Origin: a bacterium
GTDB lineage: Bacteria; Patescibacteriota; Patescibacteriia; 2-12-FULL-60-25
DNA length: 64,000 nt
Reading direction: 5' to 3'
NCBI GenBank assembly: GCA_021796435.1
Contig: JAJYXM010000016.1
Span: 1,367,580 to 1,431,579 of the forward strand
Both the position numbers and the translations under genes were made by a program. Positions within the stretch are counted from its first letter, which is position 1, and every line of letters starts with the position of its first letter. The notes beneath the pieces are model-generated. The model did no database searches. It had not been told where the DNA came from and saw only the letters and a program-made list of their open reading frames with translations. This document shows, in pieces, positions 1 to 64,000 of this stretch.

Positions 1-1320
1 CTAAAAAAGACACTCAAGAAACTTTCTCCGAACTGGTTACTCTCCGGGTACCATCTTTGCTTGGCCTACTTAGCGGCAGCCGTGTACGGGTTCCCGTCGA
101 AAAAGATGGTGATGATCAGCATCACGGGGACGAAGGGAAAGACCACGACGGCCAATTTCGTCTGGGCGGCGCTGACGGGTGCCGGGATCAAGACGGGTCT
201 GATCGGCACGGCGAACATACGCATAGGCGAGAAAGAAGAGATGAACAAATACCACATGACCATGCCCGGTCCATTGGTCATGCAGAAGATCTTCTCCGAG
301 ATGGTCAAGGCCGGGTGCACGCACTGCGTATTCGAGACGACATCCGAGGGCATACTGAAATGGCGACATAAAGGCATCGCCTATGACTTCGCCGTATTCA
401 CCAACCTGACGCCTGAACACCTGCCTTCCCACGGCGGCAGCTTCGAGAACTACAAGAACGCCAAAGGAAGAATGTTCCTGGAACTCATGAGGACTCCGCA
501 CAAGACGATCGCCGGTAAACGCATAGACAAGACGATCATCGTGAATGCCGACAGCCAGCATAAGGATTATTTCCTGTCTTTTCCGGCGGATAAGAAGATA
601 ACTTATGGCTTAAGGGAAGTGTGTGATTACCAGGCACAAGACGTCTCGACCACACCTGACGGCGTCTCGTTCGGCGTCAAAGGCGAGGCATATACCCTAC
701 GTGTCATCGGCGAGTTCAACGTGATGAACGCACTGCCTGCGATCATCGCAGCCAAGGAATTCGGCGCCTCGGGAGAAGCCATACAAAAAGGTTTCGATGC
801 ACTAACACTAATCCCAGGACGGATGGAGAAGATAGAGATGGGACAGCCGTATACGCTATTCGTGGATTATGCGCATGAGAAAGAAAGCATGACCGCGGTG
901 CTCAAGACAGCACAGGCGATCACCGAGAAAACAGGCGGTCACATCGTTGTGCTTTTAGGCGCCGAAGGCGGCGGACGCGACAAGGCTAAGCGCCCCATCA
1001 TGGGAGAGTTGTCCGGCAAGATGGCGGATTACGTCGTGGTGAGCAACGTCGACCCCTATGAAGATGATCCCCTACCCATAGCCGAAGACATCGCCGTAGC
1101 GGCAGAAGCAGCCGGGAAAATCCGTAATCAGGACCTGTTCGTCATATTGGATCGCCGCGACGGGATACGTAAAGCCTTGGAGCTCGCACAACCGAATGAT
1201 GTGGTGCTCATAACGGGCAAAGGGGCGGAACAATCGATCGTAATCGGCGGAAAATCCAGCCCTTGGGATGATCGGGAGGTCGTAAGGGAAGAACTGGGCA
1301 AAATCTTGAAAAAAACATAA
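1..1320 (+). CDS. murE: Mur ligase, MurE-like (5' end cut by window)
   Basis: ATP-dependent ligase that adds an amino acid to a UDP-MurNAc peptide in cytoplasmic peptidoglycan precursor synthesis. The reading frame is open to base 1, so the true start lies outside; the TTG at 61 is probably internal. Visible signatures: the Mur P-loop GTKGKTTT near base 124, the central-domain stretch TSEGI, the substrate loop with LPSHGG, and the C-terminal domain with FVDYAHEKESM and GAEGGGRDKAKRP. The usual MurE amino-acid specificity motif (DNPR) is replaced by a DPYEDDP sequence, so the added residue cannot be predicted. Family assignment is firm; MurE rather than another Mur ligase is likely from the GT(K/N)GKTTT and YAHxxxS pattern. 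Confidence 0.88.
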   Translation, partial: LKKTLKKLSPNWLLSGYHLCLAYLAAAVYGFPSKKMVMISITGTKGKTTTANFVWAALTGAGIKTGLIGTANIRIGEKEEMNKYHMTMPGPLVMQKIFSEMVKAGCTHCVFETTSEGILKWRHKGIAYDFAVFTNLTPEHLPSHGGSFENYKNAKGRMFLELMRTPHKTIAGKRIDKTIIVNADSQHKDYFLSFPADKKITYGLREVCDYQAQDVSTTPDGVSFGVKGEAYTLRVIGEFNVMNALPAIIAAKEFGASGEAIQKGFDALTLIPGRMEKIEMGQPYTLFVDYAHEKESMTAVLKTAQAITEKTGGHIVVLLGAEGGGRDKAKRPIMGELSGKMADYVVVSNVDPYEDDPLPIAEDIAVAAEAAGKIRNQDLFVILDRRDGIRKALELAQPNDVVLITGKGAEQSIVIGGKSSPWDDREVVREELGKILKKT

Positions 1321-1342
1321 ATCCAAGCTATAGTCTTGACGT

Positions 1343-2104
1343 ATGACACAATGGAACGTACTCCTCAAATCCCTTGGTTTTACCGATAGTGAAGCCAAAA
1401 TCTATCTCATTTCTTTGGAGATGGGTCCTTCCTCGGTGCAGGACATCGCCCGTAAAGCCAAAGTCTCACGCGTCACGACGTATGCAGTGATCGAATCCTT
1501 GGCGGAACGTGGGCTGATGAGCCAGGTGCAGAAAGGAAAGAAGACGAATTACACCGCAGAGTCTCCGGAGCGCCTCATCTCTTTCGTCCAATCACGCATG
1601 AAAGAGATGGAGAGCACGCTCAAAGAGGTGGAGACCGGCATCCAAGATCTGCGCCTGCTGCAACGCGGCGAAAAACCGGTAGTCAAACTTTTCGAAGGAG
1701 AAGAAGGCGTCAAGGCCATTGCCGGCGATATCGCCTCGAGCGACTGCGATGTGATCTATGAAATAGCGAATATCGAAGCGGTCAAGAACATCTTCCCTGA
1801 TTGGGTGGGACTGAAGGAATTACGCGAGGAGCTGAACCGCAAGAAGGTCAAGACGAAAGGCATCTATCTCTCGAAACCTGAGTTCACGATACGGCCATTC
1901 ACGGATGCGCACCTACTGCCTCAAGGCTACGATTTTTCTGGCGATATCGCGGTTTATGGCAATAAAATCGCCATGTATACCTTCAAAGGCAAACTCATAA
2001 GCGTACTGATAGAGAGCGCCGAACTAGCCCAGACATTGCGTGAACTGATGCGGCTAGGCATGACAGGAAAGAATCTGACAGAAAAAAAGGGACCCCAGGC
2101 GTAA
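1343..2104 (+). CDS. TrmB-family transcriptional regulator
   Basis: The N-terminal ~75 residues form a winged helix-turn-helix of the TrmB type (LGFTDSEAKIYL, then VSRVTTYAVIESLAERGL). A coiled linker of about 40 residues follows, then a C-terminal domain as in sugar-sensing TrmB relatives (VKLFEGEEGVKAI). Such proteins are cytoplasmic DNA-binding regulators; the ligand is unknown here. It starts 22 bp after the Mur ligase stop. A TATAGT box at 1329-1334 lies 8 nt before the ATG and there is no Shine-Dalgarno, suggesting a leaderless transcript. Its 3' end overlaps the terminator of the minus-strand RNA described at 2082-2537. Confidence 0.85.
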   Translation: MTQWNVLLKSLGFTDSEAKIYLISLEMGPSSVQDIARKAKVSRVTTYAVIESLAERGLMSQVQKGKKTNYTAESPERLISFVQSRMKEMESTLKEVETGIQDLRLLQRGEKPVVKLFEGEEGVKAIAGDIASSDCDVIYEIANIEAVKNIFPDWVGLKELREELNRKKVKTKGIYLSKPEFTIRPFTDAHLLPQGYDFSGDIAVYGNKIAMYTFKGKLISVLIESAELAQTLRELMRLGMTGKNLTEKKGPQA

Positions 2105-2121
2105 GCTTCAGCCCAGGGTCC
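2082..2121 (-). terminator. Terminator of the structured RNA
   Basis: Minus strand: GGACCC...GGGTCC stem (2089-2121) followed by seven T (complement of A2082-2088). The hairpin lies inside the last codons of the TrmB-type gene, so two opposed genes share this DNA. Confidence 0.7.
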
Positions 2122-2537
2122 GCACGGAGTTCCGTGTTTTCGACGTCACCTACAAGGTGGCGTCTTCGAAACGATTTTTCTCAGGAATGCATTCTCCCTA
2201 CCTCCATGTTACCTACATGGTGGGTTGCGGGAAGAACGAAGTTCGCTCTGAAGGCGGCCGGGTGTAACCTGGCGCCCATGAAGGATCGAAGTCACTGCCG
2301 TGTCGTCCTGGGCGCCAATACCTCGGCTTACCGAGGCATAAAATCTTCTGGGGCCGCTTACCATTCCGTAAGCCCGTTGAGTTTGACGTCGCTGCGGGAC
2401 GTTTCCCGTGCTCGAGCGCCGCTACATGCAAGGCATACGTCTGGTTCTTCAGCGCTTACCTCATCCGACCCAGTTCCCACTGGTGGACAGAGCATAATTC
2501 GCTCCAGTTTGGCACCCGGGGGACTTCCCGGGATGAC
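2082..2537 (-). ncRNA. Unidentified structured RNA, about 455 nt
   Basis: No convincing protein is encoded here on either strand. The minus strand has a consensus promoter just upstream and a GC-rich hairpin with seven U residues at the end. In between lie many short perfect hairpins: CCCGGG/CCCGGG (2516-2533), CGGGA/TCCCG near 2395-2408, GCTTAC/GTAAGC (2357-2374), CCTCGG/CCGAGG (2321-2336), an 8-bp GGCGCCCA/TGGGCGCC pair bracketing 2271-2316, CCATGT/ACATGG near 2202-2220, GACGYCACC/GGTGRCGTC (2142-2164) and CACGG/CCGTG near 2123-2136. I searched by eye for RNase P, tmRNA, SRP and 23S/16S core motifs and found none. Identity unknown. Confidence 0.6.
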
Positions 2538-2543
2538 AGCTTC

Positions 2544-2572
2544 AACATACAACTTGTTTAGGCATTTGTCAA
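2544..2572 (-). promoter_or_regulatory. Promoter of the structured RNA
   Basis: Minus strand: TTGACA (2567-2572), 17-bp spacer, TATGTT (2544-2549). Predicted start near 2537. A near-consensus sigma-70 promoter with no protein gene behind it. Confidence 0.7.
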
Positions 2573-2580
2573 GATAGTGG

Positions 2581-2934
2581 CTGACATATGAAATAACCAT
2601 AATACAGTTTTACGCTTCTAGACGACGCGTTAGAGATGGCAAGAATATCGCCTAAATTAAGGAAAAAAATTCGAGCAATCATCTTTTTTTAGAACAAAAT
2701 CATAAGGCATATGTAAAGCGCACATATGCAACAGGATAAATGGGCACTAATTTTTTTCATTTTTGGTTTCATGCCCCTCAAAGGATATTGAAATCGAAGG
2801 AGTCGGAAGCAGGAAAATCCGTACCAAGGATCAGCACGAGAGAGCTCGTCAAAATCCTCTTTCGATGTAGACAGTATTCTATTATCAAACTTCAAACACT
2901 TCCGCGCAGACGACGTTTAAGCTAAAATCTTTGC
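2581..2934. other. Intergenic stretch without a recognisable gene
   Basis: AT-rich relative to its surroundings. I see no convincing protein or RNA gene here. A TAAAAT box at 2923-2928 just before the next ATG is the only clear signal. Confidence 0.5.
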
Positions 2935-3654
2935 ATGCGACGTTATACATCAGTCATACTTTCCATCTTGATAGGCGCTCTGGCAGCAGGCATCAGCCTA
3001 GGCATATTCCTAAAAAAATCGAACGACGACAGACGGAGACTTGAGATCAACGCACTTCAAGCCAAGCAAGAGTTCGAGCAATCGCAAAATGACGCACAGC
3101 GATCGATCGACGAAGCGAACAGCAAACTGACTGCGGCGAGCGTCGAAGTCAGCAAGGCGCAAGAGCTCATAAAAAGGATGGAGGACGAAAGGAAACAGCT
3201 AGCAGCCTCAGAAATCCTGAATGAGCCTTCCTCATCCATAACTAAAGGATGGCAAGAAGCCGTGGATCCGGATCTGGGCATAAGCCTAAGATATCCCAAT
3301 AGCTATAACCTGGATTCCAACAACGGAGATACCTTTATCCTGTCTATAGCTACGGCGAACGACGATGCGTCTGATCCGAGCGCCAACAGGAGCATAGCCA
3401 TTTATCCTTATGACCAAAGGCTTGAAGCTGAATTGCTTGCGACTTTAGCCGCTTCGACTACGGCTTCATACAACCTTAGGAGCCATCTGACGACAGGCGT
3501 ATGGGGTATGGCGAAAAGCGACCCAAAAAATACGCTTCACATATATACGATCTCTTTTTTGGGAGAAAAGAAATACCTCGTCTGGATGAAAGAGATACCG
3601 AAACAAAAAATTCCAGTTTTAGATATCCTGTCGACCATGAAGTTCAAGGACTGA
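2935..3654 (+). CDS. Single-pass membrane protein with coiled coil
   Basis: I do not recognise a named family. Residues ~5-27 form one hydrophobic segment (N-terminal anchor or uncleaved signal). Residues ~32-90 are charged heptad-like sequence rich in E, K, Q and A, typical of a coiled coil. Residues ~105-239 look like a globular extracytoplasmic domain beginning DLGISLRYPNSY and ending in a hydrophobic strand, reminiscent of PsbP/Mog1-like folds, but this is only an impression. The TAAAAT box ends 6 nt before the ATG and no Shine-Dalgarno is present. Alone on the plus strand. Confidence 0.7.
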   Translation: MRRYTSVILSILIGALAAGISLGIFLKKSNDDRRRLEINALQAKQEFEQSQNDAQRSIDEANSKLTAASVEVSKAQELIKRMEDERKQLAASEILNEPSSSITKGWQEAVDPDLGISLRYPNSYNLDSNNGDTFILSIATANDDASDPSANRSIAIYPYDQRLEAELLATLAASTTASYNLRSHLTTGVWGMAKSDPKNTLHIYTISFLGEKKYLVWMKEIPKQKIPVLDILSTMKFKD

Positions 3655-3723
3655 AACGGAGCGTCAATGTAGATTAATTTTTTCTTTCAGGTCATCAACC
3701 CTTGACAAGGAATAAAAATCTAC

Positions 3724-3749
3724 TTGACACTGAAAAAATATGTTATACT
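3724..3749 (+). promoter_or_regulatory. Extended -10 promoter for the lysine-rich peptide gene
   Basis: TTGACA at 3724-3729 and TGTTATACT at 3741-3749, an extended -10 (TGnTATACT). The spacer to TATACT is 14 bp, short for a classical promoter, but the extended -10 can compensate. Confidence 0.6.
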
Positions 3750-3846
3750 TATGTCATGTTCGTAGTTTGCGTGCCGTAGCGCAATAAGCGACATCGTCCA
3801 GGAAATTTCCGCGACGAAAACTAACATAGAAAGGAGGTCGATAACC

Positions 3847-3936
3847 ATGCCAGCAAAGAAGAAAGCCAAGAAGGCCGCTCCTAAGAAGAAGGCCGTGAAG
3901 AAGACCAAGAAGAAAGCCACCAAAAAGAAGAAATAG
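3847..3936 (+). CDS. 29-residue lysine-rich basic peptide
   Basis: ATG at 3847 follows a strong Shine-Dalgarno (AAAGGAGGT). The product has 17 lysines in 29 residues; the rest are Ala, Pro, Thr and Val with the starting Met, in PAKKKA/PKKKA-like units resembling histone-H1-type tails. It has no hydrophobic segment, so it should be cytoplasmic and would bind nucleic acid or another polyanion by charge. It sits alone between its own promoter and a strong terminator, which argues that it is a real expressed gene and not a fragment. Whether it compacts DNA or binds ribosomes cannot be told from sequence. Confidence 0.7.
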   Translation: MPAKKKAKKAAPKKKAVKKTKKKATKKKK

Positions 3937-3957
3937 TTTTCTTCGAAAGGAGGAAAA

Positions 3958-3995
3958 ACATCCCCTGAGAATTCTGGGGGTGTTTTTGTTTTTTT
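3958..3995 (+). terminator. Terminator after the lysine-rich peptide gene
   Basis: ACATCCCC / GGGGGTGT stem with a 10-nt loop, followed by TTTTTGTTTTTTT. Confidence 0.85.
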
Positions 3996-4013
3996 CAGTC
4001 AGGCAATACTTCC

Positions 4014-4125
4014 CTTGTCATCCCACGGCTCCCGCCCGCAACGCCTTGCTTGCATGGCGGGCGCGGTAACCGGGGGATCGGGAAACCAGATTCCCCGATT
4101 TAATCGGGGAATGACAGGCGCTCGT
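4014..4125. repeat. Palindromic intergenic repeats ending in ATGAC
   Basis: Two palindromic units: CCCGCC...GGCGGGC within 4034-4061, and ATTCCCCGATT...AATCGGGGAAT followed by GAC (4091-4116). The form 'hairpin + GGATGAC/GAATGAC' recurs near 2516-2536, 52676-52693 and 61988-62007, so this is a dispersed intergenic repeat family. Confidence 0.5.
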
Positions 4126-4138
4126 AATTGTCGTGACT

Positions 4139-5383
4139 CTACAATAAGCTGGCCTGCGACTTTTGTTTGCCGCTCGAGACGTTGACCAGACCGAATTCGC
4201 CGTCGTATCCAGGCCGTATCTCGACCTTTCCCTGGCGCATGTTCATGATGGCTGCGACCAATTCCGGCGAAGCGAATGTGGAGAGCTTATCTTCAGGATA
4301 ATCCAACAAAATACCGAATTCTGTCCTTCCGGCGGATACGACCTCATCTACAACTTTGGCGACTTTTTTTGAGGTTTTAGAAACGCCCAAAGAACCGGCG
4401 ACGACTTCCGCCAGGGGTACGATCGAACGGAAAGGTGCGGACCGTGCGGGCTTGGCAGTATCCGGCGGGCGATCAGCCAGTTCAGCCACGCGATTCAATA
4501 CTCCGATGGTCAAAGGCTTGCCGCACTTGGGACACATGCCATGCAGCCTTTTGGTCTCTTCAGGCAAGCACCAAAAATTACAATCACGATGACCGTCCGC
4601 ATGGTACTTCCCTTCTTCGGGAAAAAATTCGAGCGTCTCGATGAAGCGAGCCGTGTCGTGCTCAACGAGGATCCTGCGCAGTTCAGGATAATCGGCCGTA
4701 TGCATATCGAAGACGTTCGCTTCGCGACCGAGATTTGCGCAAGAATGCGCGTCTGAATTCGATACGAGAAATACCTCATCCAAAGCGGAGAGACGCCAAT
4801 TCATCAGAGGATCGGATGATAATCCGGTTTCTATGGCGTAGATATACTTCGCCAGATCGCCAAAACATTCTTCGATGCTGTCGAAACCCGATTTTGATCC
4901 GAAGATCGAGAACCAAGGAGTCCAGGCGTGTGCGGGGATAAGTAGACAGCGCTCGTCGACATCCAACAACATTTTCAATAGCTCTTCGGAGTCCAAACCT
5001 AAGATCGGTCGGCCATCGCTTTTGATATTGAAACCCCGGTCTGACAAACTTTCGGAGAACCGCTCCAATGCAGCGATGCCTGGAAAAAGAAGGACGTGAT
5101 GCACTCGCCTAACCTTGCCTCCGCGCTTATAGATGCAGGAAACCTCGACTGTCAGCATGAAACGCGTCGGAGAAGAACCGTCTTTCAAGGTATATACGCC
5201 ATCGCCGCTTTCTGCCAGAAGATCCTTGATATCAGCGAACCACTTAGGATGCAGCGCATCAGCCGTGCCAACCAGTTGGATACCTTTGCGTTCACAAGCT
5301 TTCGCGATATTAGGCAAATTAAGATCCTGGGAACAAGCCCTAGACCATTTTGAGTGCAAATGGAGGTCGGTGATGATGCGCAT
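4139..5383 (-). CDS. PHP-domain endonuclease Q (EndoQ) family protein
   Basis: EndoQ nicks DNA 5' to deaminated or abasic sites (deoxyinosine, deoxyuridine, AP site). The N-terminus has the PHP metal motif DLHLHSKWS; further metal ligands are seen in GTADALH, HAW and SNSDAH. At about residue 265-295 a zinc-binding segment CNFWC...CPKC appears, as in EndoQ proteins. The length of 414 residues fits the family, which is known from some archaea and a few bacteria including CPR. TAAGAT on the minus strand ends 6 nt before the ATG with no Shine-Dalgarno, suggesting a leaderless mRNA. It converges with the lysine-rich peptide gene. Older annotations call such proteins UvrD-associated. Confidence 0.85.
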   Translation of the reverse strand: MRIITDLHLHSKWSRACSQDLNLPNIAKACERKGIQLVGTADALHPKWFADIKDLLAESGDGVYTLKDGSSPTRFMLTVEVSCIYKRGGKVRRVHHVLLFPGIAALERFSESLSDRGFNIKSDGRPILGLDSEELLKMLLDVDERCLLIPAHAWTPWFSIFGSKSGFDSIEECFGDLAKYIYAIETGLSSDPLMNWRLSALDEVFLVSNSDAHSCANLGREANVFDMHTADYPELRRILVEHDTARFIETLEFFPEEGKYHADGHRDCNFWCLPEETKRLHGMCPKCGKPLTIGVLNRVAELADRPPDTAKPARSAPFRSIVPLAEVVAGSLGVSKTSKKVAKVVDEVVSAGRTEFGILLDYPEDKLSTFASPELVAAIMNMRQGKVEIRPGYDGEFGLVNVSSGKQKSQASLL

Positions 5384-5426
5384 GACGGTATCTTAACCCC
5401 TTAAGTCCTTGAAGCAAAGACCGAAC

Positions 5427-5450
5427 ATAAAAATCCCCGTTTGGGGACTT
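5427..5450 (-). terminator. Terminator after the pilin gene
   Basis: Minus strand: AGTCCCC-AAAC-GGGG stem followed by ATTTTTATG, 20 bp beyond the pilin stop. Confidence 0.75.
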
Positions 5451-5472
5451 TTATGTGTCTTGACTTGTTTTT

Positions 5473-5940
5473 TTAACGTGTGACTGAAATCGTTGCTTCG
5501 CCTATTTCGGTCAAGGGCGCGGTGACTGTGATGCGTGGATTCGTGCTGGTGCTCTTCGAGATGGTGTAGCCCGTTCCATATGTCGAAGTGTTGGACGGAT
5601 CCGTCGGAAGGGATGCCAGGTAGAGCTGATCGTTGGTCAAAACACTCAAATCAATACATGTCGTGGTCACGGCCGCATTCGTCTGACAGACTTCGGTCGT
5701 AGAGCTGGTGATGTATTGCGGTAGCTGGCCACGATTATCGATGGCATATTGATGGACGCCATTCAAAATCGCGTTGACGTTGCTGCGACGCTGCGCATTG
5801 TTCGCCTGGGCGATCTGACGAGCCGGGTTGATAGCGATGATCACGATGGCCGCCAAGATGGCTATGATTGCGATGACCAACAGGACTTCGATCAGGGTAA
5901 AGCCCTTGGCCTTTACGGGATGGTTTTGTTTGAGTGACAT
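5473..5940 (-). CDS. Type IV major pilin-like protein
   Basis: Class III signal peptide: basic leader, then GFTLIEVLLVIAIIAILAA, with cleavage expected after Gly and the conserved Glu5. The mature N-terminal helix is followed by a ~110-residue Thr/Ser-rich globular head containing two Cys (VCQTN, TTTCID) that may form a disulfide. It is the last gene of the pilus cluster, separated from pilM by 45 bp and followed by its own terminator, as expected for the most expressed pilin. It needs a prepilin peptidase (PilD), which is not in this window. Confidence 0.9.
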   Translation of the reverse strand: MSLKQNHPVKAKGFTLIEVLLVIAIIAILAAIVIIAINPARQIAQANNAQRRSNVNAILNGVHQYAIDNRGQLPQYITSSTTEVCQTNAAVTTTCIDLSVLTNDQLYLASLPTDPSNTSTYGTGYTISKSTSTNPRITVTAPLTEIGEATISVTR

Positions 5941-5985
5941 AGTTTTTTTAAGTCGTTATTCTTGGGGCAAGTATAGCACACTTGC

Positions 5986-7041
5986 CTACTCGGCTTCAAC
6001 GAAATTGATTCCGCGGTGCAAAGTGACGGCACGCATGGCTAAACCGGAGACCGTACACAGCTCCAGTTGACCGGTGCGTTCGTTCATTTCCAGGGGCGGT
6101 TGCGCCAGTTTGACGGGCAAACCTAAGGCAGCCTGCAGCTGCTGGTCCAGGCCCACCAGCTGGGAAGTGCCCCCAGCCAACAGCACCATGGCCGGCTTTT
6201 TGCCTATCAACCCCTGAAGGTAAGCTGAGGCTTTAGCAACCTCATCGACCACGGGTTGGAAAACTTCCGTGACAATGGGGAGCAACTTCTTCTCTTTGAG
6301 CCCCTCACTTATCTTGAGCTCCTCAGCTTCTTCGGCCTTGATCTTCAGCCCAGTGGCGATCCTTTCGGTCAGTAAATTCCCTCCTGCGGCACAGCTGACG
6401 GAAAGATGTATCTCTCCGTTAAGGACGAAGACAAGCGACGTACTGCGACCGCCGATATCAATGAGCAAGACCAATTCATCAGGCGCGGCGGTTTTTTGGT
6501 CGATTACAGCACGCATCAGGGCTAATGACTCCGGCTCCAGAGATACGAGCTCGAGCCCGGCCAGAGCCAAAGTATGTTCATATGATTCGACGATCTCTGC
6601 CGGTGCTGCGGCGAACAGGATGTTATGCCCCTCATCCGACGAACGGAGAAGCTGGAAATCCCAAGCCATGTTCTCGAGCTCTATGGGCATGGTCTGGTTC
6701 ACCTGCTCTACCAAGGCAGTCTCTAGATCCTCGCCAGTAAGTTCTTTGGGAAGCTGGAAATGGTGTAAGAAGATCTGCGATTCAGGCAGCTCGGCAGCGA
6801 CGCGGTGGGTACGTGGAGGACGCGGTTTGGCGGTCGCCAGTTTTTCGGCCAGAATATCCGCCACGACCTGTTGGTTGTTGATGATACCGTCTTCTATCGT
6901 ACCTTCAGGTATGCCGATCTTGAGGAAAGAATTGACTTTGAGCGGACGTGAGCTATTGCGTACCTCCAGGACACGTAAGGTGCTGTCGGAAAAATCGATG
7001 GCAAAGGCTTTAGGCTGTGAGGAAAATGGCCACATAGACAT
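5986..7041 (-). CDS. pilM: Type IV pilus assembly protein PilM
   Basis: Actin-like ATPase of the cytoplasmic face of the pilus machine. The N-terminus AIDFSDSTLRVLEV corresponds to the first phosphate-binding loop, LLIDIGGRSTSLVFV (~residue 190) to the second, and VLLAGGTSQL (~285) to the adenosine motif of the actin/FtsA fold. PilM usually recruits PilN/PilO; no pilN or pilO gene follows here, where the pilin gene comes instead. The stop of the preceding pseudopilin gene directly abuts this start. Length 351 is normal. Confidence 0.9.
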   Translation of the reverse strand: MSMWPFSSQPKAFAIDFSDSTLRVLEVRNSSRPLKVNSFLKIGIPEGTIEDGIINNQQVVADILAEKLATAKPRPPRTHRVAAELPESQIFLHHFQLPKELTGEDLETALVEQVNQTMPIELENMAWDFQLLRSSDEGHNILFAAAPAEIVESYEHTLALAGLELVSLEPESLALMRAVIDQKTAAPDELVLLIDIGGRSTSLVFVLNGEIHLSVSCAAGGNLLTERIATGLKIKAEEAEELKISEGLKEKKLLPIVTEVFQPVVDEVAKASAYLQGLIGKKPAMVLLAGGTSQLVGLDQQLQAALGLPVKLAQPPLEMNERTGQLELCTVSGLAMRAVTLHRGINFVEAE

Positions 7042-7443
7042 TCAAAAAGATACCACGTCTTGCCAAGACGATACAGTCATATCTGGATTGACCGAGTCTA
7101 TCATGAGGTGCAGTTTGCTTTCGACGCCTGAAACCGTGCTCGTCGTATCCAAGGTGCGGTTAAGGTTGCCGACTCCGCCAACTAACAAAATGCTGCACGT
7201 ATCACTGCCGACCTGCAAAGTCTGGTTGCCCGCATATGTCAGGGATGACTTAAGCTCCATAAGAGCCCGTTCGGCACACGCCGTGGCGGCAGCTTGAGCG
7301 CGTATCTGATAATCATCCGTCACTGCCAGACGCGACTCACCGGATGCACGAATGAGCAGCCCTGCGGTCACGGTCAAACCGACAGCCATCAATACAGCGA
7401 CGGATACAAGGGCAATGAAACCTTTGGCCTTAGACATAATCAT
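7042..7443 (-). CDS. PilX-like minor pseudopilin
   Basis: Short protein with a prepilin-like N-terminus (KAKGFIALVSVAVLMAVG), but Glu5 of the mature pilin is absent, as is common in PilX/GspK-like minor pilins that sit at the pilus tip. A Cys pair (TACAERAL, DTCSILLV) may form a disulfide in the small head domain. Its start overlaps the stop of the previous gene by 4 bp and its end abuts pilM, showing one operon. Confidence 0.75.
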   Translation of the reverse strand: MIMSKAKGFIALVSVAVLMAVGLTVTAGLLIRASGESRLAVTDDYQIRAQAAATACAERALMELKSSLTYAGNQTLQVGSDTCSILLVGGVGNLNRTLDTTSTVSGVESKLHLMIDSVNPDMTVSSWQDVVSF

Positions 7444-7964
7444 AGCCTCCTTCTTACGGATGCAGCGCTTTCGATGCTGTCGCCGGCCGCATAATCCGGA
7501 TCATCCGAAAAGTTAGTGCTGCTGACTGACAGATTGATGCGGATATTCGACGGGGAGCTGGTCGCTGCTAGGTTACGGAATTCAAGAAAAGCAACCATGA
7601 CACCACTCGAGGTCAAGGTCGTGGTAGCCGCAGAGCCCTCTTTCATCGACAATCCTTGGTCCGTGACCGTGAAGACCGTAGGATTCGTGGCAGTGGTAGA
7701 CGTCTGTAATACCAAGCTGGTACTTGTCGTGCCGCGTGATGGTGTGGTCACTTCATAAGCATCCCTGATGGCTTGAGACATGATGCGCATGACCAACCGT
7801 TCGTTCTGATTGACTTCTTGGATAGCTTCTATTTTCGCCTTGCCGTCCAATAGGCTCAAGATGACCTCAGTGGTCGCAAAAAGCAATACGGTCACGATGC
7901 CCGCATAGAGCATGAATTCCAACAATGTGAATGCTTCGTGCTTCTTAGGCATATCAAGGGCCAC
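7440..7964 (-). CDS. PilW/GspJ-like pseudopilin
   Basis: Prepilin N-terminus with HEAFTLLEFMLYAG: Glu5 is kept, but the residue before Phe is Ala instead of the usual Gly, so processing may be atypical. Residues ~30-174 form a Thr/Ser-rich head. It overlaps the following gene by 4 bp and the preceding gene by 11 bp. Position between the fusion pilin and the PilX-like gene fits a minor pilin of the initiating tip complex. Confidence 0.75.
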   Translation of the reverse strand: MALDMPKKHEAFTLLEFMLYAGIVTVLLFATTEVILSLLDGKAKIEAIQEVNQNERLVMRIMSQAIRDAYEVTTPSRGTTSTSLVLQTSTTATNPTVFTVTDQGLSMKEGSAATTTLTSSGVMVAFLEFRNLAATSSPSNIRINLSVSSTNFSDDPDYAAGDSIESAASVRRRL

Positions 7965-9381
7965 CTTGGATTATCATCAAGGCAGCAGACGGGTCTTGCG
8001 TCGTGATGTAAGCCGTGGAAGTAGAGACGGCAACATCGGTAGCTACAGCAGAGAGGTCGGCACTCCCATATACGACAGGATTAAAGACATTACTCACATC
8101 CATGATTATGAATTCCGCCGTAGAAGAAGCGGTCGCCAGATACACCAAGCCGGGAGTAGCTGGGTGCCTTGTCATGCGGTTGACGTCAGCATCGATCTCA
8201 AAGCTCCCTAGCGTGGTCGGTGCAGTAATGTTCGATATGTTCAAAGTGAAGAATTCCTGCGTCGTATTGCGTTGTGCCGAACCCAAGAAACCATAGGTCG
8301 TACCCGAAGCTGCGCAGGATAAAGCATCTTCAGTTCCCGAAAGATTGATTGACCCGCCTACGGCCATACTCGATGGATTACTGGTGTTAACCGTCTCGAA
8401 TTCCTGCGTATTCACATCAGTTGCCAGGATGGTGACCGGCGGACTGGATGGCCGCACGAGAGCCAAATCCTTGCCACCTCCGCCTAGATACAAGCCGCCG
8501 AGCAAGAAAGGAGACGTCGGATCGGCGACATTGTAGATGAAATATGTGTTCTGTTTACCTTGACGCTCACGGGTGAAATGGACCAGATTGGAGTCATAAT
8601 ATTCTATGCTGGTCACATTGGAGTTTCCAGTCAGCTTGATGGATCCAAGCAAGGTCGGATTAGTCGAAGACGCGACATCGACGATTTTGATTTCGTCCGG
8701 ATTGTCGTCGCTAGCCAGATAAGCCCGAGTCCCGGAAACGAAAGTGGTGAAAATGGTCTTGCCCAGCTCGAGTCCGCCGAGGTAGATCGGGTCAATTTCG
8801 TTCGAGATGTCATAGACCAAGAATTCCGGGCCGGCAGGGTTGACGGGGGTAGTGACATATAGTCGATTGCCATAAACCTCGACCGAAAGGGCGCTTATGT
8901 TCCCCGGTAAGGTTGTGGTCGCTGCCACGACGGGCTCTTGCCAGCTGCCGCCCGTCTTAGCTTGCCAGTCGGACAGATATGTCACGAAAGACGTCACGTC
9001 GTGAAGACCGTTGGATGAGACCCAGCTGACAGTCGAGGTGACAAAACGATAATCCGACGCAGGTGCGGAGATTTCGATGGATCGAGTGTAGCCCCCTTGG
9101 GTGTCGCTCGTACCGGAAAAAAACCACTGGCCACCGGTAACGATCAAGCCCTTGGTGCCCGTGGTCAATTCGGCGAAAGATCGATCGCGGATCGAGCGGG
9201 TCGCTTCCAACCCTTCGAGGGCCAGCCTATTCGCCTTCGATCGTTCTATGCTGTCGCGGTTTGTTATGCCCGAATCGATGAAGACCGCGGAAAGCGTGAC
9301 GAAACCCAATATGAAGATCGCAATCGCCAGGAGAACTTCGAGCAGGCTTTGTCCAGTATGTCTTTTCATATGATGGGTCAC
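7954..9381 (-). CDS. PilV/GspI-like pilin fused to LVIVD-type beta-propeller
   Basis: The first ~35 residues are a prepilin signal and helix (GQSLLEVLLAIAIFILGF, Glu5 present). Residues ~40-140 look like a minor-pilin head. From ~150 to 475 there are repeated units of the type 'VYGNRLYVTT...FLVYDISN...PIYLGG', 'ARAYLAS...IKIVDVASSTNPTLLGS', 'LVYLATAS..FIIMDVSN..NPVVYGS', the signature of LVIVD repeats that fold as a beta-propeller. At 475 residues it is about three times a normal minor pilin. A pilin carrying a propeller would present that domain at the pilus tip, as an adhesin or ligand binder (inference). Confidence 0.85.
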   Translation of the reverse strand: MTHHMKRHTGQSLLEVLLAIAIFILGFVTLSAVFIDSGITNRDSIERSKANRLALEGLEATRSIRDRSFAELTTGTKGLIVTGGQWFFSGTSDTQGGYTRSIEISAPASDYRFVTSTVSWVSSNGLHDVTSFVTYLSDWQAKTGGSWQEPVVAATTTLPGNISALSVEVYGNRLYVTTPVNPAGPEFLVYDISNEIDPIYLGGLELGKTIFTTFVSGTRAYLASDDNPDEIKIVDVASSTNPTLLGSIKLTGNSNVTSIEYYDSNLVHFTRERQGKQNTYFIYNVADPTSPFLLGGLYLGGGGKDLALVRPSSPPVTILATDVNTQEFETVNTSNPSSMAVGGSINLSGTEDALSCAASGTTYGFLGSAQRNTTQEFFTLNISNITAPTTLGSFEIDADVNRMTRHPATPGLVYLATASSTAEFIIMDVSNVFNPVVYGSADLSAVATDVAVSTSTAYITTQDPSAALMIIQGGP

Positions 9382-9382
9382 T

Positions 9383-9850
9383 TTATCTCAGGTCGATGAT
9401 ACCACCCTGGCTGATATCGATACTGCGCGTCTGGCCGCCGGATATCGTCCAAGTGCCGGAAAAGGTGGATGTGCCATAAAGGCGCGAGAACACCACCTCA
9501 GTACTTGTAGCATCGATTGATATGATGGAGGGGTATGTGTCCACTTCGTCTTCGGCGGTATTGCGGGTCGCATAGGAGTCCCCCTGGAACAAGACGTACG
9601 AATTGGATAGGGGCAAAAGCTTGATGCCGTAGGATCGCCCTTCCAGCTGGATCATCGAGTATTGCTGCGCCTGACGTAATGAGTCGACCAGATTCTTCGC
9701 CGTATCATCGACTATCTGGCTACGGTAGAAGCCCAAAAAAGCAGGTACGGTAAACATGAAAATCACCGCTCCGATGGATATCGTCAGCAGGAGTTCCAGC
9801 AGGGTGAAACCGCTCTCAACGGCTAACCTGGATGCCGCTCGTGATCTCAT
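9383..9850 (-). CDS. GspH/FimT-like pseudopilin
   Basis: Prepilin motif ESGFTLLELLLTISIGAVI with Gly(-1) and Glu5, followed by a domain with DDTAKNLVDSLRQAQQYSM, the helix typical of GspH/FimT pseudopilins, and a beta-rich C-terminal half. Minor pilin assembled in the inner membrane after prepilin peptidase cleavage. The start overlaps the end of pilC by 35 bp, so the two genes are probably translationally coupled. Confidence 0.8.
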   Translation of the reverse strand: MRSRAASRLAVESGFTLLELLLTISIGAVIFMFTVPAFLGFYRSQIVDDTAKNLVDSLRQAQQYSMIQLEGRSYGIKLLPLSNSYVLFQGDSYATRNTAEDEVDTYPSIISIDATSTEVVFSRLYGTSTFSGTWTISGGQTRSIDISQGGIIDLR

Positions 9851-10889
9851 ATATAGGCGAAATGATGGCTGCGGCGACGAAAGCTACGATCAATCCAATC
9901 ACCAGAAGAAGCAACGGTTCAATCAAGGTAGGCAACCGTTTGGTCTGTACGTCTACTTCATTCTCATAATAGGCCGCGAGATAACCGAACGATTCCTCCA
10001 GACGTCCGCTGGTTTCACCGACGGCGATGATGGATATCATGTTTTGCGGAAAATAGAATGCGTATTTCTTGAGCGTAGCCGAAAGCGGTATGCCGGATGT
10101 GACGCGGCTCGTGGCTTTGACCAGGATATTACGGTAACGGACGTTGGTCACGGCCTCTGACGTGGCTATCATGGCATCTTTGATGGGCAAACCGCTCTTA
10201 AAGAGCGTACCGAACAATTGGCAAAACAGAGCGAGCTGATAATTCTTCACCAGACGGCCGAAAAACGGCAGGCGCAAAGAGACCGTGTCCAGAAGCCATC
10301 GGAAGAAATAAATCTTAGACAGGACGATGAAGAGGATGAAGGCGAAAATCACGACCGGCAACAATTGCAGACCATATTGTTGGAGGAACACGGAGAAGCC
10401 CAGCAGTATACGGCTAGCTAAGGGCAGATTGACGTTCAGGGCACGGAAAAGAGGGATCAACTTAGGCAGGATCAAGACCGAAATACCTCCACCGACGACG
10501 AACGCCATGACCAATACGATCTCGGGATAGAGCAAAGCATTGCTTAAACGTTGCTTAAGTTCGCGACGCCGCGTAAGGATGTCGGAAATATAGCGCATGT
10601 TACCCTCAAGGGTTCCGTTGATTTCGCCGGCTTTGACGATGTTGATGACAAGTTCACTCAGATATTCGCGGTACGGCAAAAAGGCCTTGGAGAGGCTGCT
10701 GCCTTGCTTGACCTGCTTGGAGACTGCCTTAAGGAATCCCTTGAACGTCATGCTACGCGTCTGGAGCAGCAGGATATCGATCGCTTCATCGATCGGGATG
10801 CCGCTCTGGATCATGAGCGACAGGTTCTTGAAGAAATCGACCATCTCTCCGGCGAAAATCTTCTTGGCGAAGGGTACGTATAATCTCAT
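9816..10889 (-). CDS. pilC: Type IV pilus inner-membrane platform protein PilC (GspF family)
   Basis: Two T2SSF domains: residues ~15-135 (FFKNLSLMIQSGIPIDEAI) and ~215-340 (LFCQLFGTLFKSGLPIKDAM), each preceding hydrophobic segments (around 140-160, 175-200 and 325-345). This platform protein couples the PilB motor to pilin polymerisation. Length 357 is close to the usual ~400. It lies 5 bp after pilB and overlaps the next pseudopilin gene. Confidence 0.92.
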   Translation of the reverse strand: MRLYVPFAKKIFAGEMVDFFKNLSLMIQSGIPIDEAIDILLLQTRSMTFKGFLKAVSKQVKQGSSLSKAFLPYREYLSELVINIVKAGEINGTLEGNMRYISDILTRRRELKQRLSNALLYPEIVLVMAFVVGGGISVLILPKLIPLFRALNVNLPLASRILLGFSVFLQQYGLQLLPVVIFAFILFIVLSKIYFFRWLLDTVSLRLPFFGRLVKNYQLALFCQLFGTLFKSGLPIKDAMIATSEAVTNVRYRNILVKATSRVTSGIPLSATLKKYAFYFPQNMISIIAVGETSGRLEESFGYLAAYYENEVDVQTKRLPTLIEPLLLLVIGLIVAFVAAAIISPIYEITSGIQVSR

Positions 10890-10894
10890 AAAAA

Positions 10895-12577
10895 TCAGAG
10901 TTTAGTCGCCCGGATGACTTCACCGAGCGTAGTCATGCCTTGGAAGACCTTCTGCAAACCGTCCTGCAGCATGGTGCGCATGCCGTATTTTATGGCGGCT
11001 TGGCGTATGACGTCGGAAGAAGCCTTCGCGACGATGAGCGGGCGTAACGCTTCGGTGACCTCAAGTATCTCGAAGATGCCGACGCGTCCGGAAAAACCGC
11101 TTTGATTGCAGTAATTGCAACCAGCGCCGCGGTAGACGCGAACTTTGGACAGGTTCTTCTGACCGCTCTCTTCTTTGACCAGCTTGACCATGCCTTCATC
11201 GCGTTCGATCGCATCGCGTTCCTCGTCTGCCAGGGCGTAACTTTCGATGCAATGGGTGCAGACACGCCTGACTAGGCGCTGCGCCACGATGACGTTGACC
11301 GATGAAGCTATCAGGAAAGGCTCGACATCCATCTCAAACATGCGCGGCAAGCTCGCGGCTGAATCGTTCGCATGCAAAGAAGTCAGCAGCAGATGGCCGG
11401 TCAAAGCCGCATTGACCGCTATGTCGGCCGTCTTGGGATCGCGTATTTCACCGACCATGATGATGTCGGGATCTTGACGCACAATGGACTTAAGGCCAGC
11501 TTCAAAGGTCAAATTAGTGCGCGTATTGACTTGGATCTGGCGGATGCCTTTGATGTTGTATTCGACCGGATCCTCGATGGTCATCAAGTTAACATCGGGT
11601 TTATTCAGGATGTTGATGATGGCGTAAAGCGTAGTCGTCTTACCCGAGCCCGTAGGGCCGGCGGCTATGATCATGCCGTAAGGCATCTCGGCCGCGTGGA
11701 TGACTTTGTCCATATCATCGGGCTGCAGACCCAGGTCCTCAAGGCGCAGGCGCTGGAAGCGCTCGGTCAACAGACGCATCACGACATTTTCGCCGTGCGT
11801 GATGGGCAGGATGGAGACGCGCAGATTAAGCTCGACACCATGGAGCTTGATCTCGAAACGTCCATCCTGCGCCTGGGCATGTTCATCCGTTCGCAGACGA
11901 GAAAGTATCTTGATGCGAAATACGACTTTTTCATGCATTTCGAGCGGATAACGGACCATTTCCCGCATATTGCCGTCTACTCGAAAACGGACGACAACCC
12001 CCTCATCTTCCGGCTCGATATGGACGTCTGACGCATGGTTATCGAAAGCCGAGGTCAACAAGAGCTGTACCAACTGAACGACATCCTCATCCAACTGTTG
12101 GCGTTCCATGCGCTTAAGAAGCTCGCGGATCTGGATGATCGGGTCCTTCTGGTAGCCCTCCAGTGCCTGTTTTATGCCGAAGCGCGTCGCATACGCCAGA
12201 TGGATGGGTTGTTTATAACGCTTTTCGACCAGTTTGAAGAACTCATAGTTACCTACATTGCTGGATGCGAGCCAGATACCCTCTTTGTTGATGCGATAAA
12301 CGACCGTCTGTTGTCCCTTGGCGACACGAGCAGGCAAGAGCCCAAGTGCGTCAGACTCGATCTTCTCCGTGACGTCGAAAAAAAGCATGCCCAGCTCCGA
12401 AGCGATGAGTTTGCCCAGCTCGGTATCGGACAAGAAACCAAGATCGACTATCGCCTCATCAAGCGGGATTCCTTCGTTCTCCGCCTTCAAGGACGCTTCC
12501 TTGATTTCCTTGGTGCTCAAAAACTTCCCGTCCAGCAACAGTTTCTTGAGTCGATCCGCGGAGAGCGCACCATTCAT
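10895..12577 (-). CDS. pilB: Type IV pilus extension ATPase PilB (GspE family)
   Basis: Cytoplasmic hexameric motor for pilus extension. The N-terminal MshEN-like domain (~1-150) is followed by the ATPase core: Walker A GPTGSGKTTTLYAI, Asp box MTIEDPVEY, Walker B IIMVGEIRDPKTAD, His box TGHLLLTSLHAND. Near the C-terminus CTHC...CNYC is the zinc-binding tetracysteine loop typical of PilB/GspE, absent in PilT. Length 560 matches the family. Start and stop overlap or abut neighbours (4 bp overlap with the response regulator gene). No retraction ATPase PilT is present in this window. Confidence 0.93.
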   Translation of the reverse strand: MNGALSADRLKKLLLDGKFLSTKEIKEASLKAENEGIPLDEAIVDLGFLSDTELGKLIASELGMLFFDVTEKIESDALGLLPARVAKGQQTVVYRINKEGIWLASSNVGNYEFFKLVEKRYKQPIHLAYATRFGIKQALEGYQKDPIIQIRELLKRMERQQLDEDVVQLVQLLLTSAFDNHASDVHIEPEDEGVVVRFRVDGNMREMVRYPLEMHEKVVFRIKILSRLRTDEHAQAQDGRFEIKLHGVELNLRVSILPITHGENVVMRLLTERFQRLRLEDLGLQPDDMDKVIHAAEMPYGMIIAAGPTGSGKTTTLYAIINILNKPDVNLMTIEDPVEYNIKGIRQIQVNTRTNLTFEAGLKSIVRQDPDIIMVGEIRDPKTADIAVNAALTGHLLLTSLHANDSAASLPRMFEMDVEPFLIASSVNVIVAQRLVRRVCTHCIESYALADEERDAIERDEGMVKLVKEESGQKNLSKVRVYRGAGCNYCNQSGFSGRVGIFEILEVTEALRPLIVAKASSDVIRQAAIKYGMRTMLQDGLQKVFQGMTTLGEVIRATKL

Positions 12578-12966
12578 TTTTTCTCGAGATATTTATTCAC
12601 CATCTCCACCACTTGCTGCAGGGAAAATTTGGTCTTTACCAGATAGTCCTTGGCACCAAGATCCAAACCTTTTTTGATGTCGCTTTCTTGTCCCAAGTTG
12701 GTCAGGATGACGACAGGGCACTTCAACAGGGTCTTGCTGGCTTTAGCTTCCTCCAGGAACTCGAAGCCGTTCTTCTTGGGCATGATGAGATCGAGCAGAA
12801 TCAGATCCGGTTTGTTCTGCGCCAGATACTTCAGACCCTCCTCGCCGTCCATCGCAGTACCGACTTCGAAACCGGAACTCTTGAGTTTCGCGGACAGTGC
12901 TTTGAGCAAAAATTTATCGTCCTCGATGACGAGTATCAAGGGAGCTGTTTTTTTAGCCATATGCAA
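12574..12966 (-). CDS. CheY-like single-domain response regulator
   Basis: Receiver domain only. Acidic pocket EDD near residue 16, phospho-acceptor Asp in LILLDLIMP, switch Thr in VILTN and the conserved Lys in DYLVKTKF. No output domain, so it must act by protein contact, as CheY, PilG or PilH do. It overlaps pilB by 4 bp and lies 51 bp from the histidine kinase gene upstream, suggesting that this pair controls the pilus motor. ATG at 12960 is an alternative start. Confidence 0.9.
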   Translation of the reverse strand: MHMAKKTAPLILVIEDDKFLLKALSAKLKSSGFEVGTAMDGEEGLKYLAQNKPDLILLDLIMPKKNGFEFLEEAKASKTLLKCPVVILTNLGQESDIKKGLDLGAKDYLVKTKFSLQQVVEMVNKYLEKK

Positions 12967-13017
12967 CGATTATACCCAGAAAAATCGGCAGTGTAAACAA
13001 AAAAATACGTGTCGCGA

Positions 13018-15126
13018 TCAGATCTCGGCCAGCGGCAGAGTCACAATGAACTCGCTGCCTTTACCGACCTGACTTTTGACCTCAATCTTGCCTTTGTGTT
13101 TCTCGACGAAATGCTTAGCCAGATACAAACTCACTCCGGTGCCGTCGGCGGTCGTCTTGATGGCATCCTGTGAACGGAAAAAACGGTCAAAAATATGAGG
13201 TACGTCCTTTTCTTTGATGCCGGGACCGTTATCCGTAACCTTTATCTTGACCTCACGGGATGATTTTTCTGTCTTGATCTCGAAATCGACTTTCCCCTTC
13301 TCCTTGGTGTATTGGCAGGCGTTCTCCAATAACGTCCGCAGCACCCTGCTCAGCTTATCAGTGTCACCATTCACCAAAGCGGGATCCAACCGTGCGCTCA
13401 AGGTAATCCCTCTTTTCTTGCTCAACCCTTCGAGATCCTTGATGACACCTTCGGCGATCTTACGCAGGTCGACAAGTTTCTTCTCCATGGAGAGCTGGTT
13501 GTTCTCCATAGCCAAAAGGTCGAGGATATTATTCAAGGTGGAGCTCAAATACAGAGAGCGCTGACGTATCTCCTGCAGATTGTCCCGCGTATCCGTAGGT
13601 ATGCGTTTCCCTTCGAGCGCAATTTCGGAGTTCCACAGGATGGCGGTCAAAGGAGTGCGGAACTGATGCGAAACGACTTCGATGAAATCGCTCTTAACTT
13701 TATCGACGCTGCTCAATTGTTTGTAGAGCCGACGGATCTCTTCGTAGCGGACACCGCCCATGATGGCCGGAGCGGCGGTATCGCGGATGACGTTAAGCAG
13801 CATCACGTCGCGTTTTGACAAAATCGACTTGTCTTTCTTTTCGCCGAAAAACGCCATACCAACCATTTCTCCATCAGCAAAAAACGGCATCATCACTTCA
13901 ACTTTATTCTCCTGCATGAATTTGATGATCTGTTTGTCGCACTGCGGATCGTCTCCCTTGATATCGTTAGTCAAACGCCACTTCAATTCACTGGCCTCCA
14001 AAATCTGCCGATTTTTTGTTTCGCAGAAGTAGATGCCTTGAGTCAGGGCTTTGTAGATATCGCGACCAAAGCCCCGATTTATCGTCTTAAGTGGAGTGCT
14101 CGGGTTGTCGGAGCTGAATGCCAGAAGACCGATGCGGGTAAAGCCGAAATATTCCAGCAGTTTATTGGCTAGGTTCTCCATCAAAGTGTCCAAGCCGATA
14201 GAGTTGTTCAGCGTGTCGGAAACGTCCGTGATGGCGTCTTCATACACATAACTGCCGCGAGCCGTGGCCTTAGCCGTCAATTTGGAGATGTACTGGGCCA
14301 CCGGCACGAAGAGGGTCGCCATGATGAACGACGAGACAAGGCTGGGGACGACGTAGTTCGTGGAATTACGGAGGAAGAAGTCCAAGCTGAATATGATGGT
14401 GAAGGAAAGGAACCAAAGGAAGATGAAGTCGAAAGATTTCTTGATGACCCAGCGGATCTCGAGGAAGCGATAGCTGATGATGGCGTGGGCGATGAATGTA
14501 GAGAGGAAGATGGTGAATAAAGGTCCGAGCGCGTTCCAGCGATAGTCGTTGAAGATAAAAGGTATCAAAAGGTTAGTGAAGCTCGTTGGGATGATGAAGA
14601 GAGAGATGCCCAAACTTACTACAACAGACTGGCTGCGAATCAATCCCTTGGAGCCAATAGCTCTTTTCCATGATCTGATGAGACTGTAGTAGATGGCGAA
14701 GATGAAAAACAACATCCAGAGCATAGAGCTCCAGCCGACGAAACTGCCGAGTATATAACCATCTGGCACTATTACTGTCGTCAAAAAGAATGGAGTCAAA
14801 GTCAAAGCGACCAATGCGATGCCTACAGATGAAGCGAAGATCGCCCAGAAACGTTTATAAGCGCTTTCCTGAGGGAACACTTGGGAGAAGATCAGCAAAC
14901 CGGCGGCGACCACTGTACCAAAACTAAAAGTCAGTCTTCCCCACCATAAAGGAGATCCGAGGCCTGATAAGACGCAGAATATCGCCAAGTTCCATCCCGC
15001 AATACCTATACTGAAAATGAAATATGAAATGTTCGACCAGCGTTTGTGGTTGTGGTAAACGATAAACAAGCCTAACAAAAGGTTTATTATAAAAGTTACG
15101 AACTGGAGAAGAAGAACAAATGACAT
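13018..15126 (-). CDS. Membrane histidine kinase with 7-8 TM sensor and GAF domain
   Basis: The N-terminal ~285 residues contain about eight hydrophobic segments resembling the histidine-kinase N-terminal 7TM sensor. A GAF-like region follows (~300-465), then HisKA with H box SHQFRTPLTAILWN (~485) and a HATPase_c domain with N box LLENACQYT, G1 DNGPGI and G2 GTGVSLYLAKH. It should phosphorylate a receiver protein, most simply the CheY-like protein downstream. ATG at 15126 is chosen; a TATAAT box (15138-15143 on the minus strand) lies 11 nt upstream and no Shine-Dalgarno is seen. Confidence 0.9.
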   Translation of the reverse strand: MSFVLLLQFVTFIINLLLGLFIVYHNHKRWSNISYFIFSIGIAGWNLAIFCVLSGLGSPLWWGRLTFSFGTVVAAGLLIFSQVFPQESAYKRFWAIFASSVGIALVALTLTPFFLTTVIVPDGYILGSFVGWSSMLWMLFFIFAIYYSLIRSWKRAIGSKGLIRSQSVVVSLGISLFIIPTSFTNLLIPFIFNDYRWNALGPLFTIFLSTFIAHAIISYRFLEIRWVIKKSFDFIFLWFLSFTIIFSLDFFLRNSTNYVVPSLVSSFIMATLFVPVAQYISKLTAKATARGSYVYEDAITDVSDTLNNSIGLDTLMENLANKLLEYFGFTRIGLLAFSSDNPSTPLKTINRGFGRDIYKALTQGIYFCETKNRQILEASELKWRLTNDIKGDDPQCDKQIIKFMQENKVEVMMPFFADGEMVGMAFFGEKKDKSILSKRDVMLLNVIRDTAAPAIMGGVRYEEIRRLYKQLSSVDKVKSDFIEVVSHQFRTPLTAILWNSEIALEGKRIPTDTRDNLQEIRQRSLYLSSTLNNILDLLAMENNQLSMEKKLVDLRKIAEGVIKDLEGLSKKRGITLSARLDPALVNGDTDKLSRVLRTLLENACQYTKEKGKVDFEIKTEKSSREVKIKVTDNGPGIKEKDVPHIFDRFFRSQDAIKTTADGTGVSLYLAKHFVEKHKGKIEVKSQVGKGSEFIVTLPLAEI

Positions 15127-15149
15127 CAATAGTCAGTATTATACACGAA

Positions 15150-15174
15150 GAGGGCTCGCGAACAGAGCCCTCTT
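15150..15174 (-). terminator. Hairpin between the acyltransferase and kinase genes
   Basis: GAGGGCTC / GAGCCCTC stem with a 7-nt loop, 10 bp after the acyltransferase stop on the minus strand; the T-tract is weak (TTCGT). It lies directly before the TATAAT box of the kinase gene. Confidence 0.55.
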
Positions 15175-15183
15175 AGGAGACAG

Positions 15184-15933
15184 TCACTTGGCATACACTT
15201 TTTCGTATACCTCGCGGAGAACCAACGCCACTGGTGTGATGTTGGTGTTGTAGTAGGTCTGCGCCGGACCCAGGACAATGAAAGGCCAACCCACCTGCTT
15301 CAGGAAGTGGTAGTACTTAGTCTGCAGGTTGCAGACCCAGTGAGTGATGTTGTGTGCCATCGACCATCTGAAGGCCGCTTCGATCAACAGCAAGGATTGC
15401 TGAATGACCCCTTGTTTTGAGTCCTCGATGATCCTGCCAACCAAACGCGATGGCTCGCATGTCGTTCGGCGTGGCAACCAATCGGGCAGGGCAACCCCTT
15501 CCTTGCCGGTCTCCATAGGGAATTGGCCCAGATTCTCGAAGGCAAGCCGGATAGTCCCGACACGGTCATCATCCATTGTGCCAACGAACAAGATGGCTTC
15601 TTCATCGAATCTGTCAGATTCGAGTTTGTCAGGGAAATTCTCCGGATCAAATGCCCTGATGACGTGGCAATACTCCTGGTATCTCATTGCAAAGGCCGCC
15701 TCCCTATCCTCAGCGGAAATCGCAAGCGCAATAGAGTACCGCCCTTGTGCTGTAGTGAGAAAGACGACACAGACCTCTGCTGAGTCGCAGGAGAAGTCAA
15801 AATCATCTCGCGAAACGCTTGTTTCGGGAGGAGATGCCGGGTACTCACCCGATCCGTGTCCATCATGACGGACACAGCGTTCGGTGCAGACCGAAGCTGC
15901 ACCGTCCCTGCTACTTGTACAACGCTGAGACAT
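15184..15933 (-). CDS. FeeM / AHL-synthase-like GNAT acyltransferase
   Basis: Residues ~65-249 resemble the autoinducer-synthase/FeeM branch of GNAT acyltransferases (also PEP-CTERM-associated N-acyl amino acid synthases): AFAMRYQEYCHV, then DKLESDRFDEEAILFVG, VGTIRLAF and CEPSRLVGRII match the RY.VYC..., E.D.FD, G..RL and E.SRL pattern of the family. Enzymes of this group transfer an acyl chain from acyl-ACP or CoA to an amino-acid-like amine. The first ~55 residues are Cys/Ser-rich without a known domain. The start is supported by GGAG 7 nt before the ATG and an extended -10 (TGATATAAT) upstream. The substrate is unknown; 'synthase of a signal' is inference. Confidence 0.7.
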   Translation of the reverse strand: MSQRCTSSRDGAASVCTERCVRHDGHGSGEYPASPPETSVSRDDFDFSCDSAEVCVVFLTTAQGRYSIALAISAEDREAAFAMRYQEYCHVIRAFDPENFPDKLESDRFDEEAILFVGTMDDDRVGTIRLAFENLGQFPMETGKEGVALPDWLPRRTTCEPSRLVGRIIEDSKQGVIQQSLLLIEAAFRWSMAHNITHWVCNLQTKYYHFLKQVGWPFIVLGPAQTYYNTNITPVALVLREVYEKVYAK

Positions 15934-15978
15934 GGCTAGCTCCGTTGTTGGGGTTGAAAGAGCGAAAGTGCGGACAAC

Positions 15979-15987
15979 ATTATATCA
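15979..15987 (-). promoter_or_regulatory. Extended -10 promoter of the acyltransferase gene
   Basis: Minus strand TGATATAAT. No good -35 is visible. It lies immediately after the terminator of the upstream methyltransferase gene. Confidence 0.55.
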
Positions 15988-15989
15988 CG

Positions 15990-16021
15990 AAAAATTGTTG
16001 CCCCGAGTGCTGACTCAGGGC
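15990..16021 (-). terminator. Terminator of the methyltransferase gene
   Basis: Minus strand: GCCCTGAGT-CAGC-ACTCGGGGC stem, then AACAATTTTTCG. Confidence 0.7.
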
Positions 16022-16035
16022 ATGAGGATAGCGAA

Positions 16036-16803
16036 TCATTTCTTCTGCGCCACGATCATACAGCAGGTGCCGGCGTAGATCTCGTGCTTCAGCTTGGTGA
16101 TGACGAAACCGTTCGCCTGCATGAGGTGCGCCAGCTCGCCGGGCTCGAGGAAGTGGTAGACCTTGCCCTTGGCGCGGCGTGCGATGACGGCGTTGATCGC
16201 CGTGATGGCGAGGAAAGACGGCAGGAGCAGCACAGTCCGCAGACACTCCCGTTCGTCGCGCCATTCAGCGAGCGTCGCGAAGTGCTCACGCCAGATGGGC
16301 AAGAGCTTGGGCTTCCACGGATTGACGATCAGGGCGGTACCGCAGGGCTTCAGCACACGCCGGACCTCTGCCAAGAAGGCGTCGGGATCCCGCAACGCAT
16401 AGAGCGTGTTCACGCTACTCACGACGTCGAAGCTCTCGTCCGGGAAAGGCAGCTTCCCGTCGAGGTCTGCGTCCAAGAGCAGCTTGGCCGGCCTGCAAGC
16501 CTGCACACGACGCGAAGCACGTTTGAGCATGGCCTTCGAGCGGTCGACGCCGACATAGCGGACTCCCGTCGTGACCTGAGAGAGCTTGTCGAGCATATAG
16601 CCAGTGCCGCACGCGGCATCAAGCAACGAGAGAACCGGTTCCGAGCCGGTTGCATCGTCGGATCCGCGCTGCGAGGCCAGTAAGCACTCGACTTCATGTA
16701 CGATCTCGCGCATCTCCTCGCGGTACGGGAGCAGACCCGACAGGTTGTCGTACAGCTTGGCGTACAGATCCCAGAACAGTTCTTCTGAATTACGTCCCAT
16801 CAT
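16036..16803 (-). CDS. Class I SAM-dependent methyltransferase
   Basis: Rossmann-type methyltransferase similar to the UbiE/BioC group. Motif I LLDAACGTGYML (~residue 62), motif II YVGVDRSKAML, post-motif FPDESFDVVSSVNTLYAL and motif LAEVRRVLKPCGTALIVNPW are clear. The C-terminal ~90 residues contain a hydrophobic stretch (LLLPSFLAITAINAVIA) and probably define the substrate, which is unknown. A GAGGTG Shine-Dalgarno sits directly before two successive ATGs (16803, 16800). Its neighbour, the FeeM-like gene, has its own promoter, so the two are not clearly one operon. Confidence 0.85.
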   Translation of the reverse strand: MMGRNSEELFWDLYAKLYDNLSGLLPYREEMREIVHEVECLLASQRGSDDATGSEPVLSLLDAACGTGYMLDKLSQVTTGVRYVGVDRSKAMLKRASRRVQACRPAKLLLDADLDGKLPFPDESFDVVSSVNTLYALRDPDAFLAEVRRVLKPCGTALIVNPWKPKLLPIWREHFATLAEWRDERECLRTVLLLPSFLAITAINAVIARRAKGKVYHFLEPGELAHLMQANGFVITKLKHEIYAGTCCMIVAQKK

Positions 16804-16824
16804 GCACCTCGAAAGAGCTGCAGC

Positions 16825-16854
16825 GATATTGGCGAATTATAGCCAAAAAGTCAA
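16825..16854 (-). promoter_or_regulatory. Promoter region of the methyltransferase gene
   Basis: Minus strand TTGACT (16849-16854) begins a 13-mer TTGACTTTTTGGC identical to the promoter at 19918. Either AATATC at 18 bp spacing (16825-16830) or the TATAAT at 16836-16841 could act as the -10. Confidence 0.55.
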
Positions 16855-16909
16855 CCCATGGACCGAGGAGTGGTGCCCTTGTGGGGCCTATATATTTTTT
16901 GAGTTCAGC

Positions 16910-17692
16910 CTATCTGCCCACCGCATCCGCCCCAAGAATGATTACAAAGTCAGCAGAACTCGTCTTTTCGTATTCGGGCAATGTGGTAGTGACATCCGAT
17001 ACAGCCAGATTTTCAAGCAAAATCGACCGTGTCTTTGGCAGATCCTTGTCGGAAAGCTGAACGACGAGCGTCAATGGATAGTCATTTTTGGCCGCATTTG
17101 CCGGAGCCAGCACCTGCAGTCCGAGTCCGGAAAGCGAATCTGCTGTCCTTTTCGCGACACCGGCTTTTCCTGCACCATTCCTTACCTCTATGGTTGCTTC
17201 CTCTTTAGTCGGTTGTTCATCAGGAGAATTCAGAGGGATAACGCCTAAAACCAGATCTTTGGCGACTGAATATAGGACTATTTGGTCCTTCCAGACAAAC
17301 AAGAGGTCATTTTTTTGGGCGTCGCGGTAAAAATCCGGATCTTGCTGACGCAAAGACGCTACATCATCCAACTTAGTGATAGTCGGGATCTCATCCTGAT
17401 CAACTACGATGTGCTTCGCCACCAGAGCCACAAGCGCCGTAGCTCCTGGATCAGTCCTTACTTCCACGGATGGGGTCGGGGGTTTTTGCTGCGACGGTTC
17501 GACATGTGGCGAAATCGATTGTTTGAGCCACAGAATCACCGCACAAACCAAAATGACCAAAATCAATCCTAAAGTGAAAAGATTGCCAAAAGAACCTTTT
17601 TCACGCGATCCGAGTCTCATCGCTGCCGAATCTCGGTCGATGAGATCATCCGAGCCTGAAGTACTTTCAACCGAAGTCTTTTTTCTTGGCAT
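16910..17692 (-). CDS. Membrane-anchored LytR_C-domain protein
   Basis: The N-terminal ~40 residues are cytoplasmic and charged; one transmembrane segment follows (LFTLGLILVILVCAVILWL). Residues ~165-255 form a LytR C-terminal domain (VEVRNGAGKAGVAKRTADSL, then SADFVIILG), a fold found next to LytR-CpsA-Psr enzymes and thought to bind cell-wall polymers. The middle region is unassigned. The start at 17692 is chosen because TATAAT (17702-17707, minus) is only 9 nt upstream, suggesting a leaderless mRNA; an ATG at 17713 overlaps that box and is less likely. Confidence 0.75.
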   Translation of the reverse strand: MPRKKTSVESTSGSDDLIDRDSAAMRLGSREKGSFGNLFTLGLILVILVCAVILWLKQSISPHVEPSQQKPPTPSVEVRTDPGATALVALVAKHIVVDQDEIPTITKLDDVASLRQQDPDFYRDAQKNDLLFVWKDQIVLYSVAKDLVLGVIPLNSPDEQPTKEEATIEVRNGAGKAGVAKRTADSLSGLGLQVLAPANAAKNDYPLTLVVQLSDKDLPKTRSILLENLAVSDVTTTLPEYEKTSSADFVIILGADAVGR

Positions 17693-17708
17693 ATTTTTTT
17701 CATTATAC

Positions 17709-17973
17709 CTCAAAATTCGCGTCCCTTTTTTATCTTAACCACAACGAGTCCGATGATGGTCATCTCCGGACTCCGGGTTAAACACACTCGCTCATTTCCC
17801 TGCCTCAGTGAACAGGTCTGGGGCAGGGAGAGAACGGTCTGTTTTTTGTTTTGGTTTTTCTTTTCACCGATCGTAATGGTTTTGAAGTGGGTGGGTAAAG
17901 AGCGTCGATCGATGTTGTAATACCATTTTATAGATAAACAAGCATGACAGAAAATTCATGCAGTTCTAGATGC
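17709..17973. other. Structured intergenic region, function unknown
   Basis: No protein gene is seen. It holds a long imperfect hairpin TTAACC...GAGTCCG / CGGACTC...GGTTAA (about 17734-17782), and TCCCTGCC / GGCAGGGA (17797-17830) followed 12 nt later by TTTTTTGTTTT on the plus strand. It could hold a small RNA or a processed leader. No matching promoter was identified with confidence. Confidence 0.35.
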
Positions 17974-17996
17974 AAAATCGAGCTTCGTGAGCTCGA
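17974..17996 (-). terminator. Terminator of the small membrane-protein gene
   Basis: Minus strand TCGAGCT-CACGA-AGCTCGA perfect 7-bp stem followed by TTTT. Confidence 0.65.
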
Positions 17997-18032
17997 CTTC
18001 CTTATTGATAAGCTGTGGATAGGTATTGAACA

Positions 18033-18212
18033 CTAAAAATGTATATCGAATTGGGATGAGTAGCCCATGAACAATATGGCACAAGTCACGACAAGCAACA
18101 GATGCCAGTGCAAGATATGATTCAACCAATACTTCAAATCAGTCTCGACTGACGAGTATTCCTGCTCCAGCAGCTTCAAGCGGCTCATTTTCTTTTTCCT
18201 CCGTTGCGGCAT
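18033..18212 (-). CDS. Small basic single-TM membrane protein (59 aa)
   Basis: Unknown family. The N-terminus is strongly basic (MPQRRKKK), then an amphipathic stretch (SRLKLLEQEYSSVETDLKYW) and a hydrophobic segment ILHWHLLLVVTCAILFMGY near the C-terminus. The start at 18212 is preferred because an extended -10 (TGCTATAAT, 18219-18227 on the minus strand) ends 6 nt before it, as for other leaderless genes here. ATG at 18188, preceded by GGAGG at 8 nt, is an alternative giving 51 residues. Confidence 0.6.
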   Translation of the reverse strand: MPQRRKKKMSRLKLLEQEYSSVETDLKYWLNHILHWHLLLVVTCAILFMGYSSQFDIHF

Positions 18213-18386
18213 GGTGGGATTATAGCACAATGAACGCTTGGAATCAGTGGATTTGACCTTGGTGGATAACCCTGATTCACTATACGCATCGCACCGGAGT
18301 GGCCCGGCGCGGTCCACCGACCGTAAACGGACGGGATCATCCCCAAGGGGACACCGACGTATACGGCGATAGGAAGGAGAAATGCC

Positions 18387-19076
18387 ATGGCTCTGCGAAT
18401 CGTATTGAACGAAAAAGCGCACAAACGACTAACGGAACACCCGGATGCCCAGATGATACGACTGAAGGGGCAAGGGAGCATCGACGGCTGTCGGGTCTGC
18501 TACAACTCCGACGGAGACCTTTTCTACGAGGTCAACGACGAAACACGCCCATTGATCGCCATCGTACCCTTCGCTCTGCGGCCGTACGTGCTGGCTTTCG
18601 ACTGGCGTACGTGCCTTCCGCCGGACGGTCCGACGAAGACCCTTGGGCGTTATGTCTTCCAAACGGCCGAGGCGATAGTCGACCATGGTCGCGACAAGCT
18701 GTGCTGGCGCAAGATACGCGTCCACGGGCCCAAGCTGGAGGACGTGTTCCAGCTCTACTACCAGCTCCGCGCTGGCACGGCCGAACTCTCGGAAAGCTGG
18801 CAAAAACCCGAAGCCGTGCTGGACGGCGTCATCGAGGAAGCCCTCGGCATCGCAGAACCGCCGCAGCTACCAGCAGAGCCTACATCGATCGCCTTCCGCT
18901 GTCCTGCCTGTGCAGCCGACTACGACATCAAGGCAGAAAAGGTACTGAGAAGGAAAATCCGCACCACATGCCGCAAGTGCGGCAGTGCGATCCACCTCGA
19001 CAACGGTGTCGTCGAGGAAAGAAGCGGTGAACACCGCCTCCTCCCCGTGAAGCCGACTGGCGGCACAACGAACTGA
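18387..19076 (+). CDS. Unknown protein with C-terminal zinc ribbon
   Basis: The N-terminal ~150 residues match no family I recognise. Residues ~170-205 carry FRCPACAADYDI ... TTCRKCGSAIHL, a CxxC...CxxC zinc ribbon like the MJ0042-type finger, suggesting nucleic-acid or protein binding. The start is fixed by AAGGAG 7 nt before the ATG. First gene of the GC-rich plus-strand array; it ends in its own terminator. The gene lacks any signal peptide or membrane segment, so it is probably cytoplasmic. Confidence 0.75.
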   Translation: MALRIVLNEKAHKRLTEHPDAQMIRLKGQGSIDGCRVCYNSDGDLFYEVNDETRPLIAIVPFALRPYVLAFDWRTCLPPDGPTKTLGRYVFQTAEAIVDHGRDKLCWRKIRVHGPKLEDVFQLYYQLRAGTAELSESWQKPEAVLDGVIEEALGIAEPPQLPAEPTSIAFRCPACAADYDIKAEKVLRRKIRTTCRKCGSAIHLDNGVVEERSGEHRLLPVKPTGGTTN

Positions 19077-19109
19077 CCGCCTCTGCAGCGTCACAGGCAT
19101 CGAACCTAT

Positions 19110-19145
19110 GAGCGGCAGCCAACTCGGCTAGCCGCTCTTCATTTT
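19110..19145 (+). terminator. Terminator at the first array junction (divergent copy)
   Basis: GAGCGGC / GCCGCTC stem with 14-nt loop, then TTCATTTT. Different sequence from the later junctions but in the same place, 13 bp before the next -35 box. Confidence 0.6.
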
Positions 19146-19157
19146 ATCGCAGAACTA

Positions 19158-19187
19158 TTGACTTTTTTGTCGAAAACCGCTTAGATT
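19158..19187 (+). promoter_or_regulatory. Array promoter 1
   Basis: TTGACT (19158-19163), 18-bp spacer ending ACCGCT, TAGATT (19182-19187). Confidence 0.65.
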
Positions 19188-19232
19188 CACACGTCCGCAA
19201 CAAGATACGGTCGTCCAAGCGGAGGGAGTGCG

Positions 19233-19562
19233 ATGAAAAAGCCTTGTTTCCTGTTCCTTCTCCTCGGTCTTCTCGGATGCCATCAACAGCTGGCTGTGCG
19301 TGGAGGCGATGCGACCGCGGTCGCCGGTCCCGGAGGATCAGCCAGCGCAAGCGGCGGCAGAGCCACCGTGTTCAACGGCTCGGGTCAATCGGTCTACGCC
19401 GAAAGCTGCTCGGTCGAGGCCGTGCAGACCACGTTCTCGAGCTACGTCAAATGCACCTGCAACGGCGTCGAGATCCAGCCGGTGTACGACAATGCGACGC
19501 AGACCTGGATCTGCAGGCTGCCGACGGCAACTCCGGCGTACAACCATGGATACCCACGCTGA
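19233..19562 (+). CDS. Small lipoprotein
   Basis: Signal peptide MKKPCFLFLLLGLLGC with lipobox LLGC, so it is probably lipid-anchored at the outer face of the membrane. The mature ~90 residues are Gly/Ala/Ser-rich first, then contain three Cys (ESCSVEAV, YVKCTCNGVEI, WICRLP) that could form disulfides. GGAGGG precedes the ATG by 7 nt. Cotranscribed with the next gene, 20 bp downstream. No recognisable domain. Confidence 0.7.
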   Translation: MKKPCFLFLLLGLLGCHQQLAVRGGDATAVAGPGGSASASGGRATVFNGSGQSVYAESCSVEAVQTTFSSYVKCTCNGVEIQPVYDNATQTWICRLPTATPAYNHGYPR

Positions 19563-19582
19563 AAACAACAAGGAGGGAGTCG

Positions 19583-19843
19583 ATGGGTTACGAGCTCGTG
19601 AATTCCAGTTCACAATATTTCAAATACGGAGCACTATCCTGCATCCGCATCGATGAGGAACGCGACCTGACGGACGGTCTCGTCGACGAGATCGTCGGTG
19701 TTGCACGCAAAGAAGGTGCGACATTCGACGACGATGGCGACGAGGAAGTCTTCGTGGTCGAATTCCCCGGTAGGCCGCAGGAGGTCTACACCGAGAGCGC
19801 ACTTCGTCGCAGCCTCAAGCCCTACCTCCTCCAGTCCGACTGA
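19583..19843 (+). CDS. Small unknown protein (86 aa), paralogue of 19982 gene
   Basis: ATG at 19583 follows AAGGAGGG by 5 nt. The product is acidic and has no signal or membrane segment. Its whole length aligns with the first ~85 residues of the protein at 19982: both read G/R-Y-x-L/V-V, then YGAxxCIxI, an Asp/Glu-rich helix, then VFxxxxPGxxQxxYxxxxLxRxL. It therefore represents a small stand-alone domain family. Ends 30 bp before a terminator. Function unknown. Confidence 0.7.
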   Translation: MGYELVNSSSQYFKYGALSCIRIDEERDLTDGLVDEIVGVARKEGATFDDDGDEEVFVVEFPGRPQEVYTESALRRSLKPYLLQSD

Positions 19844-19872
19844 ACCCCGCCTCAACCGCACTCCGAACACTG

Positions 19873-19904
19873 CCGCACTCGGCACACAGCTCGGGTGCGG
19901 TTTT
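19873..19904 (+). terminator. Array terminator 2
   Basis: CCGCACTCGG ... CGGGTGCGG stem followed by TTTTCG, directly before the -35 at 19918. Confidence 0.75.
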
Positions 19905-19917
19905 CGATATGAAGGGA

Positions 19918-19947
19918 TTGACTTTTTGGCCTGAATCCGCTTAAATC
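19918..19947 (+). promoter_or_regulatory. Array promoter 2
   Basis: TTGACT (19918-19923), 18-bp spacer, TAAATC (19942-19947). Its first 13 bases are identical to the promoter of the minus-strand methyltransferase gene. Confidence 0.65.
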
Positions 19948-19981
19948 GTCGCAGTCCCTTCGAATGAAAGAAGGCCGTCGC

Positions 19982-20563
19982 ATGAGATATCAAGTGGTTG
20001 AGCCAAGTCTCAAGTTCGGCAGCTACGGCGCCGAGGCGTGCATCATGATCCTTGACCCCGGAACGAACAACGACGAGGAAATCGAGAGGATCCTGAACAC
20101 GGCCCATGAGGTAGGCGCCGTGATCTGGGATGACGCCGCAGGCCACGCAGAGACGCAGTACGTCTTCGCGCTGCCGGGCAAGGCGCAGACCAAGTATCGA
20201 AAAGACGATCTAGTCCGCGAACTCAATGGCGTCAAACGCGGCAAGAAAGAGGCCAAGGCCTCGAAGGATGAGACTCCGGCCGGGTTCGTCAATCCCGAAG
20301 CTTTCTGGGAGTACGAAGGCGCCTACTCGATCGAGCTGACTACGGACGCCGCCAAAGGGAACATGCCGCGTTCCATCGTCTATGAAGGCGATATGGCGTT
20401 CGTGGCACGAGGGCAGATCAAGCTGAACACCGGTTCTTTCCAGTTCCGCTCCGAAGTCGAGCCGTTCTACTGCGCATCCAGATATATGAAGGCGATCCGC
20501 GACGGCCAAGGCAAGCTGCTGTGGGTCAACAACAGATATCGCAAGCAAGGGAGGCAGTCTTGA
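19982..20563 (+). CDS. Unknown two-domain protein (193 aa)
   Basis: Start at 19982 follows AAAGAAGG; the upstream in-frame ATG at 19964 has no Shine-Dalgarno. Residues ~1-85 form the same domain as the 86-residue protein encoded upstream (YGAEACIMI, GAVIWDD, FALPGKAQTKY). A Lys-rich linker follows (~88-102), then a second domain of ~90 residues (EAFWEYEGAYSIELTT ... SIVYEGDMAFVARGQIKL) without known relatives. Cytoplasmic by sequence. The stop codon overlaps the TTG start of the next gene (TTGA), so the two are translationally coupled. Confidence 0.7.
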   Translation: MRYQVVEPSLKFGSYGAEACIMILDPGTNNDEEIERILNTAHEVGAVIWDDAAGHAETQYVFALPGKAQTKYRKDDLVRELNGVKRGKKEAKASKDETPAGFVNPEAFWEYEGAYSIELTTDAAKGNMPRSIVYEGDMAFVARGQIKLNTGSFQFRSEVEPFYCASRYMKAIRDGQGKLLWVNNRYRKQGRQS

Positions 20564-21156
20564 AAGACATCCTGTCCGTGCTGGCGGGAATCATCTTCCT
20601 CGTCGGCTTTGTCCCCTACATCCGGGCGATCTTAAGGAAGAAGGACCCGATCAAGCCATCGAAAGTCTCGTGGCTAATCTGGACTGCGAACGACGCGATG
20701 ATCCTTTCCGGTATGGTGGCCAAACATAGCCTGAGCGGCCAAATCGTGGGTGCGCTCCTGGGGTCGATCGTGACACTCGTCCTGGCGCTCAAGTTCGGCA
20801 AGGCCGAATGGACTTGGGTGGACAAAGGATCACTTGCCGGAAGCATCCTGGGCGTCATCCTCTGGGCACTCCTGAAAGAACCAAATTTCTGCATCGTCAT
20901 CAGCGTCGGTGTTGCGCTCGTGGGCTCTATACCGACCTACGTCTCGATGTGGAACAGTCCGGAAGACGAAGACAAAGTCGGCTGGACCATCTTCTCAAGC
21001 TCAAGCATCTTCGCTATCGGTGCCATCCCGGCGTTGACCTGGGAGGATGCCACCCAACCCATAGGCTATGCCTTGGGTAACGTAGTCATCATGTTCCTCC
21101 TGTTCATCAGGCCGCGACTCCTGCTGGCAAAAAAACCGGTGAAGTCGCAGGCCTAG
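20560..21156 (+). CDS. PQ-loop-like multi-pass membrane protein (198 aa)
   Basis: TTG at 20560 is chosen because GGGAGG lies 5 nt upstream. About seven hydrophobic segments. Two internal repeats resemble PQ-loop/SWEET units: VGFVPYIRAILRKKDPIKPSKVSWLIW near the start and GSIPTYVSMW...VGWTIFS about 100 residues later, with PY and PT in place of PQ. The same architecture is in the gene at 21825. SWEET/PQ-loop proteins carry sugars, amino acids or other small solutes; the substrate here is unknown. Confidence 0.65.
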   Translation: MKDILSVLAGIIFLVGFVPYIRAILRKKDPIKPSKVSWLIWTANDAMILSGMVAKHSLSGQIVGALLGSIVTLVLALKFGKAEWTWVDKGSLAGSILGVILWALLKEPNFCIVISVGVALVGSIPTYVSMWNSPEDEDKVGWTIFSSSSIFAIGAIPALTWEDATQPIGYALGNVVIMFLLFIRPRLLLAKKPVKSQA

Positions 21157-21171
21157 ACCTTCCTCAGCAAG

Positions 21172-21210
21172 CCGCACTCGACTACTCCGTCGGATGCGGT
21201 TTTCCGTTTT
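21172..21210 (+). terminator. Array terminator 3
   Basis: CCGCACTCGAC...GTCGGATGCGG stem, TTTTCCGTTTT tail; near identical to copies at 21725, 22432 and 24916. Confidence 0.8.
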
Positions 21211-21217
21211 AAGAGGG

Positions 21218-21245
21218 TTGACGGAAAAGATACAATCCGTAAAGT
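21218..21245 (+). promoter_or_regulatory. Array promoter 3
   Basis: TTGACG (21218-21223), 16-bp spacer, TAAAGT (21240-21245); embedded in the shared AAGAGGGTTGAC sequence that follows the terminator. Confidence 0.5.
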
Positions 21246-21302
21246 TCTGATAGCTCAACCAACTCCAGTAAAGATAGAACAGCTCTTTAGGAGGTTCGGA
21301 CA

Positions 21303-21695
21303 ATGCCAAGCAAGTCGAACGGCGCCAAGGGACAAACGTGCATCAAGATGTTCGTCGTCACCGCCTATCACGGTAGCGGTCACGGCGATACTTCAACCAC
21401 TTTCCTAGTCACCCCGGATTTCACCGAGGCACTGGCTGCTGTGAGCGATGAGAGCTTGGGGTATCACGCCAAGTTCTGCAGCATCGACCATGGCTTTTCG
21501 ATCGACATGCTCACTGTAGGCAAGCCGTATCCGAGACGGGCATTCTCGAGCTATGACCACAGTCCGGTGCCGGAAGATTTTCCGAACGTAGTCTTCTTCC
21601 GCTGGTTCAAGGATGGACTACGCGCTGAGTGGCGGCCTGACGTATTGGAGCGTATGGGTGTTCATGCTTCGCTATCCATCTCCAGACAGCCGTGA
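21303..21695 (+). CDS. Unknown soluble protein (130 aa)
   Basis: Not recognised. AGGAGG precedes the ATG by 8 nt. The chain reads IKMFVVTAYHGSGHGDTST ... PDFTEALAAVSDESLGYHA, then an aromatic-rich second half (NVVFFRWFKDGLRAEW). No signal peptide, membrane segment or Cys cluster. It stands as a single-gene cassette with its own promoter and terminator. Confidence 0.65.
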   Translation: MPSKSNGAKGQTCIKMFVVTAYHGSGHGDTSTTFLVTPDFTEALAAVSDESLGYHAKFCSIDHGFSIDMLTVGKPYPRRAFSSYDHSPVPEDFPNVVFFRWFKDGLRAEWRPDVLERMGVHASLSISRQP

Positions 21696-21724
21696 GATAA
21701 AGAGGGGCATCTAATCAACTCAAG

Positions 21725-21762
21725 CCGCATCAGACTACTCCGTCGGATGCGGTTTTCCGTTT
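21725..21762 (+). terminator. Array terminator 4
   Basis: CCGCATCAGACTACTCCGTC...GGATGCGG hairpin, TTTTCCGTTTT tail. Confidence 0.8.
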
Positions 21763-21770
21763 TAAGAGGG

Positions 21771-21798
21771 TTGACATGGCCGTGGATTCTGCTAATTT
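21771..21798 (+). promoter_or_regulatory. Array promoter 4
   Basis: TTGACA (21771-21776), 16-bp spacer, TAATTT (21793-21798). Confidence 0.65.
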
Positions 21799-21824
21799 GA
21801 CGGGACACGAAAAGGAGGAGCACC

Positions 21825-22427
21825 TTGGACAATGCCGTCTGGCTCAGTCTCCTGTCTGCCGCCTTTGATTCCTGCGCTTACATCATCTACAACTTGGAGT
21901 TCTGGAGAGGCCGTTCGAAGCCCAACAAGGCGACGTGGGCGCTATGGTTCTACATCGCCACCTTGAACGCGAGTTCATACCTTGTCTCTTCGCACGACGT
22001 GGTGAAGACACTGCTCGCTCTGGAGAATGCGGGGATGTGCGGGCTCACGCTCGCTGTCGTACTGTTCCGAGGCAAGTCGGAAAAGCTAAAACCATGGGAG
22101 TGGGTGACCGTAGCCTCCGGCGTAGCCACTGGGGCGGTTTGGATCATCTCTCGGCATGCTTTCTACGCGAATGCCGTATTGCAGTTCGGCACGTTCATAA
22201 GCGTCATACCGACCTATGCGAAGCTCTGGAAAGATCCCCGACGCGAACCTCCCCTGCCCTGGTTCATGTGGAGCGTGATCTACATCGCGCTCTGCGTTGT
22301 GGTCATGCTGCGCTGGCGAGGCTCGTGGCACGATATCGTGTATCCGCTGAACTACGTCCTGTTCCATTTCGCGGTGTTCGTCCTGACACTGCGGCGCTGG
22401 ACCAAAAAAAGTCCAGCAACCTCATGA
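21825..22427 (+). CDS. PQ-loop-like multi-pass membrane protein (200 aa)
   Basis: TTG start with AGGAGG upstream. Six to seven hydrophobic segments. Repeat 1: YNLEFWRGRSKPNKATWALWFY; repeat 2, about 100 residues later: ISVIPTYAKLWKDPRREPPLPWFMW. The layout matches the membrane protein at 20560, so the two are paralogues, though clearly diverged. Likely a small-solute transporter of the PQ-loop/SWEET type, but a Pro-Gln pair is not conserved and the substrate is unknown. Confidence 0.65.
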   Translation: MDNAVWLSLLSAAFDSCAYIIYNLEFWRGRSKPNKATWALWFYIATLNASSYLVSSHDVVKTLLALENAGMCGLTLAVVLFRGKSEKLKPWEWVTVASGVATGAVWIISRHAFYANAVLQFGTFISVIPTYAKLWKDPRREPPLPWFMWSVIYIALCVVVMLRWRGSWHDIVYPLNYVLFHFAVFVLTLRRWTKKSPATS

Positions 22428-22431
22428 TCGA

Positions 22432-22470
22432 CCGCATCTGACTTTCTTCGTCGGGTGCGGTTTTCCGTTT
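22432..22470 (+). terminator. Array terminator 5
   Basis: CCGCATCTGAC...GTCGGGTGCGG hairpin, TTTTCCGTTTT tail. Confidence 0.8.
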
Positions 22471-22478
22471 TGGGAGGG

Positions 22479-22507
22479 TTGACAAATGGGACGTTTTCGT
22501 GTATGTT
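22479..22507 (+). promoter_or_regulatory. Array promoter 5
   Basis: TTGACA (22479-22484), 17-bp spacer, TATGTT (22502-22507). Confidence 0.7.
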
Positions 22508-22619
22508 GCTCAATCGACATTTTGAGTATTTGAGCCTGGTTTTTGGCCTTATTGAGGCTAATGTTCCGTGCTTGAATAGTGCCATTCCGGCGCTTCCACG
22601 GAAGTAGGAGTTCATTCAC
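22508..22619 (+). promoter_or_regulatory. Structured ~105-nt 5' leader
   Basis: Between promoter and ATG lie AGCCT/AGGCT and a TTCCGTG ... CACGGAA stem closing an inner hairpin just before AGGAG. A cis-regulatory leader is possible; no known riboswitch class is recognised. Confidence 0.35.
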
Positions 22620-23807
22620 ATGCGTCAGCATCAGCCTGGAATGGTCGCCAGGGGCGGGCGGCCGCAGTGGCTAGAGAACGCCCACTCTCGCGCGCGGCAC
22701 AACGCGTGGCTCGCGAAGACGGGTCAGCGTCCGGACCGCATCGAGACGCGCGAAGAGACGAGAGGCGGCAAGATCGTCGCCATCGTCGCCGAGAGCCGGG
22801 TGGACATCCCGGTTCCGGCCGCGCTCAAGGACCGCGGCGTGAAGGAGGTCTTCGCCAAGACCAACTCCGCGGTCGTACTCCAGGGCGAGAGCATCGTGGC
22901 GGAAGAGTTCCGCAGCCGCGTGCTCGTCGTCGTCTTCAAGCAGCCGCAGAACGGCATCCGCGGCCTGCCCGTCACGCCCGCCGAGGGGCGCAAGCTCCGC
23001 AAGCAGGGCTTCACCCACCTCGTCATCACATCGGTGCCGCAAGGCGCCCGCCAGCGTGAGAGCCTCGAGGCGCTCATGCAAGGCCGCTACGACGAGAGCG
23101 GCTGGTGGCTCGGCTTCTACAAGCCGACCGGCGGGCACCGGCACGAAGGGCAGAAGGGCGGTGAGCTCGTCTGCGATTTCCAGTCCGAGCTCTTCGTCCT
23201 GCAGTACCTCTGCGAGAACGGCCTCTGGTCGCTCTACGAGGTGCCCCTCATCGCGAGCTGGAAGTTCCTCCCCAAGACGGACGAGCAGCGCGAAGAGGAG
23301 AACGCCGCTGCGGAGCAGATCCAGGCGCTCTTCGGTCGGGTACAACGGCTCCACGAGGAGCACACATACCACTACGCACGACTCTTCGAACACTTCCGCG
23401 ACATGCACCGCGAGAGCGCGATGGACGAGACGGAGCTCGAGGCGCGGGCGCAGGCAGCCCTGAACGATACCGTGATCGGCGGCCTGAGGCAGCGACGGAT
23501 CGAGGATGGAAGCTACGAGACCCGCGCCTACTACCTGGCGCTGGACGAGTCCATGGCCTACTCGATCCACAACTCGCGCCAGGGGCAGATGGTCGTGAAG
23601 ATCGACCTGCGCACCAGGACGGTCGAGGTCGGGCTCGTGAAGCAGGACCTGAACGGCCTCGCGCTCATGGGGTTCTACGACGACTTCCTCACGTCGAACA
23701 AGTTCCGCGAGGTCACGTGGAGCGAGTTCAGCACCTACACCACGGGCATCAGCGCAGTGGATCTCGCAGGCAGCAGCTCCGAGAGCCTCGCCATCAACGG
23801 CAGCTGA
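22620..23807 (+). CDS. Large unknown GC-rich protein (395 aa)
   Basis: No recognisable domain. Residues ~1-45 are basic; ~50-130 alternate strands and helices (KIVAIVAESRVDIPVPAALK, SRVLVVVFKQPQNGIRGL); ~225-290 are helical and charged (EEENAAAEQIQALFGRVQRLHEEH), possibly a coiled coil; the rest is mixed alpha/beta. No signal peptide or membrane segment. AGGAG lies before the ATG. The base composition is markedly more GC-rich than flanking core genes, as is codon choice at third positions. It is followed 14 bp later by a small gene with its own Shine-Dalgarno. Confidence 0.75.
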   Translation: MRQHQPGMVARGGRPQWLENAHSRARHNAWLAKTGQRPDRIETREETRGGKIVAIVAESRVDIPVPAALKDRGVKEVFAKTNSAVVLQGESIVAEEFRSRVLVVVFKQPQNGIRGLPVTPAEGRKLRKQGFTHLVITSVPQGARQRESLEALMQGRYDESGWWLGFYKPTGGHRHEGQKGGELVCDFQSELFVLQYLCENGLWSLYEVPLIASWKFLPKTDEQREEENAAAEQIQALFGRVQRLHEEHTYHYARLFEHFRDMHRESAMDETELEARAQAALNDTVIGGLRQRRIEDGSYETRAYYLALDESMAYSIHNSRQGQMVVKIDLRTRTVEVGLVKQDLNGLALMGFYDDFLTSNKFREVTWSEFSTYTTGISAVDLAGSSSESLAINGS

Positions 23808-23821
23808 CCAAGGAGGTCGAC

Positions 23822-23965
23822 ATGACAACCTGGCAGCGAATAGGCAACTACGAGTACGAGGTCAGCATATCGGGCTACACCGGCTGGTACAGATGCATCG
23901 GCGGCAAGCTCGCAGATGGACGCTGGCCAGCCTGGAACAAGCAGGGCGAAAGACGCTACGTCTGA
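23822..23965 (+). CDS. Small unknown protein (47 aa)
   Basis: ATG at 23822 with AAGGAGG 5 nt upstream. The product is rich in aromatic residues and Gly (WQRIGNYEYEV, GYTGWYRCIGGK, RWPAWNKQG). It follows the 395-residue gene by 14 bp, so both share a transcript. No known family; too small for confident folding guesses. Confidence 0.6.
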   Translation: MTTWQRIGNYEYEVSISGYTGWYRCIGGKLADGRWPAWNKQGERRYV

Positions 23966-24002
23966 ACATCACCTCCGTCAGTTCCCCTTCCCCCTCAAAA
24001 AA

Positions 24003-24038
24003 CCGCACTCGACTACTCAGTCGGGTGCGGTCTTCGTT
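24003..24038 (+). terminator. Array terminator 6
   Basis: CCGCACTCGACTACTCAGTC...GGGTGCGG hairpin with a weaker tail TCTTCGTTTA. Confidence 0.65.
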
Positions 24039-24042
24039 TACC

Positions 24043-24072
24043 TTGACGACCTCATCAAGAACGTCCAAGATA
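24043..24072 (+). promoter_or_regulatory. Array promoter 6
   Basis: TTGACG (24043-24048) with AAGATA at 18-bp spacing (24067-24072). It ends 5 nt before the ATG of the HD gene, so that transcript may be leaderless. Confidence 0.45.
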
Positions 24073-24077
24073 GGGCC

Positions 24078-24893
24078 ATGAGACGCTCTTTACTCGAAGA
24101 ATTAGGGGATTTTGCGGGGCGCGAAGAGGCGCTGCGCGAGGTCACACGGTTCCACATCTTCAACCCGATGTTCTATCGGTCGAATGATGCCATCCACGCC
24201 CTGCGCGTGTATATGCTTACGCGATTCTTGCTGCGGAGCGCCAAGAACCAATCGATCGAGCTGGATGCGACCTTCGCCGAAGCGCTGGCGCTCGTGCACG
24301 ACGACCATGAGATGCTCACGGGTGACCCACAAGCCGGTGACAAGGCTAACATGACACCCAAGCAACTCGCCAAGCTCAAGCGACGCGAGCTCGCGGCGAT
24401 CGAGGTGTTGGTGAAACGCTTCCCCAAGACACTTGGCGGATATAGCTATCGCGAGCTTTTGCTCGACGTATACGAAAGGCAGAGCAAGGAGTGCCACCTG
24501 ATGCAGTTCGCCGATAAGCTCGACGGTCTGTGCGAGGCGCTGCACGAACTCGCCGCTGGCAACCTAGCCTTCGCCCGCCCGGTGACCACGAAATACGGCG
24601 AAGTGCCCATCGCGCCGATCTTCTATGCGCGTTACTTCAGAAGTTACGCCAAGCTCTATCCGGAGTTCGCTTTCCTGGTCGAGGGACCTAACAATGTTCG
24701 ATTGGTCGATCCAGATGCGCTTGAGAGCAAGGACTGGCTCGAATGGGCCAGCAAGCGACGTCCTTGTACGCGCAGCCGGCTCACGTTCCTGACCAGGATC
24801 ATCCCCTATGACCTCTGGGTCAGCGTACTCTGGAACGCCAAAAGGGAGTTGGGCATCGACTTCATCCCCAGTCTCATCACTAAGGTCGAATAG
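24078..24893 (+). CDS. HD-domain phosphohydrolase, YfbR-like
   Basis: The HD hallmark appears as LVHDDHEMLTGDPQAG, with an upstream His in the helix DAIHALRVYMLTRFLL and the later metal Asp in QFADKLDGLCEAL; this is the YfbR (5'-deoxynucleotidase) branch of the HD superfamily. Such enzymes remove phosphate from dNMPs. The C-terminal ~100 residues are extra and unassigned. ATG at 24078 is preferred because the preceding in-frame codons run through the array terminator. Length 271 is longer than YfbR (~200). Nucleotide-pool enzymes also act in phage defence, but there is no direct evidence here. Confidence 0.75.
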   Translation: MRRSLLEELGDFAGREEALREVTRFHIFNPMFYRSNDAIHALRVYMLTRFLLRSAKNQSIELDATFAEALALVHDDHEMLTGDPQAGDKANMTPKQLAKLKRRELAAIEVLVKRFPKTLGGYSYRELLLDVYERQSKECHLMQFADKLDGLCEALHELAAGNLAFARPVTTKYGEVPIAPIFYARYFRSYAKLYPEFAFLVEGPNNVRLVDPDALESKDWLEWASKRRPCTRSRLTFLTRIIPYDLWVSVLWNAKRELGIDFIPSLITKVE

Positions 24894-24915
24894 ACCTCGA
24901 CCTCACTCCACAAGG

Positions 24916-24950
24916 CCGCATCCGACTACTCCGTCGGGTGCGGTTTTCTG
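24916..24950 (+). terminator. Array terminator 7
   Basis: CCGCATCCGACTACTCCGTC...GGGTGCGG hairpin with TTTTCTGTTT tail. Last copy of the series; the next gene is on the other strand. Confidence 0.8.
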
Positions 24951-24955
24951 TTTCA

Positions 24956-25768
24956 TCAAATCTTATCGTAGTAACCGAATTCCTTTGACGTAATCAGCCT
25001 GTGGCTGTGAGGACCAAGATCGTATTTCAGTTTCTTGAGTATCTTCTTTTTACTTGCTGGTTCGGGGGAAGTATAAAGTCCGATCTCAGGCCAATCTGAT
25101 TGACGCTCGCCGGTCGGCAGATGCACCGGCTCGCGCTCGACGATGCGACGGAGCATCTTACTCCTCTGCATCCATATCTCGTTATCGACAAAATGGGTCA
25201 AAAAATATTTCTGGAATGTATACTGCACGGCGCCTTCTAGTGTCGGAATGACATATTGTAGCGCGAAGAGATCCAAAAACTTCTCGGCGTAGCTATCATA
25301 GTCTACCGGGAATAGTTTTACCTTGCGGTTCCACTCGATGTCGAGGATGAAGAAGTCAGTCGAGAATCCAGTTGGCTTGTCCGGAGCTTTTGCACGACCC
25401 CATGAACTTGCGGCCAAGACCCTCCCCTCTTTCTGCATCTGATCGGTGAGACTTTTCAGGAAATCGATATCAAGAAGCCAGGTGTCGGCTGCAGTTACCA
25501 GGACGTATTTGAGTCCGGGGATCTTCTTGGTCGAAAAATATTTCAGGCCGGCATTGATGAGATCCGCGGCACCCTTAAAGTGTCCACGGTTCTTGATCCT
25601 GATGAGTCTGTCTTCGAGATAGGGCTTGTAACCGAATTGCGGCTTTCCGTTGTAGGCGTGGACAAGATGGATTTTACCGAAAGCCTTTGGATAGAGCTTC
25701 TTGGAGACTTCCTGCTGGATGCGGACGTCATCGAGGTGTTGGTAGTCGTAGATAAGATGGCCGAGCAT
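24956..25768 (-). CDS. Putative glycosyltransferase-like protein
   Basis: Cytoplasmic protein of 270 residues. The first half resembles a GT-A/nucleotide-sugar transferase fold: an N-terminal beta strand region, RGHFKGAADLINAGLKYF, and KYVLVTAADTWLLDIDFLKSL, in the place where GT-A enzymes keep a short acidic motif. No certain DxD is seen, so the assignment is tentative. The C-terminal ~60 residues are basic. On the minus strand TATACT ends 10 nt before the ATG. Base composition is closer to the core genes than to the array on either side. Confidence 0.45.
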   Translation of the reverse strand: MLGHLIYDYQHLDDVRIQQEVSKKLYPKAFGKIHLVHAYNGKPQFGYKPYLEDRLIRIKNRGHFKGAADLINAGLKYFSTKKIPGLKYVLVTAADTWLLDIDFLKSLTDQMQKEGRVLAASSWGRAKAPDKPTGFSTDFFILDIEWNRKVKLFPVDYDSYAEKFLDLFALQYVIPTLEGAVQYTFQKYFLTHFVDNEIWMQRSKMLRRIVEREPVHLPTGERQSDWPEIGLYTSPEPASKKKILKKLKYDLGPHSHRLITSKEFGYYDKI

Positions 25769-25862
25769 AACGGAAATCAGTATACACCGGACGGTTGTAA
25801 GACTGTATTGACCCTGCCATTGGTGTAGGGCAAACTAGGCGCAACGCAAAAAAGGAGCCAGT

Positions 25863-26840
25863 ATGGAGATCCAAGACGGGACCAGACGCCTAGCGCAGCG
25901 GATCCGTGTGGATGCCGTAAAGCTCCAGGAACTGCGCGCACTTTCACCGAAGTATTCGACCCATCGTCAGCCCAAGCCCAGCGGCGGATTCAGGGTCATC
26001 GCCAAGCCGCATCCCGAGCTCCTCGGGATGCAACGCCTGGTGCTCAAGCGATACCTGAAGCACATGTTGCGTACGGTCTCGCCGTTTGTGCATGGCGGCA
26101 TGCGCGGGCGCGACTACGTGACCAACGCCCTTCCGCATCGCCGTGCCGAAGCGGCCTTGGTGATAGACCTCAAAAGCGCCTATGGCCAGGTGACCCGCGA
26201 GCGTCTGCACAAGACACTACAGAGAGCGGGCTGCGAAGGAGACATGTTGGAATGCTTGCTCGACCTGACAGTCGACGACGAGTTGGGTCTGCCGCAAGGT
26301 GCGGCGACCTCGAATGCACTCTTCAACCTGGCGTGCCACGAGCTGGATGAAGCACTGACGCAGATCGCGTTGCGCGAGGGCATGCGCTATACGCGCTACG
26401 TCGACGAGATCACCATCTCGGCGCGACGTGAGATTCCGCAGGTCCTACGCTTGCACATCACATCGACCATCGAGTCCTTGGGCTGGCAGGTCAATCCGCG
26501 TAAGGTGCGTTACTTCGAAGCTACGCACGGTGCGCTGGAGATCACCGGCGTCAGCGTGCACGACGAAGCGGTGACGCTGTCCAAGAGACGGATCGAGGAA
26601 CTGCGTACGCTGCTGCACCGGGCGCTCACCGACGCTACACTTTCCCGCGAGGTCATCGAGGGAAAGATGAGCCAGGTGCGCCGGGTCTATGGCGATAATC
26701 TTCCATGCCGTCTGCGACGAGCATACGCGAAGGCCTATTGGGCCCTCCGCGACCGTCGCAGGGCGCAACAGAAAGGAGTGATGCATGCGGAAGCACCTGA
26801 ACGGCGGATAGATTGGCCAGGCACCTCGACTGACTTCTGA
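25863..26840 (+). CDS. Retron/group-II-type reverse transcriptase (lone)
   Basis: RNA-directed DNA polymerase of 325 residues. Motifs: KPSGGFRVIAKPH (RT1, ~38-50), VHGGMRGRDYVTNAL (RT2, ~76-90), catalytic Asp102 in LVIDLKSAYGQV (RT3/A), LPQGAATSNALFNL (RT4, ~143-156), YVDEITIS (RT5/C, 179-186), then NPRKV and ITGVSV (RT6-7). The catalytic pair is DE rather than DD. LPQGxxxS argues against a diversity-generating retroelement type. No maturase, endonuclease or effector domain is attached. AAGGAG precedes the ATG. Only 94 bp separate it from the divergent gene upstream, leaving little room for a normal retron ncRNA. Confidence 0.85.
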   Translation: MEIQDGTRRLAQRIRVDAVKLQELRALSPKYSTHRQPKPSGGFRVIAKPHPELLGMQRLVLKRYLKHMLRTVSPFVHGGMRGRDYVTNALPHRRAEAALVIDLKSAYGQVTRERLHKTLQRAGCEGDMLECLLDLTVDDELGLPQGAATSNALFNLACHELDEALTQIALREGMRYTRYVDEITISARREIPQVLRLHITSTIESLGWQVNPRKVRYFEATHGALEITGVSVHDEAVTLSKRRIEELRTLLHRALTDATLSREVIEGKMSQVRRVYGDNLPCRLRRAYAKAYWALRDRRRAQQKGVMHAEAPERRIDWPGTSTDF

Positions 26841-27020
26841 TCGAGCCCAATCGAACACGCAAGACCCATGCGGGTCCGACGGTCGGCGGTATCCGCCGGC
26901 TGAATAATTGCACGAGATGTCCTGCAAGCATCGGACGTACTCGTCGCCCCCGCCACCTGTGACGTCGCGGGATGCCGTCGATCAGAACCCACCTTGGCAC
27001 ATTCTTCTCTACGACACGAA
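26841..27020 (+). other. RT 3' region with hairpins
   Basis: Between RT stop and terminator: GACCC-ATGC-GGGTC and GGCGG-TAT-CCGCC hairpins (26872-26900). It could be the RNA partner of the RT or only the 3' UTR. Confidence 0.35.
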
Positions 27021-27057
27021 AAAGGGACCACGCCTCACGCGGTCCCTTTCCCTTTTT
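27018..27057 (+). terminator. Terminator after the RT gene
   Basis: AAAAAGGGACC-ACG-CCTCA-CGC-GGTCCCTTTCCCTTTTT; A- and T-tracts on both sides make it bidirectional, so it can also serve the convergent gene at 27095. Confidence 0.8.
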
Positions 27058-27094
27058 ATGATGTATCCCGATTTTTTCTGCTCTGGGTTCCCGT

Positions 27095-27700
27095 TTATAT
27101 CGTCTCTGGATATTTGACCGGGATATTGAAGACATAGTTCCAAGTCACGTTGCGACCTCCACCGATGTCGAGCTTGAGCAGCAGACCGAATAAGATGAAA
27201 GCCGTAAAGAGCAGGACCATCAACGGATAGTAGATCGCTTTACGTCTGATGGCTTTGCGCAAACGGATGAAGAGCAACCAGTAGGTGAAGATCCAGAGAG
27301 GGAAAGAGAAAAGCACACGGACCTTATGCACGATGAATGTCGTAACGAGGAAGAAGTGTTCGTCTTCCGGAGTGACGAACTGTTTGATGGATAGATCCAG
27401 ATCGTCTTCCACCACGGCATGGACGCCTGCCTGATAGATCCAACCGCCGTGGAAGTAGATGCCTTCACCGTATCTATCCGCGTAGTTCATGGGCATCATG
27501 ACGCCTGCTGAATAGAGACCAGTGGGAGACAGAAAAGACATGCCTTGTACGACCAAAGTATCATGGCTGAAACAAGGTGATTCATAGCAGTCAGTGCTAT
27601 GGATGACGGCATGGTCGGAGAGAATAAAAATGAAGGTACAGAAAGCCAAAACCCACCATTTCTGGCGCCAAAGGGTTTTGCGGGTTTCGGGGGAGAGCAT
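27095..27700 (-). CDS. Membrane protein of unknown function (201 aa)
   Basis: Three hydrophobic segments: WWVLAFCTFIFILSDHAVI (~15-33), LFSFPLWIFTYWLLFI (~130-146) and YYPLMVLLFTAFILFGLLL (~158-176). The ~95 residues between the first two form a probable extracytoplasmic loop with two Cys (TDCYESPC). No known family. TATCCT lies 6 nt before the ATG on the minus strand without Shine-Dalgarno, so a leaderless mRNA is likely. Confidence 0.65.
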   Translation of the reverse strand: MLSPETRKTLWRQKWWVLAFCTFIFILSDHAVIHSTDCYESPCFSHDTLVVQGMSFLSPTGLYSAGVMMPMNYADRYGEGIYFHGGWIYQAGVHAVVEDDLDLSIKQFVTPEDEHFFLVTTFIVHKVRVLFSFPLWIFTYWLLFIRLRKAIRRKAIYYPLMVLLFTAFILFGLLLKLDIGGGRNVTWNYVFNIPVKYPETI

Positions 27701-27757
27701 GGGTTAAGGATACAGGAAGAGAAACGGTATACAAAAAAACCTCAAAAAATCTTGGTA

Positions 27758-27802
27758 TTGACAGATTAAGCGTACCTGATAATATGTTCCCTATGCGGGA
27801 AC
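27758..27802 (+). promoter_or_regulatory. Promoter and operator-like palindrome of the higBA operon
   Basis: TTGACA (27758-27763), 16-bp spacer, TAATAT (27780-27785), immediately followed by a perfect inverted repeat GTTCCC-TATGC-GGGAAC (27786-27802) over the start site. Such a palindrome is where an autoregulating antitoxin would bind. Confidence 0.7.
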
Positions 27803-27826
27803 TTAAATCAAGGCATAGAAACCGAT

Positions 27827-28105
27827 GTGAAACTTATAAACCGGGGAATACTCCACGACTTCAAGCAAAGACATCCTGACGCGAGCTCCCAGGTTGACGC
27901 GTGGGAAGCAGAGGTGACCGACGCGGGCTGGAACATGCCATCCGACATCAAAAAACGATACGGAGCCGCCAGTTTCTTAAAGGACAACAACGTCGTTTTC
28001 AACATAAAGGGAAACAAGTACCGCCTTCGCGTACGGGTCAGCTACAAGAGCCAAATAGTTTTTATCATGAAAGCCGGAACTCATGCAGAGTACATGACTT
28101 GGTAG
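27827..28105 (+). CDS. higB: HigB-family toxin
   Basis: RelE-fold ribosome-dependent mRNA endonuclease family (HigB_toxin type): FKQRHPDASSQVDAWEAEV, WNMPSDIKKRYGAASFL, NKYRLRVRVSYKSQIVFI and THAEYMTW are typical positions. 92 residues is normal. GTG start at 27827. It precedes its partner by 9 nt, the toxin-first order usual for higBA. Activity should be held in check by the following HTH protein. Confidence 0.85.
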   Translation: MKLINRGILHDFKQRHPDASSQVDAWEAEVTDAGWNMPSDIKKRYGAASFLKDNNVVFNIKGNKYRLRVRVSYKSQIVFIMKAGTHAEYMTW

Positions 28106-28114
28106 AAAATAACT

Positions 28115-29326
28115 ATGCCTACTCACATCAAACCAATTAGAACAGAAGAGGACTACAAAGAGGCTTTAGCTTTAATCGCGGAACTTCTAGAAAAAGACCC
28201 TGAGCCAGACACCGAAGATGGTGAAAAGTTGGAGCTTTTGACGACCTTGATTCAAGACTACGAATCAAAAACAATCCCTCAATCTCTCCCCGACCCAATC
28301 GACGCGATTCTATTTCGTATGGAACAGGAGAGTCTAAAGGCATCTGACTTAGCTCCGTATATTGGAAGCCGAAGCAAAGTTTCAGAAGTCCTATCTCGTA
28401 AAAGACCACTCACACTCTCGATGATACGTTCTCTCGAAGCGGGTCTAGGAATTCCAGCAAAAGTCCTCCTACAGGAATCGGATGACTTCCGAATTTCAGA
28501 AGAAATCTCATGGAACAGATTTCCGATTAAAGAAATGCAAAAACGTGGTTACTTTGATAGTGCGACGTCAAAGGCAAAGGATCTTAATGCTGCCATCGAG
28601 GAGTTCTTTCGTCCCATACAACTTCAAACCAATTTCGCTGGGATGCTTCGTAAGACGAACTACAGATCCGTGAGGCCTATGAATAGATACGCTCTCATAG
28701 CTTGGACAGCTCGCGTCATCAAAAAAGCCAGGGAGATCGAAGATGTTGCCAACTTCAAAGAGGGAACGGTCGATTTAGACTTGATGCAGAGAGTCGCGCA
28801 GCTCAGTATCCATGAGGATGGACCGATTCTTGCTCATGATTTCTTGAAAAAGTATGGCGTCATTTTGGTGATAGAACCTCATCTACCCCAGACATATCTG
28901 GATGGAGCGACTTTAAGTGAAGATGGAAAAAGGCCGATTATCGGATTAACAGTTCGAATGGATCGCTTAGATAGCTTCTGGTTTACGCTCATGCACGAAC
29001 TCGCTCATATTGCTTTGCACTCTAATCAAAACTGTAACTTCTTTTACGATGACCTGGACAATTCAGATAGTAAAAACAAGCAAGAACAAGAAGCAGACGC
29101 TCTTGCTTCAGAAGCGCTAGTACCGAGAAGTAAGTGGGAGAATAGCCCAGCGAGACTTATTCCGTCGCCCATAGCCGCAGAGAGCCTCGCAAGAGAACTG
29201 GGGGTTCATATCGCAATTGTCGCTGGGAAAATGCGCCGGGAAGAAGGACGATACGTTTATCTCACAAAAATAATCAACGAAGCGAAAGCTAGGAAGTATT
29301 TCGCTAATCAAAAATGGATCAACTAG
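28115..29326 (+). CDS. HigA-type antitoxin fused to ImmA/IrrE metallopeptidase
   Basis: Residues ~1-120: HigA-like antitoxin with an HTH (LKASDLAPYIGSRSKVSEVLSRKRPL). Residues ~230-403: ImmA/IrrE-type zinc peptidase with FTLMHELAHIALHS (HExxH) and EQEADALASEALVP. This fusion suggests that the peptidase may cleave its own or another antitoxin/repressor in response to damage, releasing HigB. The stop is 1 nt before the start of the next gene. Confidence 0.88.
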   Translation: MPTHIKPIRTEEDYKEALALIAELLEKDPEPDTEDGEKLELLTTLIQDYESKTIPQSLPDPIDAILFRMEQESLKASDLAPYIGSRSKVSEVLSRKRPLTLSMIRSLEAGLGIPAKVLLQESDDFRISEEISWNRFPIKEMQKRGYFDSATSKAKDLNAAIEEFFRPIQLQTNFAGMLRKTNYRSVRPMNRYALIAWTARVIKKAREIEDVANFKEGTVDLDLMQRVAQLSIHEDGPILAHDFLKKYGVILVIEPHLPQTYLDGATLSEDGKRPIIGLTVRMDRLDSFWFTLMHELAHIALHSNQNCNFFYDDLDNSDSKNKQEQEADALASEALVPRSKWENSPARLIPSPIAAESLARELGVHIAIVAGKMRREEGRYVYLTKIINEAKARKYFANQKWIN

Positions 29327-29327
29327 T

Positions 29328-30434
29328 ATGTTCGGACCAAAACACTACGTACCGATACTGAAATGGAAGAAGGCGGAACAAAAGGCGCTACAGGAGCTGA
29401 GCGCTAATCAAAAAGAATGGATCACCCCACTGATCCAGCCAGTAATGCCCCAGCCCAAAGCGCCTAAAAAGGGACAGCGTGCAAAAAACCGAGAAGAACA
29501 GCTTGAAGAAGTGATTACGGACTTCAAAGCGAAAAGCCCTAAGATTGCGGGGGAGATTGTTAACGCCTGGGGTACGCTTCCGATTTTTCTCGATCTTAGC
29601 TTAATTTACACACCAAAGTTGATAATTGAGGCTCTCGCACAAATCCTCGCGACCGGGAGCAAGCTCGGTACTTTTCTTATCCCGGTCGTCAATCTAAGTT
29701 CAGATAAGAATACGCTCCAGCAAGTTAGTACGCTTGCTCGTCAATACGACCACGGCTTATGTCTGCGCTTGGTTCGAGCCGATCTCATAGACGTGAAAAC
29801 TCTCTCTTTTCACATCGAAGATTTGCTTGCAGACAATAATCTATCCCCTGCTGGCATTGACCTTCTTGTAGATTTTAACGCCATTGATGAACAAGATCAG
29901 GAATACCACGATCTCTTCGAAGAGATAAAAAACATTCCTTATCTAACGCAATGGAGAACCTTTACAGTTGCGTGCGGAGCATTTCCCGAAGATCTCTCTA
30001 GCTGCACACCCGGTATCGACAAATACATTCCTCGCCTAGAATGGAAGCAGTGGCTTTACGCCTTAAGTTCCGACAGATTCCCCAGAAAGCCTACATTTGC
30101 AGACTATACGATTCGACACCCAATCTATAAAGAGTCAAATCAATTCTTCCAATCTAGCTCTAGTCTCAAATATACTCTTGATGAGAGCTGGCTAATCATG
30201 CGCGGCAAGAAGGGAAATCTCACCCAGTACTTAGGTCATGCCAACTTATTGTCTCGGGACCCTCACTATTCCAGCATGTTCCGTGGTGCTGCTTTCAGTT
30301 TTGGAGATGCCTTCATCGCAAAAAAAGGGCAAGATCTTCATGACCCCAAACCGGGAAACTCGACGAGCTGGATTTTGGTCGGAATCAACCATCACTTAGC
30401 GAATACTGTCGATCAGATCGCCAATCTGTCCTAA
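29328..30434 (+). CDS. Beta-family (T4 beta-like) protein
   Basis: Similar to the family named for a phage T4 beta protein: starts FGPKHYVPILKWKKAEQKAL, has DLSLIY, a TIM-barrel-like central part (PVVNLSSDKNTLQQV, RLVRADLID, GIDLLVDFNAI) and ends with SFGDAFIAKKGQDLHD ... GNSTSWILVGINHHL. These proteins often sit beside ImmA-like and HTH genes in mobile defence regions; their activity is not established. Directly coupled to the upstream gene. The 3' end overlaps the convergent gene by 50 bp. Confidence 0.8.
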   Translation: MFGPKHYVPILKWKKAEQKALQELSANQKEWITPLIQPVMPQPKAPKKGQRAKNREEQLEEVITDFKAKSPKIAGEIVNAWGTLPIFLDLSLIYTPKLIIEALAQILATGSKLGTFLIPVVNLSSDKNTLQQVSTLARQYDHGLCLRLVRADLIDVKTLSFHIEDLLADNNLSPAGIDLLVDFNAIDEQDQEYHDLFEEIKNIPYLTQWRTFTVACGAFPEDLSSCTPGIDKYIPRLEWKQWLYALSSDRFPRKPTFADYTIRHPIYKESNQFFQSSSSLKYTLDESWLIMRGKKGNLTQYLGHANLLSRDPHYSSMFRGAAFSFGDAFIAKKGQDLHDPKPGNSTSWILVGINHHLANTVDQIANLS

Positions 30435-31017
30435 CACATAGCTGCTTCCGTACTTTCTCTCTCAACGTTGTTTTGTCTAACACAGTAACCAGACGCTCAT
30501 ATACTGCCTGTCTACTTTTTGAACGGACTCCTTTGGCTTCGCCAAGCTCTTCCAGAATACCCAACGCCTCCTCTCGCCACAGCAGGGCTGCTATCGATTT
30601 GTCATCTTGAGTACGGTTCTCTTGAGCTTCGCGTATTTCGTACAGCGAAACTTCTTGATTGTAACCTGATGCTTTTGCAACAGTGATCCCCCACCAGTCT
30701 GGCACCAGTTCAATCGCCCGAGACAGATGGCTCTTTCCAACCACCAAAGTCACTCGATCAAAAACCAAGTTATAAATCTTCGCTTGCCCCGGAAGTCGGT
30801 CCAGGGTGTCTAAATCGCTTTTGAGTTCGTAACCGTGAATCACTCCATTGACTACAGCAAGATCCACACGAGCAGCTCCGTGAGTTACCCCAAGCTCTTC
30901 AATTATCTTCACATGAGGACAATGCAAGTTTTCTCTGTCCAAGTCTTCTTGGAGCTTAGCCCTAACAACGAGGCGGATTGCTCTATCATTGGTAGGAAGG
31001 TGGATCTTTTTTTTCAT
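30385..31017 (-). CDS. sce7726-family protein
   Basis: Contains EELGVTHGAARVDLAVVNGVIHGYELKSDLDTL, the family signature, which looks like a PD-(D/E)xK-type core (D...ELKSD) and is often found in genomic islands. The C-terminal ~90 residues are helical. Start at 31017 is chosen because the residues before it have no conservation and no Shine-Dalgarno; an extended -10 (TGCTAAAAT, 31067-31075 minus) precedes it by about 50 bp. Convergent with the beta-family gene, with 50 bp overlap at the 3' ends. A role in defence or DNA transfer is inference. Confidence 0.75.
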   Translation of the reverse strand: MKKKIHLPTNDRAIRLVVRAKLQEDLDRENLHCPHVKIIEELGVTHGAARVDLAVVNGVIHGYELKSDLDTLDRLPGQAKIYNLVFDRVTLVVGKSHLSRAIELVPDWWGITVAKASGYNQEVSLYEIREAQENRTQDDKSIAALLWREEALGILEELGEAKGVRSKSRQAVYERLVTVLDKTTLREKVRKQLCVRTDWRSDRQYSLSDG

Positions 31018-31130
31018 TGGTGAAGAAGAAAAACAGCACTCTCCGGCCACATGTCCGTAGGAGAAGATTTTAGCACTTCGTCTTACAAACGAAAAACAAA
31101 TGCTATGCATCTATCTTGGTATCACAAACA

Positions 31131-31155
31131 AAAAACCCGCATTTCTGCGAGTTTT
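31131..31155 (-). terminator. Terminator of the rRNA unit
   Basis: Minus strand CTCGCA-GAAA-TGCGGG followed by TTTTTTG, just after 5S rRNA. Confidence 0.8.
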
Positions 31156-31162
31156 CTGTTTA

Positions 31163-31280
31163 GTCCGGCAGCGGGCTACTCTCCCAGGACCGGGTTGGGT
31201 CCAAGTACCATCGCTGCTGGTGGGCTTAACTTCTGTGTTCGGAAAGGGAACAGGTGTGGCCCCACCGCTTAAACCACCGG
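31163..31280 (-). rRNA. rrf: 5S ribosomal RNA
   Basis: Minus strand contains GGGGCCACACCTGTTCCC, CGAACACAGAAGTTAAGC and GGGAGAGTAG, the conserved 5S core, with closing ends near 31163 and 31280. About 118 nt. Confidence 0.93.
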
Positions 31281-31580
31281 CTTCGTATTGCAAGTTCCGT
31301 TTCGACGCATCACTTTGTCTCGTGATGCATCCAAACTATCGCTTACCAGACAAAATCGGGGGTCTAAATTGTGAATCTAACTTCCTGATCGGAAGTCGTA
31401 CGTGCAAGGCAGATGAATAAAGCAATTTTCGCTACACCTTCACCACCATCGAGACGTCAGAAAATCGATGAGATGCGACTGGCTGGAGCAAGGAATGGGC
31501 ACAGGCGTACTTTGACGTACGTCGAGCACATTCCGTTGCGAAGCTAGAGCAGCTCGCGATTTTATGGCGTCGAGTCAGGA
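31281..31580 (-). other. 23S-5S spacer with a long imperfect hairpin
   Basis: No gene. From ~31466 to ~31560 the spacer folds on itself: GGAATG / CATTCC (31492-31497 with 31529-31534) enclosing CGTAC-TTTGA-CGTACG (31506-31521), flanked by longer imperfect pairing (GCGACTGGCTGGAGC with GCTAGAGCAGCTCGC). Probably a processing stem between 23S and 5S. Confidence 0.5.
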
Positions 31581-34718
<3,138 letters not shown>

Positions 34719-34837
34719 CCGGAACCACGATCCTACTCGGATCGCCCAGATAGTCGGGTGTATACGATAATTGCTTACGCTATTGTATTACGCGCGTTAA
34801 TTTTCATTGCCTTGCACGTATGACATCCCATCGATCA

Positions 34838-34865
34838 GTACTTGGTACCTAGTACTCCGTACTAC
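34838..34865. repeat. GTACNNN heptamer repeat in the rRNA leader
   Basis: Four tandem heptamers: GTACTTG GTACCTA GTACTCC GTACTAC. Same period and GTAC core as the repeats in epmA and nifS. Confidence 0.6.
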
Positions 34866-34963
34866 GTGGATTCACCGTGCGGTTATGTTGTCGAAGTCCG
34901 GCCGGCCGCTTGCGCGACAGGCATTGATGAAAGGACCGAATCCTCTCGTCACTGCCTACCCCG

Positions 34964-34991
34964 TAAAAAAATCGCTTGGCCGCGGCCAAGC
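34964..34991 (-). terminator. Attenuator-like terminator inside the rRNA leader
   Basis: Minus strand: perfect palindrome GCTTGGCCGCGGCCAAGC (34974-34991) followed by GATTTTTTTAC. It lies ~120 nt after the predicted start and before 23S, so transcription must read through it. Confidence 0.7.
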
Positions 34992-35116
34992 ATACTTCCG
35001 AATGGAGTAAGTGCTTAGCCGTTTAACCTGTTTGAGTTATCATGCTTCTGCAACTTAGTTCTCCATTGCTCCCGACCAGTAGTTCAGCTATTGGGAGGTG
35101 GTTCTAAAGTGCGCTT

Positions 35117-35145
35117 ATATTAATGGATTCAATTTTATCTGTCAA
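35117..35145 (-). promoter_or_regulatory. rRNA promoter
   Basis: Minus strand TTGACA (35140-35145), 17-bp spacer, TAATAT (35117-35122); near consensus. Confidence 0.8.
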
Positions 35146-35172
35146 GTGTGCTAAATTGGGGTAAATTAACCT

Positions 35173-35646
35173 ATGAATCAACTGGAAATAAGGACAATCG
35201 GCAAGGTCCCGGAAAGCTGGATGAAGGAGGCTGTGGATATGTATGTGGATAGGATCAAACAATTCCTCAAAATCGCAGTCATCGAGCTGCCAGAAGGGCA
35301 AAAGAAGTCTGCTAGCCCGGATATTTCGAAGACCCTGAAGGCTGAAGGGGTCGCCATACTTAAAGGCATTCAACCTGGTACAGAACTTATAATCCTGGAC
35401 GAGGGCGGAAGGCAGTTCGATTCACCTGGACTGGCGGATTTCCTAAAAAAGCGGTTGGACCAGGGTAAAAGCCTCACGTTCGTGATAGGAGGATCCTGGG
35501 GGTTGGCGCCGGAGGTAAAAACTGCGGCATCAGAGATAATTTCACTAGGAAAGATGACATTGCCGCACGGTTTAGCCAGGGTGGTGCTGCTCGAGCAACT
35601 TTATCGAAGTTTGATGATTAACCACGGAAGGACGTACCATAAGTGA
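35173..35646 (+). CDS. rlmH: 23S rRNA (pseudouridine-1915 N3) methyltransferase RlmH
   Basis: SPOUT-fold enzyme that methylates pseudouridine 1915 in helix 69 of 23S rRNA, using SAM. Signatures: LDEGGRQFDSPGLADFL, FVIGGSWGLAPEV (SAM-binding knot) and the C-terminal LPHGLARVVLLEQLYRSLMINHGRTYHK, all diagnostic. 157 residues is normal. It is divergent from the 23S gene with only about 60 bp between the two transcription starts. TAAATT (35162-35167) ends 5 nt before the ATG and no Shine-Dalgarno is present. The stop lies 3 nt before the PP2C start. Confidence 0.95.
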   Translation: MNQLEIRTIGKVPESWMKEAVDMYVDRIKQFLKIAVIELPEGQKKSASPDISKTLKAEGVAILKGIQPGTELIILDEGGRQFDSPGLADFLKKRLDQGKSLTFVIGGSWGLAPEVKTAASEIISLGKMTLPHGLARVVLLEQLYRSLMINHGRTYHK

Positions 35647-35649
35647 AAT

Positions 35650-36837
35650 ATGCCTATAAACATCAACCAACCGGGAGCCCTCAAGACCGGAGCGCCCCAG
35701 ATCCCCAGTCAACCGCGTCAGCCCGGGGAACTGCAACCAGAAGACGTAGTCGCGGCACAGGAGATTCCTGGCTTTGTTGGGGAACGGGTTTTCATAACGC
35801 TCCAGAAAAAGACCGAAAGCAAATACTTCAAAAAACCCAATCAGGATAATATATTGACCGATAGTGAGACCGGACTCCTAGGAGTCATGGACGGGCTTGG
35901 CGGACATAATAAAGGTGATCTGGCTAGCATGGCGGTAGAACGTGAAGTGCCAATACAGCTAAAAAAGACTGAAAAGGAGACAGAGAACATGCAGGCGGCT
36001 GAACTCATCGAAAAAATAACGGAACTGACGTCAGGTAGATACAACGGCAGGTCAAATTTTCAACAAAAGAAGGACGAACTACGGAAAAAAGCCGAAGAGA
36101 TCGTGGCTAAAGATATCGATCTGGCCCGTAAGGCACTTTTGCTCCTGCGGGCTGTACAAGAATCAAACCCTGCGGTCGCCGCGACAGGAGGCGCAACAAC
36201 AGCGTGCCTTGGGTTGGTGCATAAGCTACAAAGCGGAGAAAGATACGCGATAATCGCCAACGTGGGCGACAGCGGAGCATTCATCAGGCGAAAAAACGGT
36301 GAACTGGAAAAGATAACTGAAGAGGATTCATCACAGCAAGGTCTATCGGATGTCGGAGTTAATATCCAAGGGATGGATATCAACACCTTCTTGCGCAACC
36401 ACAGCGACCCGATCTCTGGACGCATACCTGATAGCCTCACGATACCGGTACCGATCAACATGGATAACCTAAGGGCAATTGGTTACACCAGAAAGACCGC
36501 GGAAGACTGGATCAAGACAAAACAAAAAACGCTGGATGTGGAGTATGCGGATCTAAAAAGATACGTGTCTTCAGTCATGGGAATAGAGACGCCTTCACCC
36601 AGGCTAAGCCTGACAAAAGTCGAAACAGGCGACGAAATTCTGTTCTGCACTGATGGGATAATCGACAAATATGACGACGAAACAAAACAAGAACTGGACC
36701 TGGATGAATTAAGCAAAGACTTGAGCGTCGGGAATGACCCCGTGGAGAGATTGGACAATCTCCGGGTGATCGCGCATCAAAAAACGACCTACAAAGACAA
36801 TGACGATGTCGCCATGGTCTTGGTGGCCATAGAATGA
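35650..36837 (+). CDS. PP2C-like serine/threonine phosphatase (395 aa)
   Basis: Metal-dependent PP2C phosphatase fold. Motifs: KPNQDNIL (~62), LLGVMDGLGGHNKGD (~78), YAIIANVGDSGAFIRRKNGELEKITEEDS (~200), GDEILFCTDGIIDKY (~330) and DNDDVAMVLV (~385): the Asp residues that bind the two metals are kept. Extra helical inserts occur at ~100-160 and ~230-310. No kinase domain is seen in the window. It starts right after rlmH and ends in a bidirectional terminator. Paralogue of the gene at 37751. Confidence 0.85.
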   Translation: MPININQPGALKTGAPQIPSQPRQPGELQPEDVVAAQEIPGFVGERVFITLQKKTESKYFKKPNQDNILTDSETGLLGVMDGLGGHNKGDLASMAVEREVPIQLKKTEKETENMQAAELIEKITELTSGRYNGRSNFQQKKDELRKKAEEIVAKDIDLARKALLLLRAVQESNPAVAATGGATTACLGLVHKLQSGERYAIIANVGDSGAFIRRKNGELEKITEEDSSQQGLSDVGVNIQGMDINTFLRNHSDPISGRIPDSLTIPVPINMDNLRAIGYTRKTAEDWIKTKQKTLDVEYADLKRYVSSVMGIETPSPRLSLTKVETGDEILFCTDGIIDKYDDETKQELDLDELSKDLSVGNDPVERLDNLRVIAHQKTTYKDNDDVAMVLVAIE

Positions 36838-36840
36838 CGG

Positions 36841-36873
36841 AAGCCCCGGGGCGGAGTCGCGCCGGGGCTTTTT
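36841..36873. terminator. Bidirectional terminator
   Basis: AAGCCCCGG ... CCGGGGCTT stem with TTTTTTC tail, shared by the convergent PP2C gene and the 36875 gene. Confidence 0.8.
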
Positions 36874-36874
36874 T

Positions 36875-37279
36875 CTATTCAGCGAGTAGGGACACATCCA
36901 TGAAGAAAGGGTTGTGCATGAAGCTTGAGGTGCGCCCGTGTTCGAACGTCACACGTTCGATGTTGGTCATGCGGTTCACCTCCCCTTCGAGGATGAACAG
37001 GAGTTCGTTGGGGTTGTCCGGCCGGAAGACGAACTTGTACCACGGGGGTGAAGACGGAGCAGCAGCCAGGTGGCCGCGGACCTCGCGGATACCGAAGATG
37101 GTATATACGCGCAGCCACACCACGCGGCCTACGCATGCCGGTGCTGAGAACTTTCCGTAGGCCTTCAAGCCGATCTGTACTTCCGGCCCGGAGAGCAGAC
37201 GCACCTCGATATTGCGCAGGGCGCGCAGGGAGCGTCCAAAAATACGGTCGGCGAGATCAATCACTTCTGCGTCAGCCAT
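36875..37279 (-). CDS. Small unknown protein (134 aa), paralogue of 39194 gene
   Basis: ATG at 37279 with GAGGTG 5 nt upstream. Beta-rich soluble protein: RALRNIEVRLLSGPEVQIGLKAYGKF ... PPWYKFVFRPDNPNELLFILEGEVNRMTNIERVTFEHG. The same spacing of Ala-Leu-Arg-x-Ile, GxxxxIxxxAxGxF and a C-terminal VxF segment occurs in the protein at 39194, so both belong to one uncharacterised family. A TTGACC promoter (minus, ~37330) resembles the array promoters. No membrane segment. Function unknown. Confidence 0.7.
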   Translation of the reverse strand: MADAEVIDLADRIFGRSLRALRNIEVRLLSGPEVQIGLKAYGKFSAPACVGRVVWLRVYTIFGIREVRGHLAAAPSSPPWYKFVFRPDNPNELLFILEGEVNRMTNIERVTFEHGRTSSFMHNPFFMDVSLLAE

Positions 37280-37418
37280 GGTCACACCTCGGAAGGAACT
37301 AAGAACAGGATAGGCAGAAAATCGCTTCTGGGTCAAGGTGTGCCGGGGATTTGTCAAAAACGCATCGTTCCGGTTATGCTACGGCCGTCATAATACAAAG
37401 TAGGTATTCCTTGATTAG

Positions 37419-37449
37419 ATTGTTCGGTGGGCAGATGGCGGAACTGGTA
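37419..37449 (+). repeat. Partial copy of the tRNA-Leu 5' end
   Basis: 31 bp identical to 37490-37520 (tRNA upstream flank plus the first ~21 nt of the tRNA). After it comes CAGCCTACCGGCAGGCAGG, a palindromic insert of a type often seen in CPR genomes, which breaks the copy in the D-arm. Confidence 0.8.
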
Positions 37450-37499
37450 CCAGCCTACCGGCAGGCAGGTACGCATCCATTAAAAATTGATTGTTCGGT

Positions 37500-37586
37500 G
37501 GGCAGATGGCGGAACTGGTATACGCGCTGGCCTTAGAAGCCAGTGCCCGCAAGGGCTTGAGGGTTCGACTCCCTCTCTGCCCACCA
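37500..37586 (+). tRNA. tRNA-Leu (anticodon UAG)
   Basis: GGGCAGA acceptor pairs with TCTGCCC; D-arm GGCGGAACTGGTATACGC; anticodon arm CTGGCCTTAGAAGCCAG with anticodon TAG; variable arm TGCCCGCAAGGGCTT (class II, as expected for Leu); T-arm GAGGGTTCGACTCCCTC; ACCA is encoded. Confidence 0.95.
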
Positions 37587-37604
37587 AACAACCAATTAAA
37601 ATAC

Positions 37605-37658
37605 GCCAGTGCCCGCAAGGGCTTGAGGGTTCGACTCCCTCTCTGCCCACCAAACAAC
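37605..37658 (+). repeat. Partial copy of the tRNA-Leu 3' end
   Basis: 54 bp identical to 37539-37592: anticodon-stem 3' strand to the CCA and 6 bp of flank. Forms a direct repeat with a 66-bp period, like an attachment-site remnant or slippage duplication. Confidence 0.85.
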
Positions 37659-37750
37659 GAATCGAAAAACTAAACAAAGCCGCAATTCTCCAAACGGGGA
37701 TGGAATATTCTTCTTTCCAGATCTCAACGTTTAGATTAACCTATTGCCAT

Positions 37751-39127
37751 ATGGCTTTTTCATTCGATGCCCCAAAACGCGTCCCTCGCCCTACGCCTAA
37801 ACCAAAGAACGGCCCTAAACCTGGACCAAAGTTAGTGCCCTCTGGCGAACCGATTGAGCTGGGAGATGAAGACATCATCGATGTCGAGGCTGCAGACAAT
37901 GCAGTCGAGTTGGGCGATGCGGATATCGAAGAAGTGACCCCAGAGGAGGTCAGCCAGATCAGAAAGAGGAATGCACCTCCCCCGCCACCAAAACCAGAAA
38001 AAATAAAGACGCGCGAGCCGGTAGAACTGCAACAGAAAGATATCGAGCCTCCATTCGAGGTAAACGGCTTCGAAGGGTTGCAGGTCGCAGCGACTTTGGA
38101 GAAGAAGAACGTCCACAAGGCTGGACAGAAAGAGGAACAGCTCAATGAGGATAACGTGATCGCGGATCCTGAAACAGGAATAATCGGGGCGGTGGATGGC
38201 CTAGGCAGCGAAGGCACGAAAGAAGCAGGCGCGCGGGCAAGCAGCGTGGCGGCGAAAGAAATCCCTGCAGCCTTCAAAAAAGCGTCAGCCGAGGCCAAAC
38301 GGCAGACCATAGGCGACGTAGCCCAACAGATAGTGGACAGACAATTAGCTCGTCTGAACATCACAGATCCGGCGAAACGCTTGGCCAAACAACAAGAGCT
38401 CTCGGCGATGTTCGATTCGGTGATCGCCAAGGATCCGGACATGGGACGCAAGGCATTAGCGCTCATAGAGGCGATCAGTCGGGCGAATGAAGCCGTGCTC
38501 GAAACCGGCGACGAAAAGACTCGAGGCAAGACGACTGCCTGCGTAGGCATGATCCATCAGGGACCGGACGGCACGCGTTATGCCATCGTCGCGAACATCG
38601 GTGATAGCGTCGCCTTCAAACGCCGCGCCAATGGTGAAGTCGTGCAACTGACGCAGGAAGATTCGCTCTTGAACCTCATGACAAGCGCTGGCTCGATCAC
38701 TCCGGAACAGCTGGCAGAAATGAAAGCGGAACCGAAAAAGAAGATAGCCTTCCCCATCTCACTGGAGCTCGTGCAGGCGATGGGAGGAAGCAAAAAAGAC
38801 TACGAGCGCTTCCAGAGCAGCGGGATCACTTCATTGCCGTTGGATTACAGGACGCTGAAGCGAGCCATGACACGCAGCATGGGAGCTGATTCGGCGGAAG
38901 CGTCGTTGACGATCCGTAAGATGGAAAAAGGCGATGAGCTCATCATCGGGACAGACATCTTCGACAATTTCGAGAATACGAATACGGAAGAAATGGATCT
39001 CTCCCGCATCGCCGAAGCGGCTGGTGGTGAAGGGACACAGGCCGAGCGCCTTGGGCAATTACGTAAGACAGCAAAGGGCGGCCCGAAGGACGATGACGCG
39101 GCGATAGTCATGGCTCGTGTCATCTAA
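37751..39127 (+). CDS. PP2C-like phosphatase with Pro-rich N-terminus (458 aa)
   Basis: Residues ~1-110 are a disordered, Pro/Lys/Glu-rich segment with repeated ELGDxDI(I/E) units (ELGDEDIID, ELGDADIEE). The PP2C core follows: LNEDNVI, IIGAVDGLGSEGTKEAG, TRYAIVANIGDSVAFKRRANGEVVQLTQEDS, GDELIIGTDIFDN, KDDDAAIVMARV. Metal Asp residues are kept, but the usual GGH after the first Asp loop is GSEG. Start at 37751: no Shine-Dalgarno, with TAGATT about 13 nt upstream. The upstream in-frame extension would run through the tRNA and is rejected. Paralogue of the gene at 35650. Confidence 0.82.
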   Translation: MAFSFDAPKRVPRPTPKPKNGPKPGPKLVPSGEPIELGDEDIIDVEAADNAVELGDADIEEVTPEEVSQIRKRNAPPPPPKPEKIKTREPVELQQKDIEPPFEVNGFEGLQVAATLEKKNVHKAGQKEEQLNEDNVIADPETGIIGAVDGLGSEGTKEAGARASSVAAKEIPAAFKKASAEAKRQTIGDVAQQIVDRQLARLNITDPAKRLAKQQELSAMFDSVIAKDPDMGRKALALIEAISRANEAVLETGDEKTRGKTTACVGMIHQGPDGTRYAIVANIGDSVAFKRRANGEVVQLTQEDSLLNLMTSAGSITPEQLAEMKAEPKKKIAFPISLELVQAMGGSKKDYERFQSSGITSLPLDYRTLKRAMTRSMGADSAEASLTIRKMEKGDELIIGTDIFDNFENTNTEEMDLSRIAEAAGGEGTQAERLGQLRKTAKGGPKDDDAAIVMARVI

Positions 39128-39149
39128 AATTTTTTCCGAAAAAAAAGAG

Positions 39150-39173
39150 GAAGGCTCCAGTCGTGGAGCCTTC
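39150..39173. terminator. Bidirectional terminator-like hairpin
   Basis: GAAGGCTCC-AGTCGT-GGAGCCTTC, A-rich before and T-rich after, between convergent genes. Confidence 0.7.
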
Positions 39174-39193
39174 TGTGTTTGAGGCGACGGTAT

Positions 39194-39583
39194 TCATGAG
39201 GCGGGCCTGCCGCAGAAGCGGTTCCCGATACGCAACGGCTCGCGACCGCGGAATACGACGGAAGCGACGTCAGACCAGTTGAGCCGGCCGTAGAATCCGA
39301 TCCCTTCGATCGAACGGGGGTCGAACGGAACGAAGGCGTAGTCAAACCAGGTTCCACGCGGTCCGTCGGAAGGCAAAAGCCTTAGTGACCCGGCGACTGG
39401 TGCAGCGCCAGCTAGATCCAGCTCGAGCTCGATCCTTAGCCCATCCAGGGCAAGCGGAGCGAAGGTGCCGAACGCCCTCACCTTGATCAGGATGCCACCG
39501 CCACCCTCTTGCGGCTCGATCCGGATTTCACGCAGCGCCGCGAAAGAACGCCGCTCTTGGAGTTCGCTGAATTCTGCACTCAT
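39194..39583 (-). CDS. Small unknown protein (129 aa), paralogue of 36875 gene
   Basis: ATG at 39583 is preceded by GAGGGAAGGGA. Reads SFAALREIRIEPQEGGGGILIKVRAFGTFAPLAL ... VASVVFRGREPLR, matching the 36875 product in domain order and key positions while most residues differ. Beta-rich, soluble, no Cys cluster. It converges on the second PP2C gene exactly as its paralogue converges on the first, so a gene pair seems to have been duplicated as a unit. Function unknown. Confidence 0.7.
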   Translation of the reverse strand: MSAEFSELQERRSFAALREIRIEPQEGGGGILIKVRAFGTFAPLALDGLRIELELDLAGAAPVAGSLRLLPSDGPRGTWFDYAFVPFDPRSIEGIGFYGRLNWSDVASVVFRGREPLRIGNRFCGRPAS

Positions 39584-39720
39584 GATTCCCTTCCCTCTTT
39601 CCGGAATGAACTGACGATATACGATCGAATCATGAAATGAGGAGCTTGTCAAGATGTCGGGTGAGCAAGAAAATTATCGGTATATCATTCTTCATAAAGC
39701 TTTTTTGCTGTATAATCAGC

Positions 39721-41238
39721 ATGATTATGCCTTGGACAACGATAAGACTTTGGATCCTGATGCTCGGCTGGCCCACTCTAGCGATAGGGAGCATCTATAT
39801 TCTGTATAAATCGTTCGATTTCTTGCGTCGCATCAGACAGACTTCACTCGGAAAATTCGTGCTGGTCACCAATACCGGGATCATCATCTCGATGTGGTGC
39901 CTTGGCCTAGTCGCTACATATTATCTATTGCAAGATGCGATCGGCGGAGTGACTATAGTTCTTCCTGTCTTCATCATCTGGGCCGTCATAATGACGGTTG
40001 TGCTCTACCTGGCAAATAAGTGGGGCAATGAAGCGGTGGAGATAAACATAAAAATCCAGCGGACAAAGGATGAGCTGGAAAAATCCGTACGCCAAAGGAC
40101 GAAAGAACTCCAGCTGGCTCTCGCGAATAACGTGGCGCTCATCGAGAGCATAGGTGATGGCCTGATTGCAGCCGACACTAAGCTAAAAATAATGATGGTC
40201 AATCCAGCAGCGCAGAAGATGTTGGGATGGAACTTTGCTGACCTAAAAGGGCAGATAATGACCGCTGAGACACCTCGTATCGAGGATGAGCAAGGTGAAG
40301 AAGTCGACGTCAAATCGCTACCAGCGAATAAGGCGTTGCTTACGGGCAAGAGAGTCAAGACAGATGCAGCCAGTAAGGATACTTTTTACTACGTGAGAAA
40401 AGACGGTACACGTTTCCCAATCGCAATCACCGCGACACCGATTTCCATCAAAGGCCAGACCAAGGGCATCATCATGCTCTTCCGCGACATATCGGCGGAA
40501 AAGGAACTGGACAAGGCGAAATCTGAATTCATCTCGCTCGCTTCACACCAGTTGAGGACACCGCCAACTGCGATCAAATGGAACACGGAGCTCCTGCTCG
40601 ACAAAGCGAACGGCAAATTGAGCCCGACTCAGAAAGAGATGGTCGAAGAGGTAAAGGAGGTCAGCGAAAAAATGATTGAGACGGTCAGCTCGTTGCTGAA
40701 CGTCTCGCGTATCGAGCTAGGGACGTTCATCGTGGATCCTAAGCCCGTGGATTATCGCGAGGTCGCGGCCGAAGCGCTCAAAGAGCTCAAACCACAGATC
40801 AGCCTAAAGAGACTGCAGGTCCTGGAAAAATTCGATAAAGGGATACCGACGATACCGGCTGACCCTGGGTTAGCCAAAATAATCGTCGAGAATCTGCTGA
40901 CCAATGCAGTTAAGTACACTCCAGACGAAGGGCAGGTCGCGATAGACATCAAGAACCAACCCAAGGCAAAATCGATCCTCATCAGCGTGAAAGACACGGG
41001 CTGCGGAATCCCCAAGAAAGACCAGGCCAACATATTCAAGAAGATGTTCAGGGCAGAGAATGTGAAGAGTAAAATAGAAGGAACTGGCTTCGGCCTGTAT
41101 CTGCTAAAATCAATCGTCGAGATGGCGGGAGGCAAAGTCTGGTTCGAAAGCATCGAGGGAAAAGGCACCACATTCTTCGTGGAGTTGCCCTACTCGGGGA
41201 TGAAGAAGAAGGAAGGCACGAGCAGATTAGGACAGTAG
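39721..41238 (+). CDS. PAS-domain membrane histidine kinase
   Basis: N-terminal region with three to four hydrophobic segments (WILMLGWPTLAIGSIYILY, FVLVTNTGIIISMWCLGLVATYYLL, VTIVLPVFIIWAVIMTVVLYLA). A PAS domain (~140-270: IGDGLIAADTKLKIMMVNPAAQKMLGW, FRDISAEKELD) is followed by HisKA with H box SHQLRTPPTAIKWN (second Pro in place of Leu) and HATPase_c (ENLLTNAVKYT, DTGCGI, GTGFGLYLLKSI). No response regulator lies next to it, so it is an orphan. TATAAT (39711-39716) is 4 nt before ATG 39721; ATG 39727 is an alternative. Confidence 0.88.
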   Translation: MIMPWTTIRLWILMLGWPTLAIGSIYILYKSFDFLRRIRQTSLGKFVLVTNTGIIISMWCLGLVATYYLLQDAIGGVTIVLPVFIIWAVIMTVVLYLANKWGNEAVEINIKIQRTKDELEKSVRQRTKELQLALANNVALIESIGDGLIAADTKLKIMMVNPAAQKMLGWNFADLKGQIMTAETPRIEDEQGEEVDVKSLPANKALLTGKRVKTDAASKDTFYYVRKDGTRFPIAITATPISIKGQTKGIIMLFRDISAEKELDKAKSEFISLASHQLRTPPTAIKWNTELLLDKANGKLSPTQKEMVEEVKEVSEKMIETVSSLLNVSRIELGTFIVDPKPVDYREVAAEALKELKPQISLKRLQVLEKFDKGIPTIPADPGLAKIIVENLLTNAVKYTPDEGQVAIDIKNQPKAKSILISVKDTGCGIPKKDQANIFKKMFRAENVKSKIEGTGFGLYLLKSIVEMAGGKVWFESIEGKGTTFFVELPYSGMKKKEGTSRLGQ

Positions 41239-41265
41239 AATAAGCTCCGGGCGTCCGGAGCTTAT

Positions 41266-41266
<1 letters not shown>
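41239..41266. terminator. Bidirectional terminator
   Basis: AATAAGCTCCGG-GCGT-CCGGAGCTTATT, a perfect 12-bp stem between the convergent kinase gene and atpC. Confidence 0.8.
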
Positions 41267-43712
<2,446 letters not shown>

Positions 43713-43716
<4 letters not shown>

Positions 43717-45173
43717 GACGCTACGAACTCCTGTTTGAAATCATCGATCACTTTAGCTATCTGTTTCTTGGTGGCATCATCCAGACCCACGGTGGCGATC
43801 TGCTCAAGCAGATGCGGATAACGATTACGCACCAGCTCGAGCAGCATCCGCTCGAAATCTTTCCAGCCATCCTGTTCCAAACCGTCGAAATAGCCTTCCT
43901 CGACCGCATAGAAAAGCACCACTTGTTCCTGCCAGCTGACTTTCGTGTGCTTGTCCTGCTTCAGCAGCTCAAGCATCAGATCACCGCGTTCGATCTTATT
44001 GCGTGCTTCCAAGCTGATCTTCGTCTCGAGCTGGGAAAGTTTCTGCAGTTCCTTGTGTTGAGACAAAGCCAAGCGCATGCCGCCGACGACGTCGCGTAAG
44101 GCCGCCGGCTGGGCCTGGCCGCCGACGCGACTGACGGATAGTCCGACATTGACCGCCGGGATGAAGCCTTTCTGGTACAAGCCGCGCTCAAGATATACCT
44201 GGCCGTCGGTGATGGAGATTAGGTTCGTCGGGATGAAAGAGGTGATGTCACCTTCCTGCGTCTCGATGATCGGCAACGCGGCCAACGAGCCGCCGCCGTG
44301 CTGCTTGGCGAGCTTGGCGGCACGTTCGAGCAGCGTAGCGTGCAAAGAGAAGACGTCGCCAGGATATGCTTCGCGACCAGGAGCGCGTTCGAGAAGAAGC
44401 GATATGTCGCGATAAGCCTTGGCGTGTTTCGATAGGTCATCGTAAATCACCAGAGCATGTCGGCCACGATCGCGGAAGTACTCCCCTATGCTGCAACCGA
44501 CGAAAGGCGCCAGATATTGTTCGGCCAAAGATGAGCCGGCTGTGGCCGCGACGACTACCGTGTAGAGGAAAGCAGCCTGGTCACGGAAGAGCGAGATCAG
44601 CTCCTCCAGGAACTGTTCCTTCTGGCCGCATACGACATAGATGCAGATGACCGGAGGCTGGGCCTTCTTCTGGTTCAAAACGATATCCGCAGCCAAGGTG
44701 CTCTTGCCGAGCTTGCGGTCGCCGATGAGCAGTTCGCGTTGGCCGCGTCCCAGCGGAAGGTTAGTGTCGATGATCTTGATGCCGGTAGACAAAGGTTCCG
44801 TGACCGGTTCGCGTGCGATGATGGGTGGCGCCAGGTTGAAGACCGAAGTCGCCTCACCCGGGACTGGCCCTAGCCCATCCAAGGCCCGACCTAGGCCATC
44901 GACGATACGGCCGACGTAACTGGCCGAAATGTCGATGGAGAAAGGATGGCCGCTGCGGAAGACGCGACTCTCGAGAGGGAACTGGACGTCGAAGAACAGA
45001 GCTTCGACTCCTTTGGCGTCGAAACCGATGACGACCGCCGCCGGCTTGCCGGAAGCGTCGAGCAACAGCTCATGCAAAGCGACGCTCTCCAAACCATCCA
45101 ATTTCGCTACGCCCGAATAGAACGAGATTATGCCGCCGCTTTCCGATCGCACTTTGTCTTCGCTAGTCCGCAT
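43713..45173 (-). CDS. atpA: ATP synthase alpha subunit (N-terminally short)
   Basis: Regulatory F1 subunit: GDRKLGKSTLAADIV (P-loop), ALVIYDDLSKHAKAYRDISLLLERAPGREAYPGDVFSLH (alpha signature) and SVSRVGGQAQP are clear. It is 486 residues against ~505-515 in most bacteria; the loss is at the N-terminus, where the first ~20-residue helix that normally binds subunit delta is missing and the chain starts almost directly in the beta-barrel (GIISFYSGVAKLDGL). Overlaps atpF by 11 bp. Confidence 0.95.
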
Positions 45174-45528
45174 TTTCGATTTCCTTTAATCTAGCCTGTA
45201 TCTGAGCGATGATCGCCTGCTTCTCCGTCTCGGCCTCCTGACGCGCCTGAGCCTGTATCTTTTCGGCGATGCCTTCGGCTTCCTTCAGCATCTCGCGCGT
45301 CCGTCGCTTGGCCTTAAGGTTCTCTGCCTTCTTGCGCTCCTCGAATTCAGTCGTTTGCTTCTCAAGCTCCTTAAGTTTTCCCTCGGCTGCCTCATCCTCT
45401 TCGATTCGCTTCATGGCAGGCTCATAGACGAACCTGCTCAACAGGAAAAGGAGCAAACCGAAATTGATGATCTGTGCGATCAGCAGTCTTACGTCTATGC
45501 CTAAATCTCCGAGCAGACCCATAATCAA
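45163..45528 (-). CDS. atpF: ATP synthase b subunit (short)
   Basis: Peripheral stalk subunit: one N-terminal membrane segment (LLIAQIINFGLLLFLLSRFVY) followed by a highly charged coiled coil rich in E, K, A and Q. At 121 residues it is ~35 shorter than the usual 156; the part missing is the C-terminal region that contacts delta and alpha. It overlaps atpA, leaving no room for atpH. Starts with an ATGA overlap with the atpE stop. Confidence 0.88.
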   Translation of the reverse strand: MIMGLLGDLGIDVRLLIAQIINFGLLLFLLSRFVYEPAMKRIEEDEAAEGKLKELEKQTTEFEERKKAENLKAKRRTREMLKEAEGIAEKIQAQARQEAETEKQAIIAQIQARLKEIENAD

Positions 45529-45737
45529 GCCACGAATTTGAGGATCAGGGCCACGACCAGCGCATAAATCGCGATCGCCTCGGCGAAAGCGATGGCCACG
45601 ATCATGGCGATCTGGATGGTCTGGGAATTCTCCGGATTACGCGCCATGCCGATCATGGCGGCGGCGCCGATCATACCGATGGCCAAGGCCGGACCTATGG
45701 TACCGATCGCCATGGTGAATGCTGTTGCATCGTTCAT
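45525..45737 (-). CDS. atpE: ATP synthase c subunit
   Basis: Membrane rotor ring proteolipid with two transmembrane helices and the polar loop ARNPENSQ. The ion-carrying Glu lies in helix 2 (VAIAFAEAIAIYAL). The Gln in helix 1 and the Ser after Glu typical of sodium-binding rings are absent (GPALAIG; EA), which favours proton coupling. 70 residues. Confidence 0.93.
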   Translation of the reverse strand: MNDATAFTMAIGTIGPALAIGMIGAAAMIGMARNPENSQTIQIAMIVAIAFAEAIAIYALVVALILKFVA

Positions 45738-46534
45738 ATGTTTGGTTGGGTATTGGGGATTAATTCACTGGTTAGATTCTTTTTAGCTGTTGCGGTCTCG
45801 ATATCCTTGCCGGGGACGGTCGCGGTCTTGACGAAGGCCAGCGTCAGGATAGAGAAGATGAAAGCCTGGATCGTGCCGACGAAAAGCTCCAGGACCATGA
45901 AAGGCAGAGGCAGGACATAAGGCAAGAAGAAAGCGGCGATAAGCAAGAGCACTTCTCCGGCGAATACGTTACCGAACAGGCGGAAGGAGAATGAGATGAT
46001 GCGCACCGTCTCGGAGATCATCTCAAGCAGCCCCAGGACAAAATCCGTCGGACTGCGGAAATTGATGAAGCGCAGGATGAATCCCTTGAGGCCCAAAAAA
46101 TCTATGGAGAAATACTGGACAGAGATGACGGAGACGAGAGCCAGGGCCAACGTGGTGGTCAGGTCGCTGTTAGGTGAACGAAAGAGAGAGAGCCGTCCGG
46201 CCGATGTGGTGACATACAAGGCACCAAGGAATCCAGGCACCAGACCCAGCAGATTGGCCGTGACGATGAAGATGAAGAAGGTCAGGATGAGCGGCAGGAC
46301 TTTCTTGGAGATCCGCCTGTCTTGCGTGACCATATCGATCAGCTTGAGGGATTCGGCCACGATGACGCGCATGCCACGGACGAATATCCCGCCACGGCCT
46401 TGAGGGAAAAAATACGCGAGCATGGCCAAGCCAGACAAGAGGACGGTCACGACCAAACTGGTCAGGAACGTGTTGGTGATCCCCAGACCGAAAAAAGATA
46501 TCACGTATTCAGATTTAAGACCGAGGTTAAGCAT
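45734..46534 (-). CDS. atpB: ATP synthase a subunit
   Basis: Membrane stator with five to six hydrophobic segments. The conserved helix near the channel reads ISETVRIISFSFRLFGNVFAGEVLLLIAAFF, including the essential Arg in the SFRLFGN motif, and the C-terminal segment VGTIQAFIFSILTLAFV is typical. ATG at 46534 is chosen over the upstream TTG; no Shine-Dalgarno is visible. First gene of the operon atpBEFAGDC; divergent from the secreted-protein gene. Confidence 0.93.
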   Translation of the reverse strand: MLNLGLKSEYVISFFGLGITNTFLTSLVVTVLLSGLAMLAYFFPQGRGGIFVRGMRVIVAESLKLIDMVTQDRRISKKVLPLILTFFIFIVTANLLGLVPGFLGALYVTTSAGRLSLFRSPNSDLTTTLALALVSVISVQYFSIDFLGLKGFILRFINFRSPTDFVLGLLEMISETVRIISFSFRLFGNVFAGEVLLLIAAFFLPYVLPLPFMVLELFVGTIQAFIFSILTLAFVKTATVPGKDIETATAKKNLTSELIPNTQPNI

Positions 46535-46668
46535 GGAAAAATCTGTACATCGTAATCGCTTCAATAATACACCTCATGAAGCCAAGATGACAGGTCAGAT
46601 GAACGAATATCAAGCAGCTCGTGCGTAATATTCATAAAGGGCTGATAAACATGTATGATGCCGTCACT

Positions 46669-47454
46669 ATGAAAAGAATACTCACGGTTCTCTCGGCATT
46701 GGCCTTATTTTCGCTCACCGCAAACGGCGCCGCGGCCTCAGGGCAGTTATTGAAAAGCACGGGTTCAGAGGTCTATTTTTCCGACGGCCTGAAGCGTTAC
46801 GTGTTCCCGACCGAATCCGTCTACAACTCATGGTATAAGGATTTTTCCTCGATCCAGAACGCTAGCGACGACCAACTTGCGCTGTTGCCTTTCGGCGGGA
46901 GCGTGACGATGAAACCGGGGAGCCTGATAAAGATCCAGACTGATCCAAAGGTCTATGCGATTTCGCATTACGGCGTGCTGCACTGGATCACCAGCGAAGA
47001 GCTGGCGCAGCAACTCTATGGAGACAATTGGAACAAATCAGTCACCGACGTACCTGAAGCCTTTTTCACGGATTATAAGAGAGGCTATGACATCACATCC
47101 TCCAACCAGTACAGCCGACTGACGGAATCTTTCTTGCCGGATCCGGCCGAAAATATCCGGCCCACGGGTTTCAGCGCAGAAGCAGCGCCGCCCGATGGAT
47201 CAAAACCCGTGATCGTCATCACGGACCTGCCTGCGATGAACCAGATAACGCTGAACGTCTATGCAGCGACTTCCAGCACAGGAGCTACGGTTGTCGTGGA
47301 CGGTAAGAGCTTAGACGATACAGCTATGGCGCTATGCCCCTTGCAATCCTGCTCCCTGGTCGTACAGATCAATCAACCCGGATATATCACTGCGTTTACG
47401 CCGGTGGGCATGGGCTATGCGACTTCGAATTCCATCGTCGTGAGACCGGATTGA
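46669..47454 (+). CDS. Secreted protein of a CPR-typical family
   Basis: Signal peptide (MKRILTVLSALALFSLTANGAAA). The mature part has SEVYFSDGLKRYVFPTESVYNSWY, then a GGSVTMKPGSLIKIQTDPKVYAIS block, HWITSEELAQQLYGDNW and DVPEAFFTDYKRGYDI. This arrangement recurs in many Patescibacteria secreted proteins; its role is not known (cell envelope is a guess). The C-terminal ~85 residues look like a small beta domain. TATGAT (46654-46659) is 9 nt before the ATG, without Shine-Dalgarno. Confidence 0.75.
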   Translation: MKRILTVLSALALFSLTANGAAASGQLLKSTGSEVYFSDGLKRYVFPTESVYNSWYKDFSSIQNASDDQLALLPFGGSVTMKPGSLIKIQTDPKVYAISHYGVLHWITSEELAQQLYGDNWNKSVTDVPEAFFTDYKRGYDITSSNQYSRLTESFLPDPAENIRPTGFSAEAAPPDGSKPVIVITDLPAMNQITLNVYAATSSTGATVVVDGKSLDDTAMALCPLQSCSLVVQINQPGYITAFTPVGMGYATSNSIVVRPD

Positions 47455-47471
47455 GACGACTGGGTCAAGAA

Positions 47472-47503
47472 ACAAAAAACTGATCGACTGATCAGTTTTT
47501 TGT
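47472..47503. terminator. Bidirectional terminator
   Basis: ACAAAAAACTGATC-GACT-GATCAGTTTTTTGT between the convergent secreted-protein gene and efp. Confidence 0.85.
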
Positions 47504-47522
47504 CGGTCCTGAAAGAGAAAAC

Positions 47523-48086
47523 TTATTTCGCGCGTTCGACGTATTCGCCGGTGTCGGTATTGACGATAATCTCGTCTCCCTGGTTGATGAAAATCGGGAC
47601 GTTCACGATAAAACCGTTTTCGGTCTTGGCCTCCTTGGTGACGTTTCCGCTTGCGGTATCGCCTTTGACGGCAGGGGCAGTCTCGGCGACCTTGAACGTC
47701 ATCTTGCGCGGTAGTTGGAGGGCTATAGGTTGGCCTTCGTAGGTAGTCAGCGTGACTTCCATGCCTTCGCGCAGGTATTTGCCCTGGTCGCCGACATCCT
47801 CATCCGACATCGAGACCTGTTCGTAGGAGCCTGAATCCATGAAGGCATAGCCGGTCGCATCATGATACAGATATTGCATGTTGCGGTACTCCATCTCAAC
47901 CAGCTCGACGGATTCGGAGACCTTATAGGTCCTTTCCAAAGTCTTACCTGACTTCGGGTTCTTGACGCGACAGCGGACGAAAGCCGCACCTTTGCCTGGA
48001 TTGACATGCTGGAATTCAGTGACGACCCAAAGTTCGCCATTATCGCGGATGACGGCACCTTTCTTGATATCTGATGGGGAAGACAT
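47523..48086 (-). CDS. efp: Translation elongation factor P
   Basis: Relieves ribosome stalling at polyproline stretches. Three beta-barrel domains: KOW-like N-terminus (IKKGAVIRDNGELWVVTEFQHVNPGKGAAFVR), middle OB domain (YLYHDATGYAFMDSGSYEQV) and C-terminal OB domain (IFINQGDEIIVNTDTGEYVERA). Lys in NPGKGAAF is the residue that EpmA-type enzymes lysylate, and an EpmA-like gene is 1.3 kb away. 187 residues is normal. A heptamer repeat lies directly upstream. Confidence 0.95.
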   Translation of the reverse strand: MSSPSDIKKGAVIRDNGELWVVTEFQHVNPGKGAAFVRCRVKNPKSGKTLERTYKVSESVELVEMEYRNMQYLYHDATGYAFMDSGSYEQVSMSDEDVGDQGKYLREGMEVTLTTYEGQPIALQLPRKMTFKVAETAPAVKGDTASGNVTKEAKTENGFIVNVPIFINQGDEIIVNTDTGEYVERAK

Positions 48087-48091
48087 AATCG

Positions 48092-48126
48092 ATTACGAAT
48101 TACAAATTACGAATGACGAATTAAGG
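48092..48126. repeat. ATTACGA heptamer repeat upstream of efp
   Basis: Five tandem heptamers: ATTACGA ATTACAA ATTACGA ATGACGA ATTAAGG, directly upstream of the efp start. Confidence 0.7.
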
Positions 48127-48213
48127 ATGAACAACCATGACCTAATCAAATATTGGAGCGATTAAGCTGGCCAGAGTTTGCTTGAAAATCTGTTTTTCGT
48201 CAACCCCACAGAA

Positions 48214-48834
48214 TCAATCGAGCCTACGGTCGAACTTGTCCAAGATCGGGGCATAGCGCTTTTCCGCCGCGCTGAAGCCGGCTTCGTTAAAAGCTTTCTT
48301 CTGCGAGCCGAAAGTGCCGAACGCCCTATCAAGTACGACAAAGGTGATGCCGAAGTTGAGGAACATTCGTCCATCATCCGAAAGTTCCGTATGGTGGAGG
48401 AAGTGCCAGACTCGTCTTTGGGCGAACCATCTTTTGAGCAGGGTCTTTTCGAGCCAGAAGCCATCGATATGCATCGCGTCGTGGAGATAGTTATAGAAAA
48501 CCCAGATGTAGGAAAAAGACAGCAGGGCGAACAAGATCACGAAAGACCAAGCGACGTGCAGGAGCAACAGCGCGGACAGGATGATGCCGTAAAGTATCAG
48601 ACCTGGAACGATCCACTCCATGCCGATGCCGAGGATCGCATGACGATGCTTTACGGCCAGATGGTATCGACGATCCAGCATCGGCATCTTAGGACCGTAT
48701 ATCCGCATGTGGTGGATCATATGACTCGAGCTTAGATAGTCTATCTTCCCGCTGTGCAACAGGCGATGCAGCCAGTATCCTGAGCATTCGGCGAGGACGA
48801 TCGCCGTTACCGACCAAAACAATACATCGAGCAT
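48214..48834 (-). CDS. Fatty-acid-hydroxylase / sterol-desaturase-like membrane protein
   Basis: Membrane di-iron superfamily. Histidine clusters HRLLHSG, SSHMIHHMRIYG, HDAMH and HFLHH are in the expected order, with hydrophobic segments between them (~1-15, ~75-110). Members hydroxylate or desaturate lipids or carotenoids; the substrate here is unknown. 206 residues. A TTTAAT/TAATAC box ends 6-8 nt before the ATG, with no Shine-Dalgarno. Confidence 0.8.
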   Translation of the reverse strand: MLDVLFWSVTAIVLAECSGYWLHRLLHSGKIDYLSSSHMIHHMRIYGPKMPMLDRRYHLAVKHRHAILGIGMEWIVPGLILYGIILSALLLLHVAWSFVILFALLSFSYIWVFYNYLHDAMHIDGFWLEKTLLKRWFAQRRVWHFLHHTELSDDGRMFLNFGITFVVLDRAFGTFGSQKKAFNEAGFSAAEKRYAPILDKFDRRLD

Positions 48835-48905
48835 ATGTTCGTATTAAACATGTCGCGATTATGCAGCGCAAGAAGTCGGTCGTAGCCGAAATCAAAACAC
48901 AAACA

Positions 48906-48943
48906 AAAAAGAATACGACGCGCCTCATCGATGGCGCGTCGCT
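48906..48943 (-). terminator. Terminator of the 48957 gene
   Basis: Minus strand CGACGCGCC-ATCGATGA-GGCGCGTCG stem, then TATTCTTTTTT. Confidence 0.8.
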
Positions 48944-48956
48944 TGGATGAAAGGGC

Positions 48957-49352
48957 TTAGGCAGCCGGAGGCACGGGAAGGATCGCCTCAAGATAGGCTT
49001 CAGCCAGCGCCTGCATATCAGCAAGGCGAGGATCTTCTTCGAAGTTGCTTGCGGTGCCCCAGGTGTACTCCGGTTCGAAAGGCTCGAAGTGCCTGCTTTT
49101 GACGTAACCAAGCTCCCGCAGATGAAAGAGGCCCTGGATATACTCCTGTTCGGGACCTGGGTGAGCCATGAACTGCAGGGCGACGCTGTTGCGCTGCGCG
49201 GCGAGCCGCGTGACGACTTCAGCAAACTCACGGCCGCTGTATGGCAGAAGTAGCGTCTCGCGCGGTATGCGCATGATGTCATGCGGCACCGCGTCAATCA
49301 CGCAGTTGAAGAACTCCATCAGCAATGCAGCACGCTCATTCCTGTCCATCAT
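48957..49352 (-). CDS. Unknown soluble protein (131 aa)
   Basis: Not recognised. GGGAGGTGATT 3-5 nt before the ATG is an unusually complete Shine-Dalgarno, as in the GC-rich accessory genes. Mostly helical by composition: RNERAALLMEFFNCVIDAVPHDIMRIPRETLLLPYSGREFAEVV, then DPRLADMQALAEAYLEAIL at the end. No signal peptide or membrane segment. A strong terminator follows. Single-gene unit. Confidence 0.65.
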   Translation of the reverse strand: MMDRNERAALLMEFFNCVIDAVPHDIMRIPRETLLLPYSGREFAEVVTRLAAQRNSVALQFMAHPGPEQEYIQGLFHLRELGYVKSRHFEPFEPEYTWGTASNFEEDPRLADMQALAEAYLEAILPVPPAA

Positions 49353-49431
49353 CCGAATCACCTCCCTTACCAATGTACGCCGCCAACCTACCCGAAATAC
49401 CCCCTGAACGCAAGCTTCAAAAATAAGACGC

Positions 49432-50502
49432 TCAAGAGAACCGTTCGCGCGCCGAAGCTGGCAAGATGTCGTTTATGGAAGATGAGCCTGTCAGAAGCAT
49501 GACGAAACGGTCGACGCCGAAAGCGATTCCAGCTGCGTCTCCCATCTTAGGCAAGGCGGAGATGAATTTCTCGTCGATGGGCCAAGTCTTTTTCCCCTGA
49601 CTACGACGCAACTCCTGCTCTTCCTCGAAGCGCCTATGTTGTTCCTCCGGGTCGGAAAGTTCGGCAAAACCGTTAGCCAGTTCCAAGTCTCCGATATACA
49701 GCTCGACGCGGTCAGCCCAGCGCGGATTGTCGCTCGACTTGCGCGCAAGCGCGGCCATGGATGCTGGATATCGATAAAGGAAGGTCGGGGCAGGCGTACC
49801 GCGTACCGCGTACCGCGTACTTTCTGACCAGCCGAGATGCGGTTCGATTTCGGAAAGGAAGATCTTGAAGTACAGATCATCCCAAGTATCGTCATCCGAA
49901 ACGCTTTGGTCGTGTTCACGACAGGCCCGAGCCATGGCTTCGCGATCTTCGAGAAGTGATGCGAGCTCGATGCCGGCATATTCGCGCCAGGCTTCTTCGA
50001 CCGTGAGGCGACGGAATGGGCTAGGCGGTAGGTTGTAGGTGGTAGACGGTAGCGATGAGGCGACGAAGCGAATCAAATCTTCGGTATCGCGCATCAGGTC
50101 TTCAAGGCCAGAATCCCGGCGATACCATTCGAGCAATAAAAATTCGGGATCATGCGTGCCGTCCCAAGGCTCCTCGTTGCGGAAACACGGGCCGAGGTCG
50201 TAAATCCTGTCGAAACCCTCAGCCAACAGGCGTTTCATCATGTACTCCGGGGAGGTAATCAGGGCAGCGGGCAGCTCGTCGTACCGCGTACCACGAACCG
50301 CGTCCTTATTGGACGAGGCGTCAGCTGTATGCGGTATGCCGTTTGCAGTACGTACCCTGGTCCAGAAGGGCTCAAGATACGGTTCCTGACCTGGGAGCCC
50401 GACCAGGCGCGGAGTATGCATCTCCAAAAAATCACGTTCATCGAACCAGCGGCGGATGAGCTTGATGATAGCGGAACGGGTCTGGAGTTTTACGAAATCC
50501 AT
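49432..50502 (-). CDS. epmA: EpmA/GenX-like EF-P lysyl ligase
   Basis: Class II lysyl-tRNA-synthetase core without an anticodon-binding domain, which in EpmA lysylates EF-P. Motif 1 FLEMHTPRLVGLPGQEPYLEPF, motif 2 FRNEEPWDGTHDPEFLLLEWY, and motif 3 GIAFGVDRFVMLL are present; SPEYMMKRLLAEG is also typical. It is 356 residues, ~30 longer than E. coli EpmA, and the extra residues are largely encoded by heptamer repeats at four places (RTANGIPHTA, DAVRGTRY, LPSTTYNLPP, RYAVRGTPA). No epmB gene is seen in this window. Confidence 0.88.
   Translation of the reverse strand: MDFVKLQTRSAIIKLIRRWFDERDFLEMHTPRLVGLPGQEPYLEPFWTRVRTANGIPHTADASSNKDAVRGTRYDELPAALITSPEYMMKRLLAEGFDRIYDLGPCFRNEEPWDGTHDPEFLLLEWYRRDSGLEDLMRDTEDLIRFVASSLPSTTYNLPPSPFRRLTVEEAWREYAGIELASLLEDREAMARACREHDQSVSDDDTWDDLYFKIFLSEIEPHLGWSESTRYAVRGTPAPTFLYRYPASMAALARKSSDNPRWADRVELYIGDLELANGFAELSDPEEQHRRFEEEQELRRSQGKKTWPIDEKFISALPKMGDAAGIAFGVDRFVMLLTGSSSINDILPASARERFS
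49794..49818. repeat. GTACCGC heptamer repeat in epmA
   Basis: Three perfect GTACCGC units plus GTAC, in frame, coding RYAVRGT. Confidence 0.8.
50018..50052. repeat. CTACCNC heptamer repeat in epmA
   Basis: Minus strand CTACCGT CTACCAC CTACAAC CTACCGC CTAGCCC, coding LPSTTYNLPPSP. Confidence 0.75.
50281..50305. repeat. GTACCGC heptamer repeat in epmA (second)
   Basis: GTACCGC GTACCAC GAACCGC GTCC, coding DAVRGTRY. Confidence 0.75.
50327..50354. repeat. Diverged heptamer repeat in epmA
   Basis: GTATGCG GTATGCC GTTTGCA GTACGTA, 7-bp period, coding part of RTANGIPHTA. Confidence 0.6.
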
Positions 50503-50535
50503 AAATCAAAAACAGCGCACAGCTCAAACACGACT

Positions 50536-51096
50536 TCAGGTAAAATTTTTCCACATCTGGCTGGCGCGGGGACGCATGTCGCCCACATATTTGTTGCCGG
50601 CCGCAGATGAATATGGTTTATCGCACTTAGATGATAAGCGCTCAAAAGCCATCTGAGCTATGGGCATCTTGTAATACAGGAGGATCGGCATGTTGGCGGT
50701 GTTATGGAGCTCAAGCGTCATCTTGAGCGAATTTCCCGGATCCAAGAACCCAGCCGTCACGTGAATCAGCACACCCATGCGGCCGACCGAACTCTTGCCC
50801 TCTAGACGCCCGACCATATCGTCAGTCACGCCGGTGGTCTCGTAGATCATACCCAAAGCGAAACCGCCTGGATGGAGCACGAAGGGACGGTCCTCGTCTA
50901 TCTCGACCTCGTCCATCAGAGAATCAATGGGCTTCTTCGGATCTATGACATGGCAACGATGGGTGTTATAGACCAAAAAATGTTTATCCAAGTGAAGGTC
51001 TACGGAGGCTGGCTGGAGCATCCTCTCCTCGAACGGATCGATGAATATCTCCTTATTCTCTAGCGCCTTAAGGATATCGTGGTCAGATAGGATCAT
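50536..51096 (-). CDS. dcd: dCTP deaminase
   Basis: Trimeric enzyme of the dUTPase superfamily that makes dUTP from dCTP for dTMP synthesis. Motifs: MLQPASVDLHLDKHF, LHPGGFALGMIYETTGV, LEGKSSVGRMGVLIHVTAGFLDPG (catalytic Glu region and Ser-Ser-Arg), ELHNTANMPILLYYKMPIAQMAF. 186 residues is normal. TATAAT precedes the ATG by about 15 nt on the minus strand. Whether it is the mono- or bifunctional type cannot be settled by eye. Confidence 0.93.
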   Translation of the reverse strand: MILSDHDILKALENKEIFIDPFEERMLQPASVDLHLDKHFLVYNTHRCHVIDPKKPIDSLMDEVEIDEDRPFVLHPGGFALGMIYETTGVTDDMVGRLEGKSSVGRMGVLIHVTAGFLDPGNSLKMTLELHNTANMPILLYYKMPIAQMAFERLSSKCDKPYSSAAGNKYVGDMRPRASQMWKNFT

Positions 51097-51203
51097 AAGC
51101 TTATGAGCATATTATACGAATAACGAAAAAACGCAAAAGGACGGACACGAGTGTCCGCCCTTACGGCAAGGGCGCGACCGAGCGCGCCCTTACGTTATAC
51201 TTT

Positions 51204-51431
51204 TTACTGCACCAGGTATGGCAGCAGGGCCATGAACCTAGCGCGCTTGATGGCTGTCGAGAGCTTGCGCTGGTGCCACATGCACACGCCGGAGCGCTTG
51301 CGCGGGACTATCTTGCCGAATGACGACAAGTAACGGCGCAACATGTTGGTGTCTTTGTAGTTGATCTCCTTGGCGCCTGACTGACAGAAGGCGCACTGTC
51401 TCTTCTTGGTCTTGGTGTTGGTGGTCGGCAT
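51204..51431 (-). CDS. rpsR: Ribosomal protein bS18
   Basis: Small-subunit protein partnering with bS6. Contains CAFC, INYKDTNMLRRYLSSFGKIVPRKRSGVC and HQRKLSTAIKRARFMALLPY, diagnostic for bS18. 75 residues. Last gene of rpsF-ssb-rpsR, the usual bacterial order, 8 bp after ssb. The three Cys residues (CAFC, GVC) may bind zinc, as in bS18 of the Cys-containing type. Confidence 0.96.
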   Translation of the reverse strand: MPTTNTKTKKRQCAFCQSGAKEINYKDTNMLRRYLSSFGKIVPRKRSGVCMWHQRKLSTAIKRARFMALLPYLVQ

Positions 51432-51439
51432 ATGTCGGT

Positions 51440-51865
51440 TTAAAACGGTATGTCCTCAACCTTGATTTCCTGATCGCCGATGCCTTGATCGACCGTACCG
51501 GACGGCGCAGCTGCGTCGCGCGGCGCTCCGCCCTGGGGCGGACGATCGAGCAGGATGACGTTTTCGGCGACTATCTCGGTGCGCTGGCGCTTGCTTCCGT
51601 CCTGCGCTTCCCATTCACGTGTCTGCAGACGACCTTCGACATAGACCTTGCGGCCTTTGGCCAAGTACTGGCTACAGATGTCTGCCAATTTACCCCAAGC
51701 GACGATAGGATGGAATTCGCTGCGTTCCTGACGCTGGCCCTGCGCATCCGTCCACTGGGAGGAAGTGGCGACACTGAAGTTGCACACGTTCTGGCCGGTG
51801 TTCGTGACGCGCGATTCAGGATCGCGTGTCAGGTTACCGATGATAGTTGCGCGGTTAAGATTCAT
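51440..51865 (-). CDS. ssb: Single-stranded DNA-binding protein
   Basis: OB-fold: MNLNRATIIGNLTRDPESRVTNTGQNVCNFSVAT, HPIVAWGKLADICSQYLAKGRKVYVEGRL, with the acidic C-terminal tail ending DIPF that recruits repair and replication partners. 141 residues. Operon position between rpsF and rpsR is the classical arrangement. Confidence 0.96.
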   Translation of the reverse strand: MNLNRATIIGNLTRDPESRVTNTGQNVCNFSVATSSQWTDAQGQRQERSEFHPIVAWGKLADICSQYLAKGRKVYVEGRLQTREWEAQDGSKRQRTEIVAENVILLDRPPQGGAPRDAAAPSGTVDQGIGDQEIKVEDIPF

Positions 51866-51880
51866 ACCTTTTGTTTGTTA

Positions 51881-52444
51881 TTATACTTCGTCCTTCAGGG
51901 CTGTGTTAATCTTCTTCTCCAGCTCCTCGGCGCTCAACCCTTCGGCTTCGGTACCCTCCGCGGCTTCATTTACTTCCTCTTCCTTGCCGGATTCCAGGGC
52001 GGCGACGCCGGACTTGATGTCAGCGGCTGCCTTGGTCTTGTCGCCTGACTCCTCGCGGCCACGCCGTTGGCGCTCTTCACGCGCATCGAGTTTGGCGTCC
52101 ACATTCACCTCGGTGAACTGCACGAGGTCGAATTTGCCGTTGCCGACTTCGTCAGCGCGCACGATGAGGTGGCGCAAGACGTCGGATGAAAGGCGCAGCG
52201 CATCGTTGATGCGTGCCATGGCCTGCGTGTCTGAATTAAAGCGCACCATGACGTAGTGTCCGTAACGCTGGTGCTTGATCGGATAGGCAAAACGGAACTT
52301 GCCTAACCTGTCGGTGGAGGTGATCGTGGCTCCGCTCTTCTCGAGCAGTTCCTTGATCCGTCCCTCGACGCTTCCCATCTCTTCGTCCGTGAAGGTCGCG
52401 GAGATGATGTAAAGAAGTTCGTATTCGCGAATTCTTTCGTCCAT
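51881..52444 (-). CDS. rpsF: Ribosomal protein bS6 with acidic C-terminal extension
   Basis: bS6 fold in residues ~1-100: YELLYIISATFTDEEMGSVEGRIKELL, IKHQRYGHYVMVRFN, LRHLIVRADEVGN. Residues ~110-187 are a low-complexity extension rich in E, D, A and K, absent from standard ~95-residue bS6 proteins (in E. coli only a short Glu tail). First gene of the operon, starting ~100 nt after its promoter. Confidence 0.94.
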   Translation of the reverse strand: MDERIREYELLYIISATFTDEEMGSVEGRIKELLEKSGATITSTDRLGKFRFAYPIKHQRYGHYVMVRFNSDTQAMARINDALRLSSDVLRHLIVRADEVGNGKFDLVQFTEVNVDAKLDAREERQRRGREESGDKTKAAADIKSGVAALESGKEEEVNEAAEGTEAEGLSAEELEKKINTALKDEV

Positions 52445-52547
52445 ATGTACATAGGATGTCCCCGGTCTTTCCGGAGCGCTCCGCTGACCGTTTCCTTAAG
52501 AAAACGGGACGGAACATGGCCACCCATGCTTAATAATTAGTGGGTTG

Positions 52548-52576
52548 AGATTAAAGGAAAACGGGATTTTAGTCAA
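52548..52576 (-). promoter_or_regulatory. Promoter of rpsF-ssb-rpsR
   Basis: Minus strand TTGACT (52571-52576), 17-bp spacer, TAATCT (52548-52553). The ~95-nt leader may hold an S6:S18 control site, but I could not place the motif with confidence. Confidence 0.7.
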
Positions 52577-52627
52577 CCCCGGGGCTGGGTCGGCGGAGGA
52601 CGTACGGCATTTCGAAAGACCAAATTT

Positions 52628-52663
52628 GAAAACGCCTGCAGCTGGTTGCCGAAGGCGTTTTTC
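52628..52663. terminator. Terminator downstream of the 52739 gene
   Basis: GAAAACGCC ... GGCGTTTTTC stem with 17-nt loop. On the minus strand it lies 75 bp after the coiled-coil gene; just before it are the repeats TGTCACCGTGGAAAA at 52696 and 52737. Confidence 0.6.
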
Positions 52664-52738
52664 AGATTAGAGTATCCCGCGCGAGGCGGGATGAGTTGTC
52701 ACCGTGGAAAAAGAGGCTTTTTTAGGGCCTTAGGGATG

Positions 52739-55420
52739 TCACCGTGGAAAACCGGAGGCTCTTGCCACCGCAGGCCGGAGCAAATCCGGCGGTTGTGGTT
52801 CGAACAGGTCGATGAACCACTTCAAGTCCTCCTGGCAGAAGGACGCCCGACCCAACCTCTCCTTCGTCTTGGGCAAGCCAAGGGCCGAAGAATTGGAAGG
52901 GCTGGTACCCGCCGGAAAGATACCCGCGAAGTCGAACATGACCCCTAGACGCGTCAGTTCGAACAGGATCCAGACTTTTCGGGCGCTGTTCAACAGCAGC
53001 GCTCCGCCGTCCTTCAACAAAACCTCTGCTGTATTGAAGAAGGTCTCCTGCACCGCCTTGGCATCGAAAGCCGGCGAGTACGGCTGCGTCTCCATCCGCC
53101 TCACGACACCGGTTGCGGCCGGAGGCGTAGAGACGATTTGCGGTACGGGCGACGGCTTAGGGAAGGCTGGCGTGCGTGCATCTTCGAGTTGCGCCTCGAG
53201 CGATGCCACGGTCTCCACTAGCGTATCGCGTTCGGTCGTCGTGGCAACGAACTGACGCTCGAGCCTCTTCTGCATCGCCGTTGCCTTACCGAGCTTTTGC
53301 CGCAGACTTTTGCGTTGTGCCATCGAGAGCTCCAAGGCAACGGAGTAGCGCGCGAACCGCTCCACCATGCCATGCAACTTGGCGCGCAGATCGAAGTTTT
53401 CCGCGATGGCGACGCGCGATGCTTCGCGCTGTGCAGCCAAGTCCGCTTCGAGCGCGGTCACCTTGGGATCCAGATCACGCAATCGCTTGCCGGCTTCCTC
53501 TAGAAGTACGCGCGCCTTGTTGATGACGCCTTTGGATCCGTCGATGGCGATGATCTCCTCGAGTGTCATCTTGTTGGGGTCGTAACCGAGCAGCGCGAGT
53601 AGGCCACCCATGATTTCGCGCCACTTGAGGTTGAGCTCGAAACTATCCGCTTCCCGAGTGTCGAGCTCGGTCTGACGGCGCGCCTGCTCGGCCTCCGTGA
53701 TGGCAACGGCAGCCTCACGTGCTTTGATCTCGATCTCGCGTTCGCCCAGATCAGCCTCCAAAACGCTCAAACGATCCTGCTGCGCTTGCGCGTACCTTGC
53801 CGTGAGCCGGGCTTTGCCGAGCTCTGTAGCCGCGTCGTTCCGATCACGTTGCGCCTCTGCGTAGAGCTTGGCTTCCGTGAACTCGAAACCCGCAAGCCTC
53901 TTGAACAGGACGTCGAACTCGGCCTGCGCCGCGGCTTTCCGATCGACCACCTTCATGCGATCTTGCGCCAGCTCGGTGAAGCGCGTTTCGCACGCATCGA
54001 GCTGATAGCGCAGATCAGGCGCGTTAGCCGGATCGTTCTGCTGCGCTTCGGCGAAGCGGGCTTTCAGTTCGCCGTATGGCCCGTGCAGGTCAGTCGTCTC
54101 GTTGTCGATGAGGATGAGATCGGCGTTCGCTGCGTTCAGGATTTCGTAGAGCTCAGCGCAATGCTTACGGTCCTTCTCTTCGGCCAGGTTCTTTTCGTCG
54201 AGGGTCTTTTGGAGCGCTTCGACCTCGTCGTTGCGCTGCGTGACTTCGGACAGCAGCCCCTTGACCTTTTTTTCGGCCTCGTCCTTGCCACGATTGGCTT
54301 GGGCGATCTGGACATAGACCTCGTCGAGGTGCCCGGAGATCAGGTTGAAGAGCTCGAGCTGCTTGTAGGTCGCCGGGATGACGACGTTCCAGCGCTTGGC
54401 GCACTTGACCATCGCATCAGTCACCACCTGCATGGCCGCAGCGACGCTGCGCAGCCTTTCATCAGAGGACTTCGTGGCTGACTTGGCCGTATCGAGTTGC
54501 CCCTTCAGGGACGCAACAGCATCTTCCTTGTGGGCGAGGTCGGTCTGCAGCTCGCCGATCTTCTCGGTAGAGAATCGAGCGGCGACTGCGGCTCTGCGGT
54601 GAACTACGTACAACACGATCGCGAGCACGAGCGATAGCCCGATGAACGAGACAAGCGCGAGGATGAGCCAGAAGTTGTCCTGGGCTTTCGGCGCCTCGGA
54701 CTGCTCGGCCTTGGCTTCAGGCACCACGACCTTGATTCCGTTTCCACGGAGGGCGCCGATGACGCAACTGAAGTTGCCGTAGCACTTCTTGAGCTCGGTG
54801 ACGAGCGACCCATCCGAGGATGGAGGAGTCGTGTTCCCGGACGGGGGCGTAGCGCCAGCGGGCGGCGGAGCCGCATTGTCGCCGGTGGTTGCGCCCAATT
54901 GCGCAGCGATGCGCTTTACGCACTCCGCGTCCTTGCAGGCGCCGATCTGATCAGCCAGCTCCAACTTCTTGTCGGGCGGGATGACGTGTCGACCACGCAG
55001 CTTGATGACCGTGCCGGGAAGGACGTAGACGTAGCGTTCCTTGCCGTCTTCCGGCTTGCAGTTGAACCAAGCGCGGTCGATGCGCCGCTCTTCGAAGGAG
55101 CGGATCTTGCCGTCCGCGAAGCCATCGCCAAGCGTGTGGCATAGGGCGATGGTCAGATCGCGATTCTCTTCGCGCAGCGCCAACTGATCCAGCGGCGGAT
55201 CGAACTTGAACTTCTCGTTCACCGCCCGGATGAAGGTCGGCGTCTGGAGATTTATGCCGGGTGCGATCTTCACGTAGACCGCGTCGGCCTCTGCATTGCC
55301 GGATGGTGGTTTGACCTGCCACCAGTCCTGCCCTTCGATGGCTGACTGCGCATGAGCCGGGAAGGCCACGAACAGCAAGACGACGAAAGGCGCCAGAAAC
55401 TGCACGAATCGTTTCAGCAT
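52739..55420 (-). CDS. Large coiled-coil membrane protein (893 aa)
   Basis: Unknown family. ATG 55420 with GGGAG upstream. Signal peptide (FVQFLAPFVVLLFVAFPAHAQS), an exported N-terminal domain (~25-225) with four Cys in two pairs, a Pro/Gly/Thr-rich linker (~180-205), a transmembrane helix at ~250 (WLILALVSFIGLSLVLAIVLYVV) and then ~500 residues of almost continuous heptad sequence rich in A, E, L, R and Q on the cytoplasmic side. The last ~140 residues are globular (VQETFFNTAEVLL, ARKVWILFELTRLGVMFDFAG). The layout suggests a scaffold or tether linking envelope to cytoplasm (inference). Unusually large for this genome. Confidence 0.78.
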   Translation of the reverse strand: MLKRFVQFLAPFVVLLFVAFPAHAQSAIEGQDWWQVKPPSGNAEADAVYVKIAPGINLQTPTFIRAVNEKFKFDPPLDQLALREENRDLTIALCHTLGDGFADGKIRSFEERRIDRAWFNCKPEDGKERYVYVLPGTVIKLRGRHVIPPDKKLELADQIGACKDAECVKRIAAQLGATTGDNAAPPPAGATPPSGNTTPPSSDGSLVTELKKCYGNFSCVIGALRGNGIKVVVPEAKAEQSEAPKAQDNFWLILALVSFIGLSLVLAIVLYVVHRRAAVAARFSTEKIGELQTDLAHKEDAVASLKGQLDTAKSATKSSDERLRSVAAAMQVVTDAMVKCAKRWNVVIPATYKQLELFNLISGHLDEVYVQIAQANRGKDEAEKKVKGLLSEVTQRNDEVEALQKTLDEKNLAEEKDRKHCAELYEILNAANADLILIDNETTDLHGPYGELKARFAEAQQNDPANAPDLRYQLDACETRFTELAQDRMKVVDRKAAAQAEFDVLFKRLAGFEFTEAKLYAEAQRDRNDAATELGKARLTARYAQAQQDRLSVLEADLGEREIEIKAREAAVAITEAEQARRQTELDTREADSFELNLKWREIMGGLLALLGYDPNKMTLEEIIAIDGSKGVINKARVLLEEAGKRLRDLDPKVTALEADLAAQREASRVAIAENFDLRAKLHGMVERFARYSVALELSMAQRKSLRQKLGKATAMQKRLERQFVATTTERDTLVETVASLEAQLEDARTPAFPKPSPVPQIVSTPPAATGVVRRMETQPYSPAFDAKAVQETFFNTAEVLLKDGGALLLNSARKVWILFELTRLGVMFDFAGIFPAGTSPSNSSALGLPKTKERLGRASFCQEDLKWFIDLFEPQPPDLLRPAVARASGFPR

Positions 55421-55650
55421 GGCGTTTTCTCCCAAGACTGAAGATGCGGATGCACCGTTTATTCCGTTTTCTTTTTCCACTTGTCAAAGAACGCGACTCC
55501 GCCCGACGCCGCATCGGTCGAGACCGAAGCGGCTTGCGTCCTTTGCCGACAAAAGCAAGTCAATCAAGCAAAAAGGCGGATGTCCTACATAATCATACAA
55601 TGAGGGACGGGTCAAGTGACGAAGGCCGTCAATAGTTGTAGGATATCCGT

Positions 55651-56850
55651 ATGAAACATTTCCTTGCGCTCGGTACGCATCCTGACCTAAGTTTAGCCGA
55701 AATATCATGCTCGTTGCCCGATGCAACCGACATGGTCCATCTGGATCGTGCTGCGATCGTAGAAAGCTCCGCTTGGGAGGGCGATGTCTTGATGAATTCC
55801 TTGGGCGGAGTGACGAAACTCGGCGATATCGTGGCGGAAACGACGATAGACAAGCTTGATGCGAATGATCTCTTCGAAAAACTCAAGTCGCGCTGCCGAG
55901 GACACGAGCTCAACTTCGGATGGACGGTATACGGAGGCAACGCAAACCTGAAACGCCGTCTGACCAACCAAGCCCTGGTATTCAAAAAAGCCGCCAAAGC
56001 CGAAGGCCTCAAGACGCGCTGGGTGACAAGCAAGGATAATGGCGAGATCTCTCCCGCGGCCATCTTCAAGATGGGCCTGACCTCGGAAGGCTTGGACATC
56101 TGCCTGTTCGTCGAAGGTACGAAAATCCATATCGGCGTCACGACCGATGTGCAGGACCCTGATGCGTGGAGTTTGCGTGATTTCGGAAGACCGGCGCGCG
56201 ACGACGTGAACGGTATGCTTCCGCCCAAACTGGCGCGTATCATGGTCAATCTGGCGCAAGTCAAAGACGGAGCGACGGTGCTGGATCCATTCTGCGGAAG
56301 CGGGACTATATTGATGGAGTGCGCCTTGGCGACGAAAGCCTCGCTCATCATCGGCAGCGACATCTCCGATCGACAGATCGCGGACAGCCTGAAGAACCAG
56401 GAGTGGTTGCTGAAAGAAAAAATCCTGCGGCCGGATGATGAAGAACGGTTCAAACTGTTTACCTGCGACGTAAGACGCTTGTCCGAACATCTCAAACCGA
56501 ATTCGATAGATTGCGTCGTCACCGAAGGCTTCCTGGGTAAACCGCTCAAGGGACATGAGAGACAGGAAGACCTGGAAAAAGGAGTGGACGAGATAAGACG
56601 ACTCTGGATCGATACATTAAAAGAACTTAAACCGCTGCTGAGGAAACATGCGTGCCTGGTGTGCGTTTGGCCACAGCTCTCGTCATCGAACGGCAGAGCA
56701 AGAGTCGACTTGACGCACGAGCTTTCCGGCTTGGGTTATCGCATGATAGAGGGCTGCGGAAAGCATGCGGCTACGCACAAGGCGTTGGTCTATCAACGTC
56801 CTGGACAGCACGTCTCGAGACGCGTGGTGATGCTGGAAAATAAAGCATAA
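55651..56850 (+). CDS. TRM11-like tRNA/RNA guanine-N2 methyltransferase
   Basis: C-terminal Rossmann methyltransferase domain: RDFGRPARDDVNGMLPPKLARIMVNL, then motif I VLDPFCGSGTILMECAL and IGSDISDRQI, as in the TRM11/TrmG10 group. Motif IV, which in these enzymes has an (N/D)PPY-type or EPxLG core, reads TEGFLGKPL here, so a Pro normally facing the substrate base is missing. The N-terminal ~170 residues replace or distantly resemble a THUMP domain. TAGGAT ends 6 nt before the ATG and there is no Shine-Dalgarno. Substrate not certain. Confidence 0.75.
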   Translation: MKHFLALGTHPDLSLAEISCSLPDATDMVHLDRAAIVESSAWEGDVLMNSLGGVTKLGDIVAETTIDKLDANDLFEKLKSRCRGHELNFGWTVYGGNANLKRRLTNQALVFKKAAKAEGLKTRWVTSKDNGEISPAAIFKMGLTSEGLDICLFVEGTKIHIGVTTDVQDPDAWSLRDFGRPARDDVNGMLPPKLARIMVNLAQVKDGATVLDPFCGSGTILMECALATKASLIIGSDISDRQIADSLKNQEWLLKEKILRPDDEERFKLFTCDVRRLSEHLKPNSIDCVVTEGFLGKPLKGHERQEDLEKGVDEIRRLWIDTLKELKPLLRKHACLVCVWPQLSSSNGRARVDLTHELSGLGYRMIEGCGKHAATHKALVYQRPGQHVSRRVVMLENKA

Positions 56851-57016
56851 AAACAAATTTACTTGGAAAATCCAATAGATGTGCTAGTGTCTTACTAAAG
56901 ATGTTTTTGCATAAAAAATAGAATCAATCGCCAAGCAGATTTTATATTTTCGTTTCCGGTTTTCCCTCTCTTTCTCGTCCAATCAAATGAGCGAGATGCA
57001 GGAGGGATAACCTCTC

Positions 57017-60000
57017 TTGCGCGCACATTCGACAAGGAAAGATGCAGGCATCATCATGCAAAGACGTTTTTTCCACTTCTTTCGGACAGTTTTTGGTCTA
57101 GCGGTCACAGCAGTGACATTGACCAGCTGCAGCACGGTGCAAGACAAGAAAACCGAACAGACGAAAGTCGAAAAACAGAAAGTGGCAACAGGAGGGCCCT
57201 ATGATGATCCTACGGGGCACTGGATAACGATCGCTCCGGGAGCCGACTATTTCAAGGCGTGGATATACCAGTTCGGCAGCGATTTGGACGAAGAAAACTC
57301 GAGCCAAGAGCTCTCGACCTACTTCGGCCAATGGAAGACGAAAAACATGGAATGCGGTCCGTCTTGCGTCTCGATGGTCGAACGTTTGAGCGGCAAGCTC
57401 GGTACGGACTGCAAATACCAAGTTTCGGTAGATGGCTGCCCACCAAGCGTCCATTCAAACTGTCGCAAGGCCGGTGATTGTGGTGCCGTTTCCGGTGGCT
57501 TCCCGAATGCTTCCAGCAGCGGAAACAGCAACCTGACAATGAAAGCCGTGCTTGAACATCTCGGGTATGCCGTCACGACTTACGGTGGCCAGAAACCACT
57601 GACCCTAGACGTCCTCAGGAATGCAATCAAGGCTGACCATCCGATAATCGCATCAGTTGACGTCTGCCAGTACCAGCAGGAGATGGGCTATTCACGATGC
57701 GATCCGTCGCACTATGTATTGGTCTTCGGTTACTCTGACCAATACATCTATTTCCTCGACTCAGGTTATCAGAAAGGGAGAAGAGGACGCGCGTCAATCC
57801 AAGCATTCCAAAAAGCGCTGGCGAACACGACTACGGCGCTCCAGGGCGACGGACCAAATGGCCTAGAGATCGAGCGGCCAGGTTTCGGGCAATCACCGAA
57901 TGCCTCATGGTATCCTCCGGGAACCCTTCTTTCGATGAACGACGACTATTACTATGTCGGCTATGACCCGACGGGTCCGATACTCTTCCATGCATCCACC
58001 GATGCGTTGAAAGCCAATCGCATACCAGTCGATCGGGCCATCAAGGTGAATCCGAACATCGTCACCTGTTTCAACCTGAAATCCGAGCTCGATCCGACAC
58101 CGCGTTACCGTGAGTTCCGCGATCCAAACACCCACACCATCTATCTCGTAGACATGGCTACACAGAAACGTCATGCGTTCCTGAACTGGGCAGCATATCT
58201 ATCATGGAACGGACGGGATGAGTGGAAGACAACGACCGATCAGGAAGCCATGATCTTCTCGACTTGGGAGGAATCGTGGCCGCTAGGCCTGGCGCCGGGC
58301 ATGCTGGTCGGCATCGGGAACACAGGCGATCCGCGGATCTGGGTAATGTCGGAAAATAGCTTCGGTTCGCTGCATATGTGGATCGTGGATGAGATGACGG
58401 CAAAGGTGGCCGGCTACTCGATCGCCAGCCTGGGCCAGAATCCCAAGGTCTCTGCCTGGGTCGATAGTTCAGTCTTCGATGCGCTGACCGGCGATGAGGG
58501 CGAGGATCTGCGCGAAGAGATCATACGCGATTGCAAGGCAGCTCGATGTTTAAGCGGCAATTCCTGCTACCAAAACAACATCGGCGACGGTGGAGAGGAT
58601 CCCGGGAACGAAGCCGAAAGCTACGAAGAGTATCTCCAACTCTGTGATGCAGATCGAGATGGCTTCATCAGCACAGCCTGCTACGACCACGACTGTGACG
58701 ATACGGATCCGAACGTCAACCCGGCCGCTGCAGAGATGTGTGACGGTATAGACAACAATTGCAACAGTCAGGTCGACGAGGGCGACCCCGGAGGGAATTC
58801 GTACTGCGACACGGGGCTCAAAGGCGTGTGTAGCGAAGGACATACGCGATGCCAATCGGGGCAGATCATCTGCATACAGGACCACACTCCTAGCATTGAG
58901 ATCTGCAACGACGCCGATGACGACTGCAACGGGTTCACGGATGAAGGATTCGATTTCCTGCACAATCCGCAACACTGCGGGTCATGCAACAACGTGTGCC
59001 TACCCTTCGAGACGTGCGACGGGGCGGTCTGCCATCCGTCTACCGAAGTATGCAACAACCTGGATGATGACGGCGACGGACAAGTTGACGGAGAAGTACA
59101 GGCATGCGGATATGACGAGTGCGCCGGGGGTACACAGCAGTGTCTCCTGGGGACTTGGGGCCAATGCGTGCGCGACGGCGTGACGATTCCCTTCACTGGG
59201 TATGCTTCGCCTGAAAATATCCCTGGCCGCTGCGCGGACGGAATCGACAATGACTGCGACGGCTTGGTGGATTGTACAGATCCTGATTGTGCAGGCATCG
59301 CCGATTGTGGCGAATGCCAGAGCGGACAGACGCAACCCTGCTATACCGGGCCCACCGCGACAAAAGAAGTCGGCGCATGTCACGCCGGGGTACAGACCTG
59401 CACAAATGGCGCCTGGAGCGATTGCTCTGGTGATATCCTGCCTGCACCTGAGACGTGTGACGGTGTAGACAATGATTGCAATGGACAGGTCGACGAAGAT
59501 TTTCCCGGAAAAGGCGCCTGGTGCTCGACAGGTAAATCCGGCATCTGTAGTGCAGGGACGCTCGTCTGCTTTACGTCTAAGACCATCTGCCAAGAAAACC
59601 TCCTGCCACAGATGGAGGTCTGCGGCAACGGCCTGGACGATGATTGTGACGGCGTGATCGACGATGGCTGCGAACCGCCGGATAGCGGCAATGACGCCGG
59701 TACGTCAGATGCTGGTCCAGAAGCTGCTGCAGACAGCGGAACTGCGTCTGATGCGATGACGGAAGCAGGTGCGATTGAGGCGGCAGCGGTGGACGTAGGA
59801 AGCGATCATTTCGTAGAAACGTCTTGCGGTCATACGATCCGTTACCGTTTCGCTGGTTACAGCGGTGCCTGGAAGTTCGGAGCAGATACCAACTCGGGTT
59901 GGTACATCGACGTGAACGGCACACTGGACCTGAGCACCTCATGCATCGCTGACGGGTGGAAAAGGGCGAATGGGGAATTCCCCGGACCCACATGGATGTG

Positions 60001-60154
60001 CAACGAGTGGCCAGCAGGCAACCTTTGGCTCTCGTACGGTCCGCTTGAGGTCTGGGTAGACGACATGCCGGTCAATGTAGAGCCGTGGCATGACCCATCA
60101 ATCCCGGGAGGCATCGGGTGCAACCTGCGCTTCTGCGTCGGACAGTGCTACTAA
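57017..60154 (+). CDS. Large lipoprotein with C39-like peptidase domain and MopE-type repeats
   Basis: TTG at 57017 follows AGGAGGG by 10 nt; ATG 57056 is an alternative. Signal peptide with lipobox VTLTSC. Residues ~105-270 resemble a C39 peptidase: NMECGPSCVSMVERL (Cys), DPSHYVLVFGYSD (His), YFLDSGY (Asp). A ~240-residue middle part contains a family-like stretch IYLVDMATQKRHAFLN. From ~550 to 885 there are at least six Asp/Cys-rich units such as CDGIDNNCNSQVDEG, CNDADDDCNGFTDEG, CDGVDNDCNGQVDE, the metal-binding MopE-type motif common in Myxococcota. A Ala/Asp linker and a Cys-containing C-terminal domain end the 1045-residue chain. Confidence 0.82.
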   Translation: MRAHSTRKDAGIIMQRRFFHFFRTVFGLAVTAVTLTSCSTVQDKKTEQTKVEKQKVATGGPYDDPTGHWITIAPGADYFKAWIYQFGSDLDEENSSQELSTYFGQWKTKNMECGPSCVSMVERLSGKLGTDCKYQVSVDGCPPSVHSNCRKAGDCGAVSGGFPNASSSGNSNLTMKAVLEHLGYAVTTYGGQKPLTLDVLRNAIKADHPIIASVDVCQYQQEMGYSRCDPSHYVLVFGYSDQYIYFLDSGYQKGRRGRASIQAFQKALANTTTALQGDGPNGLEIERPGFGQSPNASWYPPGTLLSMNDDYYYVGYDPTGPILFHASTDALKANRIPVDRAIKVNPNIVTCFNLKSELDPTPRYREFRDPNTHTIYLVDMATQKRHAFLNWAAYLSWNGRDEWKTTTDQEAMIFSTWEESWPLGLAPGMLVGIGNTGDPRIWVMSENSFGSLHMWIVDEMTAKVAGYSIASLGQNPKVSAWVDSSVFDALTGDEGEDLREEIIRDCKAARCLSGNSCYQNNIGDGGEDPGNEAESYEEYLQLCDADRDGFISTACYDHDCDDTDPNVNPAAAEMCDGIDNNCNSQVDEGDPGGNSYCDTGLKGVCSEGHTRCQSGQIICIQDHTPSIEICNDADDDCNGFTDEGFDFLHNPQHCGSCNNVCLPFETCDGAVCHPSTEVCNNLDDDGDGQVDGEVQACGYDECAGGTQQCLLGTWGQCVRDGVTIPFTGYASPENIPGRCADGIDNDCDGLVDCTDPDCAGIADCGECQSGQTQPCYTGPTATKEVGACHAGVQTCTNGAWSDCSGDILPAPETCDGVDNDCNGQVDEDFPGKGAWCSTGKSGICSAGTLVCFTSKTICQENLLPQMEVCGNGLDDDCDGVIDDGCEPPDSGNDAGTSDAGPEAAADSGTASDAMTEAGAIEAAAVDVGSDHFVETSCGHTIRYRFAGYSGAWKFGADTNSGWYIDVNGTLDLSTSCIADGWKRANGEFPGPTWMCNEWPAGNLWLSYGPLEVWVDDMPVNVEPWHDPSIPGGIGCNLRFCVGQCY

Positions 60155-60187
60155 CGTCTGAGACGTGCATCTATACGCTCAGACGGG

Positions 60188-60222
60188 GCGTAGTTTGGAG
60201 AACCAAACTACGCTTATTTTTT
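60188..60222 (+). terminator. Terminator of the 57017 gene
   Basis: Perfect 11-bp stem GCGTAGTTTGG-AGAA-CCAAACTACGC followed by TTATTTTTT. Confidence 0.9.
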
Positions 60223-60302
60223 ATCCTTTGAATTGACAATAGAATTACACTGCCAGTTTCCAAGAATAAAGCATAAATTAAGCGGAAAAAACCCCTTAAT
60301 CC

Positions 60303-60331
60303 TTGACAAAAAGGCTTTTTTCGCTTAGGGT
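60303..60331 (+). promoter_or_regulatory. Promoter of the 60390 gene
   Basis: TTGACA (60303-60308), 17-bp spacer ending TTCGCT, TAGGGT (60326-60331); resembles the array promoter at 19158. Confidence 0.65.
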
Positions 60332-60389
60332 GCATAGTTGGCGATGATGCCAGCGATCAACCACGCACCTTCCACAAAGGACGGGCAAA

Positions 60390-61907
60390 GTGAGCGACAG
60401 ACCTGATCCCAAGAACGGCCAGGTCACAAGCCTGACCGAACACCGCGCCGCCAAGAGCGGCGGATACCAGGAATCGATCTATGACTGCAGCTACAGGCGT
60501 GGAGAGACCATACCGTGCGACAACCCCGACTTGGTCTACTTCGTACGTGTGGGCAAGGTCGCACTGGTCACCGAGATGCAGGCCGAGCTCGGCAACCGGC
60601 AACGCGTCACCATCGATTACGTCAGCCAAGGCGAACCGATTTTGATGCGCGGGCTGTTTCCCAGCCTGGCCGAGACGCAGTTCGAGCTCATCGCGGACAC
60701 GGACGTTATCGTCGCGGAAATCCCTCGAGCCAGCCTGACGGGGGATGAGCTGGCGCTCGGATTCCTGCGCGACTTCACCCGCCTGGCTGCGATGCATGTC
60801 GTCGCATTGCGCAACGCGTATCTTGTACTGCTGCGTAAGCTGCAGAACAAGAGCGACCAAAGCACGAACGACAACATGTCATTGCAGCTTGACCTGGGCG
60901 CCGCGCAGACGGAGATCAGAAAACTCCAGGAAGAGAACAAGAGGCTGAACGGTCGCGTCAGTTCATTGGAGATCGATTTGCGGAAAGCTCGGGAACGCGA
61001 GATCGAGGCACGTGAGCTCTCCAAGGAAGCGCTCGAGTTCCTCCAGGCGCTGGAGCAACGTCAACGCGAAGAGTCGGAGCAGGTGCTTCAGATCGTGAAC
61101 GACGTCCTCGACTTCATGGGGCAGAGCCCCATCGAACCAGAAGACCTGATGTTCATCCTGACGACCGCGAGCGAGCATGCCATTCGTCTCGGTACGATGA
61201 AACCAAGCGCTACGGAGATCGACCAAGCGGTCGACGCTCTCGATGAGCGGGTCGAGACACCGGCAGACGGACCTTTGCCGGTCCGACAGGAACCTCCCAT
61301 GCGCCCGAGGCTCGAAACCATCAGTTTCGGCGATGAAATGCCGACAAAGCCTTCTGCCGCGGAATCTTCCGGTTACTGCCTGGTCGGAGAGCAGATTGCA
61401 CAGGATCCTCCGGTTCCTACCAGCCAATCCGGAAGCTTGAGACTGCAGACGACTGCCCCTGAAGATACCTGGGTCGAAGAGTCTCCGTCTTCGCAGCGCG
61501 GAGCGGTCATGGCTCCTCCGGGCTGGGACTATGACGACGATCCTTCGCTCTTCGAAAATACGAAGGACATTATGGTCCCGGATTCGATCAGGAACGGTGG
61601 CCAAACGGCCATCGAGATTCCCTCGCAATTCCCTCGCGTAAGACCAGCCGGAGAAACCCGACCAGCCGCGACTCCTCAGTTGCCGCCGGTCGTCATGCCG
61701 AGTCCGCGCATGAATGTGGACAGCACGGCTTGGTCCGACGCTTTGGACTCATGGGACGGCAGCGAGCGCCCCACGGCGTCCGGACAGCCTCCGGCCAACT
61801 GCCCCCCGGCCTCCACCCCCGATCCTCAACAAGTCGGACGCACGACTAGCGTCTGGGATGTCGAAAGCATCAGGAAAAAAGCAGAGGAAGCGCGCAAGAA
61901 GCGCTGA
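60390..61907 (+). CDS. cNMP-binding-fold protein with coiled coil (505 aa)
   Basis: Residues ~25-125 look like a CRP-type cyclic-nucleotide-binding jelly roll: YDCSYRRGETIPCDNPD, YFVRVGKVALVTEM, RVTIDYVSQGEPILMRGLF, ELIADTDVIVAEIPRASL. The residues that hold cAMP (Gly-Glu and Arg-Ser in CRP) are not clearly kept. No HTH follows; instead ~160-245 is a coiled coil and ~270-480 a disordered Pro/Ser/Asp-rich region, then a basic helix (IRKKAEEARKKR). GTG start; promoter at 60303. It is likely cytoplasmic. A sensor or scaffold role is inference. Confidence 0.65.
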   Translation: MSDRPDPKNGQVTSLTEHRAAKSGGYQESIYDCSYRRGETIPCDNPDLVYFVRVGKVALVTEMQAELGNRQRVTIDYVSQGEPILMRGLFPSLAETQFELIADTDVIVAEIPRASLTGDELALGFLRDFTRLAAMHVVALRNAYLVLLRKLQNKSDQSTNDNMSLQLDLGAAQTEIRKLQEENKRLNGRVSSLEIDLRKAREREIEARELSKEALEFLQALEQRQREESEQVLQIVNDVLDFMGQSPIEPEDLMFILTTASEHAIRLGTMKPSATEIDQAVDALDERVETPADGPLPVRQEPPMRPRLETISFGDEMPTKPSAAESSGYCLVGEQIAQDPPVPTSQSGSLRLQTTAPEDTWVEESPSSQRGAVMAPPGWDYDDDPSLFENTKDIMVPDSIRNGGQTAIEIPSQFPRVRPAGETRPAATPQLPPVVMPSPRMNVDSTAWSDALDSWDGSERPTASGQPPANCPPASTPDPQQVGRTTSVWDVESIRKKAEEARKKR

Positions 61908-61928
61908 CTCCACCCCCCCTCTACAACA

Positions 61929-61968
61929 AACGCTCCGACCAACCAGGCCGGAGCGTTATCATTTTATT
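61929..61968 (+). terminator. Terminator of the 60390 gene
   Basis: AACGCTCCG ... CGGAGCGTT stem, then ATCATTTTATTT. Confidence 0.75.
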
Positions 61969-61987
61969 TGATACCAAATCCAAATCC

Positions 61988-62012
61988 CGGCTCGGTGGCC
62001 GGGATGACAGCG
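61988..62012. repeat. Palindromic repeat with GGGATGACAGC end
   Basis: CCCGGCTCGGTGGCCGGGATGACAGC: same 'hairpin + GGGATGACAGC' form as 2513-2540, where it starts the structured RNA. Confidence 0.5.
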
Positions 62013-62016
62013 ACGA

Positions 62017-62238
62017 CTAGTCAGGATAGATCTGATTACCCTCTTCGTCGAAGAGCTTTATGGCTTGGACCGGGCAGGCTTGTGCAGCGAGCAAGATATT
62101 ATCGTCATCATCAGCCTTAGGATCCACGACGTACGCCTTGTTCTCGTCATCCAACTGGAATACGCCGGGCGCAACAGTCACACAGGGTGCGGCACCGATG
62201 CAGGCTTCGCGATCTATCTCTATCCTTGCGATCTTCAT
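62017..62238 (-). CDS. Single-cluster ferredoxin, 3Fe-4S type
   Basis: 73 residues. Cluster ligands: CIGAAPC near the N-terminus and QACPVQAI near the C-terminus. The second Cys of a 4Fe-4S motif (CxxCxxC) is Ala, leaving three Cys (13, 19, 56), the pattern of 3Fe-4S ferredoxins that serve P450-like or other electron acceptors. Acidic overall. It overlaps the upstream IscU gene by 4 bp, so it belongs to the Fe-S cluster operon. Confidence 0.85.
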   Translation of the reverse strand: MKIARIEIDREACIGAAPCVTVAPGVFQLDDENKAYVVDPKADDDDNILLAAQACPVQAIKLFDEEGNQIYPD

Positions 62239-62894
62239 ACGCCAAAATATTTTTCCTTATAGAATCTTATGAGCTGCTCGACTTCCGGGATGCAGGACGG
62301 GTTTCCGATCCCGACCTTAAGTTTGGCTTGGACCTTCTCCAGCGTATCCGCACCATCAAGCACGGCGTGTTCGATGTCCTTATCCGTGACTTTGGTCTCG
62401 GGATCGACGATACGGCCATGTTCTTCCTCGACCTTATCCAAGCGTCCTGCGCGACGATACCAATCGTTGATGGCGGCACGCAACGCCTTATCGCCCAAGA
62501 CGGAACAATGGATCTTACGAGCCGGCAACCCGCCAAGCCGTTCCATGATGTGCTGCGGTTTGAGCAGGCGAGCTTCATCCAAAGTCATGCCGCCGTTCTC
62601 GGTCACCATGACCGACATCATGGAGGTCGAAGCGATGGCGGAGCCGCATCCGAAAGTCTTCCACTTGCAGTCGATAATCCTTTCCGTCTCGGGATCGACC
62701 TTTATCCAGACTTTCATGGCATCACCACAAGCCGGACTGCCGACCAAGCCCATGGCTGCATCAGCATATGAGGATTCGTCCTGCATGAAATTACGCGGAT
62801 TGAAGAAGTGGTCCTTGACCGCGTCGGAATAGAACCAGCTCTGCGTCCCTGTGCGGCTGACGATGTCGCCAGCCTGTTTATTGTCGGTGTCCAT
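62235..62894 (-). CDS. Fe-S scaffold protein IscU/NifU
   Basis: N-terminal IscU domain: YSDAVKDHFFNPRNF, MGLVGSPACGDAMKVWIKV (Cys 1), FGCGSAIASTSMMSVMV (Cys 2), KIHCSVLGDKALRAAI (Cys 3), the three cluster ligands. A C-terminal extension of ~70 residues (TDKDIEHAVLDGADTLEKVQAKLKVGIGNPSCIPEVEQLI) resembles a BFD/NifU-like 2Fe-2S region or NifU-type tail with one Cys. ATG 62894 is chosen; sequence further upstream is an intergenic repeat. Works with the cysteine desulfurase gene directly upstream. Confidence 0.88.
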   Translation of the reverse strand: MDTDNKQAGDIVSRTGTQSWFYSDAVKDHFFNPRNFMQDESSYADAAMGLVGSPACGDAMKVWIKVDPETERIIDCKWKTFGCGSAIASTSMMSVMVTENGGMTLDEARLLKPQHIMERLGGLPARKIHCSVLGDKALRAAINDWYRRAGRLDKVEEEHGRIVDPETKVTDKDIEHAVLDGADTLEKVQAKLKVGIGNPSCIPEVEQLIRFYKEKYFGV

Positions 62895-62975
62895 ATCAAG
62901 AAGTGTCATTTCGAGCCTGTCGAGAAATCTTCCATCTGGAAGGTCTCTCCGCTTCGGTCGAGACGACAATTATTT
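62895..62975. repeat. Intergenic repeat between nifS and iscU
   Basis: TCATTTCGAGCCTGTCGAGAAATCT followed by CTCCGCTTCGGTCGAGACGA: imperfect palindromes of the dispersed '...GTCGAGA...' type seen between genes in many bacterial genomes. No protein start supported within it. Confidence 0.45.
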
Positions 62976-64000
62976 TTAAGCAAAATGTCTCATATCCAGA
63001 TTAACCGGACTCATCTGACGCAGCTTCTTGACGATGTCCGGGATGGTCTTAAGCACGTACCCTATATCGGATGGTCTGGTCGAATGGCCTAGCGTGAAAC
63101 GCAGTGAACCATGGGCTGCTTCATACGAAACACCGGTAGCCAAGATCACATGGGACGGATCGAGCGAGCTCGAGGCGCATGCGGAACCGGTCGAACAATA
63201 GATACCCTTGGCATCGAGATACAGGACAGCGGCTTCACCTTCGATATCCATGAAAGAGACGTTCACGTTGTTCGGCAGACGTTCAGTCGGATGGCCATTC
63301 AGCCTCGTCTTTCCGATGGTCAGCAGTCCGTTGATGAGATCGTCACGGAGCCTGATGAGCCGCGCGTTCTCTTTATCTTTTCCAGCTTGCGCGAGTTCCA
63401 GTGCTGCAGCGAGACCGATGATGCCTGGCACGTTTTCGGTTCCTGAACGTAGTCCCCGCTCTTGTCCGCCGCCACGTATCTGCGGAGCAAGCTTCATGCC
63501 CCGTCTGACGAAAAGCAGGCCGATACCTTTGGGGCCGTAGATCTTGGAACCGTTCAGAGTCAACAGGTCTACGTGGAGTTTCTCGACATCAAGATCCAAA
63601 GCGCCAGCGGCTTGGCAGGCATCAGAATGGAAATACGGAAGTTGCGTAGCGTTGGTTTTGCGCCATTTGAGCAAGGCTCGGCCGATATCGGCAATCGGTT
63701 GGATAGTGCCGATCTCGTTGTTGGCGTACATGACGGAAACCAAGACAGTTTCCGGACGCAGTGCTTCCTCAAGATCGCTGACAGCAATTTTGCCGAATTT
63801 ATCTACGGGTAAAACAGTGAGATCAATGGCTTTTGTCTTTGCGAGATATTGCAACGGTTCCAGGACGGCGTGATGCTCGACGGATGACGTTATGACATGG
63901 GGGATCTCGTACTGCGTACCGCGTACCGCGTGCTGTTGGGCACGGATAACGCCAAAAATAGCGAGGTTGTCCGATTCGGTCCCGCCGGAACAAAAAACCA
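62976..64000 (-). CDS. Cysteine desulfurase NifS/IscS (5' end cut by window)
   Basis: PLP enzyme that delivers sulfur from cysteine for Fe-S cluster assembly. The frame is open to base 64000. Visible: SGGTESDNLAIFG, SSVEHHAVLEPL, VSVMYANNEIGTIQPI, FHSDACQAAGALDLDV, LLTLNGSKIYGPKGIGLLFV (Lys region; the usual SxHKxxGPKG reads NGSKIYGPKG), GGGQERGLRSGTENV and the active-site Cys in STGSACASSS. In NGSKIYGPKG the His before Lys is replaced by Ser. A heptamer repeat (63909-63936) adds HAVRGTQYEIPH between two conserved strands. Start lies outside the window. Confidence 0.9.
   Translation of the reverse strand, partial: VFCSGGTESDNLAIFGVIRAQQHAVRGTQYEIPHVITSSVEHHAVLEPLQYLAKTKAIDLTVLPVDKFGKIAVSDLEEALRPETVLVSVMYANNEIGTIQPIADIGRALLKWRKTNATQLPYFHSDACQAAGALDLDVEKLHVDLLTLNGSKIYGPKGIGLLFVRRGMKLAPQIRGGGQERGLRSGTENVPGIIGLAAALELAQAGKDKENARLIRLRDDLINGLLTIGKTRLNGHPTERLPNNVNVSFMDIEGEAAVLYLDAKGIYCSTGSACASSSLDPSHVILATGVSYEAAHGSLRFTLGHSTRPSDIGYVLKTIPDIVKKLRQMSPVNLDMRHFA
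63909..63936. repeat. GTACCGC heptamer repeat in nifS
   Basis: GTACTGC GTACCGC GTACCGC GTGCTGT, 7-bp period, coding AVRGTQY on the minus strand; same unit as in epmA. Confidence 0.75.

Follow-up and report, generated by a model that had tools for sequence, protein, structure and literature searches.

Several known systems place a regulator gene beside a tiny peptide gene. In Rap-Phr and in the AimR-AimP arbitrium system, members of a subclade share the peptide, and other subclades have a different one. Phr and AimP are precursors of 30-45 residues that are exported and then cut, and their receptors are TPR proteins. Dual-function small RNAs, such as SgrS/SgrT, combine a structured RNA with a small ORF. 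Bacterial minigenes have a Shine-Dalgarno (SD) sequence followed by a complete ORF that is only 2-6 codons long. Lambda bar, the leader of EHEC LEE4 espADB and mg2 of axe-txe are examples of such minigenes or mini-ORFs (PMC8708949). Minigenes cause peptidyl-tRNA drop-off, and a ribosome on the six-codon mini-ORF stabilises the LEE4 mRNA (PMC8708949). The named minigenes affect the gene downstream of them in cis, or have been described through peptidyl-tRNA toxicity. Here we describe an RNA gene next to a TrmB-family regulator, in a stretch of 64,000 nt (the window) from an ultra-small bacterium. The features of this locus are as follows.

1343..2104, plus strand: TrmB-family regulator of 253 aa (Pfam PF01978, 2.7e-14), the convergent partner gene
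2567..2572, minus strand: -35 box TTGACA, a promoter match kept in G001, G002 and G003
2544..2549, minus strand: -10 box TATGTT after a 17-nt spacer, identical in G001 and G003
2082..2537, minus strand: predicted RNA transcript of about 456 nt, with the start placed 7 nt past the -10 box and the end at the T run
2515..2532, minus strand: 5' hairpin CCCGGG-AAGUCC-CCCGGG, resembling the REP-like GTCATCCCGG motifs enriched in the window
2358..2495, minus strand: small ORF with an SD-like GGAG at 2505-2502
2248..2376, minus strand: most conserved structured domain, with the closing stem GCGGCC/GGCCGC
2201..2205, minus strand: SD sequence GGAGG, four of its five bases predicted to be paired in hairpin 2223-2201
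2181..2192, minus strand: mini-ORF ATG CAT TCC TGA (Met-His-Ser-stop), 8 nt past the SD and identical in G001
2082..2121, minus strand: intrinsic terminator, GGACCCTGGGC...GCCTGGGGTCC followed by T7, overlapping the last TrmB codons

The initial annotation had described a stretch of about 455 nt bracketed by a consensus promoter and an intrinsic terminator, and both elements are present and kept in G001, a genome of the same genus. The promoter, TTGACA-17-TATGTT, matches the consensus at 10 of 12 positions. The terminator (2121-2082) is embedded in the 3' end of the TrmB gene, as had been stated, since the gene ends at 2104 on the plus strand. The evidence for both elements is their conservation, because the numbers of promoters (3 against 2.8 expected) and terminators (3 against 3.6) found by scanning are only at chance level. 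The description of the RNA as packed with hairpins also holds: its minimum free energy is -192.2, against -160.8 +/- 6.6 for shuffled sequences (z -4.8). The domain at 2248..2376 contains the hairpin ATGCCTCGG-UAAG-CCGAGGUAU and a long hairpin, GGCGCCC...GGGCGCC. None of 4227 Rfam models reached its gathering score at the RNA, nothing meaningful appeared up to E = 10, and only tRNAs were found by Rfam at 20 homologous or analogous loci. The RNA is thus none of the housekeeping RNAs, in line with the first reading, and RNase P RNA and tmRNA (91 bits) are located elsewhere in this genome (G000). The RNase P RNA, at G000:C1:1266348-1266945, is a full-length match that scores 85.8 bits, below the gathering score of 100 bits, and is unusually long (598 nt). 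No copy of the window RNA was found in its own genome. It shares size, its own promoter and much structure with RNase P, tmRNA, OLE, ROOL, GOLLD and raiA RNAs, and differs from them in the absence of an Rfam match. The window RNA is a structured, independently promoted and terminated RNA outside all Rfam families.

The start of the small ORF at 2358..2495 is kept in G001 (SD AGGAG), but the frames differ (45 against 23 codons), and the coding value of this ORF is therefore doubtful. It may occupy the place of the first mini-ORF of other RNAs described below. The REP-like GTCATCCCGG motif occurs at 15 sites in the window with at most one mismatch, against 5.0 expected, including 2528-2537, 54373-54382 and 61999-62008. 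Since the 5' copy, seen in G003 too, may partly be a REP-like repeat, it was not used as proof of homology. Elsewhere in the window, a 325-aa ORF at 25863-26837 has a reverse transcriptase domain (PF00078, 2.8e-19), and a very short lysine-rich histone-like ORF (MPAKKKAKKAAPKKKAVKKTKKKATKKKK) at 3845-3937, with a strong promoter and terminator, is kept in G001.

Among 144 relatives, only G001 matches the RNA over its whole length; the position of the RNA is shared, and so are its promoter and terminator. The identity is 79.6% without gaps. In comparison, identity between the two genomes at four-fold sites is 52% for TrmB and 41% for Mur ligase, and the flank upstream of the promoter is 50% identical. 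No long reading frame within the RNA is conserved between G000 and G001. These values indicate that the window RNA is under selection. A covariation check on homologues had been proposed: of 118 pairs predicted by RNAalifold from G000 and G001, five are changed on both sides, which is hardly a test with two alignable homologues, and a structure cannot be proved by comparison from two sequences only. When the central domain (R1) was made into a covariance model, the search recovered G000 and G001 and no further member. A structural resemblance to G002 seen by eye is unsupported, as the model misses G002, and short blastn matches in L003 and L004 lie in coding genes and are due to chance.

Because the covariance model found no further member, relatives were sought by synteny. 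Downstream of the TrmB orthologue, most genomes of the family have a TTGACA-type promoter in convergent orientation, and the predicted transcript of 250-800 nt ends at TrmB. The sequences of these RNAs can no longer be aligned. What they have in common is a strong SD with a complete ORF of 3-6 codons. In the window RNA, the SD and the Met-His-Ser (MHS) mini-ORF form the best-kept block in the 3' third, and 60 nt separate the stop codon from the terminator stem downstream. The known minigenes, with their 2-6 codons behind an SD, have the same arrangement. The initial annotation had called the stretch non-coding, which is probably wrong, as the conserved 3' block consists of an SD and a three-codon ORF. 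Counterparts of MHS in the family are MHN (G002), MFNL (G003) and MHSFG (G011), the SD in G002 and G003 being weaker or farther from the ORF; MLGGG, MVTG, MGMTGG and so on are further examples. The mini-ORF of the window RNA is very probably translated. Sequestration of the SD is not a special feature of these RNAs (mean pairing 0.65 against 0.72 for SDs of ordinary genes, p 0.43).

The mini-ORF hypothesis was drawn from nine loci, and later sets served as tests. In other families of the class, convergent mini-ORFs were found at 13 of 21 and then 13 of 29 loci, and sense-strand mini-ORFs in the same sets numbered one and two. In the TrmB group q3, a mini-ORF was present in 1 of 26. The genome-wide intergenic background is 0.06-0.14 mini-ORFs per kb and strand. 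On the TrmB tree, clade A comprises 65 loci from Paceibacteria. When strong-SD ORFs of 2-7 codons on the strand facing the TrmB gene were counted, 44 of these loci carried 54 mini-ORFs, against 2.6 +/- 1.4 expected from dinucleotide shuffles, and the opposite strand of the 65 loci carried none. The remaining 21 have no strict mini-ORF, although G002 and G003, as described above, have one of a looser kind. ORFs behind a strong SD in clade A have at most seven codons in 60 of 85 cases (25% expected); their lengths peak sharply at 3-5 codons, and ORFs of 8 to 18 codons are nearly absent. Mini-ORF presence requires 22 changes on the TrmB tree, compared with 46.7 in shuffles (minimum 36), and thus follows the tree. 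In family f91, sense-strand mini-ORFs may be something else, because they overlap ORFs of 15-26 codons, several of which start with MRW, MKW or MSW. Another mini-ORF, close to a tRNA gene (position 239261 of the own genome), was attributed to chance.

A purely structural non-coding RNA with a coincidental mini-ORF would agree with the stable fold, the strong conservation and the lack of a long ORF. The excess of mini-ORFs over expectation, their absence from the other strand and the codon-level conservation described below make this very improbable. Comparison across genomes establishes the RNA gene, its promoter, its terminator, the mini-ORF and a specific link to one TrmB clade at the sequence level. 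It is highly likely that the stand-alone RNA gene and the adjacent TrmB-family regulator form a two-gene module.

Many RNAs outside the window's family contain two mini-ORFs, one about 50-130 nt past the promoter and the other nearer the terminator. The pairs include MNG/MGG, MNN/MNS, MF/MW, MSNG/MGNG and MFSGG/MSSGG, as well as MAGG/MQGG, which is MAGGS/MQGGG in a sister species. The two ORFs are of equal length in 13 of 19 pairs (permutation p 0.0002), a value that is only indicative because related loci are not independent. Glycine accounts for 100 of the 258 mini-ORF residues (39%).

A second TrmB gene in the own genome (G000:C1:256424-257140) is accompanied by a convergent RNA with the mini-ORF MGSGS, and its orthologous loci have MGSGS, MGSGR, MGSGQ or MGSGG. 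Four genera retain this peptide (MGSGx) while its codons change synonymously; the serine codon is AGC in five of the seven loci and TCC or TCA in two. The ORF pattern matches seven times in 193 genomes, each time at the paralogous TrmB gene, and the reversed pattern has no match in the same genomes. In several MGSGx loci, a CCUCC arm pairs with the SD. Codon changes between related mini-ORFs are synonymous in 13 cases and non-synonymous in three, all three in the last codon. With 27% synonymous changes expected under neutrality, P is about 1e-5, which is optimistic because only pairs with alignable peptides were used. Other sister pairs (L143/L166, L017/L019, L018/L020 and L053/L056) have no alignable peptide. 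Since the aligned pairs were chosen and the peptides of other sister pairs are unrelated, the pattern is one of peptides conserved within subclades and replaced between them. Judged from these codon changes, the peptide is under selection in at least one subclade.

The codon changes also bear on the main rival to a feedback of peptide or translation on TrmB. The mini-ORF could be a ribosome-loading device, in which a parked ribosome protects the RNA or sequesters ribosomes or tRNAs. The peptide would then be irrelevant, the structured RNA would be the working molecule and TrmB would control the promoter. The LEE4 mini-ORF and minigene drop-off are precedents (PMC8708949). The window RNA is conserved mainly in the structured domain away from the ORF, and the peptide is freely replaced between subclades, both as expected of such a device. 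However, synonymous codon changes with residues kept, the retention of MGSG across genera and the strong glycine bias point to selection on residues, and we consider ribosome loading possible but rather unlikely.

The orientation of the RNA bears on a role in antisense control. The initial annotation had suggested that the RNA could also act as an antisense 3' partner of TrmB. In family f9 (L146, L169 and L181), the equivalent RNA follows TrmB in the same orientation and has a promoter of its own, so the convergent overlap is absent from these members and antisense action on TrmB is not the shared function. The f9 mini-ORFs read MGGV, MGGA or MMGGA, and L146 has a second ORF that starts with GTG and ends in NGV. 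As the RNA still adjoins TrmB in this family, the linkage between the two outlives their orientation. Translation could control antisense transcription in another way, if ribosomes on the mini-ORF permitted read-through of the terminator and the resulting antisense RNA lowered TrmB expression. Most loci are convergent, the terminator overlaps the TrmB 3' end, and the stop codon of MGSGx almost directly precedes the terminator hairpin, all of which would suit read-through; the tandem f9 RNAs and the distance of the window's stop codon from the terminator stem do not, and this mechanism seems improbable. Nor is the mini-ORF that of a leader-peptide attenuator, as only the antisense strand of TrmB lies downstream of the terminator. 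In f91 (L183, L187, L189 and L199), a further promoter and a shared structured sequence, GTTCCG...GGAATCA-CCCCCTCC...GCTGGCGGAACA, lie about 300-500 nt past the TrmB stop, apparently another RNA.

In the AlphaFold2 model of the regulator (pLDDT 83.6), a winged helix and a long helix are accompanied by an alpha/beta PLD-like C-terminal domain, in an arrangement that is uncertain because pTM is 0.52. Foldseek matched the model to TrmBL2, TrmB, the TrmB sugar-binding domain and the PLD-type nuclease NucT. Archaeal TrmB and TrmBL2 thus share the TrmB winged helix and the PLD-like domain with the window regulator. In archaeal TrmB, the corresponding C-terminal region binds ligand, and the model suggests that the window TrmB has a C-terminal domain of this ligand-binding kind. 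No TrmB operator was found, and a candidate palindromic operator upstream of the RNA promoter was not consistent. A conserved protein of about 67 aa without a Pfam match adjoins the module outside the window in four genomes from two families (G002 L015:3203-3403; G003 L016:707-507, minus; G010 L020:3010-3210; L145:693-496, minus). It ends in ...LTPTGxxRR in three of them, and its gene is divergent from the RNA promoter in the three that belong to family f1. This gene is a possible target of the module.

The best explanation as a whole is a module in which the mini-ORF is translated and TrmB receives feedback from the product or from the translation itself; we give this an even chance. A strong sigma-70-type promoter would drive a structured RNA, in the window 456 nt long. 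Close to its terminator, this RNA has a strong SD and a complete 2-6-codon ORF, here Met-His-Ser. Many relatives have a second mini-ORF of the same length near the RNA 5' end. Ribosomes would translate the mini-ORF, and the formylated peptide of 3-6 residues, or the translation event itself, may act as a signal to the adjacent regulator, and the RNA promoter is itself probably under TrmB control. The feedback step taken by itself is tentative. It is more doubtful still that formylated peptides of 2-6 residues, fMet-His-Ser in the window, serve as cognate ligands for the TrmB regulators next to them, and a simple ligand model does not account for two different peptides of equal length in one RNA. 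The extensive conserved structure in the window RNA counts against the best explanation, as it would not be needed for a peptide gene. The 21 clade-A loci lacking a strict mini-ORF, the sister pairs whose peptides cannot be aligned and the negative operator result speak against it as well.

Compared with Rap-Phr and AimR-AimP, the TrmB module shows a similar gene adjacency and a similar clade-wise distribution of peptides. Unlike Phr and AimP, its ORF encodes 2-6 residues directly, too few for an exported and processed precursor or for an export signal, and the regulator is a TrmB protein. Unlike the minigenes, the TrmB-paired RNA forms a gene by itself that ends in a terminator and has no gene downstream. 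Its link to a regulator extends over many families, it often has two equal-length ORFs, and it is conserved at the peptide level. Dual-function small RNAs resemble it as structured RNAs carrying a small ORF; to our knowledge, they encode longer peptides and have neither a TrmB link nor paired mini-ORFs. We know of no description of a mini-ORF RNA beside archaeal TrmB genes, and a search of open-licence papers found none, the comparison being one by literature. Nor did a search of this kind turn up a stand-alone RNA that is linked to a regulator and carries ORFs of 2-6 codons. We rate such an RNA as a new kind, with a mechanism that we infer.

A conserved class of genes of 2-6 codons would be missed everywhere, because such genes lie below every annotation cut-off. 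A stand-alone RNA with paired mini-ORFs beside a transcription regulator offers a direct test of whether such short peptides can be selected gene products, and it would be a first regulatory circuit of its kind in these mostly uncultivated bacteria. The layout might be a new way of pairing a regulator with a tiny peptide. If the ligand reading is true, it would be a regulator-peptide system without precursor or processing, present in many Paceibacteria families and diversified by clade.

What the first reader, a model, noticed from the sequence alone, without database searches (positions are those of the whole stretch)
18387..24950. Array of single-gene cassettes joined by near-identical terminator-promoter junctions
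Six junctions (19873, 21172, 21725, 22432, 24003, 24916) share CCGCA(C/T)..GACTACTCCGTCGG.TGCGG-TTTTCCGTTTT; most run straight on (AAGAGGGTTGACA) into the next -35 box. Each cassette holds one or two unknown genes with strong Shine-Dalgarno sites. The conserved part is the junction, not the genes, which looks like a platform in which coding units are swapped or duplicated by recombination at the terminators.
Basis: partly seen in the sequence, partly recalled or inferred. Interest (0 to 1): 0.7.

Follow-up and report, generated by a model that had tools for sequence, protein, structure and literature searches.

The report
Gene cassettes joined by shared terminators
A tiny groundwater-type bacterium carries a row of mostly unknown genes separated by almost identical stop-and-restart signals for transcription, and in sister species different genes sit between these signals, which suggests that the signals are the seams at which genes are swapped.

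Summary
Six hairpin terminators (T1-T6) lie at the stated coordinates; five run into a -35 box, and the sixth, between convergent genes, has none. They are locus-specific: in the 1.6-Mb genome of this Ca. Uhrbacteria-like (Patescibacteria) organism the stricter consensus occurs only here. Near-identical terminator pairs are 11 of 71 here against 1 of 4378 in 452.7 kb of control.

In sister genome G001 the same neighbourhood has different genes between its own set of near-identical terminators. All three homology breaks fall on terminators. One site is "empty" here (one terminator) and occupied in G001 (terminators at both ends). G002 has a third gene between its terminators. In G001 the copies were homogenised after its split from the window's species. 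A second array in the same genus has a different hairpin whose 3' arm ends in the -35 box.

Compact terminator-promoter spacing is itself common in this genome. The recombination step is inferred. The closest known system is the PeSL promoter-terminator cassette of T4-type phages, with neisserial minimal mobile elements next. No phage or recombinase gene was found in the array.

The parts
18273..18381 (+). leader upstream of gene A, better conserved in G002 than gene A itself
   Evidence: 81% identity to G002 over 109 nt against 66% inside gene A; alignment of three genomes; no match to it in Rfam at E<=5 in window 17700-27200 or in L023 8550-14900
18387..19076 (+). gene A, conserved anchor gene with C-terminal zinc-ribbon-like part
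   Evidence: below-cutoff Zn_ribbon_4 match; homologues in 6 of 41 family genomes, own included
19233..19562 (+). gene B, small lipoprotein-like protein
   Evidence: sequence; present in G001 at 65% aa
19583..19843 (+). gene C, 86 aa, left flank conserved in G000, G001, G002
19873..19904 (+). T1: terminator junction; -35 TTGACT at 19918
   Evidence: 94% identical to G002 T1
19982..20563 (+). gene D, paralogue of C with extra C-terminal part
   Evidence: 32% over 81 aa, E 6e-9
20560..21156 (+). gene E, predicted multi-helix membrane protein
   Evidence: profile built from E and G found in 12 of 41 family genomes, own included; structure model too poor to use, mean pLDDT 50.2
21172..21203 (+). 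T2: terminator junction; -35 TTGACG at 21218
21303..21695 (+). gene F, unknown 130 aa
   Evidence: no Pfam, NCBIfam or PHROG match
21725..21756 (+). T3: terminator junction; -35 TTGACA at 21771
   Evidence: 95% identical to T2 over 55 nt
21825..22427 (+). gene G, paralogue of E
   Evidence: 26% over 203 aa, E 4e-11
22432..22464 (+). T4: terminator junction; -35 TTGACA at 22479, -10 TATGTT
22620..23807 (+). gene H, unknown 395 aa, locally high GC
   Evidence: weak relative in 1 of 40 other family genomes; GC
23822..23965 (+). gene I, 47-aa ORF
   Evidence: ORF with Shine-Dalgarno site
23999..24030 (+). T5: terminator junction before gene J; -35 TTGACG at 24043
   Evidence: homology to G001 resumes at 24000
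24078..24893 (+). gene J, YfbR-like HD 5'-deoxynucleotidase, right flank conserved in G001
   Evidence: PF12917 E 1.9e-14; 86% aa to G001
24916..24947 (+). T6: terminator between convergent genes, no -35 box; single copy where G001 has two around 2.07 kb
24956..25768 (-). convergent gene that closes the array, conserved in G001
   Evidence: 80% aa to G001; no Pfam match

Best explanation
This is a hypervariable chromosomal locus made of self-contained transcription units (-10, Shine-Dalgarno, one or two genes) set between copies of one locus-specific terminator that leads into the -35 box of the next unit. Because the junction repeats, it gives short tracts of homology (about 35-55 nt) at which homologous recombination, most plausibly with related DNA taken up by transformation, can add, drop or replace a unit. 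The incoming gene keeps a promoter and a terminator, and the neighbours stay insulated. The same tracts are homogenised within a genome by gene conversion. Shown: shared locus-specific junctions, different genes between them in sister species, homology breaks on the junctions, one empty versus occupied site, and homogenisation of copies in G001 after the species split. Inferred: that recombination at the junctions moved the genes, and that transformation supplied the DNA.
For: Locus specificity. Different genes between junctions in three congeners: D-I in G000, one zinc-ribbon protein K in G001, a 124-aa protein P in G002. Breaks of homology at window 19908, 24000 and 24916-24953, all on terminators. 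Empty versus occupied site: window T6 has the J-side flank of G001 T3 and the far-side flank of G001 T4; its hairpin is 89% like T4 and 81% like T3. Copies younger than the split: four-fold sites of J, C and the closing gene agree at only 51-61% between G000 and G001, while G001 T1, T2 and T3 agree at 89-94% with each other; G000 T1 still matches G002 T1 at 94%, so G001 T1 was overwritten. Second array with its own hairpin in all three genomes: 4, 3 and 3 copies; in 7 of 10 the hairpin's 3' arm ends in the -35 box, and the terminal copies lack it. A third site (locus C): G000 has 2.4 kb more and two hairpins where G001 has one. Competence: demonstrated in Saccharibacteria, com genes conserved across CPR phyla (PMC10633639, passages).
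Against: Three species and four neighbourhoods only; no strain series. Tracts of 35-55 nt are short for efficient RecA recombination (recalled). At locus B insertions lie beside the terminators without an extra terminator copy. At locus C the extra hairpin is inside the insert and not at its left edge. In the second array the genes are one divergent paralogue family and the hairpin is nearly the same in all three species, which fits tandem duplication with a constrained terminator. Compact terminator then TTGAC is enriched genome-wide (30 of 308 in G000, 13.6 expected; 25 of 282 in G001, 13.6 expected), so the layout itself is not special. Presence of recA and com genes in this genome was not tested.
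Confidence: 0.52

Rival explanations
1. Concerted evolution only: gene conversion among nearby terminators keeps them alike, while genes come and go by ordinary illegitimate insertion and deletion. Terminators are simply the places where an insertion does no harm.
For: G001 T1-T3 homogenised after the split; locus B shows insertions beside terminators without a new copy.
Against: At the window locus the extra stretch in G001 has its own copy at the far end, and T6 is a seamless single copy with one flank of each G001 copy. Blind insertion would not be expected to do this.
Confidence: 0.26
2. Tandem duplication: gene plus terminator was duplicated and the genes then diverged or were replaced, while the terminator stayed under selection.
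For: Paralogue pairs C/D and E/G; the second array is a paralogue family at 26-67% aa identity.
Against: Genes C/D and E/G are at 33% and 28% aa and near saturation at silent sites, while loop and tail sequences that a terminator does not need are still shared. F and H have no paralogue in the array.
Confidence: 0.13
3. Site-specific cassette system (integron- or Xer-like) that uses the hairpin as recombination site.
For: Imperfect inverted arms of 11 with a 6-7 nt centre look superficially like a recombinase core (the likeness is recalled).
Against: No recombinase or transposase among the 19 proteins scanned between 13.0 and 30.4 kb. Genes carry their own promoter candidates. G-U pairs and the T tract point to an RNA hairpin. 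The sequence differs between sister species.
Confidence: 0.04
4. Convergence on an optimal terminator, with no shared ancestry of the junctions.
For: All are strong hairpins; compact terminator-promoter spacing is common.
Against: Shared loops and tails inside the locus; the best match of a T1-T6 junction to any control terminator scores 23-38, against 41-98 within the locus.
Confidence: 0.02

Closest known systems
PeSL (promoter early stem-loop) cassettes of T4-type phages (Arbiol 2010, Comeau 2014; neither paper held; seen only through a passage and the reference list of PMC4503421)
   Same: Composite terminator stem-loop plus promoter, repeated between small genes in plastic regions, proposed to mediate gene shuffling between related genomes
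   Different: Here a bacterial chromosome with no phage gene found in the array; ordinary sigma-70-like boxes, of which only the -35 is in the shared part; sequence private to one locus and one genome
Minimal mobile elements of Neisseria (PMC2649163 passages)
   Same: Different gene cassettes between conserved genes without mobility genes; horizontal exchange
   Different: There homology lies in the flanking genes (recalled); here a repeated regulatory junction lies between all units
Phage morons (recalled; search listing only)
   Same: One gene with its own promoter and terminator added between others
   Different: No prophage context; neighbouring units share one terminator sequence
Integron cassette arrays (recalled)
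   Same: Row of one- or two-gene units with an inverted repeat at each seam
   Different: No integrase found near; units have promoter candidates; seams are terminators

Membership tests
PeSL cassettes | terminator stem-loop followed directly by a promoter at gene junctions | tested here: met
   5 of 6 junctions in the window, 7 of 10 in the second array; consensus matches only, no transcript data
PeSL cassettes | located in a T4-type phage genome with phage early promoters | tested here: not met
   chromosomal contig of 1.52 Mb; PHROG matches of the 10 array proteins weak at best, most with none; no relative of E, C/D or H in viral contigs and none of E in phages
PeSL cassettes | different genes between conserved motifs in related genomes | tested here: met
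   three congeners
Minimal mobile element | variable content between conserved flanking genes, no mobility genes | tested here: met
   C and J flank different content in G000 and G001; no mobility gene among the proteins scanned
Minimal mobile element | spread by natural transformation and homologous recombination | not testable with these tools
   competence is known in Saccharibacteria (PMC10633639), not tested in this genome
Integron | integron integrase near the array | tested here: not met
   none among 19 proteins scanned in 13.0-30.4 kb; intI was not searched genome-wide
Integron | promoterless cassettes with attC sites | tested here: inconclusive
   cassettes have -35/-10 candidates and the seam is a T-tailed hairpin, which speaks against; attC models were not run
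Moron | inserted within a prophage | tested here: not met
   no phage protein among the array and neighbour proteins scanned

The most novel reading that the evidence does not exclude
In this lineage of Patescibacteria, terminator-promoter junctions are the general seams for gene gain and loss: several loci per genome each keep a private, self-homogenising junction sequence that lets naturally transformed DNA be spliced in as ready-to-express single-gene units, a bacterial counterpart of phage PeSLs.
Probability: 0.33. Interest if true: 0.75.

Novelty: new variant of a known kind. Interest (0 to 1): 0.52.

Why it matters
Patescibacteria have very small genomes yet variable gene content, and how they acquire genes is mostly unknown. 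A repeated regulatory seam that keeps each incoming gene expressed and insulated would be a simple route. It can be tested by comparing strains. The sharp sequence signature (locally repeated terminators that run into a -35 box) can be searched in any genome to list exchange-prone loci.

Tried and rejected
Genome-wide terminator consensus: rejected. Phage origin: array protein E has no match in phages, E, C/D and H none in viral contigs, the junction none in viral contigs; plasmids were not searched. Known RNA element: no Rfam hit to the junctions or leaders (two chance-level hits overlap gene bodies and one, SAM_alpha at E 2.5 on the opposite strand, overlaps the second G002 hairpin). Defence genes in the array: none of 10 proteins (8 of the window, one of G001, one of the second array) matches PADLOC.

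Recent transfer of the TrmB-like gene L between G001 and G002 (91% aa): dropped because four-fold sites agree at only 35%; it is conserved, not recent. Structure of E: model too poor, so no fold search was run. Covariation support for the hairpin: not above shuffles; a first count used a structure that was one column off. The first comparison script printed nothing for the window because of a naming slip of mine and was repeated. Literature: no paper holds both 'Uhrbacteria' and 'terminator', 'Patescibacteria' and 'intrinsic terminator', or 'Candidate Phyla Radiation' with 'gene cassettes' and 'homologous recombination'; the wider search gave nothing. These searches cover only the held open-licence library.
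Full report
WHAT IS THERE. The window is part of a 1.52-Mb contig of a 1.63-Mb genome. Its nearest searchable relatives are Patescibacteria: G001 corresponds in contig length to isolate Ess09-17 and G002 to a Ca. Uhrbacteria groundwater MAG. From 19.87 to 24.95 kb six strong hairpins with T tracts (T1-T6) stand at exactly the coordinates given. Between them, all on the + strand, lie D+E, F, G, H+I and J. J is a YfbR-like HD 5'-deoxynucleotidase. D, F, G and H match no Pfam or NCBIfam family at E<=0.1 and no PHROG except a marginal hit of H; E has only a weak match to a PHROG of unknown function. C/D and E/G are old paralogue pairs. Five hairpins run on within about 10-20 nt into a TTGAC box; T6, which faces a convergent gene, does not.

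IS IT MORE THAN CHANCE. The stricter consensus occurs five times in the genome, all here. The 20-mer core with up to three mismatches occurs five times, four here. Of 57 genomes searched with two mismatches, only this one and one weak site elsewhere matched. I folded all candidate terminators and compared those on the same strand 250-5000 bp apart. Near-identical pairs (score 36 or more) were 11 of 71 in this locus and 1 of 4378 in 452.7 kb of the same genome. They were 5 of 64 in the G001 locus, 5 of 3401 in 400 kb of G001, 1 of 3702 in 290.7 kb of other family genomes, and 2 of 2454 in 282 kb of other genomes of the class. Both class pairs sit in longer repeats. Two of the G001 control pairs are one simple repeat seen on both strands. 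Terminators taken from different control stretches of G000 also matched now and then (9 of a sample of 42,515 pairs; 0 of 29,346 in G001), which I did not follow up.

SISTER GENOMES. G001 has the same neighbourhood. Homology runs through C to window 19908, stops on T1, resumes at 24000 on T5, runs through J to 24953 on T6, and starts again from 24916 on T6 for the convergent gene. Between C and J the window has 4091 bp with six genes; G001 has 917 bp with one unrelated zinc-ribbon protein. After J the window has only T6; G001 has 2073 bp of other genes with a terminator at each end. T6 carries the J-side flank of one G001 copy and the far flank of the other, as expected for an empty site. G002 has E before C, then T1, then another unrelated small gene, then a second hairpin. 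G003 shows no match to this stretch. So the conserved thing is indeed the seam, and the genes vary.

AGE OF THE SEAMS. G000 T1 and G002 T1 are 94% identical, yet G001 T1 (83% to G000 T1) is 94% identical to G001 T2 and T3. By protein identity G000 and G001 are the closer pair, so T1 was overwritten in G001. Four-fold sites of J, C and the closing gene agree at 51-61% between G000 and G001; copies at 89-97% within a genome are therefore younger than the species split. They are also much younger than the paralogue pairs, which argues against simple tandem duplication of gene plus terminator. The tracts are short (36 nt), so single values carry wide error.

IS THE HABIT GENERAL. The control scan of G001 and G000 pointed to three more places. 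Locus A, beside a conserved gene, has 4, 3 and 3 copies of another hairpin in G000, G001 and G002. On the strand of the genes its 3' arm ends in GCCGTTGACT, so the -35 box is fused to the terminator in 7 of 10 copies; the three copies next to the convergent gene lack it. Its genes are one diverged family (26-67% aa). Locus C: G000 has 2.4 kb more than G001 and two hairpins instead of one, but the extra hairpin is inside the insert. Locus B: two hairpins in each genome, with insertions beside them and no extra copy; this does not support the model. Terminator followed by TTGAC within 50 nt is about twice as frequent as expected in the genome (30 of 308 in G000 and 25 of 282 in G001, 13.6 expected in each). 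The layout is therefore normal for this compact genome, and the unusual part is the shared sequence. Loci of E relatives in other family genomes also show a few locally repeated terminators, each with its own sequence (11 of 2279 pairs, some of them longer repeats).

MECHANISM. Most likely the repeated seams serve as short homologies for exchange of ready-made transcription units, with gene conversion keeping them alike. Competence has been shown in Saccharibacteria and com genes are conserved across CPR phyla (PMC10633639, passages read); a 2025 study reports 124 transfer events involving Patescibacteria (PMC12455944, passages read). The exchange itself is not shown here. Conversion plus ordinary gene turnover is the main rival.

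KNOWN KINDS. It works like the PeSL promoter-terminator cassettes of T4-type phages (known to me through PMC4503421; the original papers are not held) and like minimal mobile elements (PMC2649163). It is not a PeSL by membership (no phage genome), nor is there support for an integron (no integrase near, promoter candidates in the units).

Noticed in passing
window 25863-26840 (+): Retron/DRT-like reverse transcriptase (best PADLOC model RT_VI, E 8.5e-45; NCBIfam retron models below cut-off) with YVDE where YxDD is usual; absent from the syntenic place in G001.
   Followed up: partly
window 28115-30434 (+): PD-Lambda-2 defence genes B (E 7e-152) and C (E 1e-37) near the array; a short ORF just upstream (about 27.8-28.1 kb) may be component A. 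Not matched in G001 at that place.
   Followed up: partly
window 18273-18381; L023 8693-8801; L043 about 13990-14135 (-): Leader of gene A with conserved blocks in three species, better conserved than the gene; possible unlisted structured RNA.
   Followed up: partly
L043 9140-9420 (-) and 8660-8820 (-); L023 13120-13400 and 13730-13890: In G001 and G002 a TrmB-like gene is followed by a strongly conserved promoter and leader, and later by a second conserved leader, but the genes right after them are unrelated or nearly so: again the regulatory part is kept and the gene differs.
   Followed up: partly
L191 2359-4450 (G000:C1:1343900-1349300), L119, L192: Second cassette array with a hairpin fused to the -35 box, encoding a diverged family of about 220-aa proteins without Pfam match (3 members scanned).
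   Followed up: partly
window 31163-34716 (-): 5S and 23S rRNA without a 16S gene found in the window: the rRNA genes seem unlinked.
   Followed up: no
L034 2680-5033 (G000) and L023 8350-8653 (G002): Dispersed GC-rich repeats of the type TAGGGGC(A/G)GG.
   Followed up: no
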